Assembly (NCBI RefSeq): GCF_004323595.1
Contig: NZ_AP019373.1
Span: forward strand, 682,001 to 746,000
Length of the DNA stretch: 64,000 nt
Source of the DNA: Sulfuricystis thermophila
Lineage (GTDB): Bacteria > Pseudomonadota > Gammaproteobacteria > Burkholderiales > Rhodocyclaceae
Reading direction: 5' to 3'
Positions 1 through 64,000 of this stretch are shown one piece after another (the stretch's first letter is position 1; each line of letters begins with the position of its first letter). Under the pieces are notes generated by a model. That model was not told the DNA's origin and did no database searches. It saw only the letters and a list, made by a program, of their open reading frames with translations. The translations under genes and the position numbers were made by a program.

Positions 1-766
1 TTTTGCCATAGACGGGGTCGCCGACCAGCGGGTGGCCAAAGCTGGCCATATGCACGCGGATCTGGTGCGTGCGGCCGGTCTCCAGCCGGCATTCGAGCAG
101 CGTTGCGCGCGCGAAGCGTTCGCGCACGGCGTAGTGCGTGCGCGCCGCCTTGCCCCCCTGTTTCACCACCGCCATCTTGATGCGTTGCACAGGATGCCGG
201 CCGATCGGCGCATCGATGCTGCCTCCCGTCGCGACCTGACCATGCACCAGCGCCAGGTAATGCCGCTGCACCTGGCGCGCGGCCAGCGCGCGGACGAGCT
301 GGGTTTGCGCCGCGAGGGTCTTGGCCACCACCATCAGGCCGGAGGTGTCCTTGTCGAGGCGATGGACGATGCCGGCGCGCGGCACTTCGGCGAGTTGCGG
401 CGCATGGTGCAGCAGCGCATTCATCAGGGTGCCACGCTCGTTGCCGTTACCGGGATGGACGACCAGACCCGCGGGTTTGTCGATGACGATCAGGCTGTCG
501 TCCTCGTAGACGATCGGCAGCGGGATGTCCTCGGCCACTGTCGCGGAAGTCGGCGCTGGCAAGACGGCACAGAAGATGCGCTCGCCGCCATGCACCTTGC
601 GTTTGGCATCGGCAGGCAGGCCATCGAGGAGGATCGCGCCACTTTTCAGCCAGCCCTGCAGGCGACTGCGCGAATGCTCGGGAAACAGCCGCGCCAGCGC
701 CGCGTCGAGCCGCAGGCCCGCGCAGTCGGCCGGCAGGGTGATTTCGCTATAATCGACCGGACTCAT
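1..766 (-). CDS. rluD: 23S rRNA pseudouridine synthase RluD, 3' end cut by window edge
   Basis: Makes pseudouridines in helix 69 of 23S rRNA (the RluD/RluA family reaction). The minus-strand frame starts at ATG 766 and runs out of the window without a stop, leaving about 255 codons of a protein usually near 320 residues. An S4-like N-terminus (RLDAALARLFPEHSRSRLQ) is followed by the family catalytic motif HRLDKDTSGLMV, whose Asp is the nucleophile, and by RTHQIRVHMA near the cut end. It is divergent from bamD, a common betaproteobacterial arrangement. A copy of the 24-bp dispersed repeat lies inside the coding sequence, read here as AVLPAPT. Assignment as RluD rather than RluC rests on the bamD neighbourhood and the sequence flavour. 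Confidence 0.93.
   Translation of the reverse strand, partial: MSPVDYSEITLPADCAGLRLDAALARLFPEHSRSRLQGWLKSGAILLDGLPADAKRKVHGGERIFCAVLPAPTSATVAEDIPLPIVYEDDSLIVIDKPAGLVVHPGNGNERGTLMNALLHHAPQLAEVPRAGIVHRLDKDTSGLMVVAKTLAAQTQLVRALAARQVQRHYLALVHGQVATGGSIDAPIGRHPVQRIKMAVVKQGGKAARTHYAVRERFARATLLECRLETGRTHQIRVHMASFGHPLVGDPVYGK
546..569 (+). repeat. 24-bp dispersed repeat, copy 1
   Basis: 21 of 24 positions match the consensus seen at 42334-42357. It lies inside rluD, antisense to the gene, and is translated there as AVLPAPT. Confidence 0.75.
748..753 (+). promoter_or_regulatory. Candidate -10 box for bamD
   Basis: A perfect TATAAT lies 37 nt before the bamD ATG, inside the first codons of the divergent rluD. 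No good -35 hexamer is visible 17 nt upstream, so this is only a candidate. Confidence 0.35.
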
Positions 767-790
767 CCGCCTTCCCGAGATTGGCTCATC

Positions 791-1582
791 ATGCGCAGTT
801 TATCCCTGCTGGTCCTGTTTCTGCTCGCCTTCAGCGGCGGTTGTGGCCTGCTGCCCGAACAGGTCGATGAGACGGCCGGCTGGTCGGCCAACAAGCTCTA
901 CGCCGAGGCAAAGAGCGCGATGGCCGACGGCGCCTATGACAAGGCCGTCAAGTATTTCGAGAAGCTCGAAGCGCGCTATCCCTATGGCCGCTATGCGCAG
1001 CAGGCGCAGATCGAAACCGCCTATGCCTACTACAAGCAGGACGAGAAGGCGCTCGCCCTGGCGGCTTGCGACCGCTTCATCCGCCTGCATCCGAACCATC
1101 CCCATGTCGATTATGTGTATTACCTGAAGGGGCTGATCAATTTCAACGAGGACCTCGGTCTGCTCGGTCATGTCAGCATGCAGGATCCGAGCGAGCGCGA
1201 TCCGAAGGCGGCGCAGGAATCCTTTGCGGCGTTCAAGGAGCTGGTCACCCGCTTTCCGGACAGCAAGTATGCCAAGGATGCTGCGTTGCGCATGGCATAT
1301 CTGGTCAATGCGCTCGCCTCGCACGAGGTGCACGCCGCCCGTTACTACCTGAAACGCGGCGCCTATGTCGCCGCCGCCAACCGCGCCCAGTACGCGATCA
1401 AGACCTACCCCGACGCGCCGGCCATCGAGGAGGCGCTGTTCATCATGGTCAAGGCCTACGATGCGCTCGGCATGAACGATCTGCGCGACGATGCCGAACG
1501 CGTGATGAAGAAGAACTTCCCCGACAGCGAGTATTTCAAGCGCGGGCTCGACAAGCCCGAGCCGTGGTGGAAGCTCTGGTGA
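791..1582 (+). CDS. bamD: Outer membrane assembly lipoprotein BamD
   Basis: Lipoprotein subunit of the BAM complex, which inserts beta-barrel proteins into the outer membrane. At 263 residues the length fits the family. The N-terminus is a lipoprotein signal with a Cys after FSGG (about residue 18), followed by tetratricopeptide-like repeats (ANKLYAEAKSAMADGAYDKA, then YFEKLEARYPYG). The open frame extends further upstream, but the start at 791 is chosen because it places the signal peptide at the N-terminus and avoids overlap with rluD. A palindromic repeat element separates it from the convergent rlmB. Confidence 0.95.
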   Translation: MRSLSLLVLFLLAFSGGCGLLPEQVDETAGWSANKLYAEAKSAMADGAYDKAVKYFEKLEARYPYGRYAQQAQIETAYAYYKQDEKALALAACDRFIRLHPNHPHVDYVYYLKGLINFNEDLGLLGHVSMQDPSERDPKAAQESFAAFKELVTRFPDSKYAKDAALRMAYLVNALASHEVHAARYYLKRGAYVAAANRAQYAIKTYPDAPAIEEALFIMVKAYDALGMNDLRDDAERVMKKNFPDSEYFKRGLDKPEPWWKLW

Positions 1583-1599
1583 AACCTCCACTCAAATCA

Positions 1600-1774
1600 G
1601 TGAAACCCGGTTGGGCAGCTCGGCTCATGGCTCGCATTCGGGGGCCTCGTAAGGCTTGCGCCCGGGCCGCTCGCAACTCGCTTTGCTCGGACAAGCGGGC
1701 GGCTTTTCCGTGCGCTGCGCCAACGATGCCCGACGAATGCTCGCAAATCGCCTTGCCGCCCAGCCGGGTTTCAT
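1600..1774. repeat. Palindromic element with about 40-bp imperfect terminal inverted repeats
   Basis: The left arm (1600-1640, beginning GTGAAACCCGGTTGGGC) is the imperfect reverse complement of the right arm (1734-1774, ending GCCCAGCCGGGTTTCAT). The GC-rich centre is itself rich in inverted repeats. It fills the gap between the convergent genes bamD and rlmB, starting 17 nt after the bamD stop. No reading frame resembling a transposase is inside, so it could be a MITE-like element or a bidirectional transcription terminator. Confidence 0.6.
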
Positions 1775-1799
1775 CTCTGGGCCAACACTTGCCGTCGTC

Positions 1800-2537
1800 T
1801 CAGCGCCGCTGCCGGCGCGCCTCGAAGAGACAAATCCCTGCCGCCACCGAGACGTTGAGACTCTCGACCGAGCCGTACATCGGAATCTTCGCCAGCTCGT
1901 CGCAGGTTTCGCGGGTGAGCCGCCGCAAGCCCTCGCCTTCGGCACCGAGTACCCAGGCGATTGGCTCCTTCTGGTCGATCGCGTAGAGGTCTTTTTCCGC
2001 CTCGCCGGCGGCGCCAATCGTCCAGATGCCGCGCTCTTTCAGTTCCCGCAGCGTGCGCGCGAGATTGGTGACGACGATGTAAGGCACGGTGTCGGCAGCA
2101 CCCGAAGCGACTTTGATCGCCGTCGCGGATAGGCCGCAGGCGCGATCCTTCGGTGCGATCACCGCATGCGCGCCGGCCGCGTCGGCGACGCGCAAACATG
2201 CGCCCAGATTGTGCGGGTCGGTGATGCCGTCGAGCACCAAGAGCAGGGCCGGCTCGCTGAGTCCTTCCAGCACGTCGTCGACCGTCAGGTACTTCTGCTG
2301 CGCCGCGACCTTCGCCACCACGCCTTGATGGCGGGCGTGACCCGTCAGCGCGTCTAGGCGGCCGGTATCGACGGGATTGATGCGCACGCCGCATGCTTCG
2401 GCCTGCCGCACCAGATCGCGCATGCGCGCATCCTGCCGGCCTGCGGCGAGGTAGAGCTCGCGGATGCTCTCCGGCGCGTGCCTGAGCTTCGCGGTGACGG
2501 CATGGAAGCCGTAGATCAGGCGCGCGTCGTCAGCCAT
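1800..2537 (-). CDS. rlmB: 23S rRNA (guanosine-2251-2'-O)-methyltransferase RlmB
   Basis: SpoU/TrmH-family methyltransferase that methylates the ribose of G2251 in 23S rRNA using S-adenosylmethionine. The 245 residues match the family length. The N-terminal substrate-binding domain ([14 protein letters not shown]) precedes the SPOUT domain with its three motifs: [23 protein letters not shown] and [12 protein letters not shown]. The start overlaps the end of yeaD by 8 nt, suggesting co-transcription with yeaD, the HEAT protein and rnr; the rnr-rlmB pairing is common in proteobacteria. Confidence 0.95.
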
Positions 2538-3438
2538 GCGCGATGACGCGGTATTGAGCGGTCATGCGATGGGTTTCACCGGGGGCCAGCGTGATCACGT
2601 CGTCGGCGGCATTCGCGGTCTCGACGCAGACCATGCGGTCTTCGCCTTGCCTGCCGAAGTCGCCCATCCTGGCGGCTTTTTCCTTGCCCGGATTCCAGAC
2701 CACCGTCGAACGGCTGCCGGTGCTGGTGATCAGGATCGTACGCTTCCAGGCCGGGTCGATGATGCCGCAGCAGCCGGCCGTGTCGAGATAGATGCGATCG
2801 ACTTCGCCGACGATGGTGACCCGACCCTGCTGCTTCTTGCGTTTGCCGCCATCGACCTTGTCGATGTAGCGGCAGCCTTCCAGCCCGGCGATCTCGATGC
2901 GGTGCACGTCGCCGACCGCGAAATAGGTATGCAAGGCCTGGCCGAGGGTGAAGGATGTACTGCCGGTGTTCGTCGTCGCCAGGCTGACGACGAGTTCCTG
3001 GCCGAGCGTGACGGTGAAGCGTACCGTCGAGGCATGGGGCCACTGGGCGCGGCAGGTTTCGTCGAGCTGCGGCTCGAAGACCAGCCGCACGCGGCGATCC
3101 GGCAGCCTGTGCGCTTCGAGCAACAGCCAGGGAATCGTGCGTGCGAAGCCATGGCCGGGGTAGCCGCTTTCCGTCGCATGCGGACCGAACCATGGCCAGC
3201 AGATCGGCACGCCGCCGCGGATCGATTTGCCCGGCGCGAACTTCGCGGCCTGCGACAGCCAGATGACGGGTTTCTGGCCCTTCGGTTGCCAAGTCATCAC
3301 ATGCGCGCCCTGCAGCGCGATGCGCGCCGCGGAAAACGGCGTGGTGACGTCGATGACGATGAATCCCGGCGCGATTTCGCTGAAACTCAGGAAATCGGCG
3401 GCGGCGAAGCGCAGTTGCAGTTCGGCGAGTCTGGTCAT
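2530..3438 (-). CDS. yeaD: D-hexose-6-phosphate mutarotase (YeaD family)
   Basis: Glucose-6-phosphate 1-epimerase-like aldose mutarotase, interconverting the alpha and beta anomers of hexose-6-phosphates. Family signatures are [20 protein letters not shown] near the N-terminus, [14 protein letters not shown] in the middle and [17 protein letters not shown] near the C-terminus. Two ATGs lie close together (3444 and 3438). A strong AAGGAGGA box sits one base from the first and seven from the second, so 3438 is the likelier start. It lies between the HEAT-repeat gene and rlmB with almost no spacing. Confidence 0.88.
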
Positions 3439-3440
3439 GA

Positions 3441-3887
3441 TCATTCCTCCTTGCTTTGTAATTCTGCGAGGCTTTCGGCGACGATCTCGCGCACGTCGGG
3501 GTCGGGATCGTCGCGCCGGGCCTCGAGGTATTTGGTCGCCGCCGGACTGCCGGAGAGACCCAGCAGATGACAGGCATCGGCGCGCACGCGCGCATCGCCG
3601 TGGCCGGTCAGCATCCCCAATGCCGGGATCAGGGCCTGCAGAGGCGGCTTGCCGGCGTAACGTTCGAGCACGGCGCTGGCGCCGAAGCGCACGTTGAGAT
3701 TCGCCGCCGGATTGGCGACGATCGGCAGTAGATCCGCCAGCGCCGAGGGAATGCGCTCGACGACGGCAAAGACGTCTTTGATGCGGCCTTCGAGCAGCCA
3801 GATCGCAAACTGCTCGGCGCGGTCACGCAAAGATGCGCGCAGCAGGGCGCGCGTCGCGTCGCTGGCGCTGGGGTAACCGAAATTCAC
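3441..3887 (-). CDS. Small HEAT-repeat protein of unknown function
   Basis: A 148-residue protein with HEAT/PBS-lyase-type helical repeats, such as ARVRADACHLLGLSGSPAAT followed by DPDVREIVAESLAEL. Proteins of this fold serve as protein-binding scaffolds, but nothing here points to a partner. Its start overlaps the rnr stop by 4 nt and its end abuts yeaD, so it belongs to the rnr-yeaD-rlmB operon. No signal peptide or membrane segment is visible. It may help RNase R or ribosome quality control; that is only guilt by association. Confidence 0.8.
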   Translation of the reverse strand: MNFGYPSASDATRALLRASLRDRAEQFAIWLLEGRIKDVFAVVERIPSALADLLPIVANPAANLNVRFGASAVLERYAGKPPLQALIPALGMLTGHGDARVRADACHLLGLSGSPAATKYLEARRDDPDPDVREIVAESLAELQSKEE

Positions 3888-6103
3888 TTTTCCTCCGCGA
3901 GCCGGAAATCGATCTTGTTCTGGTCGAGATCGACGCGCACGAGCTGCACGCGCACACGGTCGGCGAGCCGGTAGCGCATGCCCGTGCGTTCGCCGATCAT
4001 CGCATGCTGCTTCTCGTCGAAATGGAAATAGTCGCGGCCGAGATCGGAGACATGCACCAGCCCTTCGACGAACACGGTATCGAGGGCGACGAAGATGCCG
4101 AAGGGCACCACCGCCGAGATGCTGCCGGTAAACACCTCACCGATCTTGTCCTGCATGTACCAGCACTTGAGCCAGCTCTCGACATCGCGCGTCGCTTCAT
4201 CGGCGCGCCGCTCGGTGGCCGAGCAGGCCAGCCCCACGGCTTCCCAGTCGATGCTGTCGTAGCGCCGTCCTGCCAGCACCGCCTTGATGGCGCGGTGGAT
4301 CAGCAGATCCGGATAGCGGCGGATCGGCGAGGTGAAGTGCGTGTAGCTCTCGTAGGCGAGACCGAAGTGGCCGACGTTCTCCGGGCTGTAGATCGCCTGC
4401 TTGAGCGAGCGCAACATCACCGTCTGCAACAGCTGCTTGTCGGGACGATCCTTGATCCGGTCGAGCAGTCGAGCGTAATCCTTCGCATGCGGCTCGTCGC
4501 CACCCCAGAGATGCAGGCCGAAGGTGGCGAGAAATTCGCGCAGCTTCTCCAGGCGTTCCGGCGTCGGCCCCTCGTGGATGCGATAGAGCGCCGGATGCTC
4601 GTGCGCCTCGAGGAATTCCGAGGCGCAGACGTTCGCGGCGAGCATGCACTCCTCGATGATGCGATGGGCATCGTTGCGCTCGTAAGGCTCGATGCGCAGG
4701 ATCTTGCCGTGGTCGTCGAAGATCATCAGCGTTTCGAGCGTTTCGAAGTCGATCGCGCCGCGCTTCGTGCGCGCCTTCTGCAACACGCGATAGAGCGCGT
4801 CGAGGGCTTCGAGCTGCGGCAAAAGCTCCCCGATCTTCTGTCGCGCCGTCTTGTCTTTGTCATACAGCGCGGCGGCGACTTCGGTGTAGGTGAGCCGCGC
4901 GTGCGAGAACATCACCGCCGGGTAGAAGCGGTAGTGCTTGATCGCGCCGGTCGGCGAGATCGCCATGTCGCAGACCATGCACAGGCGTTCGACCTGCGGA
5001 TTGAGCGAACACAGGCCGTTCGAGAGTTTTTCCGGCAGCATCGGGATCACGCGGCGCGGGAAATACACCGAGTTGCCGCGCGCCCGGGCTTCCGCATCGA
5101 GCGCGCTGCCATCCTGCACATAGTGCGAAACGTCGGCGATGGCGACGACGAGGCGAAAGCCCTTGCCCTGGCGTTCGCAATACACAGCATCGTCGAAATC
5201 CTTGGCCGTTTCGCCATCGATGGTGACGAGCGGCAGCTGTGTCAGGTCTTCGCGCCCCTTCCAGTCGCTCTTCCTCACCGTGTCCGGCAGCTTCTTCGCC
5301 TCAGAGAGCGCCTGCTTGGAAAACTCGAAAGGCAGCTCGTGCTTGCGCAGCGCGATCTCGATTTCCATGCCGGGGTCGGCGTAATTGCCGAGGATTTCGG
5401 TCACCCGGCCGATCGGCTGACGTTCCTTGGTCGGCTGTTCGACGATCTCGATCATCACCACCTGGCCGGGCTTGGGGCGCAGCGCTTTCCGGTCGCCCTT
5501 TTCCGGCGGCGCGATCAGGATGTCCTGGCTGATGCGCCGGTTTTCGGCGACGACGTAGAACACCCCGTGTTCCTCATGCACGCGGCCGACGAGGCGCTGG
5601 TTGGCGCGTTCGGTGACCTCGACGATCTTGCCCTCGGGGCGTCCCTTGCGATCGATGCCGACGATGCGGGCGATGACGTGATCGCCGTGCAGCACCTTGT
5701 TCATTTCCTTTTCCGGCAGGAACACGTCCGGCCCGCCGTCGTCGCGCACCAGAAAGCCGAAGCCGTCCGGGTGTCCCTGCACGCGGCCGCGCAGCAGATC
5801 GGCCTTGTCCGGGATCAGCCAGTCGTTGCGGCGGTTTTGTAACAGTTGCGCATCGCGCGCCATCGCGCCGAGGCGGCGCTGGAAGGCTTCGCGCTCATGC
5901 GCGGCGATGTCGAGCAGCTCGCACAGCCGGTCGAAGGAAACCGGCACACCCTGCTCGGCAAGCGTTTGCAGGATGTATTCGCGGCTCGGCAGCGGGTGTT
6001 CGTATTTGGCCTGCTCCCGTTCGAGAAACGGGTCGGCACGGCGGATGTGTGAGAGTTTGGCAGCGGAACGCTGGACGGGTTTTGACATTGGCGGTTTTTT
6101 CAT
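3884..6103 (-). CDS. rnr: Ribonuclease R
   Basis: Processive 3'-5' exoribonuclease of the RNB/RNase II family, which degrades structured RNA and takes part in rRNA and tmRNA quality control. An N-terminal winged-helix region (PLPSREYILQTLAEQGVPVS) is followed by cold-shock domains, then the RNB catalytic motif (ITIDGETAKDFDDAV-like acidic residues; VTIDGETAKDFDDAVYCERQ) and a C-terminal S1 domain (GEVFTGSISAVVPFGIFVAL). The lysine-rich tail common in enterobacteria is absent. The frame is open further upstream but would run into the tRNA-Leu gene. MKKPPMSKP at 6103 is chosen, with 6088 as the alternative; neither has a clear ribosome-binding site. Confidence 0.95.
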   Translation of the reverse strand: MKKPPMSKPVQRSAAKLSHIRRADPFLEREQAKYEHPLPSREYILQTLAEQGVPVSFDRLCELLDIAAHEREAFQRRLGAMARDAQLLQNRRNDWLIPDKADLLRGRVQGHPDGFGFLVRDDGGPDVFLPEKEMNKVLHGDHVIARIVGIDRKGRPEGKIVEVTERANQRLVGRVHEEHGVFYVVAENRRISQDILIAPPEKGDRKALRPKPGQVVMIEIVEQPTKERQPIGRVTEILGNYADPGMEIEIALRKHELPFEFSKQALSEAKKLPDTVRKSDWKGREDLTQLPLVTIDGETAKDFDDAVYCERQGKGFRLVVAIADVSHYVQDGSALDAEARARGNSVYFPRRVIPMLPEKLSNGLCSLNPQVERLCMVCDMAISPTGAIKHYRFYPAVMFSHARLTYTEVAAALYDKDKTARQKIGELLPQLEALDALYRVLQKARTKRGAIDFETLETLMIFDDHGKILRIEPYERNDAHRIIEECMLAANVCASEFLEAHEHPALYRIHEGPTPERLEKLREFLATFGLHLWGGDEPHAKDYARLLDRIKDRPDKQLLQTVMLRSLKQAIYSPENVGHFGLAYESYTHFTSPIRRYPDLLIHRAIKAVLAGRRYDSIDWEAVGLACSATERRADEATRDVESWLKCWYMQDKIGEVFTGSISAVVPFGIFVALDTVFVEGLVHVSDLGRDYFHFDEKQHAMIGERTGMRYRLADRVRVQLVRVDLDQNKIDFRLAEEK

Positions 6104-6126
6104 TAGAATTCGCGGCTTCGCGCCTT

Positions 6127-6211
<85 letters not shown>

Positions 6212-6222
6212 GAGAATACAGG

Positions 6223-6263
6223 AAGCCGCCGGCCGGGAAAACCCGCTCCGGCGGCTTTTCTTT
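6223..6263 (+). terminator. Rho-independent terminator after tRNA-Leu(CAG)
   Basis: A 10-bp stem AAGCCGCCGG/CCGGCGGCTT (6223-6232 with 6248-6257) is followed by a T-rich run (TTCTTT). It lies 11 nt beyond the tRNA 3' end. Confidence 0.75.
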
Positions 6264-6357
6264 CCGAGAGCGCCTTGTCGGCGTGAGCCGCCGGGCAGCC
6301 GGCCTCGAGCGTTCGCATTTCATTGATCGTGAGTGGTACGAGCTCGGCGCTGCGGCG

Positions 6358-7755
6358 TCAATGGCTGGCGGCAAACTCGACTTCCAGCCCCGGCCAGACG
6401 GCTTTAAGCGCCGCCTTGAAATCGGCCTGGATGCGGGAAAGCGCTGCCTCGTCGTCCGCCTCGAAACGCAGCACGACGACCGGCGTGGTATTCGAAGCGC
6501 GCGCCAGACCGAAGCCGTCGGCATATTCGGCGCGCACGCCGTCGAGGGTGATCAACTCGCGGGCGTCCTTCAGCACGCGCTTCTCGAGCGCCGCTTCCTT
6601 CAGTTTGGCGATCAGCCGGTGCGGTTCGCCTTCCTTCATTTTCAGGTTGAGTTCCGGCGTCGACAGGGCATTCGGCAGGTGTTTCAGCGGCCAGTTGGCA
6701 TCCGGCCAGCGGCTGACGATCTCCAGCAGCCGCGCGCCGGCGTAGAGGCCGTCGTCGAAGCCATACCAGCGCTCGTTGAAAAACATGTGGCCGCTCATCT
6801 CGCCAGCGAGCGGCGCGCCGGTTTCCTTGAGCTTGGCTTTGATCAGTGCATGACCGGTGTTCCACATCAGCGGCACGCCGCCCTGGAAGCGCACCGATTC
6901 GGCCACCCAGCGCGAGCATTTGACATCGAAGATGATCGTCGCGCCGGGATGGCGGCAGAGGATGTCGGCGGCGAACAGCATCAGCTGCCGATCCGGATAG
7001 ATGATCTCGCCGTCCTTGGTGACGACGCCGAGGCGGTCGCCGTCGCCGTCGAAGGCGAGCCCGAGCTCCGCATCGGTGTCACGCAGCGTGCGCTGCACAT
7101 CGCGCAGGTTCTCGGGCTTCGACGGGTCGGGATGATGATTCGGAAAGCGGCCATCGACCGTGCAGAAGAGTTCGATCACCTCGCAGCCCATGCGCCGGAA
7201 CAGTTCGGGCGCGAGTTCTCCGGCGACGCCATTGCCGCAGTCGACGACGATCTTCATCGGTCGGGCGAGCTTGACATCCGAGACGATGCGCTCGAGATAG
7301 GCGGATTTGACGTCGGTGCGGCACAGCACGCCACGGCCGGTCGCAAAGTCGGCGCTGGCGATACGGCACCGCAAGGCCTGGATGCGCTCGTTGGCCAGCG
7401 TCTCGCCGCCCAGCACGATCTTGAAGCCGTTGTAGTCGGGCGGATTGTGACTGCCGGTGACCGAGACGCAGCTTTGCGTGCCGAGATGGTGGGCAGCGAA
7501 ATAGGTCACCGGCGTGGGCACGCAGCCGATATCGACCGCATCGGTGCCGGTGCTGATGATGCCGTCGGCAAGCGCGGCAGCAAGCTCTGGGCCGGAGAGC
7601 CGGCCGTCGCGGCCGATGACGATCGCGCGCATTCCGGCATGACGCGCCTCGGTGCCGAGCGCCCGGCCGATGAGATGCGCCGTCTCGGCGGTGAGCGACT
7701 GGCCGACGATGCCGCGGATGTCATAGGCCTTGAAAATTTCGGGGGCGATGGTCAT
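6358..7755 (-). CDS. Phosphomannomutase/phosphoglucomutase
   Basis: Alpha-D-phosphohexomutase of the AlgC/ManB type, interconverting 1- and 6-phosphates of mannose and glucose for LPS and exopolysaccharide precursors. The 465 residues match AlgC. The N-terminus FKAYDIRGIVG is diagnostic. The catalytic phosphoserine is in VTGSHNPPDYNGFKI (about residues 100-115), the metal-binding loop is FDGDGDRLGVV, and the sugar-binding loop is GEMSGHMFF. It ends the ilvE-zinc finger-waaF-SnoaL run of genes, consistent with a role in surface polysaccharide supply. A copy of the 24-bp repeat is inside the gene, read as CRIASADF. Confidence 0.94.
   Translation of the reverse strand: MTIAPEIFKAYDIRGIVGQSLTAETAHLIGRALGTEARHAGMRAIVIGRDGRLSGPELAAALADGIISTGTDAVDIGCVPTPVTYFAAHHLGTQSCVSVTGSHNPPDYNGFKIVLGGETLANERIQALRCRIASADFATGRGVLCRTDVKSAYLERIVSDVKLARPMKIVVDCGNGVAGELAPELFRRMGCEVIELFCTVDGRFPNHHPDPSKPENLRDVQRTLRDTDAELGLAFDGDGDRLGVVTKDGEIIYPDRQLMLFAADILCRHPGATIIFDVKCSRWVAESVRFQGGVPLMWNTGHALIKAKLKETGAPLAGEMSGHMFFNERWYGFDDGLYAGARLLEIVSRWPDANWPLKHLPNALSTPELNLKMKEGEPHRLIAKLKEAALEKRVLKDARELITLDGVRAEYADGFGLARASNTTPVVVLRFEADDEAALSRIQADFKAALKAVWPGLEVEFAASH
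7345..7368 (+). repeat. 24-bp dispersed repeat, copy 2
   Basis: 22 of 24 positions match. It lies inside the phosphohexomutase gene, antisense to it, and is translated there as CRIASADF. Confidence 0.8.
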
Positions 7756-7766
7756 CGGATCTCCTG

Positions 7767-8192
7767 TCAGTGCAACACCTGCGGCGCATCGCCGATGCTG
7801 GAGGGTGGCACGGGCGAGGCGTGATGCACGATCATGCGCCAGCCCAATGCGCCCCGGACATAGACATTGGTGGCGACGACCGGTGCGGCGAGGTGTTTCT
7901 CGCCGACCACGGCGACCTGTTCGATGACGCTATGCACGGCGGTGAAGGGGCTGTGCAGCGTGGTGAGCGCCAAGAGCTGAACTTTGAGCCGCCGGCCGCC
8001 TTCGAAGATGTGACGCCAGCCTTCGCGCACCAGCGCATAGCCGGCGAGCCGCGGGCCGCCCGGATGCACGCAGACGATTTCTTCGTCTTCCGACCAGACG
8101 GCCATCATCGCGTCGAGATCGCCCCGCTCGAGCGCCTCGTAGAAGGCGGCCTCGGCTTCCTGGGGCGAGGTGAAGATCGGTTTCTTGGGCAT
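7767..8192 (-). CDS. SnoaL/NTF2-like domain protein
   Basis: A 141-residue protein with the cone-shaped NTF2/SnoaL fold: EAEAAFYEALERGDLDAMMAVW at the N-terminus, then EEIVCVHPGGPRLAGY and a C-terminal GWRMIVHHAS strand. Members bind small ligands or act as unnamed hydrolases; the substrate cannot be told from sequence. The frame is open upstream, but ATG 8192 is chosen because it overlaps the waaF stop by one base (TGATG), a usual sign of translational coupling. Confidence 0.82.
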   Translation of the reverse strand: MPKKPIFTSPQEAEAAFYEALERGDLDAMMAVWSEDEEIVCVHPGGPRLAGYALVREGWRHIFEGGRRLKVQLLALTTLHSPFTAVHSVIEQVAVVGEKHLAAPVVATNVYVRGALGWRMIVHHASPVPPSSIGDAPQVLH

Positions 8193-9181
8193 CAGCGGTT
8201 CAATGCGGCGAGCACGTGTTCCGGTGAGATGTCTTCGAGGCAGCGCAGCGTGTCCGGCGGCGCGAGCGGGCATTCGCGCTCGAAGCACGGAGAGCACGGG
8301 AGCTTAAGGCTCAGGATTTTCGCATGGCGTGAGAGCGGCGGGGTATAGGTCGGGCTCGACGAGCCGTAGAGGGCGATGGTGGGCCGGTCGAGCGCCGCGG
8401 CGACGTGCATCAGGCCGGAATCGTTGGTAACGACGGCGCGCGCGCTGGCGATGAGGTCGATCGCTTGTTCGAGCGTGGTGCGGCCGCACAGATCGAGCGC
8501 AGTCCCTTGGGACAAACGGGCGATCTCGGCGCCGATCGGCGCATCCTTCTTTGAGCCGATGAGCCAGACTGCCGTTCCGTCAGCGCCGATTTTCTGCGCG
8601 AGGGCGGCGAAATGGTGCGCCGGCCAGCGCTTGGCCGGGCCGTATTCCGCGCCGGGACAGAAGACGATGGGATGAGCATCGAGCGGCAGGCCGAGCGCCT
8701 CGCGCGCCTGACGTTGCTGTTCCGGCGTCGAGACCAGGCGGGGTTCGGGCGTGGGAGCGGGGAATTCACCGGCCAGCGCCGCATAACGGTCGACGAGCCG
8801 CGGCAGCGTGCTGTTCGGCAAGCGTCGGTTGAGCAGGATGAAGCGGGCTTCCCCGCTGTAGCCGATGCGTTGTGGAATTTTGGCGAAGAAGGGAACGAGG
8901 GCAGACTTCCATGAGTTCGGCAGCACATAGGCGGCGGCATAGTCGGCGGCTTGGAGACGGCGCCCCAGGGCCTTTCTGCCCGCCCAGTCGAAGGCGCCAT
9001 GCGGGAAGGGGTTTTCGATCACCGCAGCGACTTCCGGCATGCGCCCAAGCAGCGGCGCGCTCCAGGCCGGCGCCAAGACGTGGATCTCGGCCGCCGGATC
9101 GCGTGCCTTGAGCCGCATCAAGAGCGGCTGCATCATGATCGTGTCGCCGATCCAGGACGGCGCGACGATGAGGATCTTCAG
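8192..9181 (-). CDS. waaF: Lipopolysaccharide heptosyltransferase II, CTG start
   Basis: GT9-family glycosyltransferase adding the second heptose to the LPS inner core at the cytoplasmic face of the inner membrane. It begins LKILIVAPSWIGDTIMMQPL, the canonical WaaF N-terminus, and carries CPGAEYGPAKRWP and the C-terminal TNDSGLMHVAAAL donor-binding motif. No ATG, GTG or TTG fits at the conserved N-terminus. The only well-placed start is CTG at 9181, which overlaps the TGA of the preceding zinc-finger gene (CTGA) and has an AAGGGG box about 7 nt upstream. In-frame starts further upstream would add residues antisense-like to the zinc-finger gene. A copy of the 24-bp repeat is read here as KIGADGTA. 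Confidence 0.93.
   Translation of the reverse strand: MKILIVAPSWIGDTIMMQPLLMRLKARDPAAEIHVLAPAWSAPLLGRMPEVAAVIENPFPHGAFDWAGRKALGRRLQAADYAAAYVLPNSWKSALVPFFAKIPQRIGYSGEARFILLNRRLPNSTLPRLVDRYAALAGEFPAPTPEPRLVSTPEQQRQAREALGLPLDAHPIVFCPGAEYGPAKRWPAHHFAALAQKIGADGTAVWLIGSKKDAPIGAEIARLSQGTALDLCGRTTLEQAIDLIASARAVVTNDSGLMHVAAALDRPTIALYGSSSPTYTPPLSRHAKILSLKLPCSPCFERECPLAPPDTLRCLEDISPEHVLAALNR
8570..8593 (-). repeat. 24-bp dispersed repeat, copy 3
   Basis: 21 of 24 positions match. It lies inside waaF in the sense direction and is translated as KIGADGTA. Confidence 0.7.
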
Positions 9182-9381
9182 TGATGCCCCTTCGGTTTCT
9201 CGCCTGTGAAGCGGTAGGTCGTGCCGCAGTAGGGGCAGGTCGCCGTGCCCGTTTTCAGCACGTCGAGATAGATGCGCGGATGGCGCGCCCACAGCGGCGC
9301 GCCCGGACGCGGGCAGGCGAGCGGCAGGTCATGCGCGGTGACGGCGACCTCGCGGGTCTTTTCGTCCAATACGGCGCTCAT
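9178..9381 (-). CDS. CHCC-type zinc-finger protein
   Basis: A 67-residue protein of the zf-CHCC family, related to the NDUFS6/13-kDa subunit zinc domain of complex I. The ligands are visible in order: Cys in LACPRPG, His in WARHPRIYL, then CPYC. Its position between ilvE and waaF is conserved in many betaproteobacteria (established pattern, recalled and not searched). The frame extends upstream, but MSAVLDEKTREV at 9381 is where family similarity begins. The function is not known. Confidence 0.9.
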   Translation of the reverse strand: MSAVLDEKTREVAVTAHDLPLACPRPGAPLWARHPRIYLDVLKTGTATCPYCGTTYRFTGEKPKGHH

Positions 9382-9400
9382 TTCTCGTCTCCAGGAGCAA

Positions 9401-10321
9401 TCAAACCGGGGTGAGCCAGTCGGCATGGGCCGGCACGCGGCCGGCGACCACGTCGAAGAACAGGCGCTGGATCTTTTCGGTGATCGGGCCGCGGCGGCCG
9501 GCGCCGATGGTGCGGCCGTCGAGCTCGCGGATCGGCGTGACTTCGGCGGCCGTGCCGGTGAAGAAGGCTTCATCGGCGATGTAGATGTCGTCGCGCGTCA
9601 GGCGCTTCGAGACGACCGTGTAGCCGAGTTCCTGGGCGAGCGTGTGGATCGTCGCACGGGTGATGCCGATCAGGGCGGAAGCGATCTCGGGTTCGAAGAT
9701 CTGGCCGTTCTTGACGACGAACAGGTTTTCACCCGGGCCTTCGGCGACGAAGCCGTCGACGTCGAGCAGCAGCGCTTCGTCATAGCCGTGTTCGGTCGCC
9801 TCGACGTTGGCGAGGATCGAATTGGCATAGGTGCCGGAATACTTGGCGCGGCACATCGAGACATTGACGTGATGGCGCGCGTAGGAAGAGGTCTTGACGC
9901 GGATGCCTTTCTCCAGGCCTTCTTCGCCGAGATAGGCGCCCCAGGGCCAGGCGGCGATGGCGACATGCACCTTGGCGCCGATCGGCGAGACGCCCATCTT
10001 CTCGGAGCCATAGAAGGCGATCGGCCGGATGTAGGCGGATTCGAGCCCGTTGGCACGCACGACTTCCTTCTGCGCCGCCATCAGCGTTTCCTTGTCATAG
10101 GGCATCGGCATGCGGTAGATGTGCGCCGAATCGAACAGCCGGTCGGTATGCTCCTTGAGCTTGAAGATGGCCGTGCCATTGACGGTCTTGTAGGCGCGCA
10201 CGCCTTCGAAGACGGCGAGGCCGTAGTGCAGGGAATGGGTCAGCACGTGCGTGGTGGCTTCGCGCCAGGGCACGAGTTTGCCGTCGTACCAGATGAAGCC
10301 GTCGCGGTCTGCCATGGACAT
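9401..10321 (-). CDS. ilvE: Branched-chain amino acid aminotransferase
   Basis: PLP-dependent fold-IV transaminase catalysing the last step of Leu, Ile and Val synthesis. The 306 residues match IlvE. Features are DGFIWYDGKLVPW at the N-terminus, HSLHYGLAVFEGVRAY, the lysine-bearing segment KYSGTYANSILANVEA, and EGPGENLFVVKNG followed by GITRATI. It is divergent from nudJ across 61 nt and is the likely first gene of a minus-strand run through the zinc finger, waaF, SnoaL and phosphohexomutase genes. Confidence 0.96.
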   Translation of the reverse strand: MSMADRDGFIWYDGKLVPWREATTHVLTHSLHYGLAVFEGVRAYKTVNGTAIFKLKEHTDRLFDSAHIYRMPMPYDKETLMAAQKEVVRANGLESAYIRPIAFYGSEKMGVSPIGAKVHVAIAAWPWGAYLGEEGLEKGIRVKTSSYARHHVNVSMCRAKYSGTYANSILANVEATEHGYDEALLLDVDGFVAEGPGENLFVVKNGQIFEPEIASALIGITRATIHTLAQELGYTVVSKRLTRDDIYIADEAFFTGTAAEVTPIRELDGRTIGAGRRGPITEKIQRLFFDVVAGRVPAHADWLTPV

Positions 10322-10382
10322 GGTCGATCTCCGGAATGTTCAAACGATCCGTAATTCTAACTTGGCCGCTAGAATGAGGCAC

Positions 10383-10835
10383 ATGAATCGCATCTGGAAA
10401 CCCAATGTCACCGTCGCCGCGCTGATGGAACGGGAGGGCCGCTTTCTGCTCGTCGAGGAGGAGACGGCGGAGGGCTTGCGCTTCAACCAGCCCGCCGGTC
10501 ATCTCGACGAAGGCGAGTCGCTGATCGAAGCCTGCACGCGCGAGGCGCTGGAGGAGACCGCCCATGCCTTCACGCCGACCGCGCTGGTCGGCGTCTATCA
10601 ATGGCCGCGTCCGCAGGGCGACATCACCTATCTGCGCTTTGCCTTCGCGGGAGAAGTCGGCGCTCGCGATGCGGCACGACCGCTCGACACCGGCATCCTG
10701 CGCGCCGTCTGGATGACCGTGGAGGAAATCGAAGCCTGCCAGGACCGGCACCGCAGCCCGCTGGTGCTGCAATGCATCCGGGATTATCTGGCCGGCAGGC
10801 GTTACCCGCTCGAGCTGATTCATCACTATGGCTAA
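10383..10835 (+). CDS. nudJ: Nudix hydrolase, NudJ type
   Basis: Nudix-family phosphatase acting on nucleoside di/triphosphates and thiamine diphosphate precursors in characterised NudJ proteins. The 150 residues carry the Nudix box [20 protein letters not shown] (about residues 40-59) with its catalytic glutamates. It overlaps mnmA by 8 nt, the same nudJ-mnmA pairing as in Escherichia coli, which supports the name. ATG 10383 lies only 7 nt after a TAGAAT box, so the transcript may have little or no leader. A degenerate 24-bp repeat copy is read as EVGARDAA. Confidence 0.9.
10653..10676 (+). repeat. 24-bp dispersed repeat, degenerate copy 4
   Basis: 19 of 24 positions match. It lies inside nudJ, sense direction, translated as EVGARDAA. 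This is one of the weaker copies. Confidence 0.45.
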
Positions 10836-11901
10836 AGTCATCGTCGGCATGTCGGGCGGCGTCGATTCCTCGGTTGCCGCGCTGCTTTTGCAGCGTCAGG
10901 GCCATGAGGTGATCGGCCTGTTCATGAAGAACTGGGAAGACGACGACAGCGAAGAATACTGCTCGTCGCGCCAGGACCTGATCGACGCCACCGCCGCGGC
11001 CGACGTGATCGGCATCGAGCTCGAGGCGGTCAACTTCGCGGCCGAGTATCGGGAGCGTGTCTTCGCCAATTTCCTCGCCGAATATCAGGCCGGCCGCACG
11101 CCGAATCCCGACGTGCTGTGCAATTCGGAAATCAAGTTCAGGGCCTTTCTCGACCACGCCCTGAAGCTGGGCGCCGACTACATCGCCACCGGCCACTATG
11201 CCCAGGTGCGCGAATTCCTCGGCGAGTATCAGCTCTTGAAGGCCGAGGATGGCACCAAGGATCAGAGCTACTTCCTTTATCGCTTGAACCAACAGCAGCT
11301 GGCCAAGACCTTGTTTCCGCTGGGCGGCCTCTACAAGCGCGAAGTGCGCGAGATCGCGCGCCAGGCGGGGCTGGCCAACTACGCTAAGAAGGATTCCACT
11401 GGCATCTGCTTCATCGGCGAGCGGCGCTTCCGCGAGTTCCTCGCCCGCTATCTGCCCAAGACGCCGGGCGAGATTCGCCGCCTCGACGATGATCGTGTCG
11501 TCGGCGAGCATCAAGGGGTCGCGTATTACACGCTCGGCCAGCGCGAAGGTCTGGGCATCGGCGGGGTCAAGGACGCGGCCGAGGAACCCTGGTTCGTCGC
11601 GGCGAAGGATCGCGAGCGAAACATCCTCTATGTCGTGCAGGGCCACGACCATCCCGCGCTGCTCTCGAACCGCCTGATCGCCGGCGAGCTGTCCTGGGTC
11701 TCCGGGCGCGCACCGCATACCCACTGGGTCTATTCCGCGAAGACGCGTTATCGGATGCCCGATGCGCCCTGCGAGGTCGAGCGTGTCGACAGCGAACGAT
11801 GCGAAGTGGTGTTCGCCGCGCCGCAGTGGGCGGTGACGCCGGGGCAGTCGGTGGTGCTCTACGAGTCGAACGTCTGCCTGGGCGGCGGGATCATCCTGTA
11901 G
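10828..11901 (+). CDS. mnmA: tRNA 2-thiouridylase MnmA
   Basis: Installs the 2-thio group on U34 of tRNA-Lys, -Glu and -Gln using ATP and persulfide sulfur. The N-terminal PP-loop is [16 protein letters not shown], and the catalytic cysteines are in [12 protein letters not shown] and [10 protein letters not shown]. The TGHYAQ and DQSYFLY motifs are also present. The 357 residues match the family. It overlaps nudJ at its start and converges with the GST gene, the two 3' ends overlapping by 11 nt. Confidence 0.97.
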
Positions 11902-12499
11902 GCGCAGTCTCGGCAAACGACGGCCGCTGCATCAGCTTGTCGTAGTGTTTCGCCAGATTCGGATATTGGCTGCGCCAGTCGAGATCGGGAAAGCGGAATG
12001 ACAGGTAGCCGAGCAGGCTGCCCAGTGCGACGTCGGCCAGCGTGATGGCGGTGCCATGACACCAGGCTTGCTCGCCGAGATCGCGCGCGCAGGCGGCGAG
12101 GGAGAAGTCGATCACCTTGCGCTGCCGCTCGATCCAGCTGGCGCTGCTCTCGCCTTCCGGACGGCGGCTTTCCATCACCGCAGCGACGGCGGCATCGAGC
12201 GTGCCGTCACAGAGGGCTTCCCAACGCCGGATCAGCGTGCGTTCGCGGCCGGGCGGCGGCAGCAGACGATTGTTTGGCGCCAGGTTGTCGAGATATTCGA
12301 CGATCACGCGCGAATCGAACAGGCTGCTGCCATCGTCGAGCAGCAGCACCGGGATGCGGCACAGCGGATTGTGCGGCGCCAACCCGCTGCCATCGGGGCC
12401 GCCATTGTCGATGACGAATTCGCAGTCGATCTTTTTTTCCGCGAGCACGATGCGCGTCTTGCGGACATACGGGCTGGAGAGCGATCCAAGCAGTTTCAT
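11891..12499 (-). CDS. Glutathione S-transferase family protein
   Basis: A 202-residue soluble GST. The thioredoxin-like N-terminal domain reads [20 protein letters not shown], and the cis-Pro glutathione site is [19 protein letters not shown]. The helical C-terminal domain ends in [19 protein letters not shown]. YfcF/YibF-like members conjugate or reduce glutathione adducts; the substrate is unknown. ATG 12499 is chosen because it begins exactly at the conserved domain. Confidence 0.9.
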
Positions 12500-12615
12500 G
12501 GGCTGAGGATGTCGAGGCAATGCGTCGAATCGTATCATTCCGCGAGCCGTTTCACGCAATCGCAGATGCTATGCGCTGATAAAATTGCGCAATCAACCGC
12601 CGCCCGATACCCTGA

Positions 12616-14034
<1,419 letters not shown>

Positions 14035-14358
14035 ATGGCCTTTGCCGACAACCTGAAGCAGCTGCCGAAGGTTTCGCATCTGGCGGCGCTGCAGCTCTTC
14101 GACCGGCAAGGTAACCTCGTCGCCACGATCGAGAACAAGCCGGGCCAGAGCGGTTCGCTGGCGGTCTATAACCATCTCGCGCAGCTCTATGGCGCGATCA
14201 CGCCCGAAGCGGCGAAGAAGGGGCTGGAGCTCTACGCCGAGCACGCCGAGGATGCACGCGTCCATCCAGGCAAGCATCCGAACATCGACCGTTTGGTGAC
14301 GCTTGTCACAGAGGGCGGCCAGCTGCGTGTCAAGCAGGTGTTCGCCACGGGCGAATGA
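14035..14358 (+). CDS. Conserved small protein, probably DUF2322 family
   Basis: A 107-residue cytosolic protein beginning MAFADNLKQLPKVSHLAALQ, with a middle FDRQGNLVATIENKPGQSGS and a C-terminal basic segment. It resembles the DUF2322 proteins of betaproteobacteria, an assignment from memory. No catalytic motif, signal peptide or membrane segment is seen. It begins immediately after the purB stop, so it is translated from the same message. Function unknown. Confidence 0.8.
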   Translation: MAFADNLKQLPKVSHLAALQLFDRQGNLVATIENKPGQSGSLAVYNHLAQLYGAITPEAAKKGLELYAEHAEDARVHPGKHPNIDRLVTLVTEGGQLRVKQVFATGE

Positions 14359-14401
14359 CATACAATCATCCCGCCGTTACAACCACCACAGGAGAGATCG
14401 T

Positions 14402-14866
14402 ATGAAAATGAAAACACTCGTCACCGGCATGGCGCTGGCCGCCATTGCCGCCTCCGCCACTGCCCAGGTCGTCGGTAAGATGGAAGACCAGATCCGCTGG
14501 CGGCAGTCGGCCTATCACACGATGGCCTGGAGCATGGCGCGCATCAAGGCCAATGTCGAAGGCACGTTCAACAAGGAGCAGGTGATCGAGGCCGCCAACG
14601 TGATCCAGGCGATCGCCAACTCGAAGATGGGCGCGCTCTACCAGCCGGGCTCGGACAAGGGTAAGGGCTGGAAGGAAACCCGCCTCAAGTCCGAGTTCTT
14701 CGGTAGTCCGGAACTGGGCAAGATCGCCCAGAACTTCGGTCAGCAGGCCAACGAGATGGCCAAGGTGGCGTCTACTGGCGATGCCGCGGCGGTCAAGGCC
14801 CAGTTCGGCAAGCTGGGCGAAGCCTGCAAGGCTTGCCATGACAAGTTCAGAAAGGACGAAGACTGA
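14402..14866 (+). CDS. cycP: Cytochrome c' (class II cytochrome c)
   Basis: Periplasmic four-helix-bundle heme protein of 154 residues. A signal peptide (MKMKTLVTGMALAAIAASATA) is followed by the mature protein, and the C-terminal heme motif is CKACH within GEACKACHDKFRKDED, as expected for cytochrome c'. These proteins bind NO and take part in nitrosative-stress protection or electron transfer. An AGGAGAG box precedes ATG 14402. A convergent b561-type cytochrome gene lies just downstream, and the two may be functional partners. Confidence 0.93.
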   Translation: MKMKTLVTGMALAAIAASATAQVVGKMEDQIRWRQSAYHTMAWSMARIKANVEGTFNKEQVIEAANVIQAIANSKMGALYQPGSDKGKGWKETRLKSEFFGSPELGKIAQNFGQQANEMAKVASTGDAAAVKAQFGKLGEACKACHDKFRKDED

Positions 14867-14890
14867 GAGGGCGTGATTTCTTCGCCCCAG

Positions 14891-14914
14891 CGGCCGCCTG
14901 CGGGCGGCCGTTTT
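14891..14914 (+). terminator. Rho-independent terminator after cytochrome c'
   Basis: An 8-bp GC stem CGGCCGCC/GGCGGCCG with a 4-nt loop is followed by TTTT. It lies 24 nt beyond the cytochrome c' stop codon. Confidence 0.8.
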
Positions 14915-14920
14915 GTTTGG

Positions 14921-14944
14921 TGCCGTCCTCGCAGCGCCGACTTT
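14921..14944 (-). repeat. 24-bp dispersed repeat, copy 5
   Basis: 21 of 24 positions match. It is intergenic, between the cytochrome c' terminator and the stop codon of the b561 gene, touching the latter. Confidence 0.7.
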
Positions 14945-15627
14945 CAAAAGTCTGGGGCAGTTTGTCCGGCGGGCGCTGTGGTTGGTGGCGGCAGCCAGAC
15001 CCCAGATGCCGCCCAGACGGCAGCCAAGGCAATCAGCAGCCCGACGATGAAAGCGGCGATGCCGCCGCCCCTTGCCGATTCGCCGGATTGGCCTTCGGCC
15101 CAGCCGGTGAGCATGGGTTTGACGAGGTTTTGTTGCTTCACCCGGGCGTAGAAAACGATCGCGCCGATGTGCAATGTGACCAAGAACAGCAGCCCTTTTT
15201 CGAGCAGTTGATGGATGCCTGTGAGGCGGGTGGATAGCGCGCTGCCGACCAGCGGGTAGAGATAGCCCTCGAAGGCGATGTCGTCGTTGGCAAACAGGCC
15301 GGTGCCTGCCTGCAAGGCAAGGCAGCCGAGCAGGGCGAGCACGGAGAGCGCGCCCAACGGGTTGTGCCCGAGTCCCTGCCACTTTCCCGCGAGATAGGCG
15401 CGAATCGCCACCGGTCCACGCACGAAAGTGGCAAAGCGCGCATAGGTAGAGCCGACAAAGCCCCAGACGATGCGAAACACGACGAGGCCGAGGATGGCGA
15501 GCCCCAGGCGGCCGTGCCAGACCATCCAGCCGCCGCCGATCTTCGCGGTGACGAAGGCGGCGACGACGCAGATCACCAGCAGCCAGTGGAACAGCCGTGT
15601 CGGTAGGTCCCAGACATAGGCCCTCAT
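14944..15627 (-). CDS. Cytochrome b561-type membrane protein
   Basis: A 227-residue integral membrane protein with about five hydrophobic helices. Histidines suitable for heme b ligation are seen in RLFHWLLV, MVWHGRLGL, TGIHQLLEKG and VTLHIGAIVF, the pattern of the b561/Ni-Fe hydrogenase b-type cytochrome superfamily. Such proteins pass electrons between quinones and periplasmic cytochromes, and pairing with the convergent cytochrome c' is plausible. The frame is open to 15648, but ATG 15627 avoids overlap with secF and begins MRAYVWDLPTRLFHW, typical for the family. Confidence 0.88.
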   Translation of the reverse strand: MRAYVWDLPTRLFHWLLVICVVAAFVTAKIGGGWMVWHGRLGLAILGLVVFRIVWGFVGSTYARFATFVRGPVAIRAYLAGKWQGLGHNPLGALSVLALLGCLALQAGTGLFANDDIAFEGYLYPLVGSALSTRLTGIHQLLEKGLLFLVTLHIGAIVFYARVKQQNLVKPMLTGWAEGQSGESARGGGIAAFIVGLLIALAAVWAASGVWLPPPTTAPAGQTAPDF

Positions 15628-15631
15628 GCCG

Positions 15632-16576
15632 TCAGACGCAGGCGCCATCTTCGGTCATTCCCGCCGGCTTTTCCTTCTTCGGCTTGACGAACTGTTCGCG
15701 CGTCACGCCGAGCCACATCACCAGGGGGCTGGCGACCAGCACCGATGAGTAGATGCCGAACAGGATGCCGATGGTCAGCGCCAGCGCGAAGTAGTGCAGC
15801 GCCGGGCCGCCGAAGATCAGCATCGAGGTGACCATCATCTGCGTCGAGCCGTGGGTGATGATCGTCCGCGAGATGGTGCTGGTGATCGCATGGTTGATGA
15901 CTTCGGGCGTCGTCAGGCCGCGCTGCTTCTTGAAGGTTTCGCGCACGCGGTCGAAGACCACCACCGATTCATTCACCGAGTAACCGAGCACGGCAAGCAC
16001 CGCGGCCAGCACCGGCAGCGAGAATTCCCATTGGAAGAAGGCGAAGAAGCCGAGGATGATCACCACGTCGTGCAGATTGGCGATGATCGCCGAGACGGCG
16101 AAGCGCCACTCGAAGCGGAACGCGAGATAGACGACGATGCCGATCACGACCAGCATCAGGGCCATTGCCCCATCCTCGGCGAGCTCCTTGCCGACCTGGG
16201 GACCGACGAACTCGACACGCTTGATGGTTGGCGAGTCACCCAGCGCATCGAGGCTCGTCTTGACACGTTCGCTGACTTTGGCGCTTTCGCCGGCCTTCAA
16301 GGGCACGCGGATCAGCACGTCGCGTGCGGAACCGAAGTTGATCACCTGGGTATCGGTGAAGCCGTCGGCTTCGAGCCGCTGGCGAATCTTGTCGAGGTCG
16401 GGGGGCTGGGTATAGCCCACCTCGACCAGCGTGCCGCCGGTGAATTCGATCGACAGATGCAGGCCCTTGGTGGCGAGGAAGAACACCGCCAGCACGAAGG
16501 TGATCAACGAGATGATGTTGAACACCAGCGCATGGCGCATGAAGGGGATGTCTTTCTTGATGCGGAAGAATTCCAT
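15632..16576 (-). CDS. secF: Protein translocase subunit SecF
   Basis: Inner-membrane RND-type partner of SecD that uses the proton gradient to help Sec-dependent export. The 314 residues have six membrane segments, a periplasmic domain (EFTGGTLVEVGYTQPPD), and conserved FRFEWRFAVSAIIA and GYSVNESVVVFDRVRE motifs. It lies 12 nt downstream of secD in the queA-tgt-yajC-secD-secF operon. Confidence 0.97.
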   Translation of the reverse strand: MEFFRIKKDIPFMRHALVFNIISLITFVLAVFFLATKGLHLSIEFTGGTLVEVGYTQPPDLDKIRQRLEADGFTDTQVINFGSARDVLIRVPLKAGESAKVSERVKTSLDALGDSPTIKRVEFVGPQVGKELAEDGAMALMLVVIGIVVYLAFRFEWRFAVSAIIANLHDVVIILGFFAFFQWEFSLPVLAAVLAVLGYSVNESVVVFDRVRETFKKQRGLTTPEVINHAITSTISRTIITHGSTQMMVTSMLIFGGPALHYFALALTIGILFGIYSSVLVASPLVMWLGVTREQFVKPKKEKPAGMTEDGACV

Positions 16577-16588
16577 GCGCGTTTCCCC

Positions 16589-18466
16589 TTACTTGGTTTC
16601 GATGCCCGGTTTCCAGACCTGGCCGATGCTAATGGAATCGAGCTTCCTGCGCCCGCCGTAGATCCAGTTGACCAGCGCGCGCGAGACCACCACCGAGCTG
16701 AAGATCGAGGTCAGGATGCCGAGACAGTGCACCACGGCAAAGCCGCGCACCGGGCCGGAGCCGAAGATCAGGAGCGCGACGCCGGCGATCAGCGTGGTGA
16801 TGTTCGAGTCGAGAATCGTGCCCCAGGCGCGTTCATAACCGGCGGCGATCGCGGCATGCGGCGTGACGCCATTCCTGAGTTCCTCGCGGATGCGCTCGTT
16901 GATCAGTACGTTGGCGTCGATCGCCATACCGAGCGTCAGCGCCACCGCGGCGATGCCGGGCAGGGTCAGCGTGGCCTGCAGGAGCGAGAGCAGGGCGACC
17001 AGGAACAGCAGGTTGGCGGTCAGCGCGATCACCGAGACCAGGCCGAGCAGGTGGTAGTAGGCGATCATGAATGCGGCGATCGCGAGGAAGCCCCACAGCG
17101 TGGAGTGCATGCCTTTGGCGATGTTGTCGGCGCCCAAGGAGGGGCCGATGGTGCGCTCTTCGACGATCTCCATCGGCGCGGCGAGCGACCCGGCACGCAG
17201 CAGCAGTGCGACGTCACTCGCCTCGGTCGTCGTCATGCGGCCGGAAATCTGCACCCGGCCGCCGCCGATCTCGGAGCGGATCACCGGCGCGGTGACGACT
17301 TCGCCCTTGCCCTTCTCGATCAGCAGGATCGCCATGCGCTTGCCGACGTTCTCACGCGTCACGTCCTTGAAGATGCGCGCACCGGCGGCATCGAGGGTGA
17401 GGTGCACCGCAGGTTCATGGGTCTGGGAATCGAAGCCGGCCTGGGCATCGGTGAGACGGTCGCCGGTGAGCACGACCTGCTTTTTCACCAGCAGGCCGCG
17501 GCCACCGCGCTCGATGTAGTAATCGGTGCCCGCCGGCGGCTGGCCCTGGGCAGCCAGCTCCATGACGGCCGGGTTGGCGCTGGCTTCGTCGTCCACCATG
17601 CGGATTTCCAGCGTCGCGGTGCGGCCGAGGATGTCTTTCGCCTTGGCGGTGTCCTGCACACCCGGCAGCTGGACGACGATGCGATCCGCGCCCTGCTGCT
17701 GGATCACCGGTTCGGCCACGCCGAGTTCGTTGATGCGGTTGGCGAGCGTGGTGATGTTCTGCTTGATGGCGAATTCCTGGATGCGCTTTTGCGCCGCCGG
17801 CTTCAGGGTCGCCACCAGCTTGAAGTCGGCGCCTTCCTGCGCGTCGATGATGTCGAGATCGGGTTGGTTGTCGGCGATCACCGCGCGCGCCTTGTCGCGC
17901 GTCTCGGCATCGCGGAAGCGGATCACCAGTTGATTGCCTTCACGCGCGATGCCGCCGTGGCGGAGGGACTTGTCGCGCAGCAGGGTGCGCAAATCGGCGC
18001 CGAGCGAGTCGAGCCGCTTGGTGATCGCGCCTTTCATATCCACCTGCAGCAGGAAATGTACACCGCCGCGCAGATCGAGGCCCAGATACATCGGCAGCGC
18101 GTGGATCGCGGTCAGCCAGTCCGGCGAGGCCGAGAGGAGATTCAAGGCCACGCTGTAGGAAGCATCGGCAGGATCGGGATTGAGCGCCTTTTCGATCGCA
18201 TCCTTGGCCTTGAGCTGCGTTTCGGTATCCTTGAGGCGGACACGGATGCTGTGCTGGTCGGCGAACACCCCGGTCGGCTGGATGCCGGATGCGGCAAGGA
18301 TCTCTTCGATGCGGCCCTGCAGTTTCTGATCGACCTTGATCGTTGCCTTGACGCTGGAAACCTGCACGGCCGGCACTTCGCCATAGAAGTTCGGCAGCGT
18401 GTAGAGCAGGCCGAAGATCAACGCCACGATGACGATGGCGTTTTTCCAGAGGGGGTATTTGTTCAT
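16589..18466 (-). CDS. secD: Protein translocase subunit SecD
   Basis: Proton-driven Sec accessory membrane protein of 625 residues. One N-terminal membrane segment (KNAIVIVALIFGLLYTLPNF) is followed by the large periplasmic domain with LGLDLRGGVHFLLQVDM, and then five helices including GMAIDANVLINERIREEL. ATG 18466 overlaps the yajC stop by one base (TGATG). An upstream extension of the frame would run through yajC and is not used. Confidence 0.97.
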   Translation of the reverse strand: MNKYPLWKNAIVIVALIFGLLYTLPNFYGEVPAVQVSSVKATIKVDQKLQGRIEEILAASGIQPTGVFADQHSIRVRLKDTETQLKAKDAIEKALNPDPADASYSVALNLLSASPDWLTAIHALPMYLGLDLRGGVHFLLQVDMKGAITKRLDSLGADLRTLLRDKSLRHGGIAREGNQLVIRFRDAETRDKARAVIADNQPDLDIIDAQEGADFKLVATLKPAAQKRIQEFAIKQNITTLANRINELGVAEPVIQQQGADRIVVQLPGVQDTAKAKDILGRTATLEIRMVDDEASANPAVMELAAQGQPPAGTDYYIERGGRGLLVKKQVVLTGDRLTDAQAGFDSQTHEPAVHLTLDAAGARIFKDVTRENVGKRMAILLIEKGKGEVVTAPVIRSEIGGGRVQISGRMTTTEASDVALLLRAGSLAAPMEIVEERTIGPSLGADNIAKGMHSTLWGFLAIAAFMIAYYHLLGLVSVIALTANLLFLVALLSLLQATLTLPGIAAVALTLGMAIDANVLINERIREELRNGVTPHAAIAAGYERAWGTILDSNITTLIAGVALLIFGSGPVRGFAVVHCLGILTSIFSSVVVSRALVNWIYGGRRKLDSISIGQVWKPGIETK

Positions 18467-18810
18467 CAGAGTGTCTTGAGCGTGCCCTTGGGCAACAGCG
18501 CGGCGACGGCTTGCTTCTGGATCTGCACTTCGACCGGGGCATCCTTCAACGAGGCGACTTCGATCGCGACGTAGTTTTCGCCCACCTTGGTGATCTTGCC
18601 GACGATGCCGCCCTGGGTCACCACCTCGTCGCCCTTGGCGAGCTCGCTGATCAGCTTCTGGTGCTCTTTGGCCTTCTTCATCTGCGGCCGGATCATCAGG
18701 AACCACAGCACGATGAACATCAGGATGATCGGGGCCAGCCCCATCAACCCGCCGGTCGGGTCCTGGGCAGCGCCTTGCGCGGCTTGGGCATAAGCATTGG
18801 CAATCAGCAT
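18466..18810 (-). CDS. yajC: Preprotein translocase subunit YajC
   Basis: Small single-span accessory subunit of the SecDF complex, 114 residues. The hydrophobic helix APIILMFIVLWFLMIRPQ is followed by the conserved KKAKEHQKLISELAKGDEVV region. It sits between tgt and secD, the standard gene order. Confidence 0.96.
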   Translation of the reverse strand: MLIANAYAQAAQGAAQDPTGGLMGLAPIILMFIVLWFLMIRPQMKKAKEHQKLISELAKGDEVVTQGGIVGKITKVGENYVAIEVASLKDAPVEVQIQKQAVAALLPKGTLKTL

Positions 18811-18840
18811 GTTTGAATCACTCCTTTGAAATGAGGGGGA

Positions 18841-20974
<2,134 letters not shown>

Positions 20975-21057
20975 CGGTTGCGGGAAGTCTGGGTTTTGCG
21001 GATAATGCACGCACTTCGAGTGGCGGCGCAGCATTCTACGTTGCGCGGCTTCGAATG

Positions 21058-21187
21058 GCCGAGATGGCGGAATCGGTAGACGCAGCGGACTCACAACCGG
21101 CATCGCCGGTTCAGGCTAACGTGAGCAAAGCGAACGTTAAGCGCGGCGTGAGCCGCGCGGCCGAAGCCAAAATCCGCGGCGGATTTT
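21058..21187 (+). pseudogene. Broken tRNA-Leu 5' half followed by four consecutive hairpins
   Basis: Positions 21058-21093 are an exact 36-nt copy of the 5' half of the intact tRNA-Leu(CAA) at 21214, breaking off inside the anticodon loop. The T-arm and acceptor 3' strand are missing. Four perfect hairpins follow in succession: AACCGGC/GCCGGTT (21095-21111), TAACGT/ACGTTA (21117-21139), GCGCGGC/GCCGCGC with a GTGA loop (21141-21158), and AAAATCCGC/GCGGATTTT (21169-21187). The last stem repeats the 3' side of the real anticodon arm and ends in a short T run. It could be a tRNA remnant, a processed structured RNA, or a terminator array. Confidence 0.65.
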
Positions 21188-21213
21188 GAACGATAAAATG
21201 AAAGTCCATCTTT

Positions 21214-21300
21214 GCCGAGATGGCGGAATCGGTAGACGCAGCGGACTCAAAATCCGCCGGTGGTGACACTGTGAGGGTTCGAGTCCCTCTCTCGGCACCA
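21214..21300 (+). tRNA. tRNA-Leu, anticodon CAA
   Basis: An 87-nt class II tRNA with acceptor strands GCCGAGA and TCTCGGC and encoded CCA. The anticodon stem GCGGA/TCCGC frames the loop CTCAAAA with CAA at 21248-21250, reading TTG. A variable arm and the T-arm GGTTCGAGTCC are present. A partial copy lies 156 nt upstream. Confidence 0.96.
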
Positions 21301-21392
21301 AAAATAATGCTTTTCAAGGGAATAAGCTTTAGGTAAGCTGGCACGGTTTTTCAAACCGCACATCAACCCACACAAACACGAGGAGCATGCCC

Positions 21393-21689
21393 ATGAACAA
21401 ATCCGAACTGATCGAAGCCACCGCGAAAGCCGCCGACATTTCCAAGGCTGCAGCCGACCGTGCCCTGTCCGCCGCCATCAATGCCGTCGTCAAGGCGGTT
21501 GCCAAAGGCGAGACCGTCACCCTCGTCGGTTTCGGCACCTTCAAACCGGCCAAACGCGCTGCGCGTACTGGCAAGAACCCGAAGACGGGCGCTCCGTTGA
21601 AGATTCCCGCCACGACGGTGCCGAAGTTCACCGCGGGCGCCAGCTTCAAGGCCGCCGTTGCAGGCAAGAAGGCCGCAAAGAAGAAGTAA
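21393..21689 (+). CDS. hupB: HU-family nucleoid protein
   Basis: Small basic DNA-bending protein. The 98 residues follow the HU fold: MNKSELIEATAKAADISKAA helices, then VTLVGFGTFKPAKRAARTGKNP, the beta-arm region, and KIPATTVPKFTAGASFKAAV, with a lysine-rich tail (KKAAKKK) more typical of some betaproteobacteria. A GAGGAG box lies too close to the ATG at 21387 but 7 nt from ATG 21393, so the latter is chosen. A strong terminator follows. Confidence 0.95.
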   Translation: MNKSELIEATAKAADISKAAADRALSAAINAVVKAVAKGETVTLVGFGTFKPAKRAARTGKNPKTGAPLKIPATTVPKFTAGASFKAAVAGKKAAKKK

Positions 21690-21708
21690 TCGCCAGATTT
21701 CGAAATGC

Positions 21709-21738
21709 AAAAAGGCCAGCCCGCGGGCTGGCCTTTTT
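21709..21738 (+). terminator. Rho-independent terminator after HU gene
   Basis: A near-perfect hairpin, AAAAAGGCCAGCC pairing with GGCTGGCCTTTTT, closes 20 nt after the HU stop. The flanking A and T runs make it usable on both strands, so it may also end the convergent lipoprotein transcript. Confidence 0.88.
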
Positions 21739-21775
21739 GCTGCTGCGCCTCGTGCGAGGCGCAGCGACCGAAGAA

Positions 21776-22042
21776 TTACTTCTTCTCTTCGGCGGGCTTG
21801 GCGGCGTCGGCCGGAGCGGCAGCCGGGGCAGCACCTTCGGCGGGCTTGGCGGCATCGGCCGGAGCGGCGGCAGGCGCAGCGCCTTCGGCGGGCTTGGCGG
21901 CGTCAGCCGGAGCCGGGGCGGGTGCCGGAGCAGCGGCCGGAGCCGGAGCAGGCGCGGGGGCCGGGGCAGGCGGAGCTTCAGTCTTGCCGCAGGCGGCCAG
22001 GGCCAGAGCAGTCAGGGTAACGAGGAGGAGAGATTTATTCAT
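21776..22042 (-). CDS. Small Ala/Pro-rich lipoprotein with 16-residue repeats
   Basis: An 88-residue lipoprotein precursor. The signal MNKSLLLVTLTALALAAC ends in a clear lipobox (LAAC) and is followed by a Pro-Ala stretch, then the repeat ADAAKPAEGAAPAAAP about 2.5 times, ending PAEEKK. The mature part is low complexity and likely extended and disordered, as in periplasmic spacer lipoproteins. No catalytic role can be inferred. An AAAAGGA box precedes the ATG. Such genes are often missed or variable in repeat number between strains. Confidence 0.75.
   Translation of the reverse strand: MNKSLLLVTLTALALAACGKTEAPPAPAPAPAPAPAAAPAPAPAPADAAKPAEGAAPAAAPADAAKPAEGAAPAAAPADAAKPAEEKK
21790..21915. repeat. 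48-bp in-frame tandem repeat
   Basis: Units begin at 21790, 21838 and 21886, each starting CGGCGGGCTTGGCGGC. There are about 2.6 copies, all within the lipoprotein coding region. The 48-bp period keeps the reading frame, so copy-number change would alter protein length without frameshift. Confidence 0.85.
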
Positions 22043-22082
22043 GGTGGTTTCCTTTTAGTGACGAAGGGTTGTGAGTTGCACG

Positions 22083-22114
22083 AAAACTTCGCTATCGATA
22101 ACTCTCCAGCGAAG
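22083..22114 (-). terminator. Possible terminator for the hoxFUYHW transcript
   Basis: On the minus strand, stem CTTCGCT/AGCGAAG (22087-22093 with 22108-22114) with a 14-nt loop is followed by TTTT, 18 nt after the hoxW stop. The large loop makes it a weak prediction. Confidence 0.4.
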
Positions 22115-22131
22115 AAAAAGTTGACTCGTAG

Positions 22132-22584
22132 TTATTTTAACCATTTCGTAGCCCATTGCAGCGCTGCGGCAAGGTGACGCAGCGCAGCCGCCGAACAAGG
22201 GGCACCCAGCGCGAAGGACTCGCCGCGGATCTGCAGCAGAAAGCAGGGCGGTGGCGGGGTGCCGTAAAAATCTTCATAAACGCGTAGCAGGCCATACGGA
22301 TCGAGGGCATGGGTGAAGTCAGGTGCCACGGCCGGGGCCGAGGTCAGGCGCTCGACGGCGTAAGGCGCCGTGGCCGTGATGCTGGCATCGACGAACAACA
22401 CGCGCTCCCGGCCGGCGAGATCGAGCGCGTGCTCCGGATGCAGTTGAAAGTCGGTGAGACACTCGATCCCTGGCAGTCTCAGCGCTTCGATGTGCTCGAC
22501 AAGCATGGGCCCCAGCGCATCGTCGCCGCGCGAAGGATTGCCCCAACCAAAGATCAGGATGGGCGCGGTCAAGGGTGCAAACAA
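22132..22584 (-). CDS. hoxW: Hydrogenase maturation protease for the NAD-linked enzyme (HoxW)
   Basis: Endopeptidase of the HyaD/HybD/HoxW family that trims the C-terminal extension of the hydrogenase large subunit after nickel insertion. The 150 residues begin ILIFGWGNPSRGDDALGPML, where the Asp is a nickel-sensing ligand, and include LLFVDASITA-like text (VLFVDASITATAPYAVER) and HALDPYGLL. It follows hoxH with a 16-nt overlap if TTG 22584 is the start; TTG 22572 would give a TTGA overlap with the hoxH stop and is a good alternative. The cognate target is HoxH. Confidence 0.9.
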   Translation of the reverse strand: MFAPLTAPILIFGWGNPSRGDDALGPMLVEHIEALRLPGIECLTDFQLHPEHALDLAGRERVLFVDASITATAPYAVERLTSAPAVAPDFTHALDPYGLLRVYEDFYGTPPPPCFLLQIRGESFALGAPCSAAALRHLAAALQWATKWLK

Positions 22585-24032
22585 CGGCCAAGCGGATCGC
22601 GCACCAGCCGCTCACGTGCCGTGCCGTCAGCGCCGAGGATTTCCACTTCGAGGGGCATCCGGCCCAGCGCATGGGTCGCGCAGGACAGACAGGGATCGAA
22701 GGCGCGGATCGCGACTTCGACGTGATTGAGCAGGCCTTCGGTGATCTGTTGGCCGTCGAGATACTGATGGGCGACGGCAAGGATCGCCTCGTTCATCGCC
22801 TGGTTGTTGTGGGTGGTCGAGACGATCAGGTTGGCGCGGATCACCAGATCGTTTTCATCGACGCGGTAGTGGTGGATCAGCGTGCCGCGCGGCGCTTCGA
22901 TCACGCCGACGCCGCGCTCCTGCCGCTCGCCGCTGGCCAGCAATTCCTTGCCGCAGATGTCCTCGTCGTGGAGCAGTTCCTTGATGGTCTCGGCGGCATG
23001 GAGCATTTCGATCATGCGTGCCCAGTGGTAGCCCAGCGTGGCGCCGGCGGCCCGACCGTCGTCGAAGGCGAGGAATTCCCGGCGTTCGTGGTCGGCCAGC
23101 GGCGTCGGGATGAAGTCGCAGAGCGTGACGCGCGCCAGCGGCCCGACACGGTACCAGCCGCGCTCGGCATCGCCCAGGGCCTTGAAGAAGGGGAATTTCA
23201 TGTAGCTCCAGGGTTTCACGTCTTCGCCGATGAACTCCCAATAGCGCCGGTAGTCGGCATGATCGAACAGTGTCGCACCATTGCTCAGACGCGCACGGAG
23301 TCCGCCCTCATAGAGGTCCATCGCCCCCGAAGGGGCGACGAGGCTCATCGCCGGCGCGGAAAAACGGGCGAAATCGCGGTAGTGCTCGCGATGGGTTTCG
23401 AACAGGCGCTTGACGAGCTCGACGGCCTCACGCGACCAGCCGATGATGGTGTAGATGTCTTTGAGCAACGCGGCGCGTTCGTCCTGGCTGAGCGATTTGT
23501 TGACGCCGCCGGGGATGGCGCCGGTGCCGTGGATGCGTTTGCCGGCCGTCAGGCGGATCACTTCCTGGCCATATTTGCGGATCAGCACGCCTTTGCGGGC
23601 GATCTCGGGATGGCTGGCCGCCAGGCCGACGATGTTGCGCTTCGCCCTCTCGGCATCGAAACCGAACAGCAGGTCGGGCGAGGCGAGATAGAAGAAATGC
23701 AGCGCGTGCGATTGCAGGATCTGGCCATAGTGCATCAGGCGGCGGATCTTCTCGGCGGTCGGCGGGATGCGGCTGCCGACGATCATGTCCATCGCCTTGG
23801 CGGCGGCCAGATGGTGCGAGACCGGGCAGATGCCGCACAGGCGCTCGACCATCACTGGCACTTCCCAATACGGGCGCCCTTCGATGAATTTCTCGAAGCC
23901 GCGGAATTCGACGATGTGCAGCCGTGCCTGACACACGCGCTCGTGCTCGTCGAGCAGCAGCGTCACCTTGCCGTGCCCTTCGACGCGCGAGAGCGGATCG
24001 ATGGCGATGCGTTTGAGTGGGGCGTCAGTCAT
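22569..24032 (-). CDS. hoxH: NAD-reducing hydrogenase large subunit HoxH
   Basis: Catalytic [NiFe] subunit of the group 3d NAD-linked hydrogenase. The 487 residues carry both nickel-binding pairs, RLCGICPVSHH near the N-terminus and DPCLSCATHA near the C-terminus. About 30 residues follow the cleavage-site histidine, so the extension removed by HoxW is present. DPLSRVEGHGKV is the large-subunit signature. It is co-transcribed in the order hoxF-U-Y-H-W with overlaps throughout. A variant 24-bp repeat copy falls in the cleaved C-terminal tail, read as LGADGTA. Confidence 0.96.
   Translation of the reverse strand: MTDAPLKRIAIDPLSRVEGHGKVTLLLDEHERVCQARLHIVEFRGFEKFIEGRPYWEVPVMVERLCGICPVSHHLAAAKAMDMIVGSRIPPTAEKIRRLMHYGQILQSHALHFFYLASPDLLFGFDAERAKRNIVGLAASHPEIARKGVLIRKYGQEVIRLTAGKRIHGTGAIPGGVNKSLSQDERAALLKDIYTIIGWSREAVELVKRLFETHREHYRDFARFSAPAMSLVAPSGAMDLYEGGLRARLSNGATLFDHADYRRYWEFIGEDVKPWSYMKFPFFKALGDAERGWYRVGPLARVTLCDFIPTPLADHERREFLAFDDGRAAGATLGYHWARMIEMLHAAETIKELLHDEDICGKELLASGERQERGVGVIEAPRGTLIHHYRVDENDLVIRANLIVSTTHNNQAMNEAILAVAHQYLDGQQITEGLLNHVEVAIRAFDPCLSCATHALGRMPLEVEILGADGTARERLVRDPLGRCLHP
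22617..22640 (-). repeat. 24-bp dispersed repeat, degenerate copy 7
   Basis: 19 of 24 positions match. It shares the variant core GGCGCTGACGGCACGGCA with the copy in mtnB at 63905. It lies in hoxH, within the region encoding the tail removed on maturation. Confidence 0.5.
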
Positions 24033-24573
24033 AGTGCAGCAAGCCGTGTCCCAATGTCGGCGTGCGTCCGGCGATCAGGTCGGTGAGGAATTTCCAGATC
24101 GCATCACCGGATGGGGGGCAGCCGGGCAGGAAGTAATCGACCTTCACCACTTCGTGGATCGGGTGCACCTGGTTGAGCGGCAGCGGCAGTTCGGGATCGT
24201 TCGGAATGTGTGCGCCGCGGGCGAGCCCACCTTCGGTTTCATAGACCGCTTCGAGGATGTCGCGCAGGTCGAGATGGTTGCGCTGCGCCGGCAGACCGCC
24301 ATTCACCGCACAGGCGCCGACGGCGACGAGGATCTTGCAGTTCTTGCGGAATTCGCGCAGCACATGGACGTTTTCCGCGTTGCACACACCGCCCTCGATG
24401 ATGCCGAGATCGCAGGGGCCGCAGCGCTTGATGTCGGTGAGCGGTGTGCGGTCGAACTCGACCAGTTCGAGGAGCGTGAACAACCGCTCGTCGATGTCGA
24501 GCAACGACATGTGGCAGCCGAAACAACCGGCCAGCGAGGTGGTCGCGACACGCAGCTTGCGGGTGTCGTTCAC
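24025..24573 (-). CDS. hoxY: NAD-reducing hydrogenase small subunit HoxY
   Basis: Small [4Fe-4S] subunit that docks on HoxH. The 182 residues contain TTSLAGCFGCHMSLLDIDER for the proximal cluster, plus RCGPCDLGIIEGGVCN, VAVGACAVNGGLP and YFLPGCPPSGDAIW. The gene is hidden within a longer open frame. The real start is GTG 24573, which has a GAGGAGG box 7 nt upstream and overlaps the hoxU stop (GTGA). The 3' end overlaps hoxH by 8 nt. Confidence 0.95.
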   Translation of the reverse strand: MNDTRKLRVATTSLAGCFGCHMSLLDIDERLFTLLELVEFDRTPLTDIKRCGPCDLGIIEGGVCNAENVHVLREFRKNCKILVAVGACAVNGGLPAQRNHLDLRDILEAVYETEGGLARGAHIPNDPELPLPLNQVHPIHEVVKVDYFLPGCPPSGDAIWKFLTDLIAGRTPTLGHGLLHYD

Positions 24574-25283
24574 CGTTTTTCCTCCTCTGGGTGCGCAAGC
24601 GAGACCGGGGCGAGGTCGTATTTGCGCTGGCCATACGGGACGCCGAAGCCGACGCGCTTTTTCAGGATCACGCCGACCGGGCAGACGTTCGCGGCGTGGT
24701 CGGTGAGCGCGAAATCGGTGTCGGCGAGCCGCCCGGATGCGCTGTTGATGATCACCTTGCGGCCACGCATGCCGCGTCCGCCCATCACGAAGACGAATTT
24801 GCCGTCGCGCGCCGAGGCCTGCTCGCAGAGCGAGCAGAGGATGCAGCGGTTGAAGTCGAGCAGCACGTCCGGATGCGAGGCGTCGACCGGCCGGTTGGGA
24901 TAGAAATGATCGAAATGCGGCCCCATCATGCCCAGCTCGTAGGCGGTGGCCTGCAGCAGGCATTGACCGCTTTTCTCGCAGGAAGGGCAGAAATGGTTGC
25001 CCTCGACGAACAGCATCTGCAATAGCATGCGGCGCTGTTCATCGAGCTCGGGGGTACGGTTGGCGACCTCCATGCCGTTCATGGCCTGCGTGGTGCAGGC
25101 CGAGACGAGACGGCCGCCGATGCTCACCGTGCACAGCCGGCACGAGCCATGCGGCTTGTAGTCCGGATGCCAGCACAGATGGGGAATGTAGCGCCCGGCG
25201 GCGTGAGCCGCCTGCAGGAGGGTCTGTCCGGGGGTGAAGGGTACCGCCACGCCGTCGAGGAAAAAGCGCTCTGCATTCGCCAT
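24570..25283 (-). CDS. hoxU: NAD-reducing hydrogenase diaphorase subunit HoxU
   Basis: Iron-sulfur electron-transfer subunit of the diaphorase half, homologous to the NuoG N-terminus. The 237 residues carry a [2Fe-2S] ferredoxin-like domain (HLCWHPDYKPHGSCRLCTVS), the HFCPSCEKSGQC motif and CILCSLCEQASARDGKFVF. ATG 25283 (MANAERFFLDGV) is chosen since an upstream Met would overlap hoxF. Confidence 0.95.
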   Translation of the reverse strand: MANAERFFLDGVAVPFTPGQTLLQAAHAAGRYIPHLCWHPDYKPHGSCRLCTVSIGGRLVSACTTQAMNGMEVANRTPELDEQRRMLLQMLFVEGNHFCPSCEKSGQCLLQATAYELGMMGPHFDHFYPNRPVDASHPDVLLDFNRCILCSLCEQASARDGKFVFVMGGRGMRGRKVIINSASGRLADTDFALTDHAANVCPVGVILKKRVGFGVPYGQRKYDLAPVSLAHPEEEKR

Positions 25284-25287
25284 CGTT

Positions 25288-27081
25288 TCAGCTTTCGGCA
25301 AGGTGCGCGCCGGCATCGTCGCGGCCGGTCATCTGGCGCGCCTGGGACAGTTCCGCATCGAGATCGAAGGCCGGTTCGAAATCGAGCGATTTGAGACGCC
25401 GTTCATACGCCGGGCGGAATTTCGTCAGCGTCTCGAAGATCGGATTGCAGGCCGAATGACCCAAGCCGCAGTGGGCGGTGCCCGCCAGCAAGCGATGGAG
25501 CCGCGGCAGTTCCTGGAGGTCGTATTGCGAACCGCGGCCGGCGGCGATCTTGTCCATCAGCCGGGCATTGATCTGCGTGCCGACACGGCAGGGGGTGCAA
25601 AAGCCGCAGGATTCGTGGGCGAAGAAATGCGCGAAATTCCTCGCCACCTCGAACATGTCGCGCGTGCAATCGAAAACCATCAGCGCGCCGGCGGTGGGCA
25701 CGTCCTCGAAACACAGCCGACGGTCGAGCTCCTCGCCGCTCAAGGTCGTTCCCGAAGGACCGGAGACCTGCACGCCCTGCACACAGTTTCTCACGCCGGC
25801 GGCATCGAGCGCCTCGGCCAGCGTGACGCCGAACGGAAACTCATAGACGCCGGGATGCGCGACGTCGCCGGAGATCGACAGCAGCTTGCTGCCCGTCGAT
25901 TGCGGCGTGCCGATCGCGGCGAACCAGGCCGCGCCCTGTTCCGCGATGCGCGCGGCGCAGGCGAAGGTTTCGACGTTGTTGACGATCGTCGGCTGACCGA
26001 GGTAGCCCTTCGTCACCGGAAACGGCGGCCGCAGGCGCGGCCGGCCCGGCTTGCCCTCGAGCGACTCGATCAGCGCGGATTCCTCGCCGCAGACGTAGGC
26101 GCCGGCGCCGAGGTGGATCTCGATGTCGAAATCGAAGCCATCCCGGCCGAGAATCTTTCTGCCGAGCAGTCCCTGCGCGCGCCGCCGTTCGAGGACGGCT
26201 GCGAGGGCTTCGAGCAGGTAACGGTATTCGCCGCGCAGATAGAGGAATCCTCGCCGCGCGCCGACGACGAACGCAGCGAGCGTCATGCCTTCGAAGACGA
26301 GATCGGCATAGGAATTCAGCAACACGCGATCCTTGAACGTGCCGGGCTCGCCTTCGTCGGCATTGCAGACCACGACGCGTGTCTGGCCGGCTTCGAGCGG
26401 CGCATCGCGGCAGGCCTGCCACTTGCGTGCGGTGGGAAAGCCCGCGCCGCCGCGGCCGCGCAGACCCGCTGCGGCGATTTCGGCGAGCTGCGCTTCGGGC
26501 CCGCGCGCCCATGCTGCCGAAAGCGCCGCGCCCGGCACGAACGCCTCACCCAGCAAGGGGCCAGTGCGGCGCAGATTGTCCTCCACCCGGAACCATTCCG
26601 CCGGCCACTCGGCGAGTGGCACACGGTCGCGGATCAGTGCAGCCATCGCGTCGACCCGCTCGGGCGTCATCCGCGTCACGGTGCGGTAATTGACCAGCAG
26701 GGCCGGCCCCTGGTCGCCCATGCCGATGTCCGAGGTCGTATGCACGAATACCAGACCGTCTTCGGACAGCCGTCCCGGTTCGAGCCACAGCGCTTCGCAC
26801 AGCCGCTGCATCAAGTCCTGGCTGCCCGCCATGCGGTCGATGATGTTGTCCGACCAGAGCAGGCAGTATTGGCCGCGCGGCCGTAGATGGAAAAAACTGT
26901 AGAACGCCGCGGTGGCCTCGACCTTGGCGCGCGGCCAGCCGACGCCCTGGGCGATCCGGGTGATGGTTTCAGGCGCGAGCCAGCCCAGCGCTTCCTGGGT
27001 TTCGCGCAGGATCTGCATCAGACGAGTGCCGTCGTGATGGTGACGGGTAAGCACCCGGTCGATTGCGTCGAGGCGGTTCAT
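25288..27081 (-). CDS. hoxF: NAD-reducing hydrogenase diaphorase subunit HoxF
   Basis: Flavoprotein that passes electrons from hydrogen to NAD. The 597 residues combine a NuoE-like N-terminal domain (DAIDRVLTRHHHDGTRLMQI) with a NuoF-like domain. NADH and FMN sites are GLRGRGGAGFPTARKW and GAGAYVCGEESALIESLEGK, and the C-terminal [4Fe-4S] motif is ESCGFCTPCRVG. The start at 27081 (MNRLDAIDR) is preferred, with a second possible Met at 27093. The open frame continues far upstream only as a shadow of other genes. Only 48 nt separate it from the divergent phosphatase gene, so the promoter must be compact. Confidence 0.95.
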   Translation of the reverse strand: MNRLDAIDRVLTRHHHDGTRLMQILRETQEALGWLAPETITRIAQGVGWPRAKVEATAAFYSFFHLRPRGQYCLLWSDNIIDRMAGSQDLMQRLCEALWLEPGRLSEDGLVFVHTTSDIGMGDQGPALLVNYRTVTRMTPERVDAMAALIRDRVPLAEWPAEWFRVEDNLRRTGPLLGEAFVPGAALSAAWARGPEAQLAEIAAAGLRGRGGAGFPTARKWQACRDAPLEAGQTRVVVCNADEGEPGTFKDRVLLNSYADLVFEGMTLAAFVVGARRGFLYLRGEYRYLLEALAAVLERRRAQGLLGRKILGRDGFDFDIEIHLGAGAYVCGEESALIESLEGKPGRPRLRPPFPVTKGYLGQPTIVNNVETFACAARIAEQGAAWFAAIGTPQSTGSKLLSISGDVAHPGVYEFPFGVTLAEALDAAGVRNCVQGVQVSGPSGTTLSGEELDRRLCFEDVPTAGALMVFDCTRDMFEVARNFAHFFAHESCGFCTPCRVGTQINARLMDKIAAGRGSQYDLQELPRLHRLLAGTAHCGLGHSACNPIFETLTKFRPAYERRLKSLDFEPAFDLDAELSQARQMTGRDDAGAHLAES

Positions 27082-27129
27082 GGCTGCTAGCATAATCCAG
27101 TTTCGTGTCATTTTCGGGAAAGGACGGCG

Positions 27130-27987
27130 ATGCGCATCCTGAGCTGGAACATCCAATGGGGCCGCGGGCTCGATGGCCGCGTCGATCTGGCGCGCATCGC
27201 CGAGGAGGCGCGCAACTTCGATGCCGAGGTCTATTGCTTCCAGGAAGTGGCGGTGAATCACCCTGGCTTGGCCGGGATGCCGCCGGGTCAGCTCGACCAG
27301 GTCGCGGTGCTGCGCGGCCTGTTTCTTGGTTACGAGGCCGCCTTCGGCGCCGACAGCGATTTGCCGGACGGTCTGGGCGGCCGGCGGCTGTTTGGCAACC
27401 TGATCCTCTCGCGGCGGCCCATGCTGCAAATTTTCCGTCATCTCCTGCCCTGGCCGGCGGAAGCCGCAGTGCCCAGCATGCAGCGCATCGCCGTCGAAGC
27501 GGTGATCGAGGCGCCGGAATTCCCCGGCGGCGCATTGCGCGTGATCACCACGCATCTCGAGTATTACTCGGCGAGCCAGCGTGCAGCGCAATGTGCGGCG
27601 CTGCGAGCGATCGCCGATACCGGCTGGCGCCATGCCGTTTCGCCTCGTTCCGCGGCGGATACCGACGCGCCGTTCGCGGTGCTGCCGCGCGGCGAGGGCT
27701 GTGTGATCTGTGGCGATTTCAACGCGCCGGTCGGCGCGCCGGAGCAGGCAGCGCTCACCGCGACGCATGATGCGCCGGCACTCGTCAATGCCTGGAGCGT
27801 CGTGCACGGTGCCGCCCCGCCAGCGCCGACTTTCGGCGTCCATGAGCGGCGCTATGTCGAAGCCCCGGCCTGCTACGACATCTTCTTCGTCGGCGCAAAC
27901 ATCGCCGAGCGGGTGACGGGTGTCGAGGTCGATCTCGGCAGCACCGCGTCGGATCATCAGCCGGTGGTGTTGAGGTTGGCGGATTAG
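27130..27987 (+). CDS. Endonuclease/exonuclease/phosphatase family protein
   Basis: A 285-residue cytosolic protein with the DNase I-like fold: RILSWNIQWGRGLDGRVD at the N-terminus, CFQEVAVNH, CVICGDFNAPVG, and a C-terminal TASDHQPVVLRL, which supply the metal and catalytic His/Asp residues of the EEP superfamily. The substrate (nucleic acid, inositol phosphate or lipid) is not evident. It is divergent from hoxF and 30 nt before hypC, within the hydrogenase cluster, with no known hydrogenase role. It contains a copy of the 24-bp repeat, read as APPAPTFG. Confidence 0.88.
   Translation: MRILSWNIQWGRGLDGRVDLARIAEEARNFDAEVYCFQEVAVNHPGLAGMPPGQLDQVAVLRGLFLGYEAAFGADSDLPDGLGGRRLFGNLILSRRPMLQIFRHLLPWPAEAAVPSMQRIAVEAVIEAPEFPGGALRVITTHLEYYSASQRAAQCAALRAIADTGWRHAVSPRSAADTDAPFAVLPRGEGCVICGDFNAPVGAPEQAALTATHDAPALVNAWSVVHGAAPPAPTFGVHERRYVEAPACYDIFFVGANIAERVTGVEVDLGSTASDHQPVVLRLAD
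27810..27833 (-). repeat. 24-bp dispersed repeat, copy 8
   Basis: 23 of 24 positions match. It lies inside the EEP-family gene, antisense to it, translated as APPAPTF. Confidence 0.85.
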
Positions 27988-28017
27988 AATCGGCAAAAAG
28001 CTTCCTGGAGTGGATCC

Positions 28018-28269
28018 ATGTGCCTTGCCATCCCTGCCCGCGTCGTCGAGATGCCCGATCCGGAGACTGCCATCGTCGATCTCGGCGGCGTCAAGAAAGC
28101 CATTTCGCTTGCTTTGGTGGAGGATGTGGCGGTCGGTGATTACGTGATCGTGCATGTCGGCTTTGCGCTCAACAAGCTGAATCCGGAAGAGGCCGAGAAG
28201 ACGCTCGCGCTGTTCGCCGAGATGGGCGATCTGGTGGCTGCGCAGGATGGCGCGGCGGGCAGCGCATGA
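28018..28269 (+). CDS. hypC: Hydrogenase maturation chaperone HypC
   Basis: An 83-residue chaperone that, with HypD, carries the Fe(CN)2CO unit to the large subunit. It starts MCLAIPARVVEM with the essential Cys2, and contains the beta-barrel core VGDYVIVHVGFALNKL. A TAGAAT box lies 27 nt upstream of the ATG. It overlaps hypD by 4 nt (ATGA). Confidence 0.96.
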   Translation: MCLAIPARVVEMPDPETAIVDLGGVKKAISLALVEDVAVGDYVIVHVGFALNKLNPEEAEKTLALFAEMGDLVAAQDGAAGSA

Positions 28270-29399
28270 AATACATCGACGAGTTTCGTGACGGTGAGCT
28301 CGCCAAGGGGCTTGCGGCGGCGATTGCCGCCGCGGCGCGGCCGGAGCGCCAGTATGCCTTCATGGAATTCTGCGGCGGCCACACCCACGCGATTTCGCGC
28401 TATGGCGTCACCGATCTCCTGCCGGCCAACGTGCGCATGGTGCATGGACCGGGCTGCCCGGTGTGCGTGCTGCCGATCGGTCGCATCGACATGGCGATCG
28501 AACTCGCGCTCAGACATCAGGCCATCCTCTGCAGTTATGGCGACTGTCTGCGCGTGCCGGCCTCCGCTGGTTTGTCCTTGCTCAAAGCCAAGTCGCACGG
28601 CGGCGACATCCGCATGGTGTATTCGGCGGCCGATGCCTTGAAGATCGCGCGCGAGAATCCGCAACGTGAGGTGGTGTTCTTCGCCATTGGTTTCGAGACC
28701 ACCACGCCGCCGACGGCGGTGGTGATCAAGCAGGCCGCGGCGGAAGGGGTGAACAACTTCAGCGTGCTCTGCTGTCATGTGCTGACGCCCTCCGCCATCA
28801 TGAGCATCCTCGAATCGCCCGAGGTGCGGCGCTGGGGCACGGTGCCGCTCGACGGTTTCGTCGGCCCGGCGCATGTGTCGACGGTGATCGGCAGTCGGCC
28901 CTATGAGTTTTTCGCCGAGGAGTACCGCAAGCCCGTGGTGATCGCCGGCTTCGAGCCGCTCGACGTGATGCAGGCGATCCTGATGCTGATCCGCCAGGTC
29001 AATGAGGGCCGTTGCGAGGTGGAGAACGAATTCACGCGCGCGGTGTCGCGCGAGGGCAATGTCAAGGCTCAGGCGCTCGTCGCCGAGGTGTTCGAACTGC
29101 GGCGCAGTTTCGAGTGGCGCGGCATGGGCACGATTCCCTATTCGGCGCTGGCGATCCGGCAGGCGTTTGCGGATTTCGATGCCGAGCGCCGTTTTGGGCT
29201 CGAATATCATCCCGTGCCGGATCACAAGGCCTGCGAATGCGGTGCGATCCTGCGCGGCGTGAAAGAGCCGCGCGACTGCAAGCTGTTCGGCACCGTCTGC
29301 ACACCGGAGAATCCGATCGGCAGCTGCATGGTGAGTTCGGAGGGCGCCTGCGCCGCCTACTACACCTATGGCCGCCATCGCGAAGAGATCGCGGGATGA
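28266..29399 (+). CDS. hypD: Hydrogenase maturation protein HypD
   Basis: Scaffold carrying a [4Fe-4S] cluster on which the Fe(CN)2CO cofactor is assembled with HypC. The 377 residues contain FCGGHTHAISRYG, HGPGCPVCVLPIGRID and the C-terminal CECGAILRGVKEP...CTPENPIGSCMVSSEGACAAYY cysteines. It is coupled to hypC and hypX by 4-nt overlaps on both sides. Confidence 0.97.
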   Translation: MKYIDEFRDGELAKGLAAAIAAAARPERQYAFMEFCGGHTHAISRYGVTDLLPANVRMVHGPGCPVCVLPIGRIDMAIELALRHQAILCSYGDCLRVPASAGLSLLKAKSHGGDIRMVYSAADALKIARENPQREVVFFAIGFETTTPPTAVVIKQAAAEGVNNFSVLCCHVLTPSAIMSILESPEVRRWGTVPLDGFVGPAHVSTVIGSRPYEFFAEEYRKPVVIAGFEPLDVMQAILMLIRQVNEGRCEVENEFTRAVSREGNVKAQALVAEVFELRRSFEWRGMGTIPYSALAIRQAFADFDAERRFGLEYHPVPDHKACECGAILRGVKEPRDCKLFGTVCTPENPIGSCMVSSEGACAAYYTYGRHREEIAG

Positions 29400-31063
29400 A
29401 GGTCCTTTTTCTCACTCACAGCTTCAACAGCCTCACTCAGCGTTTGTTCGCCGAACTGACTGCGCGCGGCCACGAGGTGTCGGTGGAATTCGACATCGCC
29501 GATGCGGTGAGCGAGGAGGCGGTCGCGCTCTGGCAGCCCGACCTGATCCTCGCGCCTTTCCTCAAGCGCGCGATTCCGGCATCGATCTGGCGCCATCACC
29601 TGTGCTGGGTCGTCCATCCCGGCATCGTCGGTGACCGCGGCCCCTCGGCGCTCGATTGGGCGATCCAGGAGGGTGAAAACGAGTGGGGTGTCACGGTGTT
29701 GCAGGCCGAGGCCGAGATGGATGCCGGGCCGATCTGGGCGACGGCGAGCTTTCCGATGCGGCGCGCTCGCAAGGCCAGCCTCTATCGCCAGGAAGTCACC
29801 GAGGCGTCGGTGACGGCGGTGCTTTCTGCGCTCGAACGGCTCAAGCGGGGCGAGAAACCGACGCCGCTTCATGAGTGGCCCAACGCGCGCGGGCGGCTAC
29901 GACCGCTGATGAAGCAGGCGGATCGCGCGATCGACTGGCAGAACGACGATATGCAAACGGTGCTGCGCAAGATCGACGCGGCCGACGGTTTTCCCGGCGT
30001 GGCGGACAGCCTGTTGGGTCACGCCTGTCATCTTTACGATGCCTGGCCGGAGACGCGGCTCAAGGGCGAGCCCGGTGCGGTGATCGCCCGGCGCGAGACG
30101 GCGCTTTGTCGCGCCACCGTCGATGGCGCCGTGTGGATCGGCCATGTGAAACGAGCAGGGGGCATCAAGCTGCCGGCGACGGTGACCTTCGCTCGCGAAG
30201 CTGCCGGCGTGCCCGAGCTGCCGCTCGCTGGCTGGTGGAGCGCCGATCATGCGACCTGGCAGGACATCCGTTACGAAGAGGATGGCGCGGTCGGCTTCCT
30301 CCATTTCGACTTCTACAATGGCGCGATGAGCACCCGGCAGTGCGAGCGTCTGCGTGAGGCGTTTCTGTGGGCGACGGCTCGTCCGACGCGCGTCATCGTG
30401 CTGATGGGCGGGCGCGACTTTTGGAGCAATGGCATCCATCTCAACCTGATCGAACATGCGGCGAGCCCCGCCGATGAATCCTGGGCGAACATCAACGCCA
30501 TCGACGATCTCGCCGAAGCGCTCATCCGCTGTGAATCGCATTTGACGGTCGCGGCGCTCTCTGGCAATGCCGGCGCGGGCGGCTGTTTCCTCGCCCGCGC
30601 CTGCGACGAGGTTTGGGTGAGGGACGGTGTGGTGCTCAACCCGCATTACAAGAACATGGGCAATCTCTTTGGCTCGGAGTTCTGGACTTATCTGTTGCCG
30701 CCGCGCGTCGGCAGCGAGGGTGCGGCGGCGATCATGCGCCATCGCTTGCCGATGCTGGCTTATGCAGCGGTTGAGTGTGGCTTCTACGATGCCGTCCTGC
30801 CAGCGCCGACATTTGGCGACGAAGTGGCGCGCCGTGCCGCGGCCTTGGCGCAGGATTTTGCCGCGCGCATCGCCGCCAAGCGCGCGCGGCGCGCTGCCGA
30901 CGAGGCCCGCAAACCGCTGGCCGCCTATCGCGCCGAGGAGCTCGCCCAGATGCGGCGCAACTTTTACGGCTTCGATCCGAGCTACCATGTGGCGCGCTGG
31001 CATTTCGTCGCCAAGACGCCGCATTCCTGGACGCCGCGCCATTTGGCGCGGCATCGTATGTGA
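29396..31063 (+). CDS. hypX: HypX/HoxX, CO-ligand synthesis for [NiFe] hydrogenase under air
   Basis: Generates the active-site CO from a formyl-tetrahydrofolate group under oxic conditions, as established for Ralstonia and Aquifex HypX. The 555 residues have an N-terminal formyltransferase-like half (HPGIVGDRGPSALDWAI; about 1-270) and a C-terminal enoyl-CoA hydratase-like half (GGRDFWSNGIHLNLIE; ALSGNAGAGGCFLA). ATG 29396 overlaps the hypD stop. Its presence suggests hydrogenases are matured while oxygen is present. A 24-bp repeat copy is read as AVLPAPTF. Confidence 0.93.
   Translation: MKVLFLTHSFNSLTQRLFAELTARGHEVSVEFDIADAVSEEAVALWQPDLILAPFLKRAIPASIWRHHLCWVVHPGIVGDRGPSALDWAIQEGENEWGVTVLQAEAEMDAGPIWATASFPMRRARKASLYRQEVTEASVTAVLSALERLKRGEKPTPLHEWPNARGRLRPLMKQADRAIDWQNDDMQTVLRKIDAADGFPGVADSLLGHACHLYDAWPETRLKGEPGAVIARRETALCRATVDGAVWIGHVKRAGGIKLPATVTFAREAAGVPELPLAGWWSADHATWQDIRYEEDGAVGFLHFDFYNGAMSTRQCERLREAFLWATARPTRVIVLMGGRDFWSNGIHLNLIEHAASPADESWANINAIDDLAEALIRCESHLTVAALSGNAGAGGCFLARACDEVWVRDGVVLNPHYKNMGNLFGSEFWTYLLPPRVGSEGAAAIMRHRLPMLAYAAVECGFYDAVLPAPTFGDEVARRAAALAQDFAARIAAKRARRAADEARKPLAAYRAEELAQMRRNFYGFDPSYHVARWHFVAKTPHSWTPRHLARHRM
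30790..30813 (-). repeat. 24-bp dispersed repeat, copy 9
   Basis: 22 of 24 positions match. It lies inside hypX, antisense to it, translated as AVLPAPTF. Confidence 0.8.
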
Positions 31064-31092
31064 ATTCAACCCAGATTCAAGGAGGGAAACCG

Positions 31093-31302
31093 GTGGGCCG
31101 TGAGGGGATTTGTGAGCGCATGTCGGCGGCCGTCGGTGAAGGGCGCGGGGAAGAATGTCACTTGTTCGCGGCAAGCCGAGTTGTGGCTGTCCCGCGCCCG
31201 AACCCTACGGCCGCCCCATGCGCGAACCATGAGCCGAACGGCGCACCGGTTTCATCCTCCGTGGGGGTTCATGAATCATGGCTGTTCGTTGAGCAACGAT
31301 GA
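31093..31302 (+). CDS. Possible small protein between hypX and hoxA
   Basis: A GTG-started frame of 69 residues preceded by a strong AAGGAGGG box with 6-nt spacing. Its TGA overlaps the hoxA ATG (ATGA), as real genes do throughout this cluster. The product has three cysteines and two histidines (GICERMS, EECHLF, PCANHE) but resembles nothing I recognise. Without it, the 235 nt between hypX and hoxA would be leader sequence. It may be a genuine coupling leader peptide or chance. Confidence 0.35.
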   Translation: MGREGICERMSAAVGEGRGEECHLFAASRVVAVPRPNPTAAPCANHEPNGAPVSSSVGVHESWLFVEQR

Positions 31303-32723
31303 CTCCACCGCCTGCAGCGTTGCCCGTCGTGCTGGTCGTCGATGACGAACCGCGTTCGCTCGAAGCCCTGCGCCGCGCGCTCGATGAGAATTTCGAGGTG
31401 CTCACCGCTGCTTCCGCAGCGGAAGCGGAAGCCGTGATGGAGCGTGAATTCGTCCAGATCGTGCTGTGCGATCAGCGCATGCCGGACCTGACCGGGGTCG
31501 AATTCTTGAAGCGCGTGCGCAGCCGCTGGCCGGATACGGTGCGGATGATCCTTTCCGGTTACGCCGAGGTGGAAGACATCATCGCCGGCATCAACGAGGC
31601 CGGCATCTGGCAATACCTGCTCAAACCTTGGCATCCGGATCAGTTGCTGCTGACGCTGAAGAGCGCCGCCGAGATATGGCGCCTGCAGCAGGAAAACCAG
31701 CGCCTGTCGATCGAGCTGCGCGAGAGCCCGCATGAGCTCGCGGCGCGGGTGGCGACCCGGCGACGGCAGCTTGCGGCGCGCGATAGTTTCGAGGCGCTGA
31801 TCCGTGCGCCGGGTAGCCCGCTCGATGCGGTCTGCGAGCTGGCGCGGCGCATCGCCCCGCATGATCTGCCCGTGTTGCTGCAGGGCGAATCGGGCACCGG
31901 CAAGGAGCTCTTGGCGCGTGCGCTGCACCACGCCAGTGCGCGCGCCGAGGGTCCCTTCGTGGTCGAAAACTGTGCCGCGATGCCGGATACCCTGCTCGAA
32001 GCGGAACTCTTCGGCCACAAGAAGGGCGCATTCACCGGCGCTTACGAGGATCGCGTCGGCCTGTTTCAGCAGGCCGACGGGGGCACCTTGTTTCTCGACG
32101 AGGTGGGTGATACCTCGCCGGCGATGCAGGTGAAGCTCCTGCGCGCCTTGCAGGAAGGAGAAGTGCGGCCGGTGGGCAGTAGCCGGTCGGTGCGCGTCGA
32201 TGTGCGCATCATCACGGCGACCCATCGCGATCTGGAGGCCGACGTGCTCGCCGGCCGCTTCCGTGAGGATCTCTATTACCGCCTCGCCGGCATCACGCTG
32301 ACGCTGCCGCCCTTGCGCGAACGGCCGGCAGACATTCCGCTGCTGGTCACGGCCCTGCTGCAAAAGTCGGGTGTGAGCGGACGGCGGTTTTCCGATGCCG
32401 CGCTCGAACTGATGTGTCGCTACCGCTGGCCGGGCAATGTGCGCGAGCTCGCCAACGAAGTGCGCCGCGCGCTGGCGCTGGCGCGCGAAGATGAAATGGG
32501 CCCCGAGCTCCTCTCGCCCCGCTTGCATGCGATTCAGGCGCCGCGCCCGGCCGGTGGCGAGCTTGGCACGCTCAAGGAACGCCTGGCGGCCTTCGAGACC
32601 GAGGTGTTGCGCGAGGCGCTCGCGCGTCATCGCGGCAACAAGTCGCGCATCGCCGCAGAGCTCGGCTTGACGCGGGTCGGTTTGCGCATGAAACTGGAAC
32701 GACTGGGTCTCCTGGAATCATGA
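31299..32723 (+). CDS. hoxA: Sigma54-dependent response regulator HoxA/HupR
   Basis: NtrC-type activator of hydrogenase operons. The 474 residues comprise a receiver domain (VVLVVDDEPRSLEALRRAL, phospho-acceptor in VLCDQRMPDLTGVEF), an AAA+ domain with Walker A GESGTGKELLARAL, the sigma54 loop GAFTGA and DEVGDTSPAMQVKLLRALQE, and a Fis-type helix-turn-helix (HRGNKSRIAAELGLTRVGLRMKLERLG). It overlaps hoxB by 4 nt. The expected target is the -24/-12 promoter before hybO. In some hosts HoxA is active when unphosphorylated; which applies here is not visible. Confidence 0.95.
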   Translation: MTPPPAALPVVLVVDDEPRSLEALRRALDENFEVLTAASAAEAEAVMEREFVQIVLCDQRMPDLTGVEFLKRVRSRWPDTVRMILSGYAEVEDIIAGINEAGIWQYLLKPWHPDQLLLTLKSAAEIWRLQQENQRLSIELRESPHELAARVATRRRQLAARDSFEALIRAPGSPLDAVCELARRIAPHDLPVLLQGESGTGKELLARALHHASARAEGPFVVENCAAMPDTLLEAELFGHKKGAFTGAYEDRVGLFQQADGGTLFLDEVGDTSPAMQVKLLRALQEGEVRPVGSSRSVRVDVRIITATHRDLEADVLAGRFREDLYYRLAGITLTLPPLRERPADIPLLVTALLQKSGVSGRRFSDAALELMCRYRWPGNVRELANEVRRALALAREDEMGPELLSPRLHAIQAPRPAGGELGTLKERLAAFETEVLREALARHRGNKSRIAAELGLTRVGLRMKLERLGLLES

Positions 32724-33721
32724 AGCTGATCTGGCTGCAATCCGGCGGCTGCGGCGGCTGCACGCTCTCCTGGCTCGGCTACGCCCATGGCCCGCTCCTC
32801 GAGGTGCTCGCCGAGGCAGGCATCGAGCTCGTCTGGCATCCGAGCCTGTCTGCCGCCAGCGGCGACGAGGCGCTCGCGCTCATCGAGGCTTACGCGAGCG
32901 GCGCTCGGTCTTTCGACATCCTCTGTGTCGAGGGTGCACTGCTGCGCGGCCCGTGGCTCGATCAGCTGCCGAGCGGCAACTTCCATTGCTTCGGTGGCGG
33001 CAAGCCGATGCTCGACTGGGTCTTGCGCCTGGCGATGAGGGCGCGCCACGTCGTCGCCATCGGCAGTTGCGCGGCCTTTGGCGGCATTACCGCCGCGGGC
33101 GGCAATCCGACCGATGCCGCGGGGCTGCAGCATGACGGCGAGATCGGCGGCGGGGTGCTGGGGCCTTATTTCCGCGATGCAGTGGGGCTGCCGGTCGTCA
33201 ATGTCTCCGGCTGTCCGCCCCATCCGGACTGGATCACCGAGACCCTGGCCATGCTCGCGCAGGGTCGTCTCACAGCGGATGGCCTCGACGAGTTCGGCCG
33301 CCCGCGTTTCTTCGCCGACCGTCTCGTGCATCACGGTTGCCCGCGCAATGAGTATTACGAATTCAAGGCCGGCGCGGAACATCCCGGCGAACAGGGGTGC
33401 CTGATGGAAAACCTGGGCTGCAAGGGCACCCAGGCGCATGCCGACTGCAATCTGCGCCTGTGGAACGGCGAGGGTTCCTGCCTGCGTGGCGGTTTTCCCT
33501 GCATCCGCTGTACCGAACCGGAATTCGAAGAACCCGGCCACCCGTTCAACACGACGCCGAAGGTGGCCGGCATTCCGATCGGCCTGCCGGCGGACATGCC
33601 CAAGGCCTGGTTCGTCGCACTGGCGGCGCTCTCCAAGTCGGCCACCCCGCCGCGCGTCAAGGAAAACGCCACGGCCGAGCGCCTGCGGCGCGCGCCGAGC
33701 GTCAAACGGTCGAAAAAATGA
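32720..33721 (+). CDS. hoxB: Regulatory (H2-sensing) hydrogenase small subunit
   Basis: Small subunit of the cytosolic H2 sensor (HoxB/HupU, group 2b). It begins directly MKLIWLQSGGCGGCTLSWLG, with no Tat signal and no C-terminal membrane helix, both expected for a soluble sensor. Cluster ligands include IGSCAAFGGIT, VNVSGCPPHPDWI, LVHHGCPRNEYYEF, and GEGSCLRGGFPCIRCTEPEF. The C-terminal basic tail (RRAPSVKRSKK) is short. It overlaps hoxC by 4 nt. Confidence 0.95.
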   Translation: MKLIWLQSGGCGGCTLSWLGYAHGPLLEVLAEAGIELVWHPSLSAASGDEALALIEAYASGARSFDILCVEGALLRGPWLDQLPSGNFHCFGGGKPMLDWVLRLAMRARHVVAIGSCAAFGGITAAGGNPTDAAGLQHDGEIGGGVLGPYFRDAVGLPVVNVSGCPPHPDWITETLAMLAQGRLTADGLDEFGRPRFFADRLVHHGCPRNEYYEFKAGAEHPGEQGCLMENLGCKGTQAHADCNLRLWNGEGSCLRGGFPCIRCTEPEFEEPGHPFNTTPKVAGIPIGLPADMPKAWFVALAALSKSATPPRVKENATAERLRRAPSVKRSKK

Positions 33722-35163
33722 CACGCCGCGTCGTCGGTCCCTTCAATCGTGTCGAAGGGGATCTCGAAGTCATGCTCGATGTCGAAGGCGGGCACGTTGC
33801 CGCGGCTTTCGTCAATTCACCGCTCTATCGCGGTTTCGAACAGATCCTCGAAGGCAAGACGCCGCTCGATGCGCTCGTCTTCGTGCCGCGCATCTGCGGC
33901 ATCTGCTCGGTAGCGCAGTCGGCGGCCGCAGCGCGTGCGCTGGCCGATGCCGCGGGGATCGCGCCGCCGAGGAACGGGCGGCTTGCCGCCAACCTGACGC
34001 TCGCCGTCGAGAATCTCGCCGATCATTTGACGCACTTCTATCTGTTCTTCATGCCCGATTTCGCCGCCGCCGAATACGCCGGTGCATCCTGGTATGCCGA
34101 GGTCAGTGCGCAGTTCCGTGCGCAAAGCGGCAAGGCCCAAACGGAGGCGCTCGCCGCCCGCGCGCGCTTCATGCAGGCGATGGGGCTTCTGGCCGGCAAA
34201 TGGCCGCATACGCTCGCCGTGCAGCCGGGCGGCACGACGCGGCCGCTCACCGAGTCCGAGATCTTCCGCCTGCGGCGCATCGTGCGTGAGTTTCGCGCCT
34301 TTCTCGAAGCGCGGCTGTTCGCCGCGTCGCTGGAAACCATCGCGGGGCTCGACGGGCAAACGGCGCTCGAGCGCTGGCGCAAGCAAGCTCGCGCGGGCGA
34401 TCTGCGCCTTTTTTTGCAGCTCGCCGACCGGCTCGATCTGTGGTCGCTGGGTCAGTCGGGCGCGCGTTTCTTGAGTGTCGGCGCCTACGACGAAGGGGGC
34501 GGGGCGTTCCTGTTCGCGCCGGGGGTCTGGCATGCCGGCACGGTGTTGCCATTCGCTCCCCATCAGGTGAGCGAGGACGTCAGTTGCGCCCGCTATGTCG
34601 GCGGCAAAGCACAGAGACCGGCAGAAGAGCGCACCGTGCCGCGTTACGACAAACCCGGCGCCTATTCCTGGTGCAAGGCGCCGCGCCTGGATGGCGAGAT
34701 TTGCGAGACCGGGGCGCTGGCGCGCCAGCTCGTCGATGGCCAGCCGCTGGTGAGCGACCTCGTGGCGTGCCGCGGCGCTGGGGTCGGGGCGCGCGTGCTG
34801 GCGCGGCTGCTGGAATTCGCGCGCGTCGTGCCGGCGCTGGAGCGCTGGCTCGACGCTTGCGATCCTGACGGACCGTGGTGCATGCCGGCGCCGCTGGCGG
34901 AAAACTGTCTCGGCGTGGGCTTCGTCGAGGCGGCGCGCGGTGCGCTCGGTCATTGGCTCACCGTGCGCCACGGTCTCATCGGCGGCTACCAGATCATCGC
35001 GCCGACCACCTGGAATTTTTCGCCGCGCGATGCCGACGGCCAGCCCGGTGCGCTGGAACGGGCGCTGGTCGGCCTGCCGGTGCCCGAACAGGGCACGATC
35101 CCGGCGGTGGTGCACCACGTGGTGCGCAGTTTCGATCCCTGCATGGTCTGCACGGTGCACTGA
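33718..35163 (+). CDS. hoxC: Regulatory (H2-sensing) hydrogenase large subunit
   Basis: [NiFe] subunit of the H2 sensor (HoxC/HupV). The 481 residues carry RICGICSVAQS, with Gln where catalytic hydrogenases have His, a known mark of regulatory enzymes. The protein ends DPCMVCTVH, exactly at the histidine where other large subunits are cleaved, so no protease is needed. It starts at ATG 33718, hidden in a longer frame, overlapping the hoxB stop (ATGA). Confidence 0.95.
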   Translation: MTRRVVGPFNRVEGDLEVMLDVEGGHVAAAFVNSPLYRGFEQILEGKTPLDALVFVPRICGICSVAQSAAAARALADAAGIAPPRNGRLAANLTLAVENLADHLTHFYLFFMPDFAAAEYAGASWYAEVSAQFRAQSGKAQTEALAARARFMQAMGLLAGKWPHTLAVQPGGTTRPLTESEIFRLRRIVREFRAFLEARLFAASLETIAGLDGQTALERWRKQARAGDLRLFLQLADRLDLWSLGQSGARFLSVGAYDEGGGAFLFAPGVWHAGTVLPFAPHQVSEDVSCARYVGGKAQRPAEERTVPRYDKPGAYSWCKAPRLDGEICETGALARQLVDGQPLVSDLVACRGAGVGARVLARLLEFARVVPALERWLDACDPDGPWCMPAPLAENCLGVGFVEAARGALGHWLTVRHGLIGGYQIIAPTTWNFSPRDADGQPGALERALVGLPVPEQGTIPAVVHHVVRSFDPCMVCTVH

Positions 35164-35174
35164 TGATGGCTCCC

Positions 35175-35198
35175 TGCCGTCCCGCCAGCGCCGACTTT
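35175..35198 (-). repeat. 24-bp dispersed repeat, exact copy 10
   Basis: An exact consensus copy in the 43-nt gap between hoxC and hoxJ, ending 8 nt before the hoxJ ATG, where a ribosome-binding site would be expected. Confidence 0.92.
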
Positions 35199-35206
35199 CG
35201 TACTTC

Positions 35207-36565
35207 ATGAAAAAAGGCACGCTGATTCCACCGGCCGACGAGCTTGCCCGACGCTACGCGCGCGCCGATGCACAGGCCGGCGAGGAAATCTGGCTCGACG
35301 TCATCCGCAAGATGGACGAGGTCTATCACGACCTCTTGCAATACGAAGTGGCGCTGGAAGAAAAAAATGCCGCGCTGGAAGAATCGCAGCAATTCATCGC
35401 TTCCGTGCTGGCGTCGATGTCGGACATCCTGATCGTCTGCGACCGGGCGGGAACGATCGAGAGCGTCAATGCGGCGCTCTCGGCGCTGCTCGGCCGCAGT
35501 GCGGATACCCTGGTACGCCGCCCGCTGTTCGATCTGTTTGCCGATGAGGCTTCGCGCGCCAAGGCGAGCCGGCTCTTCGCCGAGCAGCGTGCGGCCCCGG
35601 TGCAGGATTGCGAAATGCTGCTCAAAGCGGCCAATGGCAGCGAAATCGCCCTGTCGTTGAACTGCACGCCACGCTACGACGGCGTAGGCAAGATGCTCGG
35701 TTTCGTCATCACCGGCCGGCCGGTCGGCGAATTGCTGCGCGCCTATCAGGCGTTGCGCCGCGCGCACGAGGATTTGCAAACCGCGCAACGACAACTGGTG
35801 CATGCCGAGAAGATGGCTTCGCTCGGCCGCCTCGTCGCTGGCGTCGCGCACGAACTCAACAATCCAATCAGTTTCGTCTACGGCAATGCGGTGGTGATGA
35901 AACGCTATGCCGAGCGCCTGACGCGCTACCTCGATGCGGTGCATCGGGGCAGCGACCGACCGGCGCTCGATGCCTTGCGTGCCGAGCTGCGCATCGACCG
36001 CCTGCTCGAAGATCTGCCGGCGCTGATCGACGGCATGCTCGAAGGGGCCGAGCGCACGCGCGACATCGTCGATGCGCTGAAAAGGTTTTCGGCGCAGGGT
36101 AGTGGCGAGCGCATGCGTTTCGATCTCGTCGAGGTGATCGAACGCGCCATTCACTGGGTCGGCAAGGGCAGCGGCGCACGGCTCGAGGTGGTGCGGGATT
36201 TGCCCGAGAACCTGGCGGTGGAGGGCAATGCCGGCGAAATCCAGCAGGTGGTGATGAACCTGGTGCAAAACGCGGCAGACGCCACCGCTCAAGTTGCCAC
36301 GCCGCGTCTCGCCATCAGCGGCCGTCTCGATGGTGGCCGGGCCGTCGTCGAGTTTCATGATAACGGCCCGGGCATCCGACCCGAACACCTCGGCCGACTG
36401 TTCGACCCCTTCTTCACCACCAAGCCGGTCGGCCAGGGCACTGGCCTGGGGCTGGCGATCAGCTACGGCATCGTCGAACGTCACGGCGGCGAGCTCTCGG
36501 CAGCCAACCATCCGCGCGGCGGTGCCGTGTTCAGGCTCGTGCTGCCCTTGGCGAACGCCTCCTGA
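35207..36565 (+). CDS. hoxJ: Hydrogen-sensing histidine kinase HoxJ
   Basis: Soluble PAS-domain histidine kinase receiving the H2 signal from HoxBC and acting on HoxA. The 452 residues have an N-terminal coiled segment, a PAS domain (about 65-180; IVCDRAGTIESVNAALSALL), an H-box with catalytic His (GRLVAGVAHELNNPISFVYG), and an ATPase domain with N-box VVMNLVQNAADAT, DNGPGIRPEHLGRLFDPFF and GTGLGLAIS. No membrane helices. The start at 35207 lacks a Shine-Dalgarno box; the 24-bp repeat occupies that place. All catalytic boxes look intact. Confidence 0.93.
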   Translation: MKKGTLIPPADELARRYARADAQAGEEIWLDVIRKMDEVYHDLLQYEVALEEKNAALEESQQFIASVLASMSDILIVCDRAGTIESVNAALSALLGRSADTLVRRPLFDLFADEASRAKASRLFAEQRAAPVQDCEMLLKAANGSEIALSLNCTPRYDGVGKMLGFVITGRPVGELLRAYQALRRAHEDLQTAQRQLVHAEKMASLGRLVAGVAHELNNPISFVYGNAVVMKRYAERLTRYLDAVHRGSDRPALDALRAELRIDRLLEDLPALIDGMLEGAERTRDIVDALKRFSAQGSGERMRFDLVEVIERAIHWVGKGSGARLEVVRDLPENLAVEGNAGEIQQVVMNLVQNAADATAQVATPRLAISGRLDGGRAVVEFHDNGPGIRPEHLGRLFDPFFTTKPVGQGTGLGLAISYGIVERHGGELSAANHPRGGAVFRLVLPLANAS

Positions 36566-36587
36566 ACGCCAATAGTTTTTCCTCGAT

Positions 36588-36619
36588 GTGGTTATCTGCA
36601 ATGTTTACCTGATAACCAC
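36588..36619. promoter_or_regulatory. Palindrome upstream of hybO, candidate HoxA enhancer site
   Basis: A perfect 9-bp inverted repeat GTGGTTATC/GATAACCAC with a 14-nt spacer. Its centre is about 90 nt upstream of the -24 element, the usual position of an NtrC-family enhancer. It has no T run, so it is unlikely to be the hoxJ terminator. HoxA binding is inferred. Confidence 0.55.
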
Positions 36620-36691
36620 TTGGTGTCGCCGCCCTGTGCCAAGAAAATCTTAACTGGCTGATTCGCCGTCGTTAAGTTCTCGCTGCATCGT

Positions 36692-36707
36692 TGGCACGAT
36701 TTCTGCG
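36692..36707 (+). promoter_or_regulatory. Sigma54 (-24/-12) promoter of the hyb operon
   Basis: TGGCACGATTTCTGCG matches the RpoN consensus, with GG at 36693-36694 and GC at 36705-36706 separated by the required 10 nt. Transcription would begin near 36718, 47 nt before the hybO start. Confidence 0.85.
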
Positions 36708-36764
36708 AAGGCCTCGCTGTAATCCAAAACCCGAACAAACATCGAGGGCAGGAGGGAACCCATC

Positions 36765-37970
36765 ATGAGTGCTACGACGACGAGCGCGGGCCTGCGCAAT
36801 GAATTCGATTGGCGTGGGCCGGACGATCTGGAACAGCGTCTGCAAATGCCGCGCCGTGACTTCCTCAAATTCTGTGCCGGACTCGCGGGGACCCTGGGTC
36901 TGCCGGTCGGCGCCGAAGCGGCGGTGGCGCAGGCCATCGAGTCGGCGAAACGGCCCTCGGTGATCTGGCTGCATTTCCAGGAATGCACCGGCTGTTCCGA
37001 GTCGCTGCTGCGCGCCGAGCACCCGACGCTGGAAAAATTGATCCTCGACGTCATCTCGCTCGATTACCACGAGACGCTGATGGCGGCGGCCGGCCATCAG
37101 GCCGAGGGGGCTCGGAAGGCGGCGATGGCGGCCAACAAGGGCAAATACATCCTCGTCATCGAAGGCGCGATCCCGACCAAGGAAAACGGCATCTACTGCA
37201 AGGTCGGCGGCCAGACCGCGATCGAACTCACCAAGGAATGCGCGGCGGATGCTGCGGCGGTGATCGCGATTGGTTCCTGCGCCTCGTGGGGCGGCATGCC
37301 CTCGACGGTGCCCTCGATTTCCGGCTGGGATTCCAGCCCGACCGGCTCGGCGGGTGTCGCCGAGATCCTCGGCAAGCCGGTGGTGACGATCCCCGGTTGT
37401 CCGCCCAACCCCTATAACTTCCTCGCCACCGCGGTGCATTTCCTCACCTTCGGCACCCTGCCGGCCACCGACAAGCTCGGCCGACCGCTGTTCGCCTATG
37501 GCCGCCTGATCCATGAAAACTGCGAGCGGCGCGCGCATTTCGACGCCGGCCGCTTCGCGATGGCCTTCGGCGACGAGGGGCATCGCAAGGGCTACTGCCT
37601 ATACAAGCTCGGCTGCAAGGGGCCGGAGACCTATGCCAACTGTCCGACCATCGGCTTTGGCGATGCCGGGGAGAACAACTGGCCGGTCGGCTGCGGCCAT
37701 CCTTGCATCGGCTGCACCGAGAAAGGCGTGGGTTTCACCAAGCCGATTCACACCGTGGCGAAGATGCTCAACGTCGCGCCGCCTTTGCAGTATCCGCGCA
37801 TCAGCGAGGATATCGGCAAAGGCTCGAGCTTCGCTTCCGCCGCGGCGCTGGCGGCGATCGCCGGCGCGGCGGCCGGAGGCGCGGCGATGCTGGCGAGGAA
37901 CCTCGGACTGTCGCATCAGGCCGCCGAGCTCGAAAAAGCCAAAGAAGCCAAACCCAAAGCGGAGGTCTGA
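36765..37970 (+). CDS. hybO: Membrane [NiFe] hydrogenase small subunit, HybO type
   Basis: Periplasm-facing small subunit of a hydrogenase-2-type enzyme. The 401 residues carry a Tat signal (PRRDFLKFCAGLAGTLGLPV), the proximal cluster motif ECTGCSES, GSCASWGGMPS, IPGCPPNPYNFL, further cluster ligands in NCPTIGFG and CGHPCIGCTEKG, and a C-terminal helix (about 350-380). It lacks both extra cysteines of oxygen-tolerant membrane hydrogenases (CTGC not CTCC; WGG not WGC). It is the first gene after the sigma54 promoter. Confidence 0.95.
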   Translation: MSATTTSAGLRNEFDWRGPDDLEQRLQMPRRDFLKFCAGLAGTLGLPVGAEAAVAQAIESAKRPSVIWLHFQECTGCSESLLRAEHPTLEKLILDVISLDYHETLMAAAGHQAEGARKAAMAANKGKYILVIEGAIPTKENGIYCKVGGQTAIELTKECAADAAAVIAIGSCASWGGMPSTVPSISGWDSSPTGSAGVAEILGKPVVTIPGCPPNPYNFLATAVHFLTFGTLPATDKLGRPLFAYGRLIHENCERRAHFDAGRFAMAFGDEGHRKGYCLYKLGCKGPETYANCPTIGFGDAGENNWPVGCGHPCIGCTEKGVGFTKPIHTVAKMLNVAPPLQYPRISEDIGKGSSFASAAALAAIAGAAAGGAAMLARNLGLSHQAAELEKAKEAKPKAEV

Positions 37971-37971
37971 G

Positions 37972-38967
37972 ATGACCACGCGACGCGATTTTCTGAAAGG
38001 CGCGCTGGCAGCCGGCACGCTGGTCGGCGCTGGCGGGACGGCATCGGCGCGTGAAACCCACAAGGTGCCGGAAGGCGCGCTGGGACTGCTTTACGACGCG
38101 ACGCTGTGCGTCGGCTGCAAGGCCTGTGTCGCCGCCTGCAAGGAAGCCAACGGCAATCCGCCGGAGTTCAACACCGTCGATCATCTGTGGGATACGCCGC
38201 TCGACACCAGCGGCTACACCTTCAACATCATCAAGATGTATCGCAACGGCACGATGGAAACGAAGGATGCCGAGATCAACGGTTATGCTTTCATGAAGAC
38301 CTCGTGCATGCACTGCGCCGATCCGTCGTGCGTGTCGGCCTGTCCGGTGTCGGCCATGACCAAGGATCCGGTCACTGGCATCGTCAAATACAACCCGAAC
38401 AAGTGCATCGGCTGCCGCTACTGCGTCGCCGCCTGCCCGTTCGGCATCCCGAAATACCAATACGACAGCCCGACCGGGCGGATCGGCAAATGCGAGCTGT
38501 GCCGCCATCGCCACAAAGACGGCCATTACTCGGCCTGCGCCGAGGTCTGTCCGACCGGCGCGACGCTGTTCGGCAAGACTGCCGACCTGCTTGCCGAAGC
38601 CAAGCGGCGGCTGGCGCTCAAGCCCGGCACCGTGACCACCTTCCCGCGTGGCCGCCTGGGTGAGGCGACCGCGCCCGGCGTCAGCTGGCGAAAGGAACCC
38701 GACCAGAGTTACGAAGGCGTGGTGGGCAATTACCAGCAGCATATCTACGGAGAGAAGGAGTACGGCGGCACGCAGGTGCTCAAGCTCTCCGGCGTGCCCT
38801 TCGAGAAGGTCGGCATGCCGAAACTGCCGCCCTATTCTTCGGCGGCGACGTCGGAAACCATCCAGCACACGCTCTATGGCGGTCTCGTGATGCCGATCGC
38901 GGTATTGGCCGGGCTCACTTTCGTTGCCAAGCGTAACGTCAAATCCGCGGAAGGAGGCGAGCAATGA
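37972..38967 (+). CDS. hybA: Hydrogenase-2 ferredoxin-like subunit HybA
   Basis: Periplasmic iron-sulfur protein relaying electrons from HybO to HybB. The 331 residues start with a Tat signal (TTRRDFLKGALAAGTLVGAG), carry four [4Fe-4S] motifs (CVGCKACVAAC, CMHCADPSCVSAC, CIGCRYCVAAC, CELCRHR with CAEVC), and end in a membrane anchor (LVMPIAVLAGLTFVAKR). The 24-bp repeat sits in the signal-peptide region, read as LVGAGGTA. It overlaps hybB by 4 nt. Confidence 0.95.
   Translation: MTTRRDFLKGALAAGTLVGAGGTASARETHKVPEGALGLLYDATLCVGCKACVAACKEANGNPPEFNTVDHLWDTPLDTSGYTFNIIKMYRNGTMETKDAEINGYAFMKTSCMHCADPSCVSACPVSAMTKDPVTGIVKYNPNKCIGCRYCVAACPFGIPKYQYDSPTGRIGKCELCRHRHKDGHYSACAEVCPTGATLFGKTADLLAEAKRRLALKPGTVTTFPRGRLGEATAPGVSWRKEPDQSYEGVVGNYQQHIYGEKEYGGTQVLKLSGVPFEKVGMPKLPPYSSAATSETIQHTLYGGLVMPIAVLAGLTFVAKRNVKSAEGGEQ
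38020..38043 (+). repeat. 24-bp dispersed repeat, copy 11
   Basis: 21 of 24 positions match, with the last 20 bases exact. It encodes LVGAGGTA just before the signal-peptidase region of the HybA Tat signal. Confidence 0.8.
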
Positions 38968-40133
38968 GCACACATGCGCATCACGCCAAGCCGGCGCCGG
39001 TTGGTGGGCCGCTGCTCAATGCCGTGACCCTCACCGCTGGCGTGCTGATCGCCATCATGGCCGCCATCCTTGCCGTGCGGTTTTTCTATGGTCTTGGCAG
39101 CGTCACCCACCTCAATGACGGCTATCCCTGGGGCATCTGGATCGCCGTCGATGTGATGATCGGTTCGGCCTTCGCCTGCGGCGGTTTCTCGGTGGCGATG
39201 CTGGTCTATATCTTCAACAAACAGGAGTATCACCCACTGGTGCGACCAGCGCTGCTGGCCAGCCTCTTTGGGTACACGCTGGCGGGTGTCGCGGTGATCG
39301 TCGATCTCGGCCGCTGGTGGAACGTCTGGAACATGTACTGGCCGTGGTCGGCGAACCCGAATTCGGTGATGTTCGAGGTGGCGATCTGCATCACGCTCTA
39401 CATCATCGTGATGTGGATCGAATTCGCGCCGACCTTCTTCGAGAAATTCGGCCTGAATGAGGCCAAGCGCCGCCTGTCGAAGATCATGTTCCTGATCATC
39501 GCGCTGGGCACCTTGCTGCCGATGATGCACCAGTCTTCACTCGGCACGCTGCTCGTCGTCATGGGCCCGCAGGTGCATCCGCTCTGGCAGACGCCGCTGG
39601 TGCCTCTCTTGTTCCTGCTCACGGCGATCATCATGGGCTATGCCGTGGTGTTGTTCGAGTCATGCGTGGCCTCGTCGGCTTACCGGCGCTCGATCGAAAT
39701 GCATCTGCTCACCCCGCTGGCGAAGGTCATGCTCGGTGTGGTGGCGGTCTATCTCGTCGCGCGCTGCGCCGATTTGCTGTGGCGCGGCGTGATGGGTCTC
39801 GCCCTGACGCCTTCTCTCGAAGCGCTGATGTTCTGGCTCGAGACGGCTTGTTTCGTGGCGCCGTTCCTGCTCATCGGGACAGAAGCCCAGCGCCGCAATC
39901 CGGCGCGCCTGTTCGTCGCCGGCCTCGTCATCATGCTCGGCGGTTCGCTGTTGCGCCTGAACGGTTTCCTGATCGGTTACGAGACCGTCATCGGCGCCGA
40001 AACCGCGGGCGTGAATTTCCGCTACTTCCCATCGCTGACCGAAATCCTCGTCACCGTCGGCATGTTCTCGATCGAGGTCCTTGGTTACGTCATCATCACC
40101 CGCCGCTTCCCGGTATTGCCGCGCGAAGCCTGA
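38964..40133 (+). CDS. hybB: Hydrogenase-2 membrane subunit HybB
   Basis: NrfD/PsrC-family integral membrane protein passing electrons to quinone. The 389 residues have about ten hydrophobic helices, for example LNAVTLTAGVLIAIMAAILA and AVVLFESCVASSAY, with the family motif YPWGIWIAVDVMIGSAFACG. It replaces the b-type cytochrome (HyaC/HoxZ) found with group 1d enzymes. No heme ligands are obvious. It ends 16 nt before hybC. Confidence 0.94.
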   Translation: MSTHAHHAKPAPVGGPLLNAVTLTAGVLIAIMAAILAVRFFYGLGSVTHLNDGYPWGIWIAVDVMIGSAFACGGFSVAMLVYIFNKQEYHPLVRPALLASLFGYTLAGVAVIVDLGRWWNVWNMYWPWSANPNSVMFEVAICITLYIIVMWIEFAPTFFEKFGLNEAKRRLSKIMFLIIALGTLLPMMHQSSLGTLLVVMGPQVHPLWQTPLVPLLFLLTAIIMGYAVVLFESCVASSAYRRSIEMHLLTPLAKVMLGVVAVYLVARCADLLWRGVMGLALTPSLEALMFWLETACFVAPFLLIGTEAQRRNPARLFVAGLVIMLGGSLLRLNGFLIGYETVIGAETAGVNFRYFPSLTEILVTVGMFSIEVLGYVIITRRFPVLPREA

Positions 40134-40149
40134 CCGGAGGAAAGAAAAA

Positions 40150-41856
40150 ATGTCCAAACGCATCACCATCGATCCCATCACCCGTATCGAAGGCCATCTG
40201 CGCATCGACGTCGATGTCGATGGCGGCCGGGTGAAGAAGGCGTGGTCTTCCGGCCAGATGTGGCGCGGCGTCGAATTGATCCTGCTGGGCCGTGATCCGC
40301 GCGACGCGTGGACGATCACCCAACGCATCTGCGGCGTGTGCACCACCGTGCATGCGATCGCCTCGGTGCGCGCGGTGGAAAACGCGCTCAAGCTCGAAGT
40401 GCCGCTCAATGCCCAGTACATCCGCAACCTGATCATCCTCGCCCATGCGGTGCATGACCATATCGTGCACTTCTATCACCTCTCCGCCCTCGACTGGGTG
40501 GATGTCACGCAAGCGCTGAAAGCCGATCCGGACAAGACGGCGGCGCTGGCCGAGAGCCTTTCTTCCTGGCATCTCAACAGCAAGCACGAGATGCGCGCGG
40601 TCAAGGAGCGGCTGGCCGGCTTCGTGGGGGGTGGGCAACTGGGCATCTTCACCAATGGCTACTGGGGCCATCCGGCGATGAAACTGCCGCCGGAAGTGAA
40701 TCTGCTCGCCGTCGCCCATTACTTGCAGGCGCTCGATGTGCAGCGCAAGGCCAACAAGATCGTCTCGATCCTCGGCTCGAAGACACCGCACATCCAGAAC
40801 CTCGCGGTCGGCGGGGTGGCCAACCCGATCGCCACCGACTCTCAGTCGGTACTCACCGTCGAGCGGCTGATGGCGATCAAGGGCTGGATCGACGAACTCG
40901 CCGATTTCGTCAAGAACGTCTATCTCGTCGATGTCGCGGCGGTGGGCGCCTTCTACGCCGATTGGACCAAATATGGCGCCGGCGTGACGAATTACCTCTG
41001 TGTGCCGGACATCCCCCTCGACACCAAGGGCACGCAATTCGCTTTGCCCGGTGGTTACATCGAGGGCGGCGATGTCGCCAAGTTCAAGCCGATTGCCGCC
41101 TTCGACGACGCGTTCTGGGGCAAGGGCGTCGAGGAATCGGTCAAGCATTCGTGGTATGACTACAGCGCGCAGAAACCGCTGCATCCGTATCAGGGCGAGA
41201 CCAAGCCGAAATACACCGATTTCCAGGCCGATGGCAAGTATTCCTGGCTCAAGTCGCCGACCTTCTACGGCAAACCGGCGCAGGTGGGACCGCTGGCGAA
41301 CGTGCTGGCGATGTTCGCCGCCGGCCATGAACCGACGAAGAAATATGCGACTGCGGCGCTCGATCTCGTCTCCAGCTTGGCCAAGACCAAGGTCGGCATC
41401 GATGCGCTGCATTCGACGATCGGCCGCCATGCGGCGCGCGCGGTGCGCTGCGCGGTGATGGTCGACCAGCTGGCCGATCAATGGCAGCGGCTGGTCGAGA
41501 ACATCGGCAAGGGCGACACCAAGACCTTCAATCCGCCGAGCTTCCCGAAAGGCGAGGTCATGGGCGTGGGCTTCCACGAAGCGCCGCGCGGCGTGCTCTC
41601 CCACTGGGTGGTCATCGAGGACGGCAAGATCAAGAACTACCAGTGCGTCGTGCCCTCGACCTGGAATGCCTGTCCGAGGAACGAGAAAGACGAGCCGGGG
41701 CCGTATGAAGCCTCGCTGCTCGACAATCCGATCGCCGATCCCGAAAAGCCGCTCGAGGTGCTGCGCACGGTGCATTCCTTCGACCCGTGCATCGCCTGCG
41801 CGATCCACCTCACCGACAAGGACAACACCAGTGAGGTCACGGTGAAGGTGGTCTGA
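40150..41856 (+). CDS. hybC: Membrane [NiFe] hydrogenase large subunit, HybC type
   Basis: Catalytic subunit of the membrane hydrogenase. The 568 residues begin ITIDPITRIEGHLRIDVDVD and contain RICGVCTTVHAIASVRAVE and the C-terminal DPCIACAIH, followed by a 15-residue tail (LTDKDNTSEVTVKVV) to be removed by HybD. Exported by riding with HybO through Tat. It starts at ATG 40150, where a purine-rich GGAGGAAAG sequence lies upstream. Confidence 0.96.
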   Translation: MSKRITIDPITRIEGHLRIDVDVDGGRVKKAWSSGQMWRGVELILLGRDPRDAWTITQRICGVCTTVHAIASVRAVENALKLEVPLNAQYIRNLIILAHAVHDHIVHFYHLSALDWVDVTQALKADPDKTAALAESLSSWHLNSKHEMRAVKERLAGFVGGGQLGIFTNGYWGHPAMKLPPEVNLLAVAHYLQALDVQRKANKIVSILGSKTPHIQNLAVGGVANPIATDSQSVLTVERLMAIKGWIDELADFVKNVYLVDVAAVGAFYADWTKYGAGVTNYLCVPDIPLDTKGTQFALPGGYIEGGDVAKFKPIAAFDDAFWGKGVEESVKHSWYDYSAQKPLHPYQGETKPKYTDFQADGKYSWLKSPTFYGKPAQVGPLANVLAMFAAGHEPTKKYATAALDLVSSLAKTKVGIDALHSTIGRHAARAVRCAVMVDQLADQWQRLVENIGKGDTKTFNPPSFPKGEVMGVGFHEAPRGVLSHWVVIEDGKIKNYQCVVPSTWNACPRNEKDEPGPYEASLLDNPIADPEKPLEVLRTVHSFDPCIACAIHLTDKDNTSEVTVKVV

Positions 41857-41857
41857 T

Positions 41858-42334
41858 TTGCGTGCGGTGGTCTTGGGCATAGGCAACACGATCCGCGCCG
41901 ACGAAGGCATCGGCGTGCGCGTCGTCGAGGCGCTCGCCCGCGACTACGTGCTGCCGGAGGGCGTCGCCGCCATCGACGGCGGCACGTCGAGCATGGAGAT
42001 GCTCGAAGAGCTTTCCCATCTCGACTTCCTGCTCGTCATCGATGCGATCGACGACGGCAAGCCGCCGGGCGAAAGGGTGCGATTGGAGGGCGACGCCGTG
42101 CCGGTATTCTTCCGCCGCAATCTCTCGCCGCATGGCATCGGCCTTTCCGACGTGCTCGCCGCGCTCGAGTTCATGGGCGCGGCGCCGAAGGAGACGGTGA
42201 TCCTCGGCGTGCAGCCGCTCTCGCTCGAGCTGTCGATGGAACTTTCGCCCACCATTGCCGCGCGCGTTCCGGAGCTCGTGGCGCAAACGGTCATCGAGCT
42301 CTCGCAGCGGGGGCTGGCGCCCCGACGCAAGTAA
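41858..42334 (+). CDS. hybD: Hydrogenase maturation protease, HybD type
   Basis: Endopeptidase for the HybC C-terminal tail. The 158 residues begin RAVVLGIGNTIRADEGIGVR, with the conserved Asp/Glu nickel-sensing residues, followed by DGGTSSMEMLEEL, LLVIDAIDDGK and SPHGIGLSDVLAAL. It starts with TTG at 41858, one base after the hybC stop. The 24-bp repeat begins on its last stop-codon base. Confidence 0.93.
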   Translation: MRAVVLGIGNTIRADEGIGVRVVEALARDYVLPEGVAAIDGGTSSMEMLEELSHLDFLLVIDAIDDGKPPGERVRLEGDAVPVFFRRNLSPHGIGLSDVLAALEFMGAAPKETVILGVQPLSLELSMELSPTIAARVPELVAQTVIELSQRGLAPRRK

Positions 42335-42357
42335 AAGTCGGCGCTGGCGGGACGGCA
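42334..42357 (+). repeat. 24-bp dispersed repeat, exact copy 12, at the hybE start
   Basis: An exact consensus copy that exactly fills the gap between hybD and hybE. Its first base is the last base of the hybD stop codon, and its last base is the A of the hybE ATG. Confidence 0.93.
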
Positions 42358-42824
42358 TGTTTCATCACGAAGATCCGAGCGCACTCATCGAAGCGACCTT
42401 CCGGCGCATCGAGACGGAGCGCATGACGGGGCTGCCCTTCCTCAATCCGCGGCTGCGCATCGCCGCCGTCGGCTTTGCGCGCCACGAAAACGACTGGCGC
42501 GGAGCATTGCTGACGCCCTGGGGCATTCAGCTCCTGCTTCTGCCCGCCGTCGCCGACTGGCCCGTGCCATCCCCATTGGAGCGCGCCTTCCGTCAGTATC
42601 CAGCGGGAACCTTCGCCTTCCTGCCCAATCACGAAGAGGGACTGGGCGACTACCTCGCCTGTCCGCTGATTTCCGACATGCAGCCCTTCGCCGACCAGGA
42701 GACGGCGCTCGCCACCGCGCGCGCCTGCCTGATCGCGCTCGACATTCCGCCGGTGAGATCAGAAGCCCAACCCGCTGCGCCTGTCTCGGATGGGCGGCGG
42801 CGGTTTTTGGGGCTGGACGGCTAG
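42357..42824 (+). CDS. hybE: [NiFe] hydrogenase assembly chaperone, HybE/HupJ family
   Basis: A 155-residue cytosolic protein beginning FHHEDPSALIEATFRRIE, with the family core GLPFLNPRLRIAAVGFARHE, GALLTPWGIQLLLLP and the C-terminal PLISDMQPFADQETA. HybE proofreads Tat export of the hydrogenase-2 subunits in E. coli, and related HupJ/HoxT proteins assist small-subunit maturation. It has no clear ribosome-binding site because the 24-bp repeat ends at its ATG. The last domain is variable in the family. Confidence 0.85.
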   Translation: MFHHEDPSALIEATFRRIETERMTGLPFLNPRLRIAAVGFARHENDWRGALLTPWGIQLLLLPAVADWPVPSPLERAFRQYPAGTFAFLPNHEEGLGDYLACPLISDMQPFADQETALATARACLIALDIPPVRSEAQPAAPVSDGRRRFLGLDG

Positions 42825-42833
42825 AATCTCCGC

Positions 42834-43175
42834 ATGCATGAAATGTCCCTCGCCGAAGGCGTGCGCGAGCTGATCGAGGAGGCTGCAGCACGTGAAGGTT
42901 TCACGCGCGTGAAGTCTGTGCGCGTCGAGATCGGCGCGCTCTCCGGGGTGGAGCGCGAGGCCTTCGAGTTCTGTTTCGACGTCGCGATGCGGGAGGGCGT
43001 CGCGGAAGGCGCGCGGCTCGAAGTGATCGCGACTCCAGGCGAAGGGCGCTGTCTTGCTTGCGGGAGGCAGACGGCGCTCACTAACGTATATGATCCCTGT
43101 GCGCATTGCGGTGGTTTCCCGGTCGAGGTGACCGGCGGCACGGCGATGCGCGTCATCGATTTGGAAGTGGAGTGA
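42834..43175 (+). CDS. hypA: Nickel-insertion metallochaperone HypA
   Basis: Nickel- and zinc-binding protein delivering Ni with HypB. The 113 residues start MHEMSLAEGVRELIEEAA with the nickel ligand His2, and the zinc site is CLACGRQT followed by CAHCGG. The hybE stop codon TAG is part of a TAGAAT sequence 6 nt before this ATG. Confidence 0.96.
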   Translation: MHEMSLAEGVRELIEEAAAREGFTRVKSVRVEIGALSGVEREAFEFCFDVAMREGVAEGARLEVIATPGEGRCLACGRQTALTNVYDPCAHCGGFPVEVTGGTAMRVIDLEVE

Positions 43176-43178
43176 GCC

Positions 43179-44051
43179 ATGTGCACGACCTGCGGCTGTG
43201 GAGAAGGTGAGACGAAGATCGAAGGCCATGCGCTGCATGAGCATGAACACACCCATGCGGATGGCACGACGCACAGCCATCCGCATGATCATGCCCACGC
43301 GCACGGCCACGGCGGCGATCACGACCATGCGCACCCGCATCCTTTCCATGAACATCACGCTTATCGTCCGCACCCTGCCGAGCATGATCATGGCCGCACG
43401 GTGCGGCTGGAGATGGACATCCTGGCGAAGAACAACGCCTATGCGGTGCAAAACCGCGAGCGTCTGGCCTCACGCGGCGTGCTCGCCCTGAACCTCGTCT
43501 CCAGTCCGGGCTCGGGCAAGACCACACTGCTCGTCAAGACCATCGAGGCGCTCAGAGGCAAAGTGCCCGTCGCCGTCATCGAGGGCGACCAGCAGACGAG
43601 CGTCGATGCCGAACGCATCCGCGCCACCGGGGCGCCGGCCGTGCAGATCAACACCGGCAAGGGCTGCCATCTCGACGCCCACATGGTCGGCCACGCGCTC
43701 GAGCAGTTGCCGCTCGAACCGGGCGGCGTCTTGATGATCGAGAACGTCGGCAATCTCGTCTGTCCGGCGGCCTTCGATCTGGGGGAAGCCGGCAAGGTGG
43801 TGATCCTCTCGGTCACCGAAGGCGAGGACAAGCCGCTGAAATACCCCGACATGTTCCGCGCCGCGCGGCTTTTGCTCATCAACAAGATCGATCTTCTGCC
43901 GCATGTCGATTTCGACATCGAGAAAGCGATCGGCCATGCGCGTCGCGTCAACCCGCTCATCGAGGTGATGCGCGTCTCGGCGAAGACCGGCGAGGGCATG
44001 GCAGCGTGGTTGGCCTGGATCGAAAAGGGCGCTGCGGCGGTCCGTGCCTGA
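43179..44051 (+). CDS. hypB: Nickel-insertion GTPase HypB
   Basis: GTPase required for nickel insertion. The 290 residues have an N-terminal [10 protein letters not shown] metal site, a long histidine-rich stretch (about residues 18-72, over 20 His) that can store nickel, and a GTPase domain with Walker [31 protein letters not shown] and NKIDLLP. The His-rich type suggests nickel storage besides delivery. It overlaps hypF by 8 nt. Confidence 0.96.
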
Positions 44052-46275
44052 AGCCCATCGCATCCGTGTCAAGGGTGTCGTCCAGGGGGTCGGCTTTCGC
44101 CCTTTCGTCTGGCGACTCGCCCACGCGCTCGGCCTCCAGGGCTGGGTGAAGAATGATGCCGTTGGCGTCGACATCCACGCCGAGGGCGAACGACTCGATG
44201 AATTCGCGGCGCGACTGAGACTCGATGCCCCGCCGCTGGCGCGCGTCGATGCGGTCGTCGCAACAGAGACCGAGTGGCTCGGTTGCCGCGACTTTTTGAT
44301 CGTGGCGAGCGCCGGCGGCAAGGTGATGACGGCCATTGGCCACGATACCGCGACCTGCGCCGACTGTCTGGCCGAACTCTTCGATCCGGCCAACCGCCGC
44401 CATCGCCATCCCTTCATCACCTGCACGCACTGCGGGCCGCGCTACACCGTCACGCGGCGCCTGCCTTACGATCGGCCGCAGACGAGCCTGGCGCCATTTC
44501 CGCTCTGCCCCGACTGCGCGCGCGAATACACCGATCCGGCCGACCGGCGCTTTCATGCCGAGACGATCTGCTGCCCGAATTGCGGGCCGCGCTTGCAGTT
44601 GCTCGATGCAGCGGGACGGCCCATCGCCGGCGATCCGCTTGCCGCGACGCTGGCTTTGCTTGAAGCCGGCAAGATCGTCGCGATCAAGGGGCTGGGGGGC
44701 TTTCATCTCGCCTGCGATGCGACGAACTGCACGACTGTGGCCGCCTTGCGCGCACGCAAACAGCGCGAGGAAAAGCCTTTCGCGGTGATGGTCGCCGATG
44801 TCGCGCAGGCGGCGCGCTATGCGAAAGTCGGCGCTGGCGAGACGGCACTGCTCGAAGGTCCTGAGCGGCCGATCGTGCTGCTGGAAAAGAAAGTGGAGCT
44901 GGCCGGCATCGCGCCGGGGCTCGCCGAGATCGGCCTGATGCTGCCGGTCACGCCGATCCAGTTCCTGCTGTTTCACGACGCGCCGGAGATGGCGCTGGTG
45001 ATGACGAGCGCCAACCCGCACGGCGAACCCTTGGTGATCGGCAACGACGAGGCGCTGGCGCGGCTTTCCGGCATCGCCGATGCGTTCCTGCTGCACGACC
45101 GCGACATCGTTGTGCGCTGCGACGATTCGGTGCGCCGTGAGACGGTGTTCATCCGCCGCGCGCGCGGCTATGTGCCGCGCGCGATCAGGCTGCCGCGCGA
45201 GATTCCGCCCGTGCTCGCGGTCGGCGGCTGGTTCAAGAACACGGTGTGCGTCACACGCGGCGACGAGGCCTTCGTCTCGCAGCACGTCGGCGACCTCGAC
45301 AACGCGGCCGCCTGTGGCTTCTTCGAGGAGACCGTGGCCCATTTGCTATCCATCCTCGAGGTCGAACCGCAGTGCGTTGCCCATGACCTGCATCCCGATT
45401 TCCATTCGACGCGTTTTGCCGCGGCTTTCGCCGCTGAACGCGGCATCCACGCCATTGGTGTGCAGCATCATCATGCCCACATCGCCGCCGTCTGCGCCGA
45501 GCATGGTGTGACCGAGCCGGTGCTGGGATTGGCGCTCGATGGCGTGGGACTCGGCGCCGATGGCACGGCATGGGGCGGCGAGCTGTTGCGCGTCGAGTGC
45601 GCGAGATTCGAGCGTCTCGGTCACCTGCGGCCACTCGCGCTGCCCGGCGGCGATGTCGCGGCGCGCGAGCCCTGGCGCATGGCGGCGGCGGCCCTCCATG
45701 CCCTGGGGCACGGCAGCGAGATCGCGACGCGCTTCGCCGACGAGCCGGCCGCGCCAACCGTCGCGCAGATGCTCGCGCGCGGCTTCCATTGCCCCACGAC
45801 ATCGAGCGCGGGCAGGCTGTTCGACGCGGTGGCTGGGCTCTTGGGCGTGCGCCGCAGACAGAGCTACGAGGGCCAGGCGGCGATGCTGCTCGAAGGCCTG
45901 GCGGCACGGCATGGTCCCGTGTCGCCGCTCGCCGACGGCTGGCGGATGCTGGAGGGCGAGCTCGACTTGCTGCCGCTGTTCGCCTACCTCGAAGACTGCG
46001 AGGATGCCGCCGCCGGCGCGGCGCTGTTCCATGCCACCTTCTCGGCGGCGCTCGTCGATTGGGTGGTGGCAGCGGCTCATCGAACGGGCCTCCGCACGGT
46101 GGCGGCGGCCGGCGGCTGCCTGCTCAACCGCTTGCTGTCGGCGGCGCTGCGCAGTAGCCTTGCCGAACGTGGTGTGCGGCTCATCGAAGCGCGTGCCCTT
46201 CCGCCCAATGATGGCGGCTTGAGCCTCGGACAGGCTTGGGTGGCCGGCAGCCGGGGTGTGTGCGGCCGGGCTTGA
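44044..46275 (+). CDS. hypF: Carbamoyltransferase HypF
   Basis: Makes the thiocarbamate precursor of the cyanide ligands from carbamoyl phosphate and ATP. The 743 residues contain an acylphosphatase domain ([18 protein letters not shown]), two zinc fingers (CADC...CTHCG; CPDC...CCPNCG), a YrdC domain ([13 protein letters not shown]) and a Kae1-like domain ([31 protein letters not shown]). GTG 44044 is the start. HypE, its partner, is not in the window. A 24-bp repeat copy is read as KVGAGETA, and a sigma32 -35 box overlaps the stop codon. Confidence 0.96.
44824..44847 (+). repeat. 24-bp dispersed repeat, copy 13
   Basis: 23 of 24 positions match, identical to the queA copy. It lies inside hypF, sense direction, translated as KVGAGETA. 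Confidence 0.87.
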
Positions 46276-46298
46276 TACTCTGCCCCTTTCGTCCCCAT
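46271..46298 (+). promoter_or_regulatory. Sigma32 heat-shock promoter for the proteostasis operon
   Basis: CTTGATA (46271-46277) and CCCCATTTA (from 46293) are separated by 15 nt, close to the RpoH consensus CTTGAAA - 13 to 15 nt - CCCCATNTA. Transcription would start near 46306, about 28 nt before the cbpA start. The -35 box overlaps the hypF stop codon. Confidence 0.8.
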
Positions 46299-46333
46299 TT
46301 ATGCGCATGACTTGATTTGGAGCAGGCGAACGC

Positions 46334-47269
46334 ATGGAATTCAAGAACTATTACGATGTGCTCGGGGTCGCGCGCGATGCGACGGCAGACGACATCAAGA
46401 AGGCCTTCCGCAAGCTCGCGCGCAAATACCACCCCGATGTCTCGAAGGAGCCGGATGCCGAAGCGCGCATGAAGGAGGTCAACGAAGCCTACGCCGTGCT
46501 CTCCGACCCCGAAAAGCGCGCCGCCTACGATCAGCTCTCCCAAGGCTATCGGCCTGGCCAGGAGTTTCGGCCGCCGCCCGGCTGGGATGCCGGCTTCGAG
46601 TTCAGTGGGCATGGTTTTTCGCCCCACGAGGCCGCGGAGTTTTCGGACTTCTTCGCCGAGCTGTTCGGGGGCTTGGGCGGGCGGACGCGCCACGGCGGGG
46701 GCTTTCACGCCCGCGGCGAGGATCACCACGCGAAGATCTATCTCGACCTGGAAGATGCCTATCGCGGCGCGACAAGGCAGATCAGCCTGCGCGCGCCGCG
46801 GCTGGATCCCCAGGGGCATGTCGTGCTCGAATCGCGCACGCTGAACGTGAAGATCCCCAAGGGGGTGCGGGAAGGGCAGACGATCCGCCTGGCCGGCCAG
46901 GGCTCGCCCGGCATCGGCGGTGCACCGGCGGGGGATCTGCTGCTCGAAGTGCATTTCCAGCCCCATCCGCGTTTCCGCGTCGATGGCCGCGATCTGTTCA
47001 TGACGCTGCCGCTCGCGCCCTGGGAAGCCGCGCTGGGGACGGTGATCCCGATCGACCTGCCCGAGGGCAGTGTGAAGGTGCGCATTCCGCCGGGCGCCCA
47101 ATCCGGGCAGCAGTTGCGGGTGCGCGGCAAGGGCATTCCTGCCGATCCGCCCGGCGACCTGTTGTTGAATTTGCAGGTGGTGGTGCCGCCGGCCGATACG
47201 CCGCGGGCACGCGAACTCTATGAGACGATGGCGCGCGAACTGGCCTACGATCCGCGCGCCGGGAGATGA
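46334..47269 (+). CDS. cbpA: DnaJ-class co-chaperone CbpA
   Basis: J-domain co-chaperone for DnaK. The 311 residues have an N-terminal J domain ([23 protein letters not shown] in KYHPDVSKE), a Gly/Phe-rich linker ([20 protein letters not shown]) and a C-terminal substrate-binding domain with no zinc finger, the CbpA layout. It is the first gene of the sigma32 operon and is followed by its modulator cbpM. Confidence 0.93.
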
Positions 47270-47271
47270 GC

Positions 47272-47580
47272 ATGAGCGAGAACGAAGTCCTGATCGGCAC
47301 GCTGCTCGACGAGAGCTGGCTCACCTTGGAACAGGTCGCCGCCGCCTGCGATGTCGAGGTCGCCTGGCTGCAGGCTCATCTCGAAGCGGGCCTCATCCCC
47401 CATGCCGAAAGCGTGGCGGGTGTCTGGCGCCTGGCCGAGGAAACGCTGCGGCGCGCGCGGCGCATGCATGCCCTGGAACGCGATTTCGACGCCGCTCCCG
47501 AGCTTGCTGCCCTGGTGGCCGACCTGCTCGAAGAGACCGACCGGCTGCGGGCCAGGTTGCGGTGTCTGGGCGTCGAATGA
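47272..47580 (+). CDS. cbpM: Chaperone modulator CbpM
   Basis: A MerR-like-helix protein that binds the J domain of CbpA and inhibits it. The 102 residues include LLDESWLTLEQVAAACDVEV and a C-terminal leucine-rich helix (ALVADLLEETDRLRARLRCL). ATG 47272 is preferred over 47266, because the GGGAG box is 6 nt before it. Confidence 0.88.
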   Translation: MSENEVLIGTLLDESWLTLEQVAAACDVEVAWLQAHLEAGLIPHAESVAGVWRLAEETLRRARRMHALERDFDAAPELAALVADLLEETDRLRARLRCLGVE

Positions 47581-48504
47581 ATGGCGCAACACCATGCCCT
47601 GCTGAACCGCCTGCAAACGCTGCTGCTCGTGGTCGTGTTGCTGGCGATCGCGGGAACGGCCGGCTGGCTGCTGCTCGGGCCGGAGGGGCTGTGGATGGCG
47701 CTCGGCGCTTCCTTGCTGGTGCTGTTGATCGAGCCGGTGGCCGCAGGACGTCTGACCCTGGCCCTCTATCGGGCCGAGCCGCTCTCACCCGTCGCTGCGC
47801 CGACGTTGCATCGGTTGGTCGAGGAGCTTGCCGACCGTGCCGGGCTGGCCAGGGCGCCCCGCCTCTACCGCATCGCCAGCCCGCTGGCCAATGCCTTTGC
47901 CGTCGGCGGCCGTGACGATGCCCATATCGCGCTCACCGACGGTCTGCTCCATGCCCTCGACCTGCGTGAACTGGCCGGCGTGCTGGCGCACGAGATCGCG
48001 CATATCGCCCATGGCGATCTCAGGGTCATGGGGCTGGCCGACTATGTGAGCCGGCTGACCGCGCTGTTTGCGATGACCGCCCAGGTTTTGCTGTTGCTCT
48101 CCATACCCGCCTGGCTCGCCGGGGCGGTCGAGGTGCAGTGGCTGGGGCTGTTGTTGCTGTTGTTCTCGCCGCATCTGGCGCTGCTCGCCCAGCTCGGCTT
48201 GTCGCGCGTGCGCGAATTCGATGCCGATCTCGCCGCGGCACGACTGACCGGCGATCCAGTCGGCCTCGCCACGGCATTGCAGCGCATCGAACGGGCGACA
48301 CGTTCCTGGCGCACTTGGCTCCTGCCGGGCTGGGGCAATCCGGAACCTTCCTGGCTGCGCACCCATCCGGCCACCGAAGAGCGCATTGCGCGGCTGCTGG
48401 CGCTGGAGGAGGGTAACGGTAGGACGGCTTTCGGGGACTGGCGCTGGCCGGGTATGCCGCCGGCCAGGCGCCCGCGCTGGCGTGTGGGCGGCATCTGGCA
48501 TTGA
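47581..48504 (+). CDS. M48-family membrane zinc metalloprotease (HtpX-like)
   Basis: Heat-shock-type membrane protease. The 307 residues have two N-terminal helices ([20 protein letters not shown] and [17 protein letters not shown]), the zinc motif HEIAH within [16 protein letters not shown], two further helices, and the third-ligand Glu region [15 protein letters not shown]. It differs from housekeeping HtpX and resembles the M48 proteins of mobile stress-tolerance islands. It abuts cbpM and ftsH. Confidence 0.87.
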
Positions 48505-48520
48505 ACGAGGGGAATGCGTC

Positions 48521-50335
48521 ATGGAACAGAAAACCCAATGGAATACGCTCTACTGGCTGTTCGCCGTGCTGGCGTTGCTGTTTCTCCAGGACTGGTGGCA
48601 GGCGAGCCGCAGCATCGAACAGGTGCCCTACAGCGAGTTCGAGCAGGCCCTGAAGGAGGGCCGTGTCGCCGAAGTGATGGTGACGGACAAGGTGCTCACC
48701 GGCAGACTCAAGTCGCCCGATGCCAAGGGCAAGACGGTGATCATGGCCACCCGCGTGGAACCCGACCTCGCGGCGCGGTTATCGGAATACAACGTGCCAT
48801 ACCAGCGTGTGATCGAGAGCACCTTCCTGCGCGACGTGTTGTCCTGGATCGTGCCGGCGGTGGCCTTCTTCGCGGTGTGGTTCTTCCTGTTCCGCAAGTT
48901 CGCCGAGAAGCAGGGCATGGGCGGCTTCATGACCATCGGCAAGAGCCGCGCGAAGGTCTATGTCGAAAAAGATACCGGCGTGACCTTCAACGACGTCGCC
49001 GGCGTCGACGAGGCCAAGGCGGAACTGCACGAGGTGGTGGATTTCCTCAAGAACCCGCGCGAATATGGGCGGCTCGGCGCGCGCATTCCGAAAGGGGTGC
49101 TGCTCGTCGGCCCACCGGGCACCGGCAAGACGCTGCTCGCCAAGGCGGTGGCGGGCGAGGCGGGGGTGCCGTTCTTTTCGATCTCCGGCTCGGAATTCGT
49201 CGAGATGTTCGTCGGCGTCGGCGCCGCGCGGGTGCGCGATCTGTTCGAGCAGGCCCGCGAACGGGCGCCGGCGATCATCTTCATCGACGAACTCGATGCG
49301 CTGGGTCGGGCGCGCGGCGCGGCGAACCCGCTGGGTGGCCATGACGAACGCGAGCAGACCCTGAACCAGCTGCTCACCGAAATGGATGGCTTCGATTCCT
49401 CGGTCGGGCTGATCATCCTGGCGGCGACGAACCGGCCGGAGATCCTCGATCCGGCCCTGCTGCGCGCCGGGCGCTTCGACCGTCAGGTGCTGGTCGACCG
49501 ACCCGACAAGAAAGGCCGCGTGGACATCCTGCGTGTCCATGCCAAAAAGATCACGCTGGCGCCGGACGTCGATCTGGAACAGGTGGCTGCGCTGACGACC
49601 GGCTTTTCCGGGGCCGATCTGGCGAACCTGGTCAACGAGGCGGCGCTGATCGCCACGCGGCGCAAGGCCGAAGCGGTGTCCTTGGCCGACTTTACCGCGG
49701 CGGTGGAGCGTATCGTCGCCGGGCTGGAAAAGAAGAGCCGGGTGCTCAACGAACAGGAGCGTCGCACCGTAGCCTATCACGAGATGGGTCATGCCCTCGT
49801 CGCGCTGGCCTTGCCCGGCACCGATCCGGTGCATAAGGTGTCCATCATCCCGCGCGGCATCGGCGCGCTCGGTTACACGATCCAGCGGCCGACCGAAGAC
49901 CGTTATCTGATGACGCGCGAAGAATTGGAGAACAAGATCGCGGTGTTGCTTGGCGGACGGGCAGCGGAAAAGCTCGTCTTCGGCAAGCTCTCCACCGGCG
50001 CGGCCGACGATCTCGCCAAGGCCACCGACATCGCGCGCGACATGATCACCCGTTATGGCATGGACGAAGAGTTGGGCTACATCGCCTATGAGGCCCAGCG
50101 GCCGCGCTTCCTCGACGTGCCGGAGATGGTCTCGGGCGGCTGCCGCGTCTCGGAAGCCACCCAGGGACGCATCGATCTCGCGGTGCGCGGCATCGTCATG
50201 GGCGTGTTCCAGCGCGCCTATGGCATCCTGGAAGAAAATCGCGCTCTTCTCGATCGCTGTGCCAATGAGCTGCTCGCCAAGGAGACGCTGGACGAGGCGG
50301 CGATCGCGGCGCTGACCGCCGATCTACAGCGATGA
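48521..50335 (+). CDS. ftsH: ATP-dependent membrane protease FtsH, accessory-type
   Basis: AAA+ zinc protease that extracts and degrades membrane proteins. The 604 residues have two N-terminal helices, a short periplasmic domain, Walker [18 protein letters not shown], Walker [15 protein letters not shown], an SRH region ([20 protein letters not shown]), and the zinc site [10 protein letters not shown]. The housekeeping gene normally follows rrmJ, so this copy inside a chaperone/protease operon is likely an additional paralog. ATG 48521 with a GAGGGGAA box is chosen. Confidence 0.92.
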
Positions 50336-50342
50336 GGCAGCC

Positions 50343-51449
50343 ATGAAACCTGGAACCCTGATGCGCATCATCCTGCTGGCGGCCGTCCTTTTTCTTGCCT
50401 GGCAGGGAGCGGTACTGCTGCGCGATGGCGAGCGCGATGCCCAGCCGCGTACGGTGACGGCGCGCGGCGATCTGGCAGCGGATGAGCAGGCGACGATCGA
50501 GCTTTTCGAGAAAGCGAAGGACAGCGTCGCCTTTATTACGACCCGTGCCGCGGTGATGGATGTCTGGACGCGCAATGTGTTCACCGTGCCGCGCGGCACC
50601 GGCTCGGGTTTCATCTGGGACGACGCCGGCCACGTCGTCACCAATTTCCATGTCATCGAGGGGGCCAGCGAAGCCACGGTGAAACTGGCGGACGGCCGCA
50701 GTTTCCGCGCGGCGCTGGTCGGCGCTTCGCCCGCCCATGACATCGCGGTGTTGAAGATCGGCGTGGCCTTCAAGCGTCCGCCGCCGGTGCCGATCGGCAC
50801 CAGCCATGATCTCAGGGTCGGCCAGAAAGTCTTTGCCATCGGCAACCCGTTTGGTCTCGACTGGACGCTCACCACCGGCATCGTCTCGGCGCTGGACCGT
50901 TCGCTCGGCACCGATACCGGCCGCACCATCGAACATCTGATTCAGACCGATGCAGCGATCAACCCGGGCAATTCGGGTGGTCCCTTGCTCGATTCGGCGG
51001 GACGGCTGATCGGCATCAATACGGCCATCTACAGCCCCAGCGGGGCGAGCGCCGGCATCGGCTTCGCGGTGCCGGTGGATACGGTCAACCGCGTCGTGCC
51101 GCAGCTGATCGCGAAAGGCAAATACATTCGCCCCGCGCTGGGCATCGAGGTCGATGAAGGACTCAACGCCCGGCTGACGAAGGTACTGGGCGTGGAAGGC
51201 GTGGTGATCCTGCGCGTGCTGCCCGATTCCGCGGCGGCTCAAGCGGGATTGCGTGGGGCCGTGCTGGCACCGGACGGATCCCTGGTGCCTGGCGACATCA
51301 TCGTCGCCGTCGGCGACAAACCGGTGCGTGGCGTGCGCGAACTGTTTGCCCGGCTCGACGATCATCAGGTCGGCGAGGTCGTCACCCTGCGCATCCTGCG
51401 CGAAGGGAAGCCGCTGGAGGTGGCCGTCACCTTGCAGGCGGGAGCCTGA
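50343..51449 (+). CDS. DegP/HtrA-like periplasmic serine protease with PDZ domain
   Basis: Trypsin-like quality-control protease. The 368 residues have an N-terminal membrane anchor or signal (LMRIILLAAVLFLAWQGAVL), the catalytic His in TNFHVIEGA, Asp in AHDIAVLKI, Ser in INPGNSGGPLLD, and one PDZ domain at the C-terminus (GVVILRVLPDSAAAQAGLRG). One PDZ, as in DegS, rather than two as in DegP. Last gene of the sigma32 operon. Confidence 0.9.
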   Translation: MKPGTLMRIILLAAVLFLAWQGAVLLRDGERDAQPRTVTARGDLAADEQATIELFEKAKDSVAFITTRAAVMDVWTRNVFTVPRGTGSGFIWDDAGHVVTNFHVIEGASEATVKLADGRSFRAALVGASPAHDIAVLKIGVAFKRPPPVPIGTSHDLRVGQKVFAIGNPFGLDWTLTTGIVSALDRSLGTDTGRTIEHLIQTDAAINPGNSGGPLLDSAGRLIGINTAIYSPSGASAGIGFAVPVDTVNRVVPQLIAKGKYIRPALGIEVDEGLNARLTKVLGVEGVVILRVLPDSAAAQAGLRGAVLAPDGSLVPGDIIVAVGDKPVRGVRELFARLDDHQVGEVVTLRILREGKPLEVAVTLQAGA

Positions 51450-51524
51450 CCAAGCCTCCCTTGCCGGCTGTTGCGGCACGCTGGTTGGCGTGTGGATAGA
51501 ATCGACGCTTTTGAGGAAACGATC

Positions 51525-52406
51525 ATGGCCCAGCCGCTCTTCGAGTCTTCCATTACCAGCCTGCCGCTGATCAATCGCGGCAAGGTGCGCGACATCTATG
51601 CGGTCGGCGACGACGAGATGCTGATCGTCACCACCGACCGGCTTTCCGCCTTCGATGTGATCCTGCCCGACCCGATCCCCGGCAAGGGCGAGGTGCTGAC
51701 CGCGTTGGCCAATTTCTGGTTCGCCAAGCTCGCGCACATCCTTCCCAACCAGCTGACCGGCATCGATCCCGAGTCGGTCGTGAAACCGGAAGAGCGCGAC
51801 CAGGTGCGTGGCCGCGCCATCGTCGTGAAACGGCTCAAACCACTGCCGATCGAGGCGGTGGTGCGTGGCTATCTGATCGGTTCGGGCTGGAAGGATTACC
51901 AGCAGACCGGCAAGGTCTGCGGCATCGCGTTGCCGGCGGGGTTACGTATGGCGGAAAAGCTGCCGCAGCCGCTGTTCACGCCGTCGACCAAGGCGGAGCT
52001 CGGGCAGCACGACGAGAACATCGATTTCGCCACCGTCGAAAAGACCATCGGTACGCAGCTTGCCGCCCAGGTACGCGATGTCGCGCTCAGGCTCTACAGC
52101 GAGGCGGCCGAGTATGCCTTGAGCCGCGGCATCATCATCGCCGACACCAAGTTCGAGTTCGGTCTGGATGGAGCGGGCCGGCTTCATCTGATCGACGAGG
52201 TGCTCACCCCCGATTCCTCGCGCTTCTGGCCGGCCGATACCTACGAGGTCGGCAAGAATCCGTCTTCCTTTGACAAGCAGTTCGTGCGCGACTACCTCGA
52301 AACGCTGGACTGGAACAAACAGGCGCCCGGTCCGCACCTGCCGCCGGAGATCATCGAAAAAACCGCGGCGAAATACCGCGAGGCCCTCGAACGACTCACA
52401 CGCTGA
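51525..52406 (+). CDS. purC: SAICAR synthase
   Basis: Phosphoribosylaminoimidazole-succinocarboxamide synthase of purine synthesis. The 293 residues contain [40 protein letters not shown] and [19 protein letters not shown] 51525 is preceded by a GAGGAAA box and a TAGAAT box 22 nt upstream. The 24-bp repeat begins on its final stop-codon base. Confidence 0.96.
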
Positions 52407-52429
52407 AACTCGGCGCTGGCGGGACGGCA
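52406..52429 (+). repeat. 24-bp dispersed repeat, copy 14, directly after purC
   Basis: 23 of 24 positions match. Its first base is the last base of the purC stop. It shares the variant AAACTCGG start with the copy after the Crp/Fnr gene. Confidence 0.87.
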
Positions 52430-52457
52430 TTGAAGTCCCGTCTTCTGCCTCCATTGA

Positions 52458-54503
52458 ATGAACATGAACCCACTGCTCGATTTTTCCGGGCTGCCGCGCT
52501 TTGCGGGGATCCGGCCCGAACATGTCGCTCCGGCGATCCGCCAGTTGATCGCAGAGTACCGTGAGGTGCTCGCCCGGCTGGAGCGTCCCGAGACGCCCCC
52601 CACCTGGGATGACTTCGTCCAGCCGCTGACCGACGCCGGCGAACGGCTCGGCCGCGCCTGGGGCGTGGTCGGCCACCTGCATGGGGTCAATGACGTGCCC
52701 GAATGGCGCGAAGCCTACAACGCGATGCTGCCGGAGGTGACGCGCTTTTATGCCGAGCTGGGCCAGAATCTCGCGCTCTACGAAAAATTCAAGGCGCTCG
52801 CCGCGAGCCCCGAGTATGCGCGACTCAATCCCGTGCGGCGACGCATCGTCGACCACGAGCTGCGCGATTTCCGCCTTGCCGGCGCGGAACTGCCGGAGGA
52901 GCACAAGCCGCGCTTCCAGGCCATTCAGGAGGAACTGTCGGCGCTCGGCGCGAAGTTTTCCGAGAATCTGCTCGATGCCACCAATGCCCATGCCGAATGG
53001 GTGACGGACGAGGCGCGGCTGGCTGGGCTGCCGGAGGACGTCAAGGCTGCGGCGCGCGCGGCGGCGCAACGCGACGGCAAGCCGGGCTGGAAGTTTACGC
53101 TGCACGCCCCATCGTATCTGCCGGTGATGCAATACGCCGACGACCGCGAGCTGCGTTACCGCCTGTATCGCGCCTATGCGACGCGCGCAGCGGAATTCGG
53201 TCCTGCCGAATGGGACAACGGGCCGCTGATCGAACGCATCCTGGAGCTGCGCGCCGAGGAAGCGCGCATGCTCGGCTTCGCCAACTATGCCGAGCTGTCA
53301 TTGACGCCGAAAATGGCCGATTCGCCGGCACAGGTCGCCGCCTTCCTGCGCGATCTGGCGGCCAGGGCGCGGCCGTTCGCCGAGCGCGATCTTTCTGAGC
53401 TGAAAGATTTTGCCGCACGCGAGCTGGGGCTCGAGCGCCTCGAAAGCTGGGACATCTCCTGGGCTTCGGAAAAGCTCAAGCAGGCGCGCTACAGTTTTTC
53501 CGACGACGAGGTCAAGCAGTATTTTCCCGAGCACAAGGTGCTCGAAGGACTATTCCGCTGTGTCGAGACGCTGTTCGGCGTCGAGATGCTGCCCGATGCC
53601 GCGCCCGCCTGGCATCCCGAGGTGCGCTTCTTTCGCATCGAGCGGCAGGGGCGGCTCGTCGGCCATTTCTTTCTCGATCTCTACGCACGCGAAACCAAGC
53701 GCGGCGGCGCCTGGATGGCCGACGCGATCTCCCGGCGGCGCAGACAAGACGGCACGATCCAGACACCGGTGGCCTATCTGTGCTGCAATTTCCCCGCGCC
53801 GGTGGGCGGCAAGCCGGCGCTATTCACCCACGACGACGTGCTGACGCTGTTCCATGAAACCGGCCACGGGCTGCATCACTTGCTCACCGAAGTCGAGGAA
53901 CTGGCCGTTTCCGGCATCGATGGCGTGGAATGGGATGCCATCGAGCTGCCCAGTCAGTTCATGGAAAACTTCTGCTGGGAATGGGATGTCTTGAAAGCCA
54001 TGACCGCGCATGTCGACACCGGTGAGCCGTTGCCGCGCGCCCTCTATGACAAGATGATCGCGGCGAAGAACTTCCAGAGCGGCCTGTTCACACTGCGGCA
54101 GATCGAATTCGCGCTGTTCGACCTGCGCTTACACTGGGAAGGCCGCAATGATTTCATGACCGTGCTCGACGAGGTGCGCCGCGAGGTCGCGGTGGTCATG
54201 CCACCCGAGTGGAACCGTTTCCCGCACAGCTTCTCGCACATCTTCGCCGGCGGTTATGCGGCCGGCTATTACAGCTACAAATGGGCCGAGGTGCTCTCCG
54301 CCGATGCCTATGCCGCCTTCGAGGAGGTCGCACCGGAAATCGGCACGGTGCTCGATGCGGCGACCGGCGAGCGCTTCTGGCGCGAAATCCTCGCCGTCGG
54401 CGGTTCGCGTCCGGCGCTGGAATCCTTCAAGGCCTTCCGCGGCCGCGAGCCCTCGCCCGAGGCGCTGTTGCGACATAATGGCATGGTCGCCACGACTTCC
54501 TGA
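52458..54503 (+). CDS. prlC: Oligopeptidase A
   Basis: M3-family zinc metallopeptidase cleaving signal-peptide fragments and short peptides in the cytosol. The 681 residues carry the active site LFHETGHGLHHLLTEVE (HExxH) and PSQFMENFCWEWDVL. The N-terminus starts NPLLDFSGLPRFAGIRPEHV. The stop codon is the first three bases of a 147-nt repeat element. Confidence 0.96.
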   Translation: MNMNPLLDFSGLPRFAGIRPEHVAPAIRQLIAEYREVLARLERPETPPTWDDFVQPLTDAGERLGRAWGVVGHLHGVNDVPEWREAYNAMLPEVTRFYAELGQNLALYEKFKALAASPEYARLNPVRRRIVDHELRDFRLAGAELPEEHKPRFQAIQEELSALGAKFSENLLDATNAHAEWVTDEARLAGLPEDVKAAARAAAQRDGKPGWKFTLHAPSYLPVMQYADDRELRYRLYRAYATRAAEFGPAEWDNGPLIERILELRAEEARMLGFANYAELSLTPKMADSPAQVAAFLRDLAARARPFAERDLSELKDFAARELGLERLESWDISWASEKLKQARYSFSDDEVKQYFPEHKVLEGLFRCVETLFGVEMLPDAAPAWHPEVRFFRIERQGRLVGHFFLDLYARETKRGGAWMADAISRRRRQDGTIQTPVAYLCCNFPAPVGGKPALFTHDDVLTLFHETGHGLHHLLTEVEELAVSGIDGVEWDAIELPSQFMENFCWEWDVLKAMTAHVDTGEPLPRALYDKMIAAKNFQSGLFTLRQIEFALFDLRLHWEGRNDFMTVLDEVRREVAVVMPPEWNRFPHSFSHIFAGGYAAGYYSYKWAEVLSADAYAAFEEVAPEIGTVLDAATGERFWREILAVGGSRPALESFKAFRGREPSPEALLRHNGMVATTS

Positions 54504-54647
54504 GCGCTTGTGAAAAATTCTGCTGCGCTTGCCATCTTGGGGTCGGGCGGTGCTCGCCATCCTCATGTATTGTCATATACACTCCGGTGGCTGCGCTCCG
54601 GCCTCCCCCAACCTGGCTGCGCTCGCGACGAATTTTTTCACAAGCTC
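54501..54647 (+). repeat. Long inverted-repeat element, copy A
   Basis: Begins at the prlC stop codon and ends 11 nt before the next start. The left end (GAGCGCTTGTGAAAAATTC) and right end (ending TTTTTTCACAAGCTC) are imperfect reverse complements over about 40 nt. Shares its first 52 nt and last about 90 nt with copy B at 58071. No coding capacity; may act as terminator, RNA stabiliser or MITE. Confidence 0.85.
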
Positions 54648-54658
54648 CGAGGAGCGGT

Positions 54659-55153
54659 ATGAAACGTAGTATGAAACATGCTGCATGGTTCTGGGCCGGG
54701 ATGTTCACGGTGGCCACTGCGCAGGCCCAGTACTATCGCTGGGTGGACGAGCAGGGCAAGGTGCATTATGGCGACCGCCCACCACCTGCGATGGCGGGCA
54801 AGGCGCAGGTGATGCGGCATGGTGTGCCGGCGCCGGATCGGGAGCTTCCCTACGCGGTGCGTGAGGCGATGGCGAATTTCCCCGTGACGCTGTTCGTGAG
54901 CGCCGACTGCAAGGAAGGCTGCGAGGCCGGGCGCGACTACCTCAAGGCGCGCGGCATCCCCTTCACCGAAAAGTCCGTCGCGACGAAGGAAGACGTCGAG
55001 GCGCTCAAGAAACTCATTGGCGGTGACGAGGCTGCGGTGCCGGTGCTCGCCGCCGGGTCGAAAACCGTGGTCGGCTGGCGCCTGGCCGACTGGCAGCGCC
55101 TGCTCGACGCGGCGGGCTATCCGAACGCGCATGTCGGCAACCGTCGCCCTTGA
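54659..55153 (+). CDS. Periplasmic DUF4124/glutaredoxin-like protein
   Basis: A 164-residue exported protein. A signal peptide (KHAAWFWAGMFTVATAQA) is followed by a DUF4124-type YYRWVDEQGKVHYGDRPPP segment and a glutaredoxin-like domain with cysteines in SADCKEGCEAGRDYLKARG and VPVLAAGSKTVVGW. Cys pairs spaced by three residues are not the usual CxxC. Probably a thiol-related envelope protein; no partner is evident. Confidence 0.82.
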   Translation: MKRSMKHAAWFWAGMFTVATAQAQYYRWVDEQGKVHYGDRPPPAMAGKAQVMRHGVPAPDRELPYAVREAMANFPVTLFVSADCKEGCEAGRDYLKARGIPFTEKSVATKEDVEALKKLIGGDEAAVPVLAAGSKTVVGWRLADWQRLLDAAGYPNAHVGNRRP

Positions 55154-55199
55154 TGGATGAAATACCCCTGCGCAGAAATAAACACCCGCCCACCCCCAG

Positions 55200-55219
55200 C
55201 CCCTCCCTCTCGGGAGGGG
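55200..55219 (+). terminator. Hairpin after the DUF4124 gene
   Basis: An 8-bp stem CCCCTCCC/GGGAGGGG with a 4-nt loop. No T run follows, so termination is only possible. Confidence 0.35.
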
Positions 55220-55323
55220 AGACTTCGTGCGCGGCTTGCGCCGCGTGGGTACGCTGCCGTCAAGGAATCGAAGTTAGGCAGCGCTGGTTGCGCTGATTTT
55301 CACACCAAAAGGAACGCTGATCG

Positions 55324-56091
55324 TTGAAGATCGCCACCTGGAACGTCAATTCGCTCAAGGTCAGGCTGCCACATCTGATCGGCTGGCTGGCGACGGCGCA
55401 GCCGGACGTGGTCTGTTTGCAGGAAACCAAGACCGAGGATGCCGGCTTTCCGTTCGCCGAGCTCGCGGCGGCCGGCTATCACGCGATCCACAACGGGCAG
55501 AAGACCTACAACGGCGTGGCGATCCTTTCGCGCACGGAACCCGCCGACATCGTCCGCGAGCTGCCAGGCTTTGCGGACGCCCAGAAACGTTTGCTTGCAG
55601 CAACGGTGGGCCCGGTGCGCTTCGTCTGCGCCTACATGCCGAACGGCCAGGCGGTGGGTTCCGACAAATATGCCTACAAGCTGCAATGGCTCGACGCGCT
55701 CGCCCGCTGGCTTGGCGAAGAAATGCGGCGCCATCCGCAACTGGCCCTGCTGGGTGACTTCAACATCGCGCCCGAAGACCGCGACGTGCATGATCCGCTG
55801 GCCTGGCAGGGACAGGTGCTCTGCAGTGAACCCGAGCGCGAGGCTTTCCGGCGACTGCTCGGGCTGGGGCTGGTCGATGCCTTTCGCCTCTTCGATCAGC
55901 CGGAAAAGAGTTTCAGCTGGTGGGATTACCGCATGATGGCCTTCCGCCGCAACCACGGTCTGCGCATCGACCACATCCTGGTTTCGCCGGAGCTTGCCGC
56001 ACGCTGTAAAAACTGCTTCATCGACAAGGCGCCGCGCAAGCTGGAGCGGCCTTCCGATCATGCTCCCGTCGTCGCGGAGTTCGCGTTGTGA
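55324..56091 (+). CDS. xthA: Exodeoxyribonuclease III
   Basis: AP endonuclease and 3'-5' exonuclease of base-excision repair. The 255 residues start [20 protein letters not shown] and contain [35 protein letters not shown] and the final [10 protein letters not shown]. The start is TTG at 55324, since no ATG fits. It overlaps the regulator gene by 4 nt. Confidence 0.95.
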
Positions 56092-56726
56092 GTCTCGATG
56101 CGCTCTACCCGGTGCTTCGCGAGCTGCCAGACGAACTACGCACCCGCATCGCCGCGACGATCCAGCCGATGAGCGTGCCGGGCGGCACGGTGCTGTTCGA
56201 TGAACGCCAGCCCTGCCAGGGTTTTCCCTTCGTGCTCTCGGGTTGCATCCGTGTGCTCAAGCGGGCGGCCAACGGCCGCGAGCTGCCACTTTACAAGGTG
56301 CTGCCTGGAGAGAGCTGCATCATCACCTCGAGCTGTTTGCTCGGCCACGCCGATTACAACGCCTGCGGTGTGACGGAAGGCGAGACCCGTTTGGCGCTGT
56401 TGCCGCGCCCGATGTTCGATGAGCTGCTCGAGACGCCGTCTTTCCGTGATTTCGTCTTCGCGCTGTTCGCCGAGCGCATCGCCGATTTGATGCAACTCAT
56501 CGAAGAAGTCGCTTTCCGCAAGCTCGACCAGCGGCTCGCCAACCTGTTGCTCGGCAAGGGCCGGCAATTGAATGTCACTCACCAGCAACTCGCCGACGAA
56601 CTCGGCAGCGTACGCGAGATGGTCAGCCGGCTGTTGAAGGGCTTCGCCGATCAGGGACTGGTGCGGCTCGGGCGCGAGCAGATCGAGATCCTCGATCCTG
56701 CCGGCTTGCGCAGGATCGCGGCCTAA
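56088..56726 (+). CDS. Crp/Fnr-family transcription regulator without iron-sulfur cysteines
   Basis: A 212-residue regulator with a cNMP-type domain ([20 protein letters not shown]) and a C-terminal Crp helix-turn-helix ([20 protein letters not shown]). FNR's N-terminal cysteine cluster is absent; cysteines occur only at scattered positions, so oxygen sensing of the FNR type is unlikely. GTG 56088 overlaps xthA. The 24-bp repeat begins on its stop codon. Confidence 0.88.
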
Positions 56727-56748
56727 ACTCGGCGCTGGCGGGACGGCA
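56725..56748 (+). repeat. 24-bp dispersed repeat, copy 15, at the Crp/Fnr stop
   Basis: 23 of 24 positions match, identical to the copy after purC. Its first two bases are the last two of the stop codon TAA. Confidence 0.87.
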
Positions 56749-56837
56749 CTGTGTGATCTTGGTTACTGAACAAAACGGGACGGCCATGCTCTAATGAGCA
56801 GGTAGTTTTCAACCCCGTAACCCCAAAGGAGATCGTT

Positions 56838-57026
56838 ATGAAACAAAACGTTGGTGGTATCGACCGTGTGCTGCGCATCATCGTCGGCCTGGCCCTGATC
56901 GCCTGGGCGTTGATGGGCGGGCCCGTCTGGGCCTGGATCGGCATCGTGCCGCTGGGCACGGGCCTGGTCGGCTTCTGCGCGTTGTATCCTCTCTTGGGCA
57001 TCAATACCTGCCCGAGCAAAAAATAA
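56838..57026 (+). CDS. Small DUF2892/YgaP-type membrane protein
   Basis: A 62-residue protein beginning MKQNVGGIDRVLRIIVGLAL, with two hydrophobic helices and the family ending LLGINTCPSKK. Found beside rhodanese or regulators in many bacteria; function unknown. A strong AAAGGAGATC box precedes the ATG, and a clear terminator follows. Confidence 0.92.
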   Translation: MKQNVGGIDRVLRIIVGLALIAWALMGGPVWAWIGIVPLGTGLVGFCALYPLLGINTCPSKK

Positions 57027-57050
57027 CCCGGTTTGCCATTTCGCCTTGTC

Positions 57051-57083
57051 AACGGCGTGCCCTGGCACGCCGTTGTCGTTTTT
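57051..57083 (+). terminator. Rho-independent terminator after DUF2892 gene
   Basis: An 11-bp stem AACGGCGTGCC/GGCACGCCGTT with a 2-nt centre is followed by a T-rich run (GTCGTTTTT). Confidence 0.88.
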
Positions 57084-57152
57084 GTCGGTGATGGCAAGTC
57101 TGGTGACGCCATTTCCGGCCTATTCCTGCACCTTGACGGGTAAAATCAGCCC

Positions 57153-58073
57153 ATGTTGAAGCAGCGCACCCTCAAGTCCATCGTCAAGACCACTGGCGTC
57201 GGCCTCCATTCCGGCGCCAGGGTGACGCTCGTGCTGCGTCCGGCCCAGCCGGATACGGGCATCGTTTTCCATCGCGTCGATCTGGATCCGGTCGTCGATA
57301 TCAAGGCGGATGCGCTGGCGGTGGGCGATACACGTCTGGCCTCCTGCCTGGAAAAGGATGGCGCGAAGCTTGCAACCGTCGAGCATCTGATGTCCGCGCT
57401 GGCGGGGTTGGGCATCGACAACGCCCATGTCGATGTCGATGCCGAGGAGATCCCGATCCTCGACGGCTCCGCGGCGCCTTTCGTGTTCTTGATCCAGTCG
57501 GCGGGCATCGAGGAACAGAATGCCCCGAAACGTTTTCTGCGTGTCAAAAAGGTCGTCGAGGTCGAGGACGGCGACAAATGGGCCCGTCTATCACCCTACG
57601 AGGGCTTTCGCCTCGAATTCTCGATCCAGTTCAACCACCCGGCGGTCGACAAATCCGGCACGCGCGTGGCGATCGATTTCGCCGACCAGTCCTATATCCG
57701 CAACATCGCCCGGGCGCGCACCTTTGGTTTCATGCAGGACATCGAAACGATGCAGGCGCAGGGGCTTGCGCTCGGCGGCAGCCTCGACAACGCGATCGTG
57801 ATGGATGAATACCGCGTGCTCAACCCGGACGGCCTGCGCGTGCCCGATGAGTTCGTGCGTCACAAGGTGCTCGATGCGATCGGCGATCTGTATCTCGTCG
57901 GCGCGCCGTTGTTGGCCGCCTTCAGCGCGCACAAGTCTGGCCACGCGCTGAACAACCGGCTGCTGCGCGCCTTGCTGGCGGATGCGACGGCCTGGGAATG
58001 GGTGAGCTTCGAGCAGCCGGCGACGACGCCGGCGCGCGTCGCTCACCTGTACCCGGACGTTCAGTTCGCCTGA
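57153..58073 (+). CDS. lpxC: UDP-3-O-acyl-N-acetylglucosamine deacetylase
   Basis: Zinc deacetylase, the committed step of lipid A synthesis. The 306 residues contain [34 protein letters not shown] (zinc His), [17 protein letters not shown] and [21 protein letters not shown] box lies 6 nt before the ATG. ftsZ, its usual upstream neighbour, is absent here. The stop codon is the first three bases of repeat copy B. Confidence 0.96.
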
Positions 58074-58302
58074 GCGCTTGTGAAAAATTCTGCTGCGCTT
58101 GCCATCTTGGGGTCGGGCGGTGTTGGCTTCGGCCGCTTCGCTTAACATCGGCTGCGCCGATGTTAGCCTACGCCGAAACTTCGTTTTGGCTGCGCCGAAA
58201 CTTCGTTTTCGCCATCCTCATGTATTGCCATATACACTCCGGTGGCTGCGCTCCGGCCTCCCCCAACCTGGCTGCGCTCGCGACAAATTTTTTCACAAGC
58301 TC
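58071..58302 (+). repeat. Long inverted-repeat element, copy B with an 85-nt insert
   Basis: Begins at the lpxC stop codon with the same 52 nt as copy A and ends with the same about 90 nt. Between them is about 85 nt of extra sequence that includes a hairpin (AACATCGGC/GCCGATGTT) and two tandem copies of GCCGAAACTTCGTTTT. Ends 6 nt before the next gene. Confidence 0.85.
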
Positions 58303-58308
58303 TGAGTC

Positions 58309-58494
58309 ATGCTGTTCCTGCGCATTGTCGGTATTCTCGCTGCGATCGCCATCGGCGCCGGCATCATCAGTTTTCTCTTCACCGGCGACCGCCGCTATCT
58401 GGGGCTTTCCTGGCGCATCGCCAAGTATGCGCTGATCTTCGCTCTCGTGCTGTTTGCACTGCTCGCACTCGAGCGCTTGATGGTCATTTTCTAG
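58309..58494 (+). CDS. Small two-helix membrane protein
   Basis: A 61-residue protein with two hydrophobic helices (FLRIVGILAAIAIGAGIISF and ALIFALVLFALLALERLMV) around a basic turn (TGDRRYLGLSWRIAKY). I do not recognise the family, though similar short genes occur beside lpxC/secA in betaproteobacteria. Its 3' end overlaps the convergent dciA by 11 nt. Confidence 0.75.
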   Translation: MLFLRIVGILAAIAIGAGIISFLFTGDRRYLGLSWRIAKYALIFALVLFALLALERLMVIF

Positions 58495-58930
58495 TCGTTG
58501 CCAGCAGCCGTTCGAGCGCCGCCTTGAGCGGCGAGTCCTCGGGCAGCCCGGCGGCCAGTGAGGTGAGTGACTGCTTCGGCCGGATGCCCAGTTCTTTCGG
58601 ACGGATTTTCCGCTGTGGCTGCGAAATGCGTCCGCCGGGTTGCACCCTCACCTCGATTCCGCTAACCTCTTGCCCCTGTTGAACGAACCCTGCGGCGAGC
58701 CTCGGCCCCAATTGCCTGAGCTTGACCGCGACCGCGCCGCTGTCGGCGTGGATGACGACTTTGCCCCGCTTGAGATTGGCGACGCGCGCTGCGGTTGCCA
58801 GATGGATCGGCAGCATCGCGTCGAGTAAAGCCTGCAGCTGGCCTAGGCGTTCCGCCTGGTCGGCAAGCCGGGCAAAGCTGTCGTTGTCGGCGAGATGATC
58901 GGTCAGCGATCCGCGTTTGCGAGCAGACAT
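58484..58930 (-). CDS. dciA: DciA-type (DUF721) protein
   Basis: A 148-residue basic protein of the DUF721/DciA family, which loads replicative helicase in bacteria lacking DnaC. The conserved core is LDAMLPIHLATAARVANLKRGKVV followed by VKLRQLGPRLAAGF. Basic tails (RKIRPKELGIRPKQ) suit DNA binding. The start MSARKRGSL at 58930 is chosen over upstream frames that enter the M23 gene. Position between lpxC and secA is typical for betaproteobacteria. Confidence 0.85.
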   Translation of the reverse strand: MSARKRGSLTDHLADNDSFARLADQAERLGQLQALLDAMLPIHLATAARVANLKRGKVVIHADSGAVAVKLRQLGPRLAAGFVQQGQEVSGIEVRVQPGGRISQPQRKIRPKELGIRPKQSLTSLAAGLPEDSPLKAALERLLATTRK

Positions 58931-59006
58931 CTTGTGAGCAGCGCGGGTTTTCTGGCGAAACGTCAAGTCGGCACACCGGGTTGGCAGAATGAAAGGGAGT
59001 ATACGC

Positions 59007-59948
59007 GTGCAGATAATTCTCGTATCCGATCGAATGGCGACTGCCCGCAGTATCACTTTGACCGGGCGTCATCTGGCCTTGGCCATCGGCCTGCTGATCG
59101 TCACGGTGCTGGTGCTCTCGACGATGTTTTCCTATCTGACGGTGCGCCATGCCGCCGAAATGCGCCTGCCTTTCCTGGAGCAGATGCTACGCAACATCAG
59201 CCTCGAGGAGGCGGCGAAGACGCGTGACCTGGTGCGCGAGAACCTGGTCAACATGGCGACCCGCTTGGGCCACATGCAGGCCCAGCTGATGGAGCTCGAC
59301 TCTTTGGGCGAGCGGCTGGCGGGCATGGCGGGCGTCAAGATCAAGGACCTCAAGCCTGCGCCTGCGGCAAAGAGCGCCCAGGGCGGCCCGCTGGTTGCGC
59401 CGGACAACCTCGATGCACAGGCCTTGCAACGCGCCCTGGACGATCTCTCGCGGCAGGTCGAAGCGAAGAGCGAGGCGTTGGCGAGTCTGGAGAATCGGAT
59501 TTTCGACGAGCGCATCCGCAAGAGCTCGTTGCCGACATCGAATCCCGTACCTGACGGGGTGCGTGCTTCGGGTTTCGGCTGGCGTACCGATCCTTTCACC
59601 GGTCAGATGGCACTGCATGAGGGGATCGATTTCACCGCCGAGCCCGGCACGCCGATTTTCGCGGCGGCCCCCGGGATCGTGCTCAATGTCGAGCGCCACC
59701 CCGAATATGGCAACGTCGTGGATATCGATCACGGTGACGATCTGGTCACACGCTATGCACATGCTTCGCTGGTTCTGGTCAAGCCGGGCGAGTTCGTCCG
59801 GCGCGGCCAGCAGATCGCCGCCGTCGGTAGTACCGGTCGATCGACCGGCCCGCATCTGCATTTCGAGGTACGCTTGAAGGGCGTGCCGCAAAATCCTGCC
59901 CGCTTCCTCGCGAGCGGCGAAACCGACAAGCGGGTGGCGAAGCGCTGA
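59007..59948 (+). CDS. M23-family peptidoglycan endopeptidase
   Basis: Membrane-anchored LytM/M23 metallopeptidase or EnvC-like activator, 313 residues. An N-terminal helix ([19 protein letters not shown]) is followed by coiled-coil segments and the LytM domain with ligands in [12 protein letters not shown] and GPHLHFEVR, so it looks catalytically competent. GTG 59007 is preferred, with AAGGGAG 8 nt upstream; ATG 58989 is possible but lacks a box. Confidence 0.9.
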
Positions 59949-60030
59949 GCGCCGCAGTCCGGCCGAGGTATCCGGATGGCCGCGTCAGCGTAGGGTAGAA
60001 TCACCGGCTCTTTCCAAAGTGGCCGGATCC

Positions 60031-62759
<2,729 letters not shown>

Positions 62760-62763
<4 letters not shown>

Positions 62764-63746
62764 ACGAGCTCTCTACCATCGCCGAAGACGGCGGCGACAT
62801 CGTCATCCTCGATCAGACGAAGCTGCCGCGCGAGACGACTTATCAGCGGCTGAAGACCTTGGCCGATGCCGCTCATGCGATCCGCTCGATGCAGGTGCGC
62901 GGCGCGCCCTTGATCGGCGCCACGGCGGCCTATGGCGTCGCGCTGGGTCTCCGGGAAGGCAAACCGCTCGACGAAATCCTCGCCACGCTTGCTGCGACAC
63001 GGCCGACGGCCGTCAATCTGCATTGGGCGCTGGAGAGGATGCGCCGCGTGCTCGAAAAATCGGCGCTGGCGGAACGGCTCCCGCGCGCCTGGGAAGAGGC
63101 GCGCGCCATCGCTCGCGAGGACCGTGAGGCGAATGCTGCGATCGGGCGGCATGGTCTGGCCGTTCTCGAAGCCATCGTCGAGCGCAAGGGTGCCGTCTCG
63201 GTGATGACCCATTGCAATGCCGGTTGGCTGGCCACCGTCGCCCACGGCACGGCGCTGGCGCCGATCTATGCCGCCCACGCAGCGGGACTCGCCGTGCATG
63301 TCTGGGTTTCCGAAACCCGCCCGCGCAACCAGGGTCGGCTCACCGCCTGGGAACTCGCGCAGTCGCAGGTTCCCCATACGTTCATCGCCGACAATGCTGC
63401 GGGCCTGCTGATGATGCAAGGCAAGGTGGATGTTGTGATCGTCGGCGCCGACCGCATCGCCGCCAATGGCGATACCGCCAACAAGGTCGGCACCTATCTG
63501 AAGGCGCTCGCCGCCCATGCGCACGAGGTGCCGTTCTATGTCGCGGCGCCGGTGTCGACGATCGATTTCGCCTGCCCAAATGGCGCGCAGATCCCGATCG
63601 AGGAGCGTGCCGCGGAGGAATTCGGCGAACTGCACACACCGGTCGCCAACCCGGCCTTCGACATCACGCCGGCCGCACTGATCTCCGGCATCATCACCGA
63701 ACGCGGGATCGTCGCCGCGAATGAGCTCCTGCGACTGAAGCCATGA
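62760..63746 (+). CDS. mtnA: S-methyl-5-thioribose-1-phosphate isomerase
   Basis: Methionine-salvage enzyme converting 5-methylthioribose-1-phosphate to the ribulose form. The 328 residues carry [20 protein letters not shown], catalytic Cys in [15 protein letters not shown], and catalytic Asp in [22 protein letters not shown] 62760 overlaps the secA stop. It is followed by mtnB with a 4-nt overlap. A 24-bp repeat copy is read as KSALAERL. Confidence 0.95.
63056..63079 (+). repeat. 24-bp dispersed repeat, copy 16
   Basis: 21 of 24 positions match. It lies inside mtnA in sense but a different frame from most copies, translated as KSALAERL. Confidence 0.65.
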
Positions 63747-64000
63747 GCGATCTCGCCGCCGCCGTGCTCGCCACTGCGCGGGCGATGAACGCCTCTGGGA
63801 TCAATCGCGGCGCCGCCGGCAATGTCAGCGCGCGTGACGGGGAGGGTTTCATCATCACGCCGACCGGCATGGCCTATGACCAGTGCATTGCGGCGGACAT
63901 GGTGAAAGTCGGCGCTGACGGCACGGCACAGGGAAGGCGCAGGCCCTCGTCCGAATGGCGTTTCCACCACGACATCTATGCCACCCGGCCAGAGGCCGGG
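63743..64000 (+). CDS. mtnB: Methylthioribulose-1-phosphate dehydratase, 5' part
   Basis: Class II aldolase-fold enzyme dehydrating methylthioribulose-1-phosphate in methionine salvage. The first 86 codons are in the window: ATARAMNASGINRGAAGNVS, then GFIITPTGMAYDQ and PSSEWRFHHDIYATRPEAG, as in class II aldolases. The zinc-site histidines beyond lie outside the window. Order secA-mtnA-mtnB is tight. A 24-bp repeat copy is read as KVGADGTA. Confidence 0.87.
   Translation, partial: MSDLAAAVLATARAMNASGINRGAAGNVSARDGEGFIITPTGMAYDQCIAADMVKVGADGTAQGRRRPSSEWRFHHDIYATRPEAG
63905..63928 (+). repeat. 24-bp dispersed repeat, copy 17
   Basis: 22 of 24 positions match. It lies inside mtnB, sense direction, translated as KVGADGTA. 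Confidence 0.8.

What the first reader, a model, noticed from the sequence alone, without database searches (positions are those of the whole stretch)
21058..21187. Half tRNA-Leu followed by four perfect hairpins next to an intact tRNA-Leu
Thirty-six nucleotides identical to the tRNA-Leu(CAA) 5' half break off in the anticodon loop, then four successive perfect stem-loops follow, the last reusing the AAAATCCGC of the anticodon arm. Preservation of all four stems suggests function or recent origin. It could be a tRNA-derived regulatory RNA or the scar of an insertion into a duplicated tRNA.
Basis: partly seen in the sequence, partly recalled or inferred. Interest (0 to 1): 0.65.

Follow-up and report, generated by a model that had tools for sequence, protein, structure and literature searches.

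The report
Mobile hairpin element splitting a tRNA
The "half tRNA plus hairpins" is where a small hairpin-forming mobile DNA element, one of an apparently undescribed family scattered through beta-proteobacteria, landed in the anticodon loop of a leucine tRNA gene, leaving a broken half beside a rebuilt intact gene; the same family breaks and rebuilds the ends of many core genes.

Summary
In detail: 36 nt of tRNA-Leu(CAA) end in the anticodon loop and hairpins follow. It is not a lone curiosity. The hairpins are one copy of a dispersed, structured repeat ("E", ~55-65 nt: an outer stem, two inner hairpins, a three-way junction). My covariance model finds it in 113/399 sampled genomes of the host's order and almost nowhere else in the class. 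The fold is supported by compensatory changes at 16 of 18 pairs. Loops are mostly GNA trinucleotides, the ultra-stable DNA mini-hairpin type, which points to a single-stranded DNA form. Insertions go between [G/C]A and AA (64/69 sites) with no fixed-length target duplication. Beside E, conserved gene ends (yggX, ccmE, nuoD, glmS, metK) and tRNAs (Leu, Phe, Ser) occur twice: a displaced native fragment plus a restored gene. At ccmE the displaced fragment is native and the new end resembles another species' version. In the window, the half tRNA sits on the native promoter and leader, so it is the displaced piece; the downstream tRNA is the rebuilt gene. No mobilising enzyme was found: Y1, Y2 and reverse-transcriptase genes do not track E. 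A regulatory tRNA half is not excluded but unsupported. I found no earlier description in the library searched.

The parts
20978..21006 (+). Native promoter-like site (TTGCGG ... GATAAT) and start of the leader; the same leader precedes the single tRNA-Leu in relatives without the element
   Evidence: sequence; promoter role inferred
21058..21093 (+). Displaced native 5' half of tRNA-Leu(CAA), ending in the anticodon loop
   Evidence: 36/36 identical to the intact gene; attached to the native leader
21094..21111 (+). U hairpin (CAACCGGC-ATC-GCCGGTT), left module of the inserted element
   Evidence: comparable CAA...TTG hairpins at tRNA-Leu in G106, tRNA-Phe in L180 and tRNA-Ser in G022
21112..21169 (+). 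Core element E (three-way junction); left arm of its outer stem deleted in this copy
   Evidence: covariance-model match 73.3 bits, E = 2e-18; model boundaries 21106-21172
21117..21139 (+). E hairpin 1: TAACGT-GA-GC-AAA-GC-GA-ACGTTA
21141..21158 (+). E hairpin 2, variable in length and sequence across copies but kept paired
21160..21169 (+). E right arm GCC-GAA-GCC-A
21168..21188 (+). Right junction: copy of the target 3' side (AAATCCGC, first nt of the tRNA 3' half) followed by its fold-back copy
   Evidence: the AAATCCGC-type junction recurs at other tRNA insertions
21189..21213 (+). Spacer before the rebuilt tRNA, with a TAAAAT -10-like hexamer at 21194-21199
   Evidence: sequence; promoter role not shown
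21214..21300 (+). Intact (rebuilt) tRNA-Leu(CAA)
   Evidence: ARAGORN and Rfam RF00005
58121..58176 (-). Second E copy in the window, nested in a MITE-like repeat (about 58077-58300)

Best explanation
The locus is an insertion site of a small non-autonomous mobile element, here called E with its left hairpin U. E is a ~55-65 nt structured palindrome: outer stem GGC-GNA-GGC/GCC-GNA-GCC, hairpin TAACGT-GA-GC-GNA-GC-GA-ACGTTA, and a second variable hairpin. Shown: E is a dispersed, covarying repeat family across the host's order; it sits at a [G/C]A|(A/C)AA junction; gene ends or tRNA halves next to it occur twice, with one copy completing the gene and the other left as a fragment. Inferred from the anatomy: E moves, or once moved, as folded single-stranded DNA. 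It entered the anticodon loop of tRNA-Leu(CAA) between CTCA and AAATCCGC. The 5' half on the native promoter stayed behind, and the gene was rebuilt by a second 5' half joined to the native 3' half. In protein genes the equivalent outcome is a left cap that restores the gene end. Cassettes then spread between species at the same gene, probably by homologous recombination. The enzyme that moves E is unknown. The half tRNA is most likely a passive remnant kept similar by gene conversion with the intact copy.
For: Same element at many loci; 113/399 genomes and 55/159 genera in the order, 13 matches in this genome, near absence elsewhere in the class. Pairing 96.4%, 16/18 pairs with double-sided changes, 0/500 shuffles; smaller alignment agrees. 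Site preference [G/C]A| in 64/69 copies against 13.5% background. Direct repeats across E beyond the 99th percentile of swapped flanks in 40 of 110 copies. Empty sites: relatives have one tRNA-Leu on the same leader, intact ccmE and yggX, intact recG. ccmE in G004: the right fragment is 96% identical to the E-less G000 gene end, the left cap 53%; the left cap is 79% identical to the G006 cap although the upstream gene is closer to G000 (89%) than to G006 (74%). The tRNA arrangement recurs at tRNA-Leu in another genus, tRNA-Phe and tRNA-Ser; a mirror version with a 3'-half fragment occurs at tRNA-Leu in L172. GNA loops: hairpin 1 81/92, hairpin 2 46/92 against 4 GNRA tetraloops; d(GCGAAGC) mini-hairpins melt at 78 C (PMC4686876).
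Against: No transposition was observed and no enzyme identified. At tRNAs the left module is a plain hairpin and the restored part lies to the right of E, the reverse of the protein-gene pattern, so one mechanism for both is an assumption. The four species that share this insertion need two changes on a recG tree, so a single origin is possible but not shown. A DNA fold of one consensus-like core alone did not give the three-way junction as minimum (z -0.4), although the window copy does fold that way.
Confidence: 0.75

Rival explanations
1. A tRNA-derived regulatory RNA or leader: the half tRNA and hairpins are transcribed ahead of tRNA-Leu and regulate or produce a small RNA.
For: The native promoter-like site lies upstream, so the region is probably transcribed. 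The half is 36/36 identical to its own intact copy in three of four species, while leaders are 76-96% identical between species. Hairpin 2 shows a compensatory change between orthologous copies (GCGCGGC/GCCGCGC versus GCTCGGC/GCCGAGC).
Against: The hairpins are a genome-wide repeat found at unrelated genes. The half has a deletion in G007, the D-loop C/T variant is shared within a genome in three of four species (a gene-conversion sign), the window copy has lost an arm of the outer stem, and most genus members lack the arrangement.
Confidence: 0.08
2. Fossil attachment site of an integrative element or prophage whose integrase used tRNA-Leu.
For: tRNA genes are classic integrase targets, and restored gene ends are typical of such elements (established knowledge).
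Against: The 156 bp between the two tRNA starts holds only E and spacers. The same E occurs at many protein genes with different target sequences. An exact E pattern had 0 hits in viral contigs, and a consensus E query found nothing in plasmids.
Confidence: 0.04
3. E is moved by a Y1 HUH transposase of the IS200/IS605 or REP-associated kind, using the sequence next to E as a guide for the target.
For: No fixed target duplication, a short fixed 5' target, hairpin ends likely formed in single-stranded DNA, and a sequence at the foot of E complementary to the neighbouring target-like sequence resemble IS608 anatomy (targeting by base pairing: PMC5934647, abstract).
Against: The E-rich G000, G002, G004 and G006 have no Y1_Tnp match at E <= 1e-5. 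By my count 36/78 genomes with E and 89/172 without E have one. The fold-back arm matches its own left copy better than the right target (19 versus 3), against a simple guide role.
Confidence: 0.2
4. No dedicated transposition: E and its flanks spread only by DNA uptake and homologous recombination, with fold-back template switching building and correcting the hairpins.
For: Mosaic ccmE alleles: the first ~45 nt of the left cap are identical to the native copy, then diverge abruptly toward the G006 version. Hairpin arms follow local sequence. Tandem arrays exist. No enzyme tracks E.
Against: Does not explain the strict [G/C]A|AA junction over 69 sites, or E at dozens of unrelated genes, inside recG and cas9 reading frames and inside a MITE.
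Confidence: 0.2

Closest known systems
Rickettsia palindromic elements (RPE), summarised in PMC10969869
   Same: Small palindromic repeats, dispersed, inserted in frame inside genes and in intergenic sites; no known enzyme
   Different: E is 55-65 nt (RPE about 150 bp), forms a three-way junction with GNA loops, sits at [G/C]A|AA, and is accompanied by restored gene ends; different class of bacteria
REP / BIME with REP-associated tyrosine transposase (PMC8266576, PMC3733652)
   Same: Dispersed hairpins probably recognised as single-stranded DNA; non-autonomous
   Different: No GTAG/CGTC tag seen in the E consensus; Y1 transposase genes do not track E; low copy (11-13 clear copies here); gene-end duplications
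IS200/IS605 (IS608) and derived MITEs
   Same: Insertion next to a short fixed target without a fixed target duplication; hairpin ends
   Different: No transposase in or near the copies read; E-rich genomes without Y1_Tnp; one hairpin element rather than defined left and right ends
Integrative elements that insert in tRNA or gene ends and restore the target
   Same: A displaced native fragment on one side and a restored gene on the other
   Different: About 150 bp instead of many kb, no integrase, many different target genes
Integron attC sites
   Same: Structured palindromes, variable stem length, a GTTAAGC (GTTRRRY) box
   Different: Junctions lie outside the core at A|A, not within GTT; left box GGCTAAC does not fit RYYYAAC; no gene cassettes or integrase seen

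Membership tests
E/U element family defined here | Match to the structural model of E | tested here: met
   73.3 bits, E = 2e-18 for the window copy; the window copy was one of the 19 seed sequences, with its outer arm typed in the G004 form, so this match is partly by construction
E/U element family defined here | Insertion junction [G/C]A|(A/C)AA | tested here: met
   Window copy: GGACTCA| ... |AAATCCGC; family 64/69 with [G/C]A
E/U element family defined here | Complete outer stem | tested here: not met
   Left arm deleted in the window copy, present in G002, G004 and G007: a partly decayed member
Rickettsia palindromic elements | Sequence or size of an RPE family (about 150 bp) | tested here: not met
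   E core is 55-65 nt; named hosts are beta-proteobacteria apart from broad MAG labels; no direct alignment to RPE sequences was made
REP with REP-associated transposase | GTAG or CGTC tag at the hairpin foot | tested here: not met
   Consensus foot is C-GGC ... GCC-A
REP with REP-associated transposase | Co-occurring Y1 transposase | tested here: not met
   none in G000, G002, G004, G006
IS200/IS605-type element | Short fixed target, no fixed target duplication | tested here: met
   and empty versus filled recG and MITE sites
IS200/IS605-type element | TnpA in cis or in trans | tested here: not met
Integron attC | RYYYAAC and GTTRRRY boxes with crossover inside GTT | tested here: not met
   Left box GGCTAAC does not fit; junctions lie outside the core
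tRNA-derived regulatory RNA | Stable transcript with function | not testable with these tools
   Needs RNA data
Known Rfam family | Match at gathering score | tested here: not met
   Only the two intact tRNAs match in the window

The most novel reading that the evidence does not exclude
E/U units are gene-end cassettes: tiny mobile units that move as folded single-stranded DNA, enter conserved genes and tRNAs at a fixed A|A junction, and bring a replacement gene end that keeps the target working, so that ends of core genes are exchanged between species without any element-encoded enzyme.
Probability: 0.3. Interest if true: 0.9.

Novelty: new variant of a known kind. Interest (0 to 1): 0.7.

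Why it matters
An order-wide family of structured, mobile-looking DNA hairpins seems to have gone undescribed, at least in the library searched here. It breaks and rebuilds core genes (tRNA-Leu, tRNA-Phe, tRNA-Ser, yggX, ccmE, nuoD, glmS, metK, dksA) and inserts in frame into recG and cas9. It gives a natural system for asking how non-autonomous single-stranded DNA elements move without a recognisable transposase, and how essential genes survive insertion. It also explains a class of pseudo-tRNA halves and duplicated gene ends that annotators will keep meeting.

Tried and rejected
Phage or plasmid origin: no useful phage hit beyond tRNA similarity, 0 viral contigs for an exact pattern, no plasmid match. 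Y1_Tnp, Y2_Tnp and reverse transcriptase as movers: no association. Hairpin-loop target preference suggested by the anticodon loops: not above shuffled pairs overall (2.96 versus 2.83, 16% of shuffles as high). Fold-back arm as a guide to the recipient target: it matches its own left copy better. Simple staggered-cut target duplication for the protein-gene cases: weakened because the left cap at ccmE is foreign-like while the right copy is native.

Full report
WHAT IS THERE. The 36 nt at 21058-21093 repeat the 5' part of the intact tRNA-Leu(CAA) at 21214-21300 exactly and stop in the anticodon loop. The hairpins at 21094-21111, 21117-21139, 21141-21158 and 21168-21188 are real, and the stretch folds far better than shuffled sequence as DNA (z -5.2) or RNA (z -3.2). 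The last hairpin contains a 13-nt inverted copy of the anticodon arm. Rfam sees only the two intact tRNAs of the window.

A REPEAT FAMILY. A search of relatives with this locus hit the hairpin part alone at many other places. Reading those places gave a consensus CGGCGNAGGCTAACGTGAGCGNAGCGAACGTTAAGC-variable-GCGGCCGNAGCCAAAA. It forms an outer stem with a GNA/GNA internal loop, hairpin 1 with a tandem GA/GA and a GNA loop, and a second hairpin of variable length, joined in a three-way junction. A covariance model was built from 19 copies typed by hand from these loci. For the window copy, the outer arm was typed in the form seen in G004 because it is deleted in the window. The model finds E in 78/250 genomes of the family, 113/399 genomes and 55/159 genera of the order, and besides G000 only two genomes in a class-wide sample of 369, one of them of the same order. 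This genome has 13 matches, the last two weak. An exact pattern scan of named genomes gave Rhodocyclaceae, Sulfuritalea, Sulfurisoma, Thiobacillus, Gallionella and other beta-proteobacteria, plus some broadly labelled metagenome bins; viral contigs and plasmids gave none. On 100 distinct aligned copies 96.4% of pair cells pair and 16 of 18 pairs show double-sided changes, 0/500 shuffles as high and slid controls near background. That alignment was fitted to the model, so it leans to the structure; the smaller MAFFT alignment gives the same answer.

DNA-LIKE LOOPS. Among 92 parsed copies the hairpin-1 loop is GNA in 81 and the hairpin-2 loop is a GNA triloop in 46, against 4 GNRA tetraloops; the internal loops are GNA in nearly all. 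GNA-loop mini-hairpins such as d(GCGAAGC) are extraordinarily stable in DNA, Tm 78 C (PMC4686876). I take this as evidence, not proof, that the selected form is single-stranded DNA. Folding one consensus-like core with standard DNA parameters did not favour the junction, while the window copy did fold as one.

WHERE IT INSERTS. In 69 copies with a definable left edge the preceding bases are [G/C]A in 64 (background 13.5%) and the following bases are usually AAA, CAA or ACA. The 69 were chosen by rules that include AAA- or CAA-type left hairpins, so the right-hand preference is partly built in; the left-hand one is not. There is no fixed-length target duplication. Just left of E lies a hairpin U: either a mini-hairpin AAAC-GNA-GTTT or CAAC...GTTG, or a longer unit that starts with target sequence, runs over the end of the gene and closes with an inverted arm. 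The inverted arm fits the left copy better than the right in 19 of the 22 cases that could be told apart.

GENE ENDS OCCUR TWICE. In E orientation the usual order is gene, foreign-looking gene end, inverted arm, E, native gene-end fragment. Direct repeats across E exceed the 99th percentile of swapped flanks in 40 of 110 copies. Profiles identify glmS, dps, metK, a motA-type flagellar motor gene, dnaJ, pstB, accB, dksA, nrdB and ftsW among the targets; yggX, ccmE, nuoD, thiolase, recG and cas9 were recognised from their translated sequence. The same gene and site recur in different genera. At ccmE the E-less relatives give the empty site. In G004 the fragment right of E is 96% identical to the G000 gene end and continues into ccmF as in G000, while the left cap is only 53% identical to it and 79% to the G006 cap, although the upstream gene is closer to G000 than to G006. 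The first ~45 nt of both G004 copies are identical, so recombination or conversion has acted. At recG an in-frame E lies at one codon in several genera while most relatives have the uninterrupted sequence.

THE tRNA LOCI. Relatives without E have one tRNA-Leu on the same promoter and leader. In the window that leader joins the half, so the half is the displaced native piece; the intact gene combines another copy of the 5' half with the native 3' half. G002 (three tandem E), G004 and G007 share the arrangement. On a recG tree the four carriers need two changes; one origin is not ruled out. The same layout (5' half, CAA...TTG hairpin, E, AAATCC- or AAACCG-type stub, intact gene) occurs at tRNA-Leu in another genus (L103), tRNA-Phe (L180) and tRNA-Ser (L134); L172 has the mirror case, an intact tRNA-Leu followed by E and a 3' half; the tRNA-Phe of this genome has E upstream without a clear half. 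In G000, G002 and G004 the half is identical to its own intact copy including a C/T variant that differs between species, which suggests gene conversion; in G007 it has a deletion.

MECHANISM. Shown: family, structure, junction preference, duplication of gene ends, empty sites, mosaic ccmE allele. Inferred: movement as folded single-stranded DNA, and the step by which U acquires a gene end. Unknown: the enzyme. Y1_Tnp is absent from E-rich G000, G002, G004 and G006, and by my count it occurs in 36/78 genomes with E and 89/172 without. Y2_Tnp and RVT_1 do not track E in 25 genomes. Copies may now spread mainly by homologous recombination between species.

NOVELTY AND LIMITS. Literature searches in the open library returned no description of this element; subscription journals are mostly missing. 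The nearest kinds are Rickettsia palindromic elements (PMC10969869), REP elements (PMC8266576) and IS200/IS605 derivatives. The regulatory-RNA reading cannot be tested without RNA data and remains possible at low probability.

Noticed in passing
window 58077-58300: A MITE-like repeat with ends CTTGTGAAAAATTCTG / AAATTTTTTCACAAGC that carries an E copy (58121-58176, minus strand); similar repeats at several other places in the genome (L091, L094, L095), and the same end motifs at 54507-54645 in the window.
   Followed up: partly
L085 around 1640-1790 and L093 (G000): A second MITE-like family with ends GAAACCCCTGCGAAAC / GTTTCGCAGGGGTTTC. One copy lacks E and another contains it, giving an empty and a filled site in one genome (GGGAGCGA|GTACCGCG versus GGGAGCGA|AAACGAAGTTT-E-GCCAACACCGCG).
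   Followed up: partly
L055 / L036 (G004): E lies in frame near the start of a Cas9-like gene (reading ...NEVSVQANVSAANVKARSAGRSQNLTFGFDIGIASVGW...).
   Followed up: no
L216, L212, L187, L167, L311: E inserted in frame in recG at the same codon in several genera; the encoded peptide (ENGVS..ANVSAANVKRSGRSQ) would sit inside the helicase.
   Followed up: partly
G706:C67:14718-15346: A tandem array of six E copies at 107-117 bp spacing.
   Followed up: no
L172: A different genus has an E insertion at the same queA-tRNA-Leu(CAA) locus, but with a 3'-half fragment after E and the intact tRNA before it.
   Followed up: yes

Follow-up and report, generated by a model that had tools for sequence, protein, structure and literature searches.

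In a 64,000-nucleotide stretch of Sulfuricystis thermophila DNA (the window), the gene for the hydrogenase maturation protease HybD (41858..42334, plus strand; HycI-type according to Pfam) and the gene for the hydrogenase chaperone HybE (42357..42824, plus strand; Pfam NiFe-hyd_HybE) are joined by a repeated 24-mer, AAAGTCGGCGCTGGCGGGACGGCA, at positions 42334-42357 of the plus strand. As stated in an initial annotation of the window, the 24-mer opens with the final base of the hybD stop codon TAA (42332-42334) and closes with the A of the hybE ATG (42357), a start codon that is backed by an aligned methionine in relatives. Does the repeat serve the two genes that it joins, or does it stand there for other reasons? 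A comparison of genome sequences suggests that it is probably a copy of an uptake-sequence-like motif, of the kind of the self-DNA uptake sequences that go with biased uptake and recombination.

In order to define the repeat, we used a sample of 464 kb, consisting of the window and 20 evenly placed 20-kb blocks of one 2,737,315-bp contig. The consensus was AAAsTCGGCGCTGGCrrgACGGCAC, with the layout AAA-S-TCGGCGCTGGC-RRG-ACGGCA-C. In 86 core-matching copies the flanks were random on both sides of these 25 bp, and the borders were sharp. The 24-mer of the initial annotation is incomplete in that the true unit ends in ...GGCAC; at the hybD-hybE junction it lies within a 25-bp copy (42334..42358) that has a T instead of a C in position 25. 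The summed information content of the consensus is about 36 bits, a value inflated because the copies were selected on the core. Copies with 0, 1, 2, 3 and 4 mismatches numbered 30, 27, 19, 9 and 4 in the sample, and control matches began at 5 mismatches. The density is about one per 5.2 kb (89 copies in 464 kb).

On the entire 2,737,315-bp contig, the 24-mer was found in 227 forward and 226 reverse copies at up to 3 mismatches (453 in total), while a reversed-pattern control gave 0 on either strand. A pattern that tolerates dialects (see below) brought the number to about 500 copies on the same chromosome, 267 forward and 269 reverse. A strand-polar element of the KOPS type was rejected for this lack of strand bias. 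Palindromic symmetry is absent from the motif, which folds no better than shuffled sequences. A terminator or RNA hairpin was rejected, as neither the motif nor the hybD-hybE junction folds better than shuffles; the hoxJ junction folds marginally better (z -1.58).

The window contains 15 copies with at most 3 mismatches, versus 0 in 100 shuffles. The initial annotation had called the junction copy exact and listed three other copies at gene ends. The word exact is correct for the copy 8 nt before hoxJ, which at 35175-35198 of the reverse strand is identical to 42334-42357 (these two are the only identical 24-mers in the window); the copies at 52406 and 56725 differ by one base. As full 25-mers, the copies at gene ends are located between a large-subunit-like gene and a PAS/histidine kinase (hoxJ-like) gene (35174..35198, minus strand; kinase by Pfam), at the end of purC, the gene for SAICAR synthetase according to Pfam, starting from the final A of its stop codon (52406..52430, plus), and in a two-base overlap with the stop codon of a Crp/Fnr-family gene (56725..56749, plus; Pfam). 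A fifth abutting copy had been overlooked (14920..14944, minus); its first base coincides with the final stop-codon base of a minus-strand gene.

Abutment to gene ends is not the rule, as the majority of window copies lie inside genes. One is found in the gene 44044-46275, hypF-like by position, where it encodes the peptide KVGAGETA (44824..44848, plus); it is replaced without a gap in G005 and G006. A second KVGAGETA copy (20149..20173, minus) and an antisense copy read as AVLPAPTF (30789..30813, minus) both have ungapped motif-less orthologues in G006, and at 8569..8593 (minus) the G002 orthologue is 3 residues shorter. Further gene-internal copies are present at 546..570, 7345..7369, 63056..63080 and 63905..63929 on the plus strand and at 27809..27833 on the minus strand, and two copies have 3 mismatches (10653..10677, plus; 22616..22640, minus). 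With 4 mismatches to the 25-mer, there is a copy with a perfect core inside a ferredoxin-type hydrogenase gene (38020..38044, plus), a weak copy inside a gene (29138..29162, plus), for which the orthologous site of G004 holds a perfect copy, and a weak copy that may be due to chance (4262..4286, minus).

Placement relative to genes was analyzed in the 464-kb sample, for which a simple dicodon finder predicted 440 genes (89.8% coding; starts and some small genes are approximate). Of the 89 copies, 57 fell inside genes, 23 in intergenic DNA and 9 on gene edges. Edge and intergenic copies together (32 of 89) are 3.5-fold enriched relative to the 10.2% of non-coding DNA (P 8e-11). Gene-internal copies are read in five of the six frames: KVGAGETA-type (22 copies), AVPPAPTF-type (16), CRPASADF-type (9), KSALAGRH-type (8) and SRRWRDG-type (2), with none for the VPSRQRRL-type frame. 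The 32 non-genic copies account for 15 placements within 40 nt upstream of a start codon (sense to the gene in 6, antisense in 9) and for 24 placements downstream of a stop codon, 12 in either orientation. Seven copies take the last A of a stop codon as motif base 1, which is why the first reading of the window met with abutment to genes; this abutment is mostly a matter of packing.

The copies are spaced more regularly than expected by chance. The coefficient of variation of the spacing was 0.61 compared to 0.87 in simulations, and none of 2000 simulations was as even. Neighbor pairs closer than 1 kb were rare (4 observed, 15.6 expected), and the four orientation combinations of neighbors were nearly equally frequent (19, 18, 17 and 17). 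Closely spaced inverted pairs were absent from the 464-kb sample, where the smallest gap was 493 bp. Three of the 20 sample blocks had no copies; judged from their predicted proteins, and not from a database, these were a ribosomal-protein/rpoBC/tuf block, a prophage block and an IS-rich block. The congener Sulfuricystis multivorans (G002; NCBI family Sterolibacteriaceae) carried 48 copies in a 211-kb chromosome sample, but 0 in the 160 kb of its plasmids NZ_AP018719 and NZ_AP018720, instead of the 36 that the density in the chromosome sample predicts. Among viral contigs, 32 carried an exact copy, most of them with one to three copies. An IMG/VR contig (L242, 883-2240) has five copies that all point the same way at intervals of about 316-385 bp, in contrast to the even, kilobase-scale spacing on the chromosome.

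Searched with the dialect-tolerant pattern, the genus yielded 401-788 strand-balanced copies per genome in 18 of 19 genomes. The exception, G006, has 6 copies, though PilQ, ComEC and DprA are present, and no other iterated motif was found among the over-represented 11-mers in 142 kb of this genome. At the level of the family, 21 of 199 sampled genomes contained at least 201 copies and the remainder at most 23. The motif-rich genomes belong to 6 of 68 genera (g1, g2, g9, g62, g70 and g88 in the labels of the search tool). In a sample of 200 genomes of the order, the 194 from outside the family had no more than 14 matches, which we take as the chance level, and 80 named loci around purC from other bacteria never had more than two weak matches. 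Two genomes deserve separate mention. G292, from another family of the order, matches the tolerant pattern perfectly at five sites, with ACGGCA as well as ACGGCG types, and is otherwise near chance; these copies may be either transferred DNA or contamination. In G086 (genus g69), most of the 18 matches are TCGACGCTGGC, probably a further dialect that the pattern under-counts.

The motif differs between genomes in a concerted manner. In sampled stretches, it ends in ACGGCA in G000 and G002, and copies in G004 fit this form; it begins with AAAAG in G012 and G001, and ends in ACGGCG in G019 and G026 (stretches of G026 were partly picked at known matches, so that their density is biased). G005 has the ending ACGGTG (6 sampled copies only), and G017 has AAAC... 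and GCGGCG (24 sampled copies only). Motif loss in the latter two genomes is ruled out, since both carry their own dialects, with 738 and 650 copies, respectively, according to the tolerant pattern. Orthologous sites hold the dialect of the host, as seen at the hybD-hybE junction and in the genes that contain positions 44824 and 30789. Sites are not always retained in identical form: the motif at the 3' end of purC is reversed in G004 and forward in G000 and G002, and the gene at 44824 lacks the common copy in G005 and has its own copy a few codons upstream in opposite orientation. Between G000 and G002, conservation of the motif (0.913) is only slightly higher than that of its flanks (0.878).

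Regular spacing, absence from plasmids and prophage, and concerted dialects would also fit the binding site of a chromosomal DNA-binding protein (a nucleoid organizer, or a segregation or repair protein) that needs regularly spaced sites on self-DNA. We regard this explanation as unlikely. The motif has no strand polarity, is not palindromic and has no folding propensity beyond that of shuffles, and a near-invariant sequence that is read in five gene frames is far stricter than the sites of regulatory proteins usually are. The same comparison has been made for the uptake signal sequences (USS) of the Pasteurellaceae, which are stricter than the usual sites of regulatory proteins (PMC1626085).

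In order to find out how copies arise inside genes, we compared proteins with and without the motif. The test was limited to copies with at most 2 mismatches, and of 85 sites with a motif-less match, 34 were left for which the best motif-less orthologue had at least 60% amino acid identity. At 25 of these 34 sites, which are not all independent (several are mutual orthologues) and of which a few, e.g. noncoding copies, are perhaps wrong-frame alignments, the motif had replaced sequence without a gap; gaps were present at 9. Examples of gapless replacement are CGFYDAVLPAPTFGDEV versus CGFYDKVLPTAGFSAQV, and LFDPKSRRWRHGFITCT versus a motif-less counterpart of 17 residues. Looser sets were less clean. 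In the unfiltered set, which includes poor and wrong-frame alignments, the motif segment was gapped in 147 of 337 motif-less alignments, compared to 1481 of 7603 control segments. At the DNA level, gaps occurred in 13 of 18 motif-less coding pairs, many of which were named relatives at the single site 8569. Intergenic copies were often net gains of length. Taken together, the alignments suggest that gene-internal copies arise mostly by substitution.

These alignments bear directly on the idea that the motif might be a mobile mini-element of the REP or MITE kind, spreading by insertion of its own copies. Such an element would account for the strong consensus, for the gaps at 9 of 34 gene sites, and for those intergenic copies, including the one at the hybD-hybE junction, that are net insertions relative to motif-less relatives. 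For most gene copies, however, gapless replacement already refutes insertion, which might apply only to the intergenic net gains. The flanks of the position weight matrix do not contain terminal repeats, and even spacing and coordinated dialect change at orthologous sites are unlike insertion. As a general explanation, a mobile element is thus highly improbable.

Other repeats were encountered as well. In the 464-kb sample, CCCAGATTGTCCATT and its reverse complement occur in six pairs about 131 or 191 bp apart (L035 18422/18553, L036 19162/19353, L040 725/916 and 13660/13851, L041 5004/5195, L050 6239/6369), which resembles a small MITE-type element bounded by terminal inverted repeats. In the window, segments of 59 and 98 bp at 54499-54651 and 58069-58306 are each present twice, about 3.6 kb apart and 97% identical, and flank the Crp/Fnr region. 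G017 contains an array in which CATGCCAGACAT-type units recur at multiples of 9 bp (L183, 2326-2842), probably a repetitive coding region. On a Sulfuricystis plasmid (L284, 3983-7271), an N-6 DNA methylase segment is about 93% identical to plasmids of Klebsiella, Raoultella and Aeromonas.

What does the motif do at the hybD-hybE junction itself? It is present there in 7 of the 10 congeners that have hybE. In five of these (G000, G016, G014, G017 and G005), hybE starts 22-27 nt after the hybD stop codon, and in the other two (G002 and G004), hybD extends across the motif into hybE. In G012, G001 and G006, which lack the motif at this junction, the hybD stop codon overlaps the hybE ATG, so that the junction copy is a net gain of length relative to motif-less relatives. 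Identical spacing without the repeat, which the initial annotation had named as contrary evidence, was not found among the 10 congeners. Its suggestion that the repeat may affect translation is supported in part: the copy does alter the junction, but a role in ribosome binding or regulation finds no support as the cause of its presence. Because the junction differs with and without the motif, a side effect on the coupling of hybD and hybE is possible, but any influence on hybE translation would be a by-product of the motif. A function of the copy in ribosome binding or regulation at hybE and hoxJ is barely credible, even though it fills the space just upstream of both starts and goes along with the altered hybE spacing in motif-bearing congeners, because its orientations at hybE and hoxJ are opposite (the hoxJ-side copy is antisense relative to the hybE-side copy), most copies lie inside genes, orientation at starts shows no preference, and 3 of 10 congeners keep hybE without the motif. 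The hybD-hybE location of the copy is incidental, one more tolerated site.

We return to the uptake-sequence reading. The motif shares with uptake sequences over-representation, a strong consensus, lack of orientation bias, regular spacing, a preference for non-coding DNA together with many coding copies, an origin by substitution, concerted dialects, and scarcity in acquired DNA. Two traits are absent, a density near one per kb and close inverted pairs. Density is a common trait of uptake sequences, and not a functional requirement.

The machinery for DNA uptake is present in the genus, where PilQ was found in 19 of 19 genomes and ComEC and DprA in 18 of 19 each; ComEA was above the cut-off in 0 of 19, with matches below the cut-off only. 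Competence genes and the ComP-type pilin family PF16732 occur also in motif-free relatives, and therefore PF16732 does not single out a receptor. It matched in 53 of 61 genomes, including G006, and we rejected it as a receptor marker, as the inspected matches were ordinary pilE-like minor pilins, mostly beside fimT. With machinery that is present without the motif, ComEA below the cut-off, and pilins of the ordinary kind, we can only infer DNA uptake and a receptor here.

The proposed mechanism is as follows. A surface receptor for DNA, probably one of the minor pilins of the type IV pilus uptake machine, would bind the two-part motif, recognizing TCGGCGCTGGC and ACGGCA at a distance of 3 bases, with AAA in front. 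Binding would cause DNA of the own lineage to be taken up preferentially, and repeated uptake and recombination (molecular drive) would propagate and restore good copies at all places where protein function permits. Whenever the preference of the receptor shifts, all copies would follow, giving rise to dialects. The hybD-hybE copy would sit at a junction as gene junctions tolerate the motif, and as the A of a stop codon can serve as part of its AAA. We consider it likely that the motif is a third, independently evolved self-DNA uptake code of 25 bp with two fixed blocks, longer and more elaborate than the DNA uptake sequences (DUS) of the Neisseriaceae and the USS. It would have dialects in at least six Rhodocyclaceae/Sterolibacteriaceae-type genera, which are environmental bacteria and not mucosal pathogens, and would be read by a type IV pilus minor pilin that changes together with the dialect.

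According to two papers, sequence-specific DNA uptake has been described for two families only (PMC7811141, PMC5031613). Our literature search, which covered a minority of subscription papers, gave no report joining uptake sequences with Rhodocyclales or Rhodocyclaceae, and the core letters of the motif led to unrelated papers only, with no report for Rhodocyclaceae. In the literature searched, we thus found no earlier report of an uptake-sequence-like system with dialects for the host family. One idea, put forward in PMC7811141, ties sequence-specific uptake to host mucosa rich in foreign DNA. If true, a third system in environmental bacteria would make this idea and the molecular-drive model testable, the receptor could be sought by covariation with the dialect across more than 20 genomes, and tagged DNA would provide a genetic handle for a little studied group. 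Repeats at gene junctions in these genomes need not be regulatory.

How does the motif compare with known systems? With REP and MITE repeats it has in common many dispersed copies and a strong consensus, but it is non-palindromic, arises in genes mostly by substitution, and lacks terminal repeats. DUS and USS both occur at about one copy per kb. USS have an AT-rich tail, and the DUS receptor in Neisseriaceae is ComP.

The DUS of Neisseriaceae, 10-12 bp long (ATGCCGTCTGAA), differ from the 25-bp motif with its two fixed blocks. The density here is about five times lower, and the sample is without the inverted close pairs. Read on the reverse strand, the motif (42334-42358) has TGCCGTC in common with the Neisseria DUS, or TGCCGTCT where the spacer is GAG or AAG; shuffled motifs match as well in 3.5% (TGCCGTC) and 0.7% (8 bases, TGCCGTCT) of cases, so that kinship on the basis of these letters is no more than a lead. 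Like the motif, DUS are described as having very many copies, dialects by species group and strong conservation within a genome (PMC3630211), and as being found on both strands, inside and between genes (PMC1626085).

The USS core of Pasteurellaceae, AAGTGCGGT, is different in sequence, and a rigid GC-rich second block takes the place of the AT-rich tail. The density is lower here, and the host belongs to another class of Proteobacteria. In PMC1626085, USS and DUS alike are without orientation bias, spaced more regularly than random, and strong in consensus, and prefer non-coding DNA yet have many coding copies. All of this applies to the motif, including the coding fraction (65% for USS, a similar one here), and USS are likewise described there as not being insertions, with gaps in 24% of alignments. 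PMC7811141 sets out the molecular-drive model and describes uptake sequences as scarce in newly acquired and constrained DNA; the motif resembles USS in this scarcity, too.
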